A stretch of DNA of 22,077 nt from a virus. Position numbers and translations under genes: made by a program. The notes beneath the pieces are model-generated. The model ran no database searches. It saw only the letters and a list, made by a program, of their open reading frames with translations, and was not told the DNA's origin. Below are positions 1 to 22,077 of the stretch, piece after piece. Where the stretch lies: the IMG/VR virus record IMGVR_UViG_3300047557_002807, positions 1 to 22,077 of that record, one strand, 5' to 3'. Numbering within the stretch: position 1 is the first letter of the stretch; each line of letters begins with the position of its first letter.

Positions 1-2
1 GC

Positions 3-545
3 ATCGTTAGCGGCATTAATCAAATGAAAGAAGGGGGCACGTCGAATGTACTAGGTGGCATTGGCAGTATCCTGCTGAGCGTTGGTGGTGCCATTGGTGG
101 ATTTGGCAAGTTATTTGGCGTAAAAGGATTTGCAACTGGCGGCATTGCAACTGGTAGCTTCTCTCCATTGCCCTTCAAGGCATTTGCAACTGGAGGAACT
201 GTGGCCGGTCCTACTCTTGGCCTCGTAGGCGAAGGACGTTTCAATGAAGCCATTGTTCCGCTTCCCGATGGCAAGAGCATTCCAGTGCAAATGCGTGGCA
301 ACGTGCCAAACTCTCGCGAAATCATGAGTGGCGGTAGTCAATCTCAGGCAGTTTCGCCAGTTCTCAATATGAAATTTGAGACCACAAGCATCAATGGAGT
401 AGAATACGTTAGTCGTGAACAGTTGGAACAGGCAATGATGGAAACTCGTCGCCTGGCTGTAAAAGAAGGTTCTGCTCGTGGAGCCAGCCTTGCCATTGAT
501 AAATTGCAACAAAGCCCCTCTACTCGCCGCAGGATTGGCATTTAA
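3..545 (+). CDS. Tail tape-measure protein, C-terminal end (partial, 5' end outside window)
   Basis: The reading frame is open from the first base, so this is the end of a longer gene; the first visible ATG at 24 is internal. The visible ~180 residues begin with a Gly-rich hydrophobic stretch (GGIGSILLSVGGAIGGFG), then two FATGG motifs, then GPTLGLVGEG, NEAIVPLPDG and KSIPVQM. This string of motifs is typical of the C-terminal end of siphophage tape-measure proteins, which set tail length and are ejected through the tube into the host envelope. The last ~60 residues are Arg/Gln-rich. The gene stops 2 bp before a minor tail gene, matching the usual H-M-L-K-J order of lambda-like tails. The family call is confident; the true length cannot be seen. 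Confidence 0.85.
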   Translation: MVSGINQMKEGGTSNVLGGIGSILLSVGGAIGGFGKLFGVKGFATGGIATGSFSPLPFKAFATGGTVAGPTLGLVGEGRFNEAIVPLPDGKSIPVQMRGNVPNSREIMSGGSQSQAVSPVLNMKFETTSINGVEYVSREQLEQAMMETRRLAVKEGSARGASLAIDKLQQSPSTRRRIGI

Positions 546-547
546 TT

Positions 548-952
548 ATGGCTGTCTTTCCTAGTCGTGATTCTGCGGGAGATGTAATCTATCCAACATC
601 TCGCACGATAAGCCCTGGTCAGTATCCAGTAAAAATCTATAGAAGTCTTTCCGGGAAAACTATTAGAAGGAGCTATGGTAGTAGGCCAAGTAGCTTTGTT
701 TTGGAACTTACTTTCCAAAATGTAAACAATAATGTTGTTCAGGCAATTGTCGAACATTATCAAGGACAATATGGCAGTACTGTTGGCTTTAGCATTCCAT
801 CAACTTTGTTAATTGGCTTAAATAACACGCTTCAAGGTTACTTGCGTAACCCTTCTAGCACGGACTGGTACTATAGTAATCCACCAAATATTGAAGCCGT
901 ACTGGGAGGATATAGCAATGTGTCAATTTCTTTGATTGCCGAATTGACATGA
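548..952 (+). CDS. Minor tail protein (lambda gpM-like position)
   Basis: A 134-aa protein with no signal peptide or membrane segment. It has the beta-rich, polar look of small tail-tip proteins: an N-terminal PSRDSAG and RSYGSRPSSF region, then alternating strands ending in GGYSNVSISLIAEL. The phrase around residues 38-50 (IRRSYG...FVLELTFQN) resembles the RxGDGxxQ...W.L.F layout of gpM-type minor tail proteins, but only loosely. The call rests mostly on position, directly after the tape measure and directly before a gpL-like gene. Its stop overlaps the next start by 4 bp (ATGA), so the two are probably translationally coupled. It may equally belong to another small tail family. Confidence 0.6.
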   Translation: MAVFPSRDSAGDVIYPTSRTISPGQYPVKIYRSLSGKTIRRSYGSRPSSFVLELTFQNVNNNVVQAIVEHYQGQYGSTVGFSIPSTLLIGLNNTLQGYLRNPSSTDWYYSNPPNIEAVLGGYSNVSISLIAELT

Positions 953-1497
953 CCATTCGCATTGTCCAATACCTAGAGCTTACAGCGTTTGCCCCAACTC
1001 CAAGCCTTGCAATAGCCGAGGCTAATCAGAGCACAAAAGACTCTATCACCTTTGGAGGTAATGCCACTTTTATCCATCGTTATCAAAATTATTTTGTCAA
1101 CCAGTCTGTTAGATGGCCTGCTGAAAATGGAAACAGATATGATTTTATGCCATTTAGTACAACTGGAACAACTGCTAATTTAAATGGTGACAATGGACTT
1201 ATGAGTATTACATTTCCTAATGTGCCAGTGGCAATTCGACTTGTAGAGCAAGGCAATGGAAATAGATTAAGCAGGCTTTCCCTAACAACAGTATGGCTCA
1301 ACGAAGAACTACTTCCACTTAATAGAGAGCCAATTCCAGAATATTACATTGGCATTGGAGCAAGTTTTAGTGAGACAACTATTGAACTTCGATTTAGAAG
1401 TGCTATGGATAGTGTTGGCAGTCAGTTCCCCGGAAGAAAATTGACAAAAGCTCTTGTAGGATTATTGCCATTGAATGCTGATTTGTTCCTGCAGTGA
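949..1497 (+). CDS. Minor tail protein (gpL / DUF1833-like)
   Basis: A 182-aa protein opening with a short ELTAFAPTP strand region and ending with the pattern SVGSQFPGRKLTKALVGLLPL. That ending resembles the C-terminal end of gpL/DUF1833-type minor tail proteins, which sit at the distal end of the tail next to the tip protein. The middle (GLMSITFPNVPVAIRLVEQ) fits the same family layout, where a short strand is followed by a helix and another strand. It overlaps the upstream gene by ATGA and the downstream gene by GTGA, consistent with a tightly coupled tail-tip operon. No catalytic motif is seen, so the role is structural by inference. Confidence 0.62.
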   Translation: MTIRIVQYLELTAFAPTPSLAIAEANQSTKDSITFGGNATFIHRYQNYFVNQSVRWPAENGNRYDFMPFSTTGTTANLNGDNGLMSITFPNVPVAIRLVEQGNGNRLSRLSLTTVWLNEELLPLNREPIPEYYIGIGASFSETTIELRFRSAMDSVGSQFPGRKLTKALVGLLPLNADLFLQ

Positions 1498-1886
1498 TTA
1501 ACTACAACGACTTGATTGGCTTGAAACATCGTTATGCAGCATCGCCAGAAGACGGAGAGGGTTATACAGACTGCTTGTTGCTATGCATGGAAGTGCGACG
1601 TAGGCTTGGGCTGAAACATCTTCGCGCTTCGTTTCAATGGGTGTACGAAGATTATACGGAAGAGGAGTTGACCATTCGAAAGATTTTGCGCTGGCTGTTG
1701 ACTTATGGACAAGCTATTAGCGAGCCAAAGCCCGGCGCTATTTTTTATTTACCAGGAGCTAATTCCTTACTTGCCATGGCGGTTGTTGCTGATGATGAAA
1801 ACTGCTTGTTTTTAGGGCAGAGTAAGATGGTAGTTGCAGCGCCATTAAACATGGTGCATCCTAAGAAATTTTTCTGGGCAGACTGA
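1494..1886 (+). CDS. NlpC/P60-like tail-tip protein (gpK-like), probably lacking the catalytic His
   Basis: A 130-aa protein starting at GTG, overlapping the upstream stop (GTGA). Residues 23-40 (GYTDCLLLCMEVRRRLGL) match the start of NlpC/P60 peptidase domains, with Cys27 in the nucleophile position after Asp26. In active members a PGD turn is followed by a His-x-G-I-V strand; here the corresponding stretch reads PKPGAIFY...LLAMAVVADDE, with Ala94 where the His should be. The fold seems kept, but hydrolase activity is doubtful. Lambda gpK and relatives occupy exactly this position between gpL and gpJ and may cut peptidoglycan during DNA entry. The stop shares one base with the ATG of the J-like gene. 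Confidence 0.62.
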   Translation: MINYNDLIGLKHRYAASPEDGEGYTDCLLLCMEVRRRLGLKHLRASFQWVYEDYTEEELTIRKILRWLLTYGQAISEPKPGAIFYLPGANSLLAMAVVADDENCLFLGQSKMVVAAPLNMVHPKKFFWAD

Positions 1887-4800
1887 TGAGCAAAGATTGT
1901 CGTAAGTTGCTTCCGTATGAGCACGACCTAATTGAGGCTCTTGGCGTAACGAAGGAAGAATACTTTGAATTTTTAGACGTTAGACATGAGTATACAGACA
2001 TCAAGGCTGGCACTGTTTTAGATGCAAGAAATTGGCCAGTTGTCGCCATTGTTCTTACAGTCGTTGGCGTAATATTTCAAGTGGTGGCGGCACTGATTGC
2101 TCCCAAGCCACAGAATCCAGCGATAGCACGAAGTGGTGGAGGAGGAGTTCGTCAGACCAGAGACGACGTATTTGCACCACGAGGCAATTTCAATTCGCTA
2201 CAGCAAGTGGCGGAATACGGCGATATCGTCAATCTTGTTTATACAAATCAAGCTGCTAATCGCAATGGAGGAGTAAGGGTTGCCACTTCTCTTGTCTGGT
2301 CTGCATTGCGCAGTTACGGAAGTAGTCAGTTTATTCAGATGATGGCGATTATTGGTGCTGGAAAAATTGGGCGAATAGATCCAAGGCTTACTGCATTTGG
2401 ACAAACGCCAATGCGTGATTTAATCACTCAAAATTACTGGGTTTATTTCAACGATTACTCAACTGGTTTTCTTAAGAATTCAGACCTACTCCCTGATCCA
2501 TACGGAATTCCTCAGGAGAACGATCCAACTCTCATCGGAAATGGTAACGCCAATCCTTATCAAGTGCCGATTGGCGAGAGAAGTACAGCTCGCAGTCCTG
2601 GCTTTAGCCAATCTTTTTCCTTGTCCGCATCTAAAAGTTTTGGCGTTTATTCGCCTGTCGCCATTAATGTCAATGTAACTCTTAGGAATGAAGATGGCGA
2701 CCCGCAGGCTGTCTTGAATGGGGTTACTGTTAGTATTAACAATAATGCTGGATGGCCTCAAAGACTTGCTTCGATTGGATTAGGTACTATTCTTGTCGTC
2801 AATATTGCAAAGACTTCTTCGTCATCTAACTTAGAAATAGAAGCGTCTGAATATAGGCAGCAAATTGTCAATATCTTTGACAATGCAAGCAGTTTTAAAC
2901 TTGGATCTGCTGTATTTAGCGTGATAGATATTTCTTTTACGGACCTAAGCAGCAATGCCGCGATAATAACTCTTCGATGTGTTGACAGAGGAAATCTTCC
3001 GTCAGTTGATTACAATGACACTTCTGTTGATGATGTAAGTAGTATTACTGCTGCGGGTGAGCTTGCAAAACAAAGTAATCTTACAATAAGAAATTTGCAG
3101 TCCACGATAGATCGAATAGTTTCAGAAGACGAAACAGGCGATACCATTTCTGAGATTCTTACGAAAAATGCAATAGAAAGAATCATTCAGACCTCAAGAC
3201 CTGCTACTAACCAAGAAAAGACTGAATACCTTTGGAACGAATCGCGAAGAAATTTTGGCGCATTAGAAGATTATTTCTGGCAAGGCATGGAGTTGCGCAA
3301 ACGAATTACAGTAAGACAGCAAAGAAGGAGACTTACAACGGAAGAGCGCCAGTTTGTTCGCGCTTATTTAGATGCTCAGGCGGCATTAAGCAATATCTCT
3401 GTCGAAGGACTTGACCTGTTTCGCCTTAAGGCACTTGTTCGAATTGAAAAGGCAAAATATGAAACAATTACACCATGCAATATTGTAGATATTGCCATTA
3501 AATCAAATATTTATAGGCGAATTTCTGGACGACAAGAAACCTATGGAAAAGAGAGGCGCGGTGGATTTCCGTCCTCTGATAATGGATTGAAACTTCGATC
3601 TGCTTTTTTCTTGTTTAAATACAAAAAAGCTTCCGATTCTTCTTATAAATATGCTCCAGGAATTTTTGTTATTCGCAGGGCTTCTGAGCAGGATAATTTT
3701 AATTACCTTCGATTCAATAGCGGATTAACTGGCGAAGATAACGCAACTCATTGGTCATTTGAACTTGAGCCATTACATGACTTTGTTGCAGAGCTAAGGA
3801 AACATCCTGTTTTATCTTCTGCATCTGGCATTAATTATTTTTACATTGAAAATTCTGGGACGCCGGTAAGTCTTGATTTGGCGGGAGACGATGATGCTTC
3901 TTTGATTTTTACTGGAAAGACAGTTATTTCAAAAGACGGCGTTCCTCCATTGTCTTCTGGTCCAGGAAGCGCTAGAGAGTGGGAAGTATTTAGCTTAAAT
4001 GCCGATACTCAGTACCAATTGTCTCTTGATCGTGGGCCAGAAATGCAAATCACGGCGGTCACAGAACAAGTAGTAGTCCCGAATTTTTCAGCATTATTTC
4101 CAGATATTTACAAAGGTATTGCTCTCATTGGTTTAAACATGTATTCAGGCAAGAGTGTTCAAGACTTGCGCTCTTTAAGTGTTTTTGTGCAAAAAGGAAG
4201 ACCAGTTCGCATGCTTAGAACAAGCGGTCAGATTGGCACGTCACGATGGGGCGACGATGATTTTCCTTATTTACCAGGGAGTTCTGTAATTGGCGTCGAT
4301 CAAATGGTGTCCAATACAAGTTATATCATTGAATCACCCGGCGACACTAATTATTACAATTGTGGACTCCCCAGGAACTTACTTCCTCAAATTGGACAAG
4401 ATTTTATTGCGACTGGTCCTGGTTCTGGCACAGGCAGAGTAAGGGCTGCTGGCTATGCAAATACTGCTCCGGATATTTTTGTTGATACTGTCCTTGATCC
4501 GAATGATGGGATTGGCAAGTATGCCAGCATTCATTGCATGAACTTAAAAGAATTAGCTAAGGCAAAAAGATTTTGCGAGAGAAATAGTTTATTTATGGAT
4601 TGCGTTATAGCCGAAGCTCAACCGTGGAGGAGTTTTTGGTCTAGCGTTGGCGGCTTTAGCTTACTGGAATTAGCCCGGATTGGAGGGCAGGACTGCCTTG
4701 TTCCAGCTATTCCATATAATTTCATGACTGGAGAAATTTCGCGAAATATAAAAATTATAGCCCTGTTTAATCAAGGTAATATTTTTGAGGATTCTTATAA

Positions 4801-5542
4801 GGAGGAATTTATTGACTACGGAAGTAATACAGAGGACTTGATTGTTACTTGCATTTACAGAGAATTGGATTCCGATGGTGCCTTTACAAGAAATAGAAGC
4901 GTTGAAGTAAAACGCACTTATGTTAACGAGCAAAAGACTGTTCTTTTGAGTGAGAACGATGCGATTCGCGAAACAATTGATATGTCAGCTTATGTTACCA
5001 ATAGGAGTCAAGCGATTTTAGTTGGCAAAATGTTGTGCCAGTTAAGACATTATGTGCGTCGTGCCATTGAATTCAAAACGTTCCCAACGGACTCTCCGGT
5101 TTTCCCAGGCAGTTTTATTTACGTGGAAACTGGCCATAATGAATGGAACAATATTTTTACTGGAATCGTTCGTTCTAATGGCGTCCTAGATATGCCAATC
5201 AGGGAAACTGGAACATCAGCATTTATTCCAGATGGCGTATACAACGTGCTTACTTATAATCCAAACGATGGAGCGACAAGTACATTGTTCAGGGCTGGTG
5301 TCAATATTGTAGATAATAAGGTTACTGGAAATTCATTGCGTGCTGGTCATCTTTTTGTACTAGGAAAAGAAGTGAGGTCCAAAAGAGTGTTTAGAGTGAC
5401 TGAAGTGGAAATGGATGAAGAAGGAGAAGTGACAATTCGCGGAGTCGAGCATCCATGCGATTCCAATGGTTTATCTTTGGTAACAGAAGGACTCACCAGG
5501 GGATCAACTGGCGTATTTACCATTGATGGTGTCGCTAGTTAG
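1886..5542 (+). CDS. J-like tail tip / host-specificity protein
   Basis: At 1218 aa this is the largest tail-tip gene in the window. Its length and place after the gpK-like gene match lambda gpJ, the central tip protein that closes the tube and contacts the host receptor. Residues 51-72 form a clear hydrophobic helix (VVAIVLTVVGVIFQVV) followed by a Gly-rich hinge (SGGGGVR). This recalls the membrane segment of lambda gpI, so the gene may combine gpI-like and gpJ-like parts; that is inference. Residues 105-180 (QQVAEYGDIVNLVY; IQMMAIIGAGKIG) are the N-terminal region typical of such tip proteins, and the C-terminal third (from about residue 870) has the mixed strand/helix pattern of the tip baseplate core. 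No membrane segment is seen beyond the first. Start ATG overlaps the upstream TGA by one base. Confidence 0.8.
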   Translation: MSKDCRKLLPYEHDLIEALGVTKEEYFEFLDVRHEYTDIKAGTVLDARNWPVVAIVLTVVGVIFQVVAALIAPKPQNPAIARSGGGGVRQTRDDVFAPRGNFNSLQQVAEYGDIVNLVYTNQAANRNGGVRVATSLVWSALRSYGSSQFIQMMAIIGAGKIGRIDPRLTAFGQTPMRDLITQNYWVYFNDYSTGFLKNSDLLPDPYGIPQENDPTLIGNGNANPYQVPIGERSTARSPGFSQSFSLSASKSFGVYSPVAINVNVTLRNEDGDPQAVLNGVTVSINNNAGWPQRLASIGLGTILVVNIAKTSSSSNLEIEASEYRQQIVNIFDNASSFKLGSAVFSVIDISFTDLSSNAAIITLRCVDRGNLPSVDYNDTSVDDVSSITAAGELAKQSNLTIRNLQSTIDRIVSEDETGDTISEILTKNAIERIIQTSRPATNQEKTEYLWNESRRNFGALEDYFWQGMELRKRITVRQQRRRLTTEERQFVRAYLDAQAALSNISVEGLDLFRLKALVRIEKAKYETITPCNIVDIAIKSNIYRRISGRQETYGKERRGGFPSSDNGLKLRSAFFLFKYKKASDSSYKYAPGIFVIRRASEQDNFNYLRFNSGLTGEDNATHWSFELEPLHDFVAELRKHPVLSSASGINYFYIENSGTPVSLDLAGDDDASLIFTGKTVISKDGVPPLSSGPGSAREWEVFSLNADTQYQLSLDRGPEMQITAVTEQVVVPNFSALFPDIYKGIALIGLNMYSGKSVQDLRSLSVFVQKGRPVRMLRTSGQIGTSRWGDDDFPYLPGSSVIGVDQMVSNTSYIIESPGDTNYYNCGLPRNLLPQIGQDFIATGPGSGTGRVRAAGYANTAPDIFVDTVLDPNDGIGKYASIHCMNLKELAKAKRFCERNSLFMDCVIAEAQPWRSFWSSVGGFSLLELARIGGQDCLVPAIPYNFMTGEISRNIKIIALFNQGNIFEDSYKEEFIDYGSNTEDLIVTCIYRELDSDGAFTRNRSVEVKRTYVNEQKTVLLSENDAIRETIDMSAYVTNRSQAILVGKMLCQLRHYVRRAIEFKTFPTDSPVFPGSFIYVETGHNEWNNIFTGIVRSNGVLDMPIRETGTSAFIPDGVYNVLTYNPNDGATSTLFRAGVNIVDNKVTGNSLRAGHLFVLGKEVRSKRVFRVTEVEMDEEGEVTIRGVEHPCDSNGLSLVTEGLTRGSTGVFTIDGVAS

Positions 5543-5589
5543 AGGAAAGATAGATAAGCTAGTATTAACACATCTGATGAGATTTAGCC

Positions 5590-6375
5590 ATGCCAGCTTA
5601 CACGGGCAATGCGGGCACAATTTATATTGCGCCTTTTGCCGAAAACGGTGCTCTTGCGTTGAATTCAAATTTTGCTGTCAGTAACGCTGTTGTGTATGGC
5701 AGCACTATTAGTGCTGGTACACGAGTTGAGGCAGTTGCCGTCACCGGAAATGGCTCTGGTGCCAAAGGTCTTCTTTACGGAAACTATTCTGGAACCACTG
5801 GTTGGTCTGGAAATATTGCAGCCAGCAGCTCTGTTCGTAGTGGCAATATCAGGATTACTGACGGCGGCGCCAATTATACTGCTGGTGACACTATTTATTG
5901 GCGCATCTTGTCAAACAGCCGGAAAATTACCAATGATGTAACTGTTTCTAGTGCAATTACTGCTGGCATTGATAACGAAACTGATTTGCGAGTAGCCGCG
6001 CAAAAAATTGCGAGAGTTAGAAGTTGGTCTTTTAGTATTGCAAATGATGTTGTGGAACGAACCACTTTGGGCGACTCGTCTCGCACATACATCGCCACTC
6101 CTGGCACTGCCACTGGATCTGCGTCGCTTCTTTATTACAGGGATGACAATGAATCTGACAGCTTAAATTTAGACATTCCTGAGCTAAGAAACATCCTCTT
6201 CACTTCTAGCGCTCGACGAGTTTTGATGAGCCTTGGTATTACCAGCAGTGCCTCAGATGATTTTGTATTCCGTGCATTTATTACTGGGGCATCTGTTAGC
6301 GCAAATTATGGAGAAGTGGTAGCAGTGGATGTTAATTTTCAGATGGATGGTCCTCTTATTTCTTCTCCCACTTGA
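5590..6375 (+). CDS. Tail-tube-like structural protein 1
   Basis: A 261-aa protein of low-complexity, Gly/Ser/Thr-rich character in its first half. Residues 141-180 (RSWSFSIANDVVERTTLGD, then GTATGSASLLYY) and the C-terminal stretch (SVSANYGEVVAVDVNFQMDG) have the pattern of phage major tail-tube proteins: a strand W-x-[FI]-S, a TTLGD turn, a GSxS strand, then a final 'sVdFqmdG' strand. The first ~130 residues may be an inserted decoration domain. It lies 47 bp after the J-like gene. Only a weak purine-rich element (gatgaga) sits upstream of the ATG. The main tail-tube gene would normally lie upstream of the tape measure, so this may be an additional tube-fold protein of the tip or fibre base. 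Confidence 0.55.
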   Translation: MPAYTGNAGTIYIAPFAENGALALNSNFAVSNAVVYGSTISAGTRVEAVAVTGNGSGAKGLLYGNYSGTTGWSGNIAASSSVRSGNIRITDGGANYTAGDTIYWRILSNSRKITNDVTVSSAITAGIDNETDLRVAAQKIARVRSWSFSIANDVVERTTLGDSSRTYIATPGTATGSASLLYYRDDNESDSLNLDIPELRNILFTSSARRVLMSLGITSSASDDFVFRAFITGASVSANYGEVVAVDVNFQMDGPLISSPT

Positions 6376-6381
6376 TTATCA

Positions 6382-7314
6382 ATGACTGTATTTGCTGGTC
6401 ATTACGGAGCGATAGAATTGCAGCGCATTGGATCTGGCAATGCGCTCAATTTATTAATTTCACCAGAAAATATAGACACTGGAAGAAAGAGAATCGCCTT
6501 TTCTACGCCAGAAGGCAAAGACATAGAATTTGGCCTTATTACAACTGGAGATCGCTTGCGTATTACAACGAGCGATGCGAGAGGTCTGCCACTGCGTTTG
6601 TATACAAATGCCGCGAATACTTCGTACATAGACAATCCAAGTGGAGGAGTACTTCCACTGGAATTTTTTGCCAATGTAGATGCGATGGGGCAGATACGAA
6701 TGTATCGCACATTTAAGGATGCAATGGCAAATTCTGGTGCTAGTTACCTTGCTATTCCCTTGGCTCAAAGCAGCAGTGCAGCACCGTGGAGTATAAAAGT
6801 AACGCAAATAACTGGAGACTACAATTTTCTTGGTGCAGTCGAAGGATTTACCATTAACACCGAAAGAAACTCTGTTGACACTACTGCACTAGGTGATCAG
6901 TACCAGAATTTTCAAGCGGCCCAGATCAATGGATCTGGCAGTGTTGATTGTAAATTTGATTTTAAAAATATTAATGCAGAGGAAATGCCAATTGCCCTCT
7001 GCCAATTAATACAAAAAATTGAAATTGGAAGTCTTTTTAAGGGAAAGTTTTATTTACTAGAGCCCGGTTCTCCGCAGCCTGCTGGATATACAGTCTCCGA
7101 AGGAGTATATTACGAACTTAATGGAATTATGACAAAAGCTGGCGTTGAAGTGAGAGCTGATCAAATTGTTGAATGTAGTTTTGATTTTGTAGTCAATGGT
7201 GAATTTAAGCTTAGAGCTGGAGCTGGAGCTACCGATCTCGTCACTGAAGACAATGTTAGCATTGGAAAAGAAAGCACTTTAGATCAACTGGGCGTCTTGC
7301 AGGAGAGCAACTAA
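6382..7314 (+). CDS. Tail-tube-like structural protein 2 (paralogue of the preceding gene)
   Basis: A 310-aa protein. Residues 150-195 (VEGFTINTERNSVDTTALGD, then NGSGSVDCKFDF) line up with the TTLGD/GSASLLYY segment of the gene before it. The C-terminal part (ADQIVECSFDFVVNGEFKL) lines up with that gene's final SVSANYG...FQMDG strand. The shared pattern, the adjacent position and the 6-bp spacing suggest a diverged gene duplication. N-terminal residues 1-130 (beginning HYGAIELQRIGSGNALNL) have no counterpart in the partner, so the N-terminal domains differ. No enzyme motif or membrane segment is seen. Role as a structural virion protein is inferred from context. The end of the gene carries the Shine-Dalgarno (aggagagc) of the fibre gene that follows. 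Confidence 0.52.
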   Translation: MTVFAGHYGAIELQRIGSGNALNLLISPENIDTGRKRIAFSTPEGKDIEFGLITTGDRLRITTSDARGLPLRLYTNAANTSYIDNPSGGVLPLEFFANVDAMGQIRMYRTFKDAMANSGASYLAIPLAQSSSAAPWSIKVTQITGDYNFLGAVEGFTINTERNSVDTTALGDQYQNFQAAQINGSGSVDCKFDFKNINAEEMPIALCQLIQKIEIGSLFKGKFYLLEPGSPQPAGYTVSEGVYYELNGIMTKAGVEVRADQIVECSFDFVVNGEFKLRAGAGATDLVTEDNVSIGKESTLDQLGVLQESN

Positions 7315-7316
7315 CG

Positions 7317-10300
7317 ATGACAATTCGCATTTCCGAACTTGCTGAACTTTCGGTTGATGTTGCTCAGTCTGATGTATTGCCAATTGTAGATATTGGCGCT
7401 CAGGAAACGAAAAAAATTCAAGTTGGAAATCTTCTTCTTTATGGCATCAGCGGTATGCCATCGGGAAGTATTGACCTTTCATTACTTAGTCAAAATTCAA
7501 CTGTAAAGCTGTCATCTACTGCTCTGGCAGTTAACGGTGTAGTCCCTGGCACCTATGGAAATGCTGCGACCGTTCCACAATTCACTGTAAACGACAAAGG
7601 TTTAGTTACGTTTGCTTCTGGTGTTGCAATCACTATTGCAGCTACGAATGTCACAGGACTTGCTCCAGTTGCTACCAGCGGCACTTATGCAAGCCTTAGT
7701 GGGCTGCCGACTCTTGGAACCATCGCATCACAAGATGCTAGTAGCGTCAGCATTAGTGGCGGAACCATTAGCGAAGTTTCTTTAACTACTGGTTCTGCAG
7801 TTATTAGTGGTGGAACAATTGTCAATATCACTGATCTCACAGTTGCCGATGGTGGTACTGGTGCATCAAACGCCGCTGATGCGCGTACAAATCTTGGTCT
7901 AATCATTGGTTCTGATGTTCAAGGTTATAGCCCTATTCTTTCTGGCGTTACACAGCAATTTACTGCAGCAGACCAGATTGTTTATTCGACTGCCTCTGGA
8001 GCTTTAGCGTCTACAACTTTAAGCTCTTTTGGTCGTTCCGTTATTTCTGGAGCAAGTGCCGATGCTGTCCGCACTACCATTGGCCTTGGGACGCTTGCCA
8101 CTCAAAACGCAACAAGTGTTGCCATTAGCGGAGGAACAGTTAGTGGTGTTTCACTTTTTACAGGTAATGCAGTTATTAGTGGCGGTTCCATTGTTGGCAT
8201 TTCTGACTTAGCTATTGCTGATGGTGGCACTGGCGCATCTACTGCAGCAGCAGCACGTACAAATCTAGGCTTGGATATTGGAAATGATATTCAAGCATTC
8301 AATTCAAATCTGCAGCAAATTAGCTCTTTATATTCTGGTCCAGATGAAATCGTTTATGCTTCTGCTTCTGGCGTCATTGAGACCACTGTTCTTTCTTCCA
8401 TTGGTCGTGCAATAATCAGCGGTCAAACTGCTGATGAGGTTAAAAGTATTCTTGGCATTGGCAATATTGCATCTCAGTCTGATGGATCTGTCACTATCTC
8501 TGGAGGTGTAATTTCCAATGTTACGCTTTCCACCTCAAACGCTACTATTACTGGTGGTAATATTAGTGGCATTTCTGATTTAGCAATTGCTGATGGTGGT
8601 ACTGGTGCATCTACAGCAGCCGATGCACGTACTAACTTAGGAGTTGCTATTGGTAGCAACGTTCAAGCGTATAGCCCCATTCTTTCAGGAGTTACGCAGC
8701 AATTTACTGCTGCAAATCAAACCATTTATTCCACTGCATCTGGAGTTCTTGCATCTACTGCATTAAGCGAATTTGGTCGCTCTGTAATTTCTGGAGGAAC
8801 TGCTGCAACTGTCCGAACAACGCTTGGCCTTGGATCCATTGCCACACAAGATGCCAATAGTGTCGCTATCTCTGGTGGCACGATTAGTGGTGTCAATATT
8901 ACGGCAACAAATCCGACAATTAGCGGCGGTACAATTGTCGCAATTACTGATCTAGCAATTGCAGATGGCGGCACTGGTGCCTCTACTGCTTCTGGCGCAA
9001 GAGCTAATCTTGGCCTTGCTATTAATAGTGATATTCAAGGCTATAGTCCTTTGCTGGCTAATATTGCTCAGCAGTTTACAAATGCAGATGAAATTATCTA
9101 TTCAACTGCCTCTGGCATAGTTGCATCTACTCCAATTAGTGCTGTTGGTCGTTCTATTATCAGCGGCTCTACTGAGGGAGATGCAAGAAATTCTCTTGGA
9201 CTGGGAACGCTTTCTGTTCAAAACGCTGGCTCTGTTTCAATCTCTGGTGGAACAATTACGGGTATTAGCGATTTAGCAATTGCGGATGGAGGTACTGGTG
9301 CTTCCAATGCTGCTGATGCCAGAGCCAATCTAGGACTTGCCATTGGCACCAATGTTCAAGCTTATTCTGCTGGGCTTTCATCCATCGGAGCCTTATCTCC
9401 TGCGTCTGGTTCAGTTATTTATTCGCAAGGAAATAATACATATACGGCAAAAACTGTAACGCCTTATATGTTGGATATGCTTGCAAGCGGAGATGCCGCT
9501 GCTAGCACGAGAACGTACCTTGGTCTTGGTTCTTTAGCAACAAAAGATACCATTGGCAATAGTGATATTCCAGAGGCGACAATTAGTGGCGCTATCCTTG
9601 CTAGCGGCACTTTAACAAGCCGCGAAATCGGGGCAAACGCAATTTATACTGCATCTATCCAAGATGCAAGTGTCACCACTGCAAAAATTGTCAATAGTGG
9701 TGTTACGGCTATTAAGCTTGCTGATAATTCTTCCTCCATTGTTGCCATTGGCGCTCCACTTGCTAATGGCACTTTTATTGGTCAGCGCTACTTTGACACC
9801 GCCACTTCCTATAGCTATGTATGGGATGGAATTGAATGGGAACGAGAAGCAGGTATTACAAATATTACGTTTACTGATAGCACTCCTTTAGGCTTTTCCG
9901 TTGGATATGCCGATAGATTTTCTGCTCAAATTACGACAACTTTAGAAAACCAGTCGGCCAATACGTTTTTTGCTGGTCCTTCGTCGGGAGTTGCTACAAC
10001 TCCTGCGTTTAGAACTCTCACTTCCTCTGATCTTCCCATTGCAACTACTTCTACGCTTGGCGTAGTTACCCCAGGGGCTGGTCTTGCGGTAACTGCTGGT
10101 GGCACTTTAAATCACTCAAATACTGTTGCTGCTGGTAGCTACATTGGAGCATTTACCATTGACAGTCAAGGTCATATTACTTCTGCTGCAACTGAATTAA
10201 CTGAAGAGGAAATTCCTGGTTTAGATGCAAGTAAAATTATCACCGGCCAGTTCTCTGGGGAATTTCTTGCTCCAAATAGCGTTACGGCTTCGCAGCTTGC

Positions 10301-10943
10301 TGATTATGGCATTGCGCAAGTTAGCGAAACTGCTCCCGTTCCAGAGTTTGCTGGTCAATGGTGGGTGAATCCTAATGATCGCTCGGCATATATCTGGGTT
10401 GGTGAAGTCACCCCGCTGGTTCAAGGATATTGGCTTAATCTTGGCTATGGATCTCCCACGCAAATTAACTTGCGTTTTGGTGGCACATATAACGCTTCTG
10501 GAAATGTCGTTGAAAGTATCAACAGCTATGGCATTGAAGCCGGCCTAAGCATTGGCCAAGGTCTTGCTGCTCCGAATAGCAGCAATAATGGTGTATACCT
10601 AATTGTTACTACCAGCGGTGTTGGAGTTAGTCCTGCTCCTGGTGAAGCGCTTGCAGTTGGAAACTGGGTTCTTTCTCAAGGAAATGGTGCAACTTGGACA
10701 AAAGTTAATCTTAGTAGTGCTGTTGCTGGCATTGGCGATCAAGATGTGCTTGTCGATGGCGGTGCATTATCTCCTGTCGCGTCTGGGGTGGCCAGCCAAG
10801 AAGACTTAAATGAAATTCTATGGGGACGGACTCAAATTGCCACCACGATTAGCCGTGGTATCGTCCAGGCATCTTCCGAGGTGCTTGTTAATGGAACTAC
10901 TGGCACCATGACAATTGGTGTAATTGATGATGGCACTTATTAA
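7317..10943 (+). CDS. Long repetitive tail fibre protein
   Basis: A 1208-aa Ser/Thr/Gly/Ala-rich protein with no signal peptide. The N-terminus (ISELAELSVDVAQSDVLPIVD...KKIQVGNLL) resembles the virion-attachment segment of many phage fibres. Residues ~177-750 consist of repeats of about 124 aa, each opening with ADGGTGAS[TN]AA[DA]AR[TA]NLG, a motif common in phage tail fibres. Later segments include DLPIATTSTLGVVTPGAG, an AGSYIGAFTIDSQGHIT motif and a FAGQWWVNPNDRSAYIW motif, also typical of fibre shafts. The protein very likely forms a trimeric shaft with a receptor-binding end. A good Shine-Dalgarno (aggaga) lies in the end of the upstream gene. Repeat homogeneity suggests recent expansion or gene conversion. 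Confidence 0.82.
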   Translation: MTIRISELAELSVDVAQSDVLPIVDIGAQETKKIQVGNLLLYGISGMPSGSIDLSLLSQNSTVKLSSTALAVNGVVPGTYGNAATVPQFTVNDKGLVTFASGVAITIAATNVTGLAPVATSGTYASLSGLPTLGTIASQDASSVSISGGTISEVSLTTGSAVISGGTIVNITDLTVADGGTGASNAADARTNLGLIIGSDVQGYSPILSGVTQQFTAADQIVYSTASGALASTTLSSFGRSVISGASADAVRTTIGLGTLATQNATSVAISGGTVSGVSLFTGNAVISGGSIVGISDLAIADGGTGASTAAAARTNLGLDIGNDIQAFNSNLQQISSLYSGPDEIVYASASGVIETTVLSSIGRAIISGQTADEVKSILGIGNIASQSDGSVTISGGVISNVTLSTSNATITGGNISGISDLAIADGGTGASTAADARTNLGVAIGSNVQAYSPILSGVTQQFTAANQTIYSTASGVLASTALSEFGRSVISGGTAATVRTTLGLGSIATQDANSVAISGGTISGVNITATNPTISGGTIVAITDLAIADGGTGASTASGARANLGLAINSDIQGYSPLLANIAQQFTNADEIIYSTASGIVASTPISAVGRSIISGSTEGDARNSLGLGTLSVQNAGSVSISGGTITGISDLAIADGGTGASNAADARANLGLAIGTNVQAYSAGLSSIGALSPASGSVIYSQGNNTYTAKTVTPYMLDMLASGDAAASTRTYLGLGSLATKDTIGNSDIPEATISGAILASGTLTSREIGANAIYTASIQDASVTTAKIVNSGVTAIKLADNSSSIVAIGAPLANGTFIGQRYFDTATSYSYVWDGIEWEREAGITNITFTDSTPLGFSVGYADRFSAQITTTLENQSANTFFAGPSSGVATTPAFRTLTSSDLPIATTSTLGVVTPGAGLAVTAGGTLNHSNTVAAGSYIGAFTIDSQGHITSAATELTEEEIPGLDASKIITGQFSGEFLAPNSVTASQLADYGIAQVSETAPVPEFAGQWWVNPNDRSAYIWVGEVTPLVQGYWLNLGYGSPTQINLRFGGTYNASGNVVESINSYGIEAGLSIGQGLAAPNSSNNGVYLIVTTSGVGVSPAPGEALAVGNWVLSQGNGATWTKVNLSSAVAGIGDQDVLVDGGALSPVASGVASQEDLNEILWGRTQIATTISRGIVQASSEVLVNGTTGTMTIGVIDDGTY
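7848..9560 (+). repeat. Tandem 372-bp coding repeats in the long fibre
   Basis: The GAT codon of the ADGGTGAS motif falls at 7848, 8220, 8592, 8964 and 9285. The first three intervals are each exactly 372 bp (124 codons). The fourth is 321 bp because a 17-residue segment equivalent to VNITATNPTISGGTIVA is absent. The fifth unit decays after about 60 residues. Half a unit (SVSISGGTISEVSL... to NITDLTV) precedes the first motif. Confidence 0.9.
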
Positions 10944-10961
10944 TAACGATGGAAAAGAAAA

Positions 10962-11150
10962 ATGATAGAAGGAAAATTCTTCTATTCGGGAGACAAGGTG
11001 CCCATTGGTGGCATAACGGGAGAAGTATTGACTAAGGTTGATTCTCCCAATTATTACACGGCTTGGCGAGATATTAATGGATTGATAGATACGCAGGCTA
11101 TTGCAGACATTGTTGTACAAGATTTAAACATTGATGAAGGCGAATATTAA
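10962..11150 (+). CDS. Small fibre-like protein (62 aa)
   Basis: A 62-aa acidic protein between two large fibre genes, preceded by a purine-rich ribosome site (ggaaaag) about 6 bases before ATG. Residues 19-36 (TGEVLTKVDSPNYYTAWR) match the 'GxVLTKxSxxDYxTxW' motif seen in shafts of T7-like and cyanophage tail fibres. The rest has no recognisable domain and ends IDEGEY. It could be a free-standing connector or collar subunit, a fibre-associated accessory, or a relic left when fibre genes recombined. Start and coding status are reasonable because of the motif and ribosome site, but function is unknown. Confidence 0.6.
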   Translation: MIEGKFFYSGDKVPIGGITGEVLTKVDSPNYYTAWRDINGLIDTQAIADIVVQDLNIDEGEY

Positions 11151-11212
11151 CTGCACAGCATAGAATGTGAATAGTTTTATGGCTGCCCATTGGTTTAGCC
11201 GGAGGCATTTCT

Positions 11213-13522
11213 ATGTCAACTTTACGCCACATTCGTTCGTCAACTGCAGATAAGCGTCCGGCTGCCTCTGGACTTGCTGATGGACAAATTGCAATTAATA
11301 CAGCATCGGGCACTCCTGGCATTTATATCAGAGACAACGCAAGTGGCATTGTAAAAATTGGCCCTGCGCACGTTGGTACTACTGCTCCCAATGCGTCTCC
11401 TGCTGGTAGCACTGGAAATTCACGGGGTGAATTTTGGGTGGATGAGGCCACGACAACTCCCGGCCTTAAATATTTCAATGGGTCTGCATTTTTTAATCTC
11501 ACTCCATCGGGAACTACTACTACAGTTGGATTGGTAGAGCTTGCAACTCCAGCAGAAACACAAGCTGGCACTGATGGTACTCGCGCTGTAACGCCATCTG
11601 GCTTGCAAAGCAAAATCAGTGATAGTGTTAGCACTAGTAGTTCTACTACTATTGCATCGGCTACTGCGGTTAAAACTGCTTATGACTTAGCAGCCTCTGC
11701 TATTTCTAGTGCTGGCGGAACTATTAATGGCCAGCTTTTAATTGGACCAAGTGGAAGTCTAGTTTTTGAAGGAAGCACTGATGATAGCTTTGAGACTACC
11801 ATTGCGGTAACAAATCCAACTGTTGCTGATCGCACCATTACATTTCCAGATATTACAGGAACCGTTGTAACCACTGGAGATAGTGGCAGTGTCACTTCAG
11901 CAATGATTGCCAATGGCACTATTGTCGATGAAGATATTAGTGCTAGTGCTGCAATTGCAGATACTAAGCTTGCTACGATTAGCACAGCAGGAAAAGTAAG
12001 CAATAGCGCAACAACTGCTACCAGTTCGAATACCATCAATGCAATTGTTGCCCGTGATAGCAGCGGTAATTTTTCTGCTGGTACTATTAGTGCAGCTTTA
12101 ACTGGTAATGCTTCTACGGCTACTGCCTTATCAAGCTCGCGAACATTTGCTCTTACTGGCAACGTAACTGGAAGTGTCAGTTCTGACTTAACAACTGGAG
12201 CATCCATTTCCACGACCATTGCTTCTGGCGTGGTAACGAGTGCCATGATTGCCGATGGCACTATTGTCGATGGTGATATTAGCGCTAGTGCTGGAATTGT
12301 CGATACAAAGCTTGCAACTATTAGCACGGCTGGCAAAGTTAGCAATAGTGCTACTACTGCAGCAAGTGCAAATACTGCTAATGCAATTGTCGCTCGTGAT
12401 GCGAGTGGTGATTTTTCCGCTGGCACAATTACTGCGGCTCTTTCTGGCAATTCGTCTACGGCCACTGCATTATCCAGTTCGCGGACGTTCGCTCTTACTG
12501 GCAACGTAACTGGAAGTGTTAGCTCTGATTTGACGAGTGGAGCTTCAATCTCCACGACCATCGCTTCTGGCGTTGTGACTAGCGCCATGATCGCTGACGG
12601 AACCATTGTTGATGGCGACATCAGCGCTAGCGCCGCAATTTCTGACAGTAAGCTTGCGACAATTTCCAGCGCAGACAAAGTAAGCCTGTCTGCTTTAAAT
12701 ATTGATGGGGCGACTGATATTGGTGCGGCACTGGCAGATGTTGACCTATTTATTGTCGATGATGGAGCAGTCGGTACAAATCGAAAAGCCGAAGCATCTC
12801 GTATTCCCACTTATGTTTTTAGCAAAGTAAGTGGAGATATTACTATTAGTGCTTCTGGCATTTCTTCTATTGGTGCTGGTGTCATTGTCGATTCAGAAAT
12901 TAGCGCAAATGCCGAAATTGCCGTAAGTAAGCTTGCTAATGGTACTGCACGACAACTTCTTCAAACTGACTCCACTGGTTCCGGTGTTGAATGGACTAGT
13001 AACGTCGATATTCCTGGCACCTTAGATGTCACTTCCACGGCAACATTTGATGGAGCCGTGAATATTGCTGGTGCGGTCACTATTAATGATGCCGGTGCTG
13101 ATATTGACGTGAGGATGGAAGGTGACACCAATACTCACCTTTTCTTCCTCGATGCAAGCACTGATCGCATTGGGTTTAATCAATCTGCTCCAGCCACTAA
13201 GATTGACATCAATGGCAATTATGGCCAAAACATTGTTGCAGTTGCTGCTTTAGATATTGATTGTAGTGCTGGAAATTATTTCACAAAAACGATAAATGGA
13301 AATAGCACATTTACTGTCAGTAATGTACCAGCAAGCCGTGCTTATAGCTTCACTCTTGAACTTACGCACACCAGTGGTACTGTCACATGGTTTAGTGGAG
13401 TTGAGTGGCCAGGAGGAACAGCTCCAGTTTTAACGACTGGCAAAACGCATCTTTTTGTATTTGTCACTGATGATGGTGGCACTCGCTGGCGTGGCGTTTC
13501 TGCTATAAACTACACGAACTGA
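11213..13522 (+). CDS. Tail fibre / virion structural protein with 114-aa repeats
   Basis: A 769-aa protein. The N-terminus (RHIRSSTADKRPAASGLADGQIAIN, then GIYIRDNASGIVKIGP) is the virion-attachment start common in cyanophage structural proteins. Residues ~80-165 hold a GEFWVDEATTTPGLKYFNGS segment and a VGLVELATPAETQAGTD segment, a fibre motif also seen in other phages. Residues ~227-490 are 114-aa repeats (TIVDGDISASA; NAIVARDASG; ALTGNVTGSVSSDL). The last ~70 residues (SFTLELTHTSGTVTWFSGV...FVTDDGGTRWRG) form a compact C-terminal domain I have seen at the ends of cyanophage fibres. A clear ribosome site (ggagg) lies 8 bases before ATG. Role: probably host attachment. Confidence 0.78.
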   Translation: MSTLRHIRSSTADKRPAASGLADGQIAINTASGTPGIYIRDNASGIVKIGPAHVGTTAPNASPAGSTGNSRGEFWVDEATTTPGLKYFNGSAFFNLTPSGTTTTVGLVELATPAETQAGTDGTRAVTPSGLQSKISDSVSTSSSTTIASATAVKTAYDLAASAISSAGGTINGQLLIGPSGSLVFEGSTDDSFETTIAVTNPTVADRTITFPDITGTVVTTGDSGSVTSAMIANGTIVDEDISASAAIADTKLATISTAGKVSNSATTATSSNTINAIVARDSSGNFSAGTISAALTGNASTATALSSSRTFALTGNVTGSVSSDLTTGASISTTIASGVVTSAMIADGTIVDGDISASAGIVDTKLATISTAGKVSNSATTAASANTANAIVARDASGDFSAGTITAALSGNSSTATALSSSRTFALTGNVTGSVSSDLTSGASISTTIASGVVTSAMIADGTIVDGDISASAAISDSKLATISSADKVSLSALNIDGATDIGAALADVDLFIVDDGAVGTNRKAEASRIPTYVFSKVSGDITISASGISSIGAGVIVDSEISANAEIAVSKLANGTARQLLQTDSTGSGVEWTSNVDIPGTLDVTSTATFDGAVNIAGAVTINDAGADIDVRMEGDTNTHLFFLDASTDRIGFNQSAPATKIDINGNYGQNIVAVAALDIDCSAGNYFTKTINGNSTFTVSNVPASRAYSFTLELTHTSGTVTWFSGVEWPGGTAPVLTTGKTHLFVFVTDDGGTRWRGVSAINYTN
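11891..12684 (+). repeat. Tandem 342-bp coding repeats
   Basis: Copies begin at 11891, 12233 and 12575, each at the codon for Val in VTSAMIA[ND]GTIVD. The spacing is exactly 342 bp (114 codons) both times. The third copy is complete only to the KLATIS[TS]A[GD]KVS segment and then stops. The second half of a unit contains NAIVARD[AS]SG[ND]FSAGTI and ALTGNVTGSVSSDL. Confidence 0.9.
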
Positions 13523-13532
13523 GGATAAAATA

Positions 13533-15206
13533 ATGGATCCTATTTCACGCCAACTTTTTATTGGAGCAAGTGCCGGTGCTTCAGACCCGATGATTTTAGT
13601 TTTCAATACAAATCTCGGGACTACCACTGTGACGCTCCCAATGGTAGGAGCACATACTATTACTGTTAACTGGGGAGATGGCCTTTCTGATAGTTATAGC
13701 AGTACCGTGAGTGCCAACAGGACACATACTTATGCAGCAAATGGCACTTATACAGTGCAAATCTATGGCACGGCTTTTGGATTTGGTGGAACTACTTCCA
13801 GGCCACAGCTTACAAAGTGTTTGTCGTTTGGTGCTCTTGGATTGCAAAGTCTTTCCAACGGATTTAGAGCTTGCGCAAATCTTAATGAGGTGCCATCGTC
13901 TCTGCCATCTACTGTTACAAATTTGTCAGGATGCTTTCAAAGCGCAACTTCTTTTAATTTTGATATTAGTGGCTGGAACGTTGCAAATGTAACAAATATG
14001 TCCAGCATGTTTCTAAGCGCTACCGCCTTTAACCAAAATATTGGAAGTTGGAACGTTGCGAATGTAACGAGCATGTCGTCAATGTTTGAAAGCGCCACCG
14101 CCTTTAATCAAAACATTGGAAGCTGGAACGTTGCGAATGTAACGAGCATGACGTCAATGTTTCGAAGTGCTAGCGCTTTTAACCAAAACATTGGAAGTTG
14201 GAACGTCGCAAAAGTAGGAAATATGGAAAACATGTTTCGATCAGCCACCGCCTTTAATCAAAATATTGGAAGCTGGAATGTTGCGAATGTACTGACCATG
14301 GCGGCAATGTTTCAAAGCGCTAGCGCTTTTAATCAAAACATTGGAAGTTGGAACGTTATAAAGGTAACAAATATGGCGAGCATGTTCAATGCGGCTGCCG
14401 CCTTTAACCAAAGCATTGGAAGCTGGAATGTTTCAAACGTAGACAACATGTTCGCTATGTTTCAAAATGCCACTGTTTTTAATCAAAACCTTTCTAATTG
14501 GTGTGTTGGCTGGATTACAGCAGAGCCAGGCAGCTTTTCTTCGGGAAGCGCCTTAACTGCTGGCAACAAACCAGTATGGGGAACATGTCCTGGATTTGTA
14601 GCGAATGGTTCCATTTCTTTTATAGGTGCAGCAGAAGGAACCGATACGGTAACTCCTCCAGCGCATCAATCAGGAGATACGTTAATTGCAATTGTTGTAA
14701 ATGAAGGAGGAACTAGCGGTGGCCAGACGGGCGGATGGACTTACGGTGGACTGCGATTTTTTAGCAACTTTACAAGCATGATGGAAATTTATTACAAAAA
14801 TGCAGTATCGAGTGGAGAAACAATAGGAACATTTATAAGCGCCGATAGGGTGGCGGTTCTTGTTTATAGAGGAGTAGAAACGTCTGGATGGTCCATTAGT
14901 TCTCCTCATACGAGCAATTCAGCAACAGGTAGTGGAGTGTCTGTAACATATCAAAGTAATAATTTTTGGCCGAATTTATCTTGGAAAGCGCCAATACTGG
15001 CTCATGAATCAACAGATCAAACGGTAAGCGTTGTGCCATCTGGTATTACATCGCGAAGTAATACAAACACGACACTTCGCTTGTTTGCTGGCGATACCAA
15101 TGCAAGTACAAGCGGATATGCTGGACAGACGATTACCGTAAGCGGAACTTCTGCAGGATGGGCAACAGTTACAATGACATTACGCAATAAACTTATTCCC
15201 GCTTAA
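13533..15206 (+). CDS. Fibre/adhesin with PKD-like domain and BspA-type (DUF285) leucine-rich-like repeats
   Basis: A 557-aa protein, probably a receptor-binding fibre or tip adhesin. Residues ~20-85 look like a PKD-type beta domain (VNWGDG...HTYAANGTYTVQIYG), which often precedes DUF285 repeats in bacterial surface proteins. Residues 147-321 are seven uninterrupted 25-residue repeats of the type SWNVANVT[NS]M[SA][SA]MF..A[TS]AFNQNIG, the BspA/DUF285 solenoid; a degenerate eighth follows (NWCVGWIT). Residues ~355-557 are a separate beta-rich C-terminal domain (SGDTLIAIVVN...GWTYGG...GWATVTMTLRN) like those ending other phage tail proteins. No signal peptide is seen, which fits a virion protein rather than a secreted one. 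A ribosome site (gagga) overlaps the upstream stop. DUF285 repeats are best known from bacterial surface adhesins, so acquisition by transfer is possible. Confidence 0.75.
   Translation: MDPISRQLFIGASAGASDPMILVFNTNLGTTTVTLPMVGAHTITVNWGDGLSDSYSSTVSANRTHTYAANGTYTVQIYGTAFGFGGTTSRPQLTKCLSFGALGLQSLSNGFRACANLNEVPSSLPSTVTNLSGCFQSATSFNFDISGWNVANVTNMSSMFLSATAFNQNIGSWNVANVTSMSSMFESATAFNQNIGSWNVANVTSMTSMFRSASAFNQNIGSWNVAKVGNMENMFRSATAFNQNIGSWNVANVLTMAAMFQSASAFNQNIGSWNVIKVTNMASMFNAAAAFNQSIGSWNVSNVDNMFAMFQNATVFNQNLSNWCVGWITAEPGSFSSGSALTAGNKPVWGTCPGFVANGSISFIGAAEGTDTVTPPAHQSGDTLIAIVVNEGGTSGGQTGGWTYGGLRFFSNFTSMMEIYYKNAVSSGETIGTFISADRVAVLVYRGVETSGWSISSPHTSNSATGSGVSVTYQSNNFWPNLSWKAPILAHESTDQTVSVVPSGITSRSNTNTTLRLFAGDTNASTSGYAGQTITVSGTSAGWATVTMTLRNKLIPA
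13971..14495 (+). repeat. Seven 75-bp tandem repeats with a 150-bp higher-order pattern
   Basis: Units start at 13971, 14046, 14121, 14196, 14271, 14346 and 14421, all exactly 75 bp. From the second unit on, the first codon alternates agt/agc, and in units 2-5 the codons for the ATAF/ASAF segment alternate between accgcctttaa and agcgcttttaa. This synonymous alternation indicates that two-unit (150-bp) blocks were copied. Confidence 0.9.
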
Positions 15207-15223
15207 AACATTTTCTTTTTGCC

Positions 15224-15667
15224 ATGGCTTACGCACGAATTCAAAACGGAACAGTTGCTGAATATCCTTTGTCTGTATTTGACATTCAAAAAAAATTTCC
15301 AAATACTAGTTTCACTTCCCCATTTGTACCCCCAAGTGGATATGTTGACGTAGTTGATTTGCAGCAGCCTCAAGCTAGCTTTGGGCAAAAAGCAATCGAA
15401 AAGCTTCCTTCGTTTATTAATGGTCAATGGCGCCAGCAATGGCAACTTGTTGTTCTTAGCGAAGAAGAATCAAGGGCCGCGCTTTTTGCAAAAAGCACCG
15501 AGATTAGGAATGAAAGGAATAAGCGACTGTTGGAGTCGGATTGGACGCAGCTTCCTGACACTCCAGTAGATGCAGAACCATGGAAAATTTATCGACAGCA
15601 ACTGCGAGATATCACTAATGCTGGTGGATTTCCGTTTTCCGTGCAATGGCCAGTTCCTCCCGCGTAA
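15224..15667 (+). CDS. Tail assembly chaperone-like protein (Phage_tail_APC type)
   Basis: A 147-aa protein. Residues 1-60 are a short N-terminal module (MAYARIQNGTVAEYP...DVVDLQQPQ), and residues ~85-146 carry RNERNKRLLESDWTQLPDTP, WKIYRQQLRDIT and GGFPFSVQWPVPP. That C-terminal pattern is characteristic of phage tail-fibre-associated assembly proteins of the Phage_tail_APC kind, which usually follow fibre genes and are thought to help fold or attach them. It directly follows the BspA-type fibre here, which supports a role with that fibre. No Shine-Dalgarno is visible before ATG (cattttctttttgcc), so translation may depend on readthrough coupling or another signal. Confidence 0.75.
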   Translation: MAYARIQNGTVAEYPLSVFDIQKKFPNTSFTSPFVPPSGYVDVVDLQQPQASFGQKAIEKLPSFINGQWRQQWQLVVLSEEESRAALFAKSTEIRNERNKRLLESDWTQLPDTPVDAEPWKIYRQQLRDITNAGGFPFSVQWPVPPA

Positions 15668-15704
15668 AACGTTGCTACGATTAGCTTGTCATGAATCTTG
15701 ATCA

Positions 15705-15842
15705 ATGGCAGTCAAAAGCAAAATTGGCGCATCCAGCAGCAAGCGTATTGTCATTAGCAAACCCAAGCGCACTCGCCAAGGCGACGGCAAGCACAGCAAG
15801 CCCAGCCATGGCAGGAAGCTCTCAAGGGGCCAAGGCGGTTAA
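15705..15842 (+). CDS. Small very basic protein (45 aa)
   Basis: A 45-aa protein with about 14 Lys/Arg and almost no acidic residues, reading MAVKSKIGASSSKRIVISKP, then KRTRQGDGKHSKP, then HGRKLSRGQGG. Short basic proteins with this layout (SK...KPKRTR.G.GKH.KP..G.K..RGQG) occur in many cyanophages next to virion genes, as I recall; their role is unknown, and nucleic-acid binding is a reasonable guess from charge. An overlapping frame (ATG at 15691 to TGA at 15846, 51 aa, Ala/Ser-rich) also exists but has no recognisable pattern. There is no clear Shine-Dalgarno. A strong terminator follows 16 bases after the stop. Confidence 0.72.
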   Translation: MAVKSKIGASSSKRIVISKPKRTRQGDGKHSKPSHGRKLSRGQGG

Positions 15843-15858
15843 TTGACAGGTGCCATGC

Positions 15859-15888
15859 GGGAGGCTACCCTGCAGGGGCCTCCTTTTT
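15859..15888 (+). terminator. Rho-independent terminator
   Basis: An outer stem ggaggc/gcctcc (15860-15865 with 15878-15883) encloses an inner palindrome ccctgcaggg and is followed directly by TTTTT (15884-15888). It sits after the basic 45-aa gene and closes the long rightward fibre transcription unit. The next gene starts only 6 bases after the T-run. Confidence 0.88.
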
Positions 15889-15894
15889 CATGCA

Positions 15895-16134
15895 ATGGCT
15901 TTCGTTGATTCTCATTCCTTTTCCCATCGCTTTACTGATGACAATGCAGGGATTGATGGTATTGGCTATCAAGAGATTATTCACCAATGCAGTGAAGTTA
16001 GCGCCATTGGCTTGACAAGGCACTATTTTCACTACGCCTTGGGTTGTGGTTTTGCTCCTAATAACATTATTGAAGCGATGGAAACGCTGGCGCAAGAATA
16101 TAGCGCAGCATATGGCTACGATGGAAAGAAATAG
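15895..16134 (+). CDS. Unknown protein (79 aa)
   Basis: A 79-aa protein, slightly acidic and His-rich (HSFSHRF, IIHQCSEV, RHYFHYALGCG), with no membrane segment or signal peptide. An upstream GTG at 15850 would add 15 residues encoded by the terminator hairpin, which is less likely than the ATG at 15895. No Shine-Dalgarno precedes that ATG. Its start lies just beyond the terminator T-run, so it must be made from terminator readthrough or from a promoter inside the hairpin region. It sits directly before a virion protein gene (13-bp gap). I do not recognise the family; the C-terminal helix (NNIIEAMETLAQEYSAAYG) is the best-defined element. Confidence 0.62.
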   Translation: MAFVDSHSFSHRFTDDNAGIDGIGYQEIIHQCSEVSAIGLTRHYFHYALGCGFAPNNIIEAMETLAQEYSAAYGYDGKK

Positions 16135-16147
16135 GTAGGAAGTAATC

Positions 16148-17380
16148 GTGGGACAAGTTGTACGTGGTGGCGAGCAGTTTGAAACTCACATTGAGGCTGA
16201 TCATCGCGGACAGCTTGTCCAGAAAGGGCCAGATAGTGGACTTGTTGATGCATTTGGACGCCAACGTTTTAGTCAGCCATTTACTCTTTTTGATTCGATG
16301 CTGCGCTACACGAAGCGCACGGATCAATGGAATGAACTAACCGTTGGTAGTGGCACTACAAATTATTTAATCAATGAAAGTTCTTTAGAGCTGAAAACGA
16401 CCACAGCTTCTGGAGATACTGCTCTTCGGCGCTCTCGCAGACATTTTCCTTATCAGCCCGGTAAGAGCCTGTTTGTTTTAGCAAGTTTTGTTGGAAGCCC
16501 ATTGCAAAGTGGCTTGATTCAAGAAGTGGGATATTTTGATGATGATAATGGCATTATGCTTCGCGCTAGTGGTACAACTCTGCAATTTGTCATTCGTAGT
16601 TCTGCCACTGGTTCCCCAGTCGAAAGAACGGTAAGTCAAAACGAATGGAACATTGATACTTTTTCAGGCTTTGATTTTTCTAAGGCCAATATTTTTGTCA
16701 CCGATTTTGAATGGCTTGGCGTTGGAAGAGTGCGTTGTGGTTTTGTTGTTGATGGCGAAATCCGCTATTGCCATGAATTTAATCACGCCAATGTTATTAA
16801 TTCTGTCTATATGACCTCGGCTATTTTGCCGTTGTCCTATCGCATTCATAATTCTTCCTCCATTGCTTCTCCCGCAACATTTAGACAAGTGTGTGCAAGT
16901 GTGATGAGCGAGGGAGGTTATCAGCCCACTGGACCGATTTATACTGCTGGTCGAGGAGCCGCCAATTTTACTTCTGTCACATCAGAAACACTTGTAGCCG
17001 CTATTCGCATGGCAAGTGGTCGCACTGATAATGTGATTATTCCAGCTCAAATTGATGCAAGCATTGGCGGCAATCCAGCATCTAATACGGTGGCGCAATG
17101 GCGCCTTCGCTTGAATCCAACAGTCAGTGGCGTTTGGCAGCCTGCTGCTAATGGACGTGGAAATGTAGAAGTGATGAGTAGTGGCACGTTTAGTGGTGGC
17201 ACTGCGATTGGAGGGGGTCTTGTCGCATCTAGAAGCGCTATTGAGTTTGACCCCGAAAGCGGCCTAGGTCTCGCCTTGGGACAGGACATCAATGGAGCAA
17301 GTGATATTCTTATTTTGACTCTTGAATGCAGTGGTGCAGAAAACGCTACTGGCTTGATTGGCTGGAGGGAAGTGGTGTAA
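16148..17380 (+). CDS. Cyanophage-type virion structural protein (410 aa)
   Basis: The GTG start at 16148 is supported by a good ribosome site (taggaag) 6 bases upstream. Residues 28-58 (DSGLVDAFGRQRFSQPFTLF then DSMLRY), 98-105 (HFPYQPGK), 121-132 (GLIQEVGYFDDD), the NIFVTDFEWLGVGRVRCGF segment and the VCASVMSEGGY segment are signature stretches of a virion protein family I know from marine cyanophages, where it is usually annotated only as a structural protein. It is beta-rich, without signal peptide or membrane helix, and may be a fibre, collar or whisker component. It lies at the end of the fibre block. The specific role is unknown. Confidence 0.78.
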   Translation: MGQVVRGGEQFETHIEADHRGQLVQKGPDSGLVDAFGRQRFSQPFTLFDSMLRYTKRTDQWNELTVGSGTTNYLINESSLELKTTTASGDTALRRSRRHFPYQPGKSLFVLASFVGSPLQSGLIQEVGYFDDDNGIMLRASGTTLQFVIRSSATGSPVERTVSQNEWNIDTFSGFDFSKANIFVTDFEWLGVGRVRCGFVVDGEIRYCHEFNHANVINSVYMTSAILPLSYRIHNSSSIASPATFRQVCASVMSEGGYQPTGPIYTAGRGAANFTSVTSETLVAAIRMASGRTDNVIIPAQIDASIGGNPASNTVAQWRLRLNPTVSGVWQPAANGRGNVEVMSSGTFSGGTAIGGGLVASRSAIEFDPESGLGLALGQDINGASDILILTLECSGAENATGLIGWREVV

Positions 17381-17431
17381 TAGATTTCGCATGGCCAGCG
17401 AACTAAGATAAAAGCTCTCTCATGACCCTTT

Positions 17432-17632
17432 ATGGACTCTTCCTTTCGTGACGAATGGCAGCAAAAGCAAGTGGACGCCATTGCTAATGCTCTTCAGGAT
17501 CTAATGCAAGGAGAGAATGGAAAAGTAAATGCCAAGGAGGCCATTTACTCTGCCATCATGAGCTGGTACGATTACCACAATGCTGAAGCCATGAAATGGA
17601 GCAGCCTGCTGAACGCGCTAAAAACACTTTGA
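17432..17632 (+). CDS. Unknown small helical protein (66 aa)
   Basis: A 66-aa protein, mostly alpha-helical by inspection, with paired Gln/Ala-rich helices (EWQQKQVDAIANALQDLMQG and AIMSWYDYHNAEAMKWSSLL). No membrane helix, signal peptide or catalytic motif is seen. Small proteins with a similar 'FRDE...GNGKV' layout exist in cyanophages to my recollection, but I cannot assign a function. A 51-bp gap separates it from the virion gene upstream. The next gene starts inside its last 12 codons. No Shine-Dalgarno is clear before the ATG. Confidence 0.55.
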   Translation: MDSSFRDEWQQKQVDAIANALQDLMQGENGKVNAKEAIYSAIMSWYDYHNAEAMKWSSLLNALKTL

Positions 17633-17955
17633 AAGATTGGCTGAATTCTCCAGAACTGCAAGAATTACGGAAAGCTTGGCGAGAGTCTGAATTGCAAACC
17701 AAAACTGAAGATCAAGCATGGTGGGATAGCCTCACCATGGAAGAACGTGCCCGTGCATTTCGTCAAGTGGTAAGCCTGATGTATAAGGCGGAAGTGAAGG
17801 AGCGCGGCTCTTATCGCCATGCAATGTATGATATTTTTGAAATCGACTATTTAGACGGAATGATGTGCAATTATATGGACTTGCATAATCTTATTTATCG
17901 CGGTCTCGAATATCAGGAGTGCGATGTTTCTGGCGACAATGGCAATAATGAATAA
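17596..17955 (+). CDS. Unknown acidic protein (119 aa)
   Basis: A 119-aa protein whose start overlaps the upstream gene by 37 bases. The core (DQAWWDSLTMEERARAF, RGSYRHAMYDIF, DGMMCNYMDLHNLIYRGLEY) looks like a conserved domain rather than random sequence, and I have a vague memory of similar cyanophage hypothetical proteins, but no function. Predicted helical and soluble. It is the last gene of the rightward block; its final 65 bases overlap a small membrane-protein gene on the other strand. Alternative starts in frame would remove nearly 50 residues, so the 17596 ATG is preferred. Confidence 0.6.
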   Translation: MEQPAERAKNTLKDWLNSPELQELRKAWRESELQTKTEDQAWWDSLTMEERARAFRQVVSLMYKAEVKERGSYRHAMYDIFEIDYLDGMMCNYMDLHNLIYRGLEYQECDVSGDNGNNE

Positions 17956-18037
17956 AAGTACGACGAGCGTAATAACTAAACGAAACGCCTCCCATTAAGA
18001 AGCAGGCAATACCAAGAAGGATTAGTTCCATCGTCAT
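17891..18037 (-). CDS. Small single-span membrane protein (48 aa), end of lysis cassette
   Basis: Reading left on the minus strand from ATG at 18037 to TAA at 17891, this encodes 48 residues. Residues 4-23 are a clear membrane helix (ELILLGIACFLMGGVSFSYY). It is followed by a basic, Cys/His-containing tail (ARRTFIHYCHCRQKHR), so by the positive-inside rule the C-terminus should be cytoplasmic. The start overlaps the stop of the 129-aa gene as ATGA, the same junction used one gene earlier in the cassette, which argues for real translation. It is not an obvious outer-membrane spanin because no lipobox is present at Cys11. Its last 65 bases overlap a + strand gene. Confidence 0.5.
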   Translation of the reverse strand: MTMELILLGIACFLMGGVSFSYYARRTFIHYCHCRQKHRTPDIRDRDK

Positions 18038-18423
18038 TCAAGGCGATAAGTGATGCGCATTTCGCCTCCTAATGCTTTCACTTCTTCTGAGGCATTTGGC
18101 GCTGCTTCTCTGATGATCATCACGCTTGGCACTGGCGCATCTGGCATGGGCGTCACCTTGGCATCAGGGTAAAGCTCCTGAGCCTTCGCTGCAAGCGCTT
18201 CTGAGCGGGCCTGTCTTTCCTCTCTATTCCATTGCTCCACTAGCCCCTTCGCCTGCTCGTCAACCGCCTGAAGCGTTGTCTCAGTTTTCCATTCCACCCA
18301 TGGCTCCTTGCAATAAGCAAGAAGCATTTTTAACCATGGAGAAAACCGTAAGCGAGGAAAACGCTCAATTAAGCGAATTGCCACTTCGTAGCAAAAAGCA
18401 AAAAAGAGCGTTTCGTTTTTCAT
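18034..18423 (-). CDS. Unknown protein of the lysis cassette (129 aa)
   Basis: A 129-aa protein encoded directly after the YkuD-type enzyme, with start and stop overlapping as ATGA. The N-terminus (ETLFFAFCYEVAIRLIE) is hydrophobic but interrupted by charges, so it is more likely an amphipathic helix than a true membrane span. Residues ~55-85 form a charged helix (LVEQWNREERQARSEALAAK), and the C-terminal part is Pro-rich (MPDAPVPSVMIIREAAPN). No known lysis or enzyme motif is recognised. Location suggests a role in lysis or an enzyme partner, but that is inference. Confidence 0.55.
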   Translation of the reverse strand: MKNETLFFAFCYEVAIRLIERFPRLRFSPWLKMLLAYCKEPWVEWKTETTLQAVDEQAKGLVEQWNREERQARSEALAAKAQELYPDAKVTPMPDAPVPSVMIIREAAPNASEEVKALGGEMRITYRLE

Positions 18424-18932
18424 CCTTCTTGGAAGACACTTACAAAAACAGTGCCAGCGCGAGTGAGTGGCAGGATCCTGTCACGCAGATCAATGTTGTA
18501 ACAGCGCACACAGCCATGGGTTGGAAATAATTGCTGACTTGGCACCCAGGCACCAGGCCATCCGCATGCACTTCCTCCTCCATGGATCATGATTCCTGCG
18601 CGACCGTGTTTGATTTCTTGGCGCTCTAGCTCAACTAAGTCGAAGCTATACCAGCCAAAAGCCATTAAGGTGCGATCGTATGCAGGTCGATTGCCTACAC
18701 GCTCGTAATCACGATAAATGGTGCCAATTTTGTAGAGACCAGGAGGCGTGTCTGAATTTGGGATTTTGTATTCAGAATCACCGTACTGGCCGCGAGCTAA
18801 ACAGGAGATTTCCCAAAGCAACTCCCCTTCAAAACTGAAGGCTTTCATCGTCTCCGAGATGTCGTTAACGATTAAATGAGAGTCACCTTGCTTGAAGCCA
18901 AAATCTTGCGGGCGCTTAGACGGTCCGATCAT
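18420..18932 (-). CDS. YkuD-fold L,D-transpeptidase-like enzyme, candidate endolysin
   Basis: A 170-aa protein with the YkuD (L,D-transpeptidase) signature. Residues 113-120 read GIMIHGGG with His117, and residues 138-146 read THGCVRCYN, matching the [ST]HGC[VI]R.xN box whose Cys (Cys141) is the nucleophile. The N-terminal half (SHLIVNDISETMKAFSFEGE) fits the strand region that opens such domains. No signal peptide is present, so export would need the nearby holin-like protein. YkuD enzymes attack the third residue of peptidoglycan stem peptides, so here it could act as a carboxypeptidase or endopeptidase. It stands where an endolysin gene is expected, between holin-like and unknown genes. 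No lysozyme or amidase gene is seen in the window. Confidence 0.78.
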   Translation of the reverse strand: MIGPSKRPQDFGFKQGDSHLIVNDISETMKAFSFEGELLWEISCLARGQYGDSEYKIPNSDTPPGLYKIGTIYRDYERVGNRPAYDRTLMAFGWYSFDLVELERQEIKHGRAGIMIHGGGSACGWPGAWVPSQQLFPTHGCVRCYNIDLRDRILPLTRAGTVFVSVFQEG

Positions 18933-18938
18933 GATAAA

Positions 18939-19082
18939 TTATTTACCAACTTTGAAGATAGTTTTCAGTCCTTCCATGAGGAGCTGCAGGATGTTATTGC
19001 TTTTCCAGGGAGAGTGATCAAGAATTTGATCAGCGGCTGCAACGATGATACCACCAATGATGAACCATTCAATGCCAGTCAT
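18939..19082 (-). CDS. Candidate holin (47 aa, one membrane helix)
   Basis: A 47-aa protein starting at ATG 19082, preceded by an ideal Shine-Dalgarno (ggaggg) at 19087-19092 on the minus strand. Residues 6-20 are a hydrophobic helix (WFIIGGIIVAAADQI) followed by a Pro/Ser turn and an amphipathic C-terminal helix (ILQLLMEGLKTIFKVGK). Such tiny proteins immediately before a peptidoglycan enzyme are typical holin candidates in phages. An in-frame ATG at 19094 would add Met-Glu-Gly-Ile, giving two possible starts 12 bases apart. The YkuD-type gene starts 6 bases after its stop. Function not provable from sequence alone. Confidence 0.62.
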   Translation of the reverse strand: MTGIEWFIIGGIIVAAADQILDHSPWKSNNILQLLMEGLKTIFKVGK

Positions 19083-19096
19083 AATGCCCTCCATTG

Positions 19097-19131
19097 AGAC
19101 AATTTCTTAAAGGCTAGCGCTCTTATTGTCT
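19097..19131 (-). repeat. 7-bp inverted repeat before the holin-like start
   Basis: On the transcribed minus strand agacaat (19131-19125) and attgtct (19103-19097) are perfect arms separated by 21 bases. The hairpin would end 5 bases before the ggaggg ribosome site of the holin-like gene and includes the stop codon of the gene before it. It could tune holin translation; this is inference. Confidence 0.5.
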
Positions 19132-19332
19132 GGTTTCCAAATTCCTTACGCGAGCTTCAAGCTCTTGCACGTTTTCAGTGAGTGTGTCAAGATTTTTGGT
19201 AATGCTTTCTATTTGTGTGGTGATTTTTACTTGCTGATGACCAATAGTAATCATCATGCCACCAGTAGCAAGAAGCATGCCAGCCGTTACCGTGGCAGCA
19301 AAGTTTGCCAGACTTTCTTGCCAAGGTTTCAT
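19123..19332 (-). CDS. Membrane-anchored coiled-coil protein of the lysis cassette (69 aa)
   Basis: A 69-aa protein: residues ~9-30 form a membrane helix (NFAATVTAGMLLATGGMMIT), and residues ~36-69 form a heptad-like coiled coil (ITTQIESITKNLDTLTENV, then ELEARVRNLETR). An N-terminal helix followed by a coiled coil resembles the layout of inner-membrane spanins, which bridge the periplasm, but small holins or antiholins with coiled coils also exist. It is the first gene of the leftward cassette, 40 bp before the 47-aa holin-like gene. The ribosome site is weak (aaagaa). No outer-membrane partner with a lipobox is visible nearby. Confidence 0.6.
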   Translation of the reverse strand: MKPWQESLANFAATVTAGMLLATGGMMITIGHQQVKITTQIESITKNLDTLTENVQELEARVRNLETRQ

Positions 19333-19425
19333 TTCTTTAAAAACTGTTTACTTTTTATTTTCTAATTCTAATTGGAGCGTTTTCTCCTCCATTGTTTCCT
19401 ATGCTTAAGAAAACACAATAAGTTT

Positions 19426-19914
19426 ATGGGCGGGAGAAATGGGCCTGACGATCTTCTCCATTCTCTTCTTGAGCTTCGTCCTTCTGAAGCAAAACGCCGA
19501 TTCCGAAAATCTATCTTTGAAGACTATCCCCTGCGTGGTCCGCTCGGACAGCCAGCATGCGCATATTGTGGCAAATGGCACGAGAAGCTAACGCTTGATC
19601 ACTTAGTGCCCAAAAGCAAAGGCGGTCCGCACTATGCAAAATGGAACTTAGTGCCTGCATGTCGAGAACACAATGGAGCGAAGGGAGACCTGCCAGTATT
19701 TGAGTTCTGGCGTCCCCTAGATTGCTGGACTCCTCATCGCGAAGAGCTTCTTCTTTCATGGGTGCATTCTCATAGCTTTGTGAGTGCACATACGGACATT
19801 GCCGACTGGGAACAATGGATCGAGAGCCTGCAGCGAGTGGTGCCTATTCACGAAAGACATAAAGAAAAGGCGCCCATTTGGGCGCCTTCGTTGCAATTAA
19901 GACTGGCTAGTTAG
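19426..19914 (+). CDS. HNH endonuclease
   Basis: Start at ATG 19426 gives 162 aa ([20 protein letters not shown]); an in-frame TTG at 19372 would add 18 residues. Residues 45-83 are an HNH domain: [20 protein letters not shown] with a CxxC pair, the Asp-His of the first strand, then [12 protein letters not shown] with Asn74, a second Cys-x-x-His pair and Asn83. This is a metal-binding, DNA-cutting fold. It is the only + gene between two leftward blocks, the typical position of a mobile free-standing endonuclease or moron. C-terminal helices ([20 protein letters not shown]) belong to a family I associate with cyanophages. Its last ~17 codons contain a hairpin terminator. No Shine-Dalgarno is clear. 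Confidence 0.75.
19861..19888 (-). terminator. Intrinsic terminator for the leftward thyX-DUF3310 operon
   Basis: A perfect 9-bp stem (aaggcgccc at 19867-19875 with gggcgcctt at 19880-19888) with a 4-base loop. On the minus strand it is followed by a T-rich run (ttttcttta), as required for termination of leftward transcription. On the + strand no T-run follows. It lies inside the 3' end of the HNH coding region, 19 bases beyond the DUF3310 stop. Confidence 0.8.
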
Positions 19915-20299
19915 CTGGCGGAAACATGGGCTCTGATGGGCCTTGCCTTACGGAAGGTAATGGACAGAAACCATCAGGACAGCCACTTGCCATGTAGTCA
20001 TCGGGGTCGTGGCTTACTTCTTCATCAAAGAAGGTTTTGATCACTTCCTTGCTTTGCTCTTGAATGCGCTGTGCAGTGGATTCTTCTTGCTCAACAATGG
20101 CGATAAGGCGATCAAGATACCAACGACATTTCTTAAGTGATTCACTGCCGCCTTTTGCTTCATACCGCCATAAATACTTCTGGCAATTGCCTTTTAGGAA
20201 ACCCTTGAAGGCAACAGCATTCATCGAGGCTTCAATAGCCTCAATGCATTCAATGGCGCCAGAAGCGTAATGCTCTGGAGAATTCACAGGATCGTGCAT
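19907..20299 (-). CDS. DUF3310 protein, possible nucleotide kinase (T7 gp1.7-like domain)
   Basis: A 130-aa protein. Residues 4-68 match DUF3310: [20 protein letters not shown], then [20 protein letters not shown], then [11 protein letters not shown]. This domain occurs in T7 gp1.7, described as a nucleotide kinase acting on dTMP and dGMP; extending that activity to this protein is inference. The C-terminal tail ([12 protein letters not shown]) carries a Cys pair. It follows thyX with a 2-bp gap, so the pair could make dTMP and then dTDP. Its stop overlaps the end of the HNH gene by 8 bases, and a terminator follows. Upstream ribosome site is weak. Confidence 0.75.
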
Positions 20300-20301
20300 G
20301 A

Positions 20302-21012
20302 TCAGAACTGGTAATCGTTGTTTTCAAAAGCAGCAAACGCTTCAGGAGCTACAGGCATGCCAAGCTCCATCAATGCGCGAGCATAAGCTGCGATTTCGCC
20401 TTGAGCATCCTTGCCAATGCGAAGTGAAATGAAATGGAACAATGCTTGTAAGCTACACGTCCAACAGAAGCTCGTATAAAGGCAGCCAGGAAGCACGCCG
20501 CGAGCCTGTTCCTTGCTGATGCCTGCCATCACCATGGTCTCGTAAGCCTGCTTTGCCACTTGGATGGCCTCTGCGTAGGAGTGGAGGGCAATGGCCGCTT
20601 CACGGGCCGCTACAGGACCGTCTGAAGCTTGCTTGTTATTGCTGCTCTGCTTTAGGAATTCCATGGGCACATAAAACTCTGCATCTTCTGCTGAGCAATA
20701 ACGGAAGCTTTTTTCATTCCAGCCAAGTTGATCATCAACATAAGTGGAGGCAACAGTGTGCTTCCACCATTGACGAGCAATGAACAAAGGACACTTCACA
20801 AACCACTTAAATACCACGCCCCTGAAAGGAGAAGTGTGATGGTGTTTTGCGAGATAGTTCAAAAGCTTTGTATCGCGCTCGGAAAATTCTTCTGAACGAT
20901 TGTCAAAGCTTTGGCGAGCATCATTCACCACGGAGAGACTGTTCCCCATGGAATCAATGAGCATTACGATGCTCTTGCCATCACCGAGAGGATCAATGGA
21001 GGGGAAAATCAT
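20302..21012 (-). CDS. thyX: Flavin-dependent thymidylate synthase ThyX
   Basis: A 236-aa protein that lines up by eye over most of its length with Thermotoga maritima ThyX as I remember it: MGNSLSVVNDARQSF, LAKHHHTSPFRGVVF, FVKCPLFIARQWWKH, AEFYVPMEFL, and QARGVLPGCLYTSFCWTCSL. The enzyme methylates dUMP to dTMP using FAD and folate. The signature RHR...NE.S.RY box is altered: residues 84-86 are Lys-His-Thr, eight residues are inserted after VAS (around YVDDQLGW), and then NEKSFRY (Ser102, Arg104) is kept. The downstream ...LR....AQ.EI box is present, with Asp in place of a His I recall in T. maritima. Start ATG overlaps the upstream stop (ATGA); DUF3310 follows. It likely supplies dTMP during phage replication. 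Confidence 0.9.
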   Translation of the reverse strand: MIFPSIDPLGDGKSIVMLIDSMGNSLSVVNDARQSFDNRSEEFSERDTKLLNYLAKHHHTSPFRGVVFKWFVKCPLFIARQWWKHTVASTYVDDQLGWNEKSFRYCSAEDAEFYVPMEFLKQSSNNKQASDGPVAAREAAIALHSYAEAIQVAKQAYETMVMAGISKEQARGVLPGCLYTSFCWTCSLQALFHFISLRIGKDAQGEIAAYARALMELGMPVAPEAFAAFENNDYQF

Positions 21013-21254
21013 TTGTTGTCTTCGTACAGTTCTTTGTTTGCTTTACCCATTGCAAGCCTTGCATTTTCATGTTCTTCGATCATGCAAATGCCCATTGCAT
21101 AGCAAGCCCTAGCAATGTCAGATGCCATGCAGTCCACTCCCACCTCGATGGACAGGTCAACGTCCTGCAATCGTGGAGCAATGGCACGAAGTGTGATAGC
21201 GGCATATTCTGCTACCTTGTCTAAATCTTCTTGTGTGTAAGGCTGCTGTTTCAT
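21009..21254 (-). CDS. Unknown protein of the thyX operon (81 aa)
   Basis: An 81-aa protein starting at ATG 21254 (MKQQPYTQEDLDKVAEYAA). A TTG at 21314 could extend it by 20 residues, but the short start is preferred because it is coupled by ATGA to an upstream 27-codon frame with a ribosome site. The protein is mostly helical, with a Cys-containing middle (EVGVDCMASDIARACYAMGI) and a charged C-terminus (ARLAMGKANKELYEDNK). It has no recognised domain or membrane segment. Its stop overlaps the thyX start by 4 bp, so it is probably co-translated with thyX and may act in the same process; that is inference. Confidence 0.58.
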   Translation of the reverse strand: MKQQPYTQEDLDKVAEYAAITLRAIAPRLQDVDLSIEVGVDCMASDIARACYAMGICMIEEHENARLAMGKANKELYEDNK

Positions 21255-21334
21255 GATGGTGGAACACACGCCAGAATCATAGGCTGGCATTGGCTTTTCG
21301 GCAACCCGTCCCAATCATTTCGGCTCTCCTCCAT
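21251..21334 (-). CDS. Possible leader peptide or small protein (27 aa)
   Basis: The minus strand carries ATG at 21334 preceded by an A/G-rich aaggaaaagaagg element, and stays open for 27 codons (MEESRNDWDGLPKSQ ...) until a TGA that overlaps the ATG of the 81-aa gene as ATGA. The overlap repeats the coupling seen between the 81-aa gene and thyX. It could be a real micro-protein or a regulatory leader. It is too short to assign. Part of a second strong purine run (ggaggag) lies just inside the frame. Confidence 0.35.
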   Translation of the reverse strand: MEESRNDWDGLPKSQCQPMILACVPPS

Positions 21335-21359
21335 CGTCCTTCTTTTCCTTCGCGTTAGC

Positions 21360-21379
21360 CTTTACTGAGGGAAGTAAAG
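21360..21379 (+). promoter_or_regulatory. Hairpin placing a ribosome site in its loop
   Basis: Arms ctttac (21360-21365) and gtaaag (21374-21379) flank an 8-base loop, tgagggaa, that contains the likely Shine-Dalgarno (gaggga) of the gene starting at 21384. Whether it regulates translation is unknown. Confidence 0.4.
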
Positions 21380-21383
21380 CTTT

Positions 21384-21746
21384 ATGAAATTTTCATTGCC
21401 TGTTGAGTTAGATTATGGCAATCGCCGTTACATGGCTGCTATGACGTTTGAGCATTCAATGCAGAGGGAGTTTGCCCTGACGGTAAGCAAGAAAGCTCTT
21501 CAGGAATGTAACGACAAGGAAAAGCTTCGTGAAGTGGCCTTGAATCTTCTTGAAGGCTGGGCAATGATGAATACAGCCGTTCAAGGGCTGATGAAAGAAA
21601 ATATTGAACTCCGACAAGCAATGGCACTGCGGGACAGTTCCCTGGAAGCTGCAGACGCTTTGCTTACGGAAGCTGGTGAAGCTTTAAAGAAATATGAGCG
21701 CCAATCATCTCGTGCCAAGTGGCGTCTTTGGCCATTTGGGCAGTGA
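21384..21746 (+). CDS. Unknown coiled-coil protein (120 aa)
   Basis: A 120-aa protein, helical for most of its length. Residues 1-20 form a short beta-like start (FSLPVELDYGNRRYMAAM), residues ~35-110 look like a long coiled coil (KKALQECNDKEKLREVALN; KENIELRQAMALRDSSLEAA), and the end is basic (RAKWRLWPFGQ). No membrane helix or catalytic motif is seen. The ribosome site gaggga sits 12 bases before ATG. It is the only + gene between two leftward genes and shares its last 83 bases with the nuclease gene on the opposite strand. Function unknown. Confidence 0.62.
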   Translation: MKFSLPVELDYGNRRYMAAMTFEHSMQREFALTVSKKALQECNDKEKLREVALNLLEGWAMMNTAVQGLMKENIELRQAMALRDSSLEAADALLTEAGEALKKYERQSSRAKWRLWPFGQ

Positions 21747-22041
21747 GAAGAAAAATTGTCCAGCCGCTAGCAAAGGCAAGATTGTATTTACGACAATCCC
21801 TTTCATAGCCTGCACCAGTGACGTGACGACCACGATTGTAAACGCCACCTTGGATTTCGATGCCAGTGCAAGAGAAGGGATGAGCAAAGTCAAGACGGTA
21901 GCGTTTGGAACGTTTTGAACGAGAATAGCGCTCCTGAAAATCATCTTCCCACTTTGTGATGTCACTAAATTCCCGCTGCAGAATTAGCTTTGGGAATTTG
22001 GACTGCCACAGAGCGTGGAATTGATCTTCAAGAGCGCTCAC
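21664..22041 (-). CDS. PD-(D/E)XK-type endonuclease-like protein (125 aa)
   Basis: A 125-aa protein starting at GTG 22041; a TGA just upstream in frame rules out extension. Residues 47-88 contain YRLDFAHPF (Asp), GIEIQGGVYNRGRH (Glu-x-Gln), GYERDCRKYNLA and GWTIFLLTAQM. The Asp ... Glu-x-[KQ] ... Lys-x-N layout is that of PD-(D/E)XK nucleases related to Vsr/DUF559/VRR-type enzymes, with Gln in place of the usual Lys, a substitution common in these families. It could be a repair, recombination or homing nuclease. It shares 83 bases at its 3' end with the + strand coiled-coil gene. No ribosome site is seen before GTG, and it may belong to an operon continuing off the right end. Confidence 0.65.
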   Translation of the reverse strand: MSALEDQFHALWQSKFPKLILQREFSDITKWEDDFQERYSRSKRSKRYRLDFAHPFSCTGIEIQGGVYNRGRHVTGAGYERDCRKYNLAFASGWTIFLLTAQMAKDATWHEMIGAHISLKLHQLP

Positions 22042-22077
22042 TAATCAGACGGCAGCTAGCTGTACGTTAGCTCCTTG

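What the first reader, a model, noticed from the sequence alone, without database searches (positions are those of the whole stretch)
13533..15206. Phage fibre built from a PKD-like domain plus BspA/DUF285 repeats
DUF285 repeats are best known from surface adhesins of bacteria and some protists. Here seven perfect-length units lie between a PKD-like domain and a fibre-type C-terminal domain, directly before a tail assembly chaperone-like gene. This looks like a bacterial adhesin module captured as a receptor-binding fibre.
Basis: partly seen in the sequence, partly recalled or inferred. Interest (0 to 1): 0.62.

Follow-up and report, generated by a model that had tools for sequence, protein, structure and literature searches.

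The report
Swappable leucine-rich tip for phage tail
This gene very probably encodes the exchangeable, host-gripping end piece of a phage tail fibre, built around seven copies of a leucine-rich-type repeat best known from bacterial surface proteins, and relatives show that it belongs to a standing phage family and was not freshly borrowed from a bacterium.

Summary
ORF 13533-15206 (557 aa) has a short N-terminal tag, a PKD-like domain, seven exact 25-residue DUF285/PARCEL units (residues 141-315), a cysteine-bearing cap and an all-beta C-terminal domain. A tail-assembly-chaperone gene follows 17 bp later.

The fibre reading is supported, though not proved. Nine viral loci, this one included, share tag-PKD-DUF285-same C-terminal domain, and all nine are followed by such a chaperone gene; 1 of 68 other viral DUF285 loci is. 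Related phages carry in the same slot proteins with the same 14-residue tag but different bodies (beta-propeller, DUF7483, small unknown). These sit behind fibre genes with a shared C-terminal domain. A close relative resembles the window only from 36 bp past the chaperone, so whole fibre modules are swapped.

'Captured bacterial adhesin' is only partly right. Bacterial proteins also pair PKD with DUF285, and the exchanges are old and repeated, but this protein's closest full-architecture kin are phage proteins. The predicted fold is an LRR-type solenoid.

DUF285 in phages is already annotated (119 GenBank phage records). The three-gene exchangeable-tip cassette was not described in any paper I found. 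I rate it a new variant of a known kind.

The parts
13533..15206 (+). tip/fibre protein, 557 aa: tag + PKD-like + 7 DUF285 units + cap + beta C-terminal domain
13533..13592 (+). N-terminal tag, residues 1-20 (MDPISRQLFIGASAGASDPM), proposed docking peptide
   Evidence: profile of first 14 residues trained on ten slot proteins of other contigs ranks this start first of 255 in the window, 18.3 against 1.4
13590..13826 (+). PKD-like domain, about residues 20-98
   Evidence: PKD_4 at 36-77, sub-threshold; pLDDT above 90; homologous part in nine-member alignment
13827..13952 (+). N-cap of the repeat array, residues 99-140
13953..14477 (+). seven 25-residue DUF285/PARCEL (LRR-type) units, residues 141-315
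14478..14591 (+). degenerate eighth unit and C-cap with WCVG...WGTCP, residues 316-353; two cysteines invariant in nine relatives
14592..15203 (+). phage-type C-terminal beta domain, residues 354-557
15224..15667 (+). tail fibre assembly chaperone (Phage_tail_APC / Tfa type), 147 aa
11213..13522 (+). preceding fibre/minor tail protein, 769 aa; C-terminal domain (residues 641-769, nt 13133-13519) shared by the genes in front of this slot in other phages, proposed docking partner
7317..10943 (+). further tail fibre protein, 1208 aa, of the same module
15706..15706 (.). left edge of DNA similarity to close relative L168; likely border of the exchangeable fibre module

Best explanation
The protein is an exchangeable receptor-binding tip (or short fibre) of the phage tail. 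The short N-terminal tag docks it, most likely onto the conserved C-terminal domain of the fibre made by the preceding gene. The PKD-like domain caps and spaces an LRR-type solenoid of seven DUF285 units, whose variable surface contacts a glycan or protein on the host. The C-terminal beta domain and the neighbouring chaperone serve folding and assembly. Phages change specificity by replacing the tip body between tag and chaperone, or the whole fibre module. Shown here: architecture, family, linkage, swapping. Inferred: presence in the virion, docking partner, ligand, role in adsorption.
For: The tail-gene neighbourhood includes a tape-measure end, tail tip, fibres and a chaperone. Nine of nine members with the full architecture precede a chaperone gene, against 1 of 68 other viral DUF285 loci. 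The shared tag carries different bodies: SBBP beta-propeller in L098 and L247, DUF7483 in L104, unknown ~190 aa in L094. Preceding genes end in the same domain in those loci and, more weakly, in the DUF285 family members. L168 is 84-92% identical to the window only from 15706 rightwards. The C-terminal domain occurs in phage structural proteins and in none of 80 bacterial DUF285 loci. Residues 17-353 align to LRR ectodomains at Z 14-16. DUF285 genes directly follow fibre genes in uvMED AP013547 and lie in a collar/baseplate module in ACG-2014f. A fibre-chaperone pair has been solved in myocyanophage Pam3, with N-terminal docking of the fibre (PMC9608196).
Against: There is no virion proteomics or binding data. 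The tag is modelled at low confidence (pLDDT about 40) and docking was not modelled. The chaperone may serve the preceding fibre instead: its close relatives stand beside tips that lack this C-terminal domain. Not every phage DUF285 gene lies among tail genes (Campylobacter phage CPt10; Butyrivibrio virus Arian). The C-terminal domain has no solved relative (best Z 4.8).
Confidence: 0.72

Rival explanations
1. A separate short side fibre, trimerised by its C-terminal domain with help of the chaperone and attached to baseplate or tail tip, not a tip on the preceding fibre.
For: Pam3 gp24 is a small trimeric fibre with N-terminal docking to the baseplate and a neighbouring chaperone. The C-terminal domain is a well-modelled beta domain that also stands alone in a Rhizobium phage minor tail protein.
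Against: Conservation of the preceding gene's C-terminal domain wherever the slot is filled points to that fibre as partner. LRR-type solenoids usually act as monomers (general knowledge).
Confidence: 0.35
2. A recent capture of a bacterial surface adhesin by this phage.
For: DUF285 and PKD-DUF285 proteins are abundant in Bacteroidota and others. The repeat arrays of some bacteria are as similar as viral ones (best segment 62-63% against 59-60%).
Against: Eight further phage loci share the whole architecture, including a C-terminal domain not seen in 80 bacterial DUF285 loci. In the tree of the non-repeat part the nearest rows are all phage.
Confidence: 0.08
3. An accessory adhesin of the virion that binds environmental or mucus-like glycans and keeps the phage near hosts, and is not the determinant of host recognition.
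For: Phage adhesins with Ig-like domains can bind non-host surfaces (PMC13370021, abstract seen). DUF285 proteins are packaged in virions of the alga virus AaV (PMC7507832).
Against: Position in the fibre slot before a fibre chaperone, and swapping with other bodies, fit host-range selection better.
Confidence: 0.15
4. A non-virion protein, for example exposed on the infected cell, that only lies in the late tail operon.
For: Several phage DUF285 genes are annotated as surface proteins or lipoproteins and some lie away from tail genes.
Against: The start shows no obvious signal peptide or lipobox by eye; tag shared with other slot proteins; chaperone linkage; phage structural C-terminal domain.
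Confidence: 0.07

Closest known systems
DUF285 / PARCEL / 'BspA-family 26-residue repeat' surface proteins (Pfam PF03382, TIGR02167; PMC2996958)
   Same: 25-residue tandem units, variable copy number, exposed-surface role assumed; PKD-like domain before the array also in bacteria
   Different: Here joined to a phage C-terminal domain and a short tag, inside a tail-fibre cassette with a chaperone
Phage-encoded DUF285 proteins (PHROG 17273, 3649, 35701, 22899; ACG-2014f, jumbo phages, uvMED AP013547)
   Same: Same repeat family in phages, sometimes next to tail-fibre or baseplate genes
   Different: Most lack this C-terminal domain and the chaperone neighbour; function not studied in any paper found here
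Pam3 gp24 tail fibre and gp25 chaperone (PMC9608196, PDB 7YPX)
   Same: Fibre gene followed by a Tfa-type chaperone gene; N-terminal docking, distal host-recognition part
   Different: [quoted passage not shown] no sequence match between the window's chaperone and a Pam3 chain in the PDB search
Tip adhesin gp38 on gp37 of T2/S16-type phages (general knowledge)
   Same: Separate exchangeable protein that caps a fibre and sets host range
   Different: gp38 binds through glycine-rich loops; homology was not tested here; order and chaperone differ

Membership tests
DUF285 / PARCEL repeat proteins | Score above the curated cut-off of PF03382 and TIGR02167 | tested here: met
   418.5 bits against 25; 83.6 against 30
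DUF285 / PARCEL repeat proteins | Tandem 25-residue period | tested here: met
   Seven exact units; lag-25 identity 0.73
DUF285 / PARCEL repeat proteins | Cell-surface location in a bacterium | not testable with these tools
   Phage contig; location needs experiment
PKD domain | Pfam PKD family score above cut-off | tested here: not met
   PKD_4 20.9 bits against 27; hence 'PKD-like'. Foldseek lists a PKD domain (4xed, prob 0.44) only weakly
LRR-type solenoid | Curved repeat solenoid fold | tested here: met
   On a predicted model only: Z 14-16 over residues about 17-353
Tail fibre / receptor-binding protein | Gene in the tail-fibre module next to a fibre-assembly chaperone | tested here: met
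Tail fibre / receptor-binding protein | N-terminus shared with, and body exchanged among, proteins in the same slot | tested here: met
Tail fibre / receptor-binding protein | Present in the virion and needed for adsorption | not testable with these tools
   No cultured phage or proteome at hand
Tfa/APC chaperone (15224-15667) | PF16778 match above cut-off | tested here: met
   70.7 bits against 26.6

The most novel reading that the evidence does not exclude
These phages use an LRR-type solenoid as a tunable binder at the fibre tip and diversify it by gaining, losing and homogenising 25-residue units (about 5 to 13 units by motif count in nine relatives; units 2, 3 and 5 here 84-88% identical in DNA), much as lamprey variable lymphocyte receptors do with their LRR modules.
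Probability: 0.25. Interest if true: 0.68.

Novelty: new variant of a known kind. Interest (0 to 1): 0.47.

Why it matters
It gives an experimentally open role to a widespread 'domain of unknown function'. DUF285 arrays, known from Mycoplasma, Bacteroidota, protists and algal viruses, are in one phage family placed as the swappable end of a tail fibre, with a defined docking tag and chaperone. That makes the binding function of DUF285 directly testable, and offers a natural tag-body-chaperone scheme for studying how phages change the surface they recognise.

Tried and rejected
Solved relatives by sequence: none useful for the protein, the C-terminal domain or the family profile. The C-terminal fold search gave only weak matches, best Z 4.8 with a Tuc2009 baseplate tripod protein. 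Phylogeny of the repeats themselves was not used because units are saturated and homogenise; the PKD-plus-cap part was used instead, but with few columns, 51 of 94 open forks and no bootstrap. DNA search of phage genomes found nothing near, so no named phage or host can be given. The hand-made tag pattern was drawn up after seeing the sequences and is replaced by the trained profile. Upstream neighbours of viral DUF285 genes match many tail-fibre families but each in few members, so I do not claim that all phage DUF285 proteins are fibres.

Full report
WHAT IS THERE. The window is a 22,077-base fragment of a tailed-phage genome from IMG/VR. On the + strand lie the end of a tape-measure-like protein, minor tail proteins, a 1218-aa tail-tip-like protein (1886-5542), two proteins with major-tail-protein matches, a 1208-aa fibre (7317-10943), a 769-aa fibre/minor tail protein (11213-13522), the protein in question (13533-15206), a tail fibre assembly chaperone (15224-15667) and a virion structural protein (16148-17380). 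The last has homologues mostly in Synechococcus phages, and the tail-tip-like protein hits only Microcystis phage Mic1, so a cyanobacterial host is likely but not shown.

OBSERVATION. The 557-aa protein matches DUF285 at E 1.9e-127, and a PKD model below its cut-off. Seven exact 25-residue units occupy residues 141-315, with a degenerate eighth; the NCBI model for this repeat is PARCEL TIGR02167. Self-identity at lag 25 is 0.73 against a shuffled maximum of 0.19. Units are 63-88% identical in DNA among the seven; units 2, 3 and 5 are the closest (84-88%, third positions 76-88%), which suggests duplication or gene conversion within the array.

THE FAMILY. A profile of the C-terminal domain (residues 354-557) found, in viral contigs, eight further distinct loci with the complete order tag, PKD-like, DUF285 array, same C-terminal domain: L266, L259, L408, L409, L410, L412 (near-identical copies L413, L414), L416, L421 (alignment). 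Array size varies from about 5 to 13 units by a simple motif count, and a WCVG...WGTCP cap with two invariant cysteines closes every array. All nine loci, the window included, have a chaperone-type gene next: eight by profile, and L410 by reading the start of the gene before the contig ends. Of 68 other viral DUF285 loci with enough downstream DNA, one has such a gene near (Fisher p 6e-11; my chaperone profile comes from three sequences and may miss divergent ones). None of 80 bacterial DUF285 loci carries the C-terminal domain. Outside this family the domain occurs in other phage structural proteins, such as a 214-aa 'minor tail protein' of Rhizobium phage RHph_Y38.

THE SLOT. Contigs related through the chaperone, the preceding fibre gene or the structural protein keep the order fibre, X, chaperone, but X differs. 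It is a beta-propeller (SBBP) protein in L098 and L247, a DUF7483 protein in L104, proteins of similar length and beginning in L231 and L242, and ~190-aa proteins of unknown kind in L094, L113 and L226. Their first 14 residues follow one pattern (MDPxSRxLLxGAxG). A position profile trained on ten of them, without the window, gives the start at 13533 a score of 18.3, first of 255 possible starts in the window, the next being 1.4; in 31,581 starts of other loci only 15 score as high, and the listed ones are the training proteins or copies of them. The gene in front ends in a domain homologous to residues 641-769 of the 769-aa protein in nearly all of these loci, and also in L412, L416 and L421; in L409, L259, L408, L410 and L266 the match is weak (E 1e-7 to 0.004 in a small search). 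The simplest reading is a three-gene cassette: a fibre with a docking end, an exchangeable tip with a short N-terminal plug, and a chaperone. Many of these loci were fetched by similarity to the window's fibre or chaperone, so their co-occurrence is partly by selection; those found through the C-terminal domain (L412, L416, L421) are independent of that.

MODULE EXCHANGE. Contig L168, whose structural protein is 97% identical, aligns with the window at 84-92% DNA identity from position 15706 to the right end apart from short gaps, and not at all to the left of it; 15706 is 36 bp beyond the chaperone stop, and several more distant contigs also begin to align at 15705-15706. L168 has other genes there, among them one with tail-fibre matches. 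So the fibre module up to that point is exchanged as a unit.

STRUCTURE. AlphaFold2 on the nine-member alignment models the PKD-like domain and cap with confidence above 90, the array at 62-92 and the C-terminal domain poorly. Residues about 17-353 align to LRR ectodomains at Z 14-16 with rmsd mostly 3.5-4.7 A (repeats inflate Z, and Foldseek alone had no significant PDB match). In the viral library the best matches are phage and giant-virus BspA/DUF285 proteins. The C-terminal domain alone, with 20 homologues, folds confidently as an all-beta domain (pLDDT 83.5, pTM 0.84) without a clear solved relative.

ORIGIN. DUF285 arrays are plentiful in bacteria, mostly Bacteroidota in this sample, and in phages, and the PKD-like domain precedes the array in many of both. 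A tree of the PKD-plus-cap part (97 rows, 135 columns, weakly resolved) places the window with L412, L409, L408, L410 and L266 (support 80) and needs 11 changes between viral and cellular labels, against 32 in shuffles, at least 3 of them forced by well-supported branches. So exchange between phages and cells happened several times but is old with respect to this protein; the direction is not resolved.

HOW IT PROBABLY WORKS. Tip protein on, or short fibre beside, the preceding fibre; the tag docks, the solenoid binds the host, the beta domain and the chaperone assist assembly. The nearest solved example of a fibre-chaperone pair is Pam3 gp24-gp25, where the fibre's N-terminal helical domain docks to the baseplate and the chaperone drives trimerisation (PMC9608196). 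DUF285 proteins are known inside virions of the algal virus AaV (PMC7507832), which shows that the repeat can be a virion component. Virion presence, ligand and docking partner are inference here.

NOVELTY. DUF285 in phages is already annotated in 119 phage records and in one jumbo-phage paper (PMC7765460). I found no paper describing DUF285 as an exchangeable fibre tip with its own docking tag and chaperone, but most subscription journals are outside the library. Verdict: a new variant of a known kind, of moderate interest.

Noticed in passing
window 11903-12640 (+), inside the 769-aa fibre gene: Tandem 342-bp repeat, 2.2 copies, 80% match, coding for ...AMIADGTIVDGDI... units; the fibre itself varies by repeat number.
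   Followed up: no
window 18420-18932 (-): YkuD L,D-transpeptidase-like domain (Pfam E 6e-6, above its cut-off) in a phage gene: possible cell-wall enzyme.
   Followed up: no
window 19372-21012: HNH endonuclease (+), DUF3310 / nucleotide-kinase-like protein (-) and ThyX thymidylate synthase (-): a nucleotide-metabolism block that is collinear in many of the related contigs.
   Followed up: partly
window 15692-15846: Short ORF (MNLDQWQSK...) at the junction where similarity to relatives begins; may mark the recombination border of the fibre module.
   Followed up: partly
L002 5926-7659: 577-aa DUF285 protein with PKD-like start in an unrelated phage contig beside terminase and portal genes, without the C-terminal domain or a chaperone.
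   Followed up: partly
L381, L371, L389: DUF285 proteins on contigs labelled as Lokiarchaeota/Helarchaeota; two of them (L381, L371) fall inside a viral part of the tree: integrated viruses, exchange or mis-binned contigs.
   Followed up: no
L432 2858-6642 (Synechococcus phage ACG-2014f): DUF285 gene behind three tail-collar genes and in front of glycosyltransferase and nucleotide-sugar epimerase genes.
   Followed up: no
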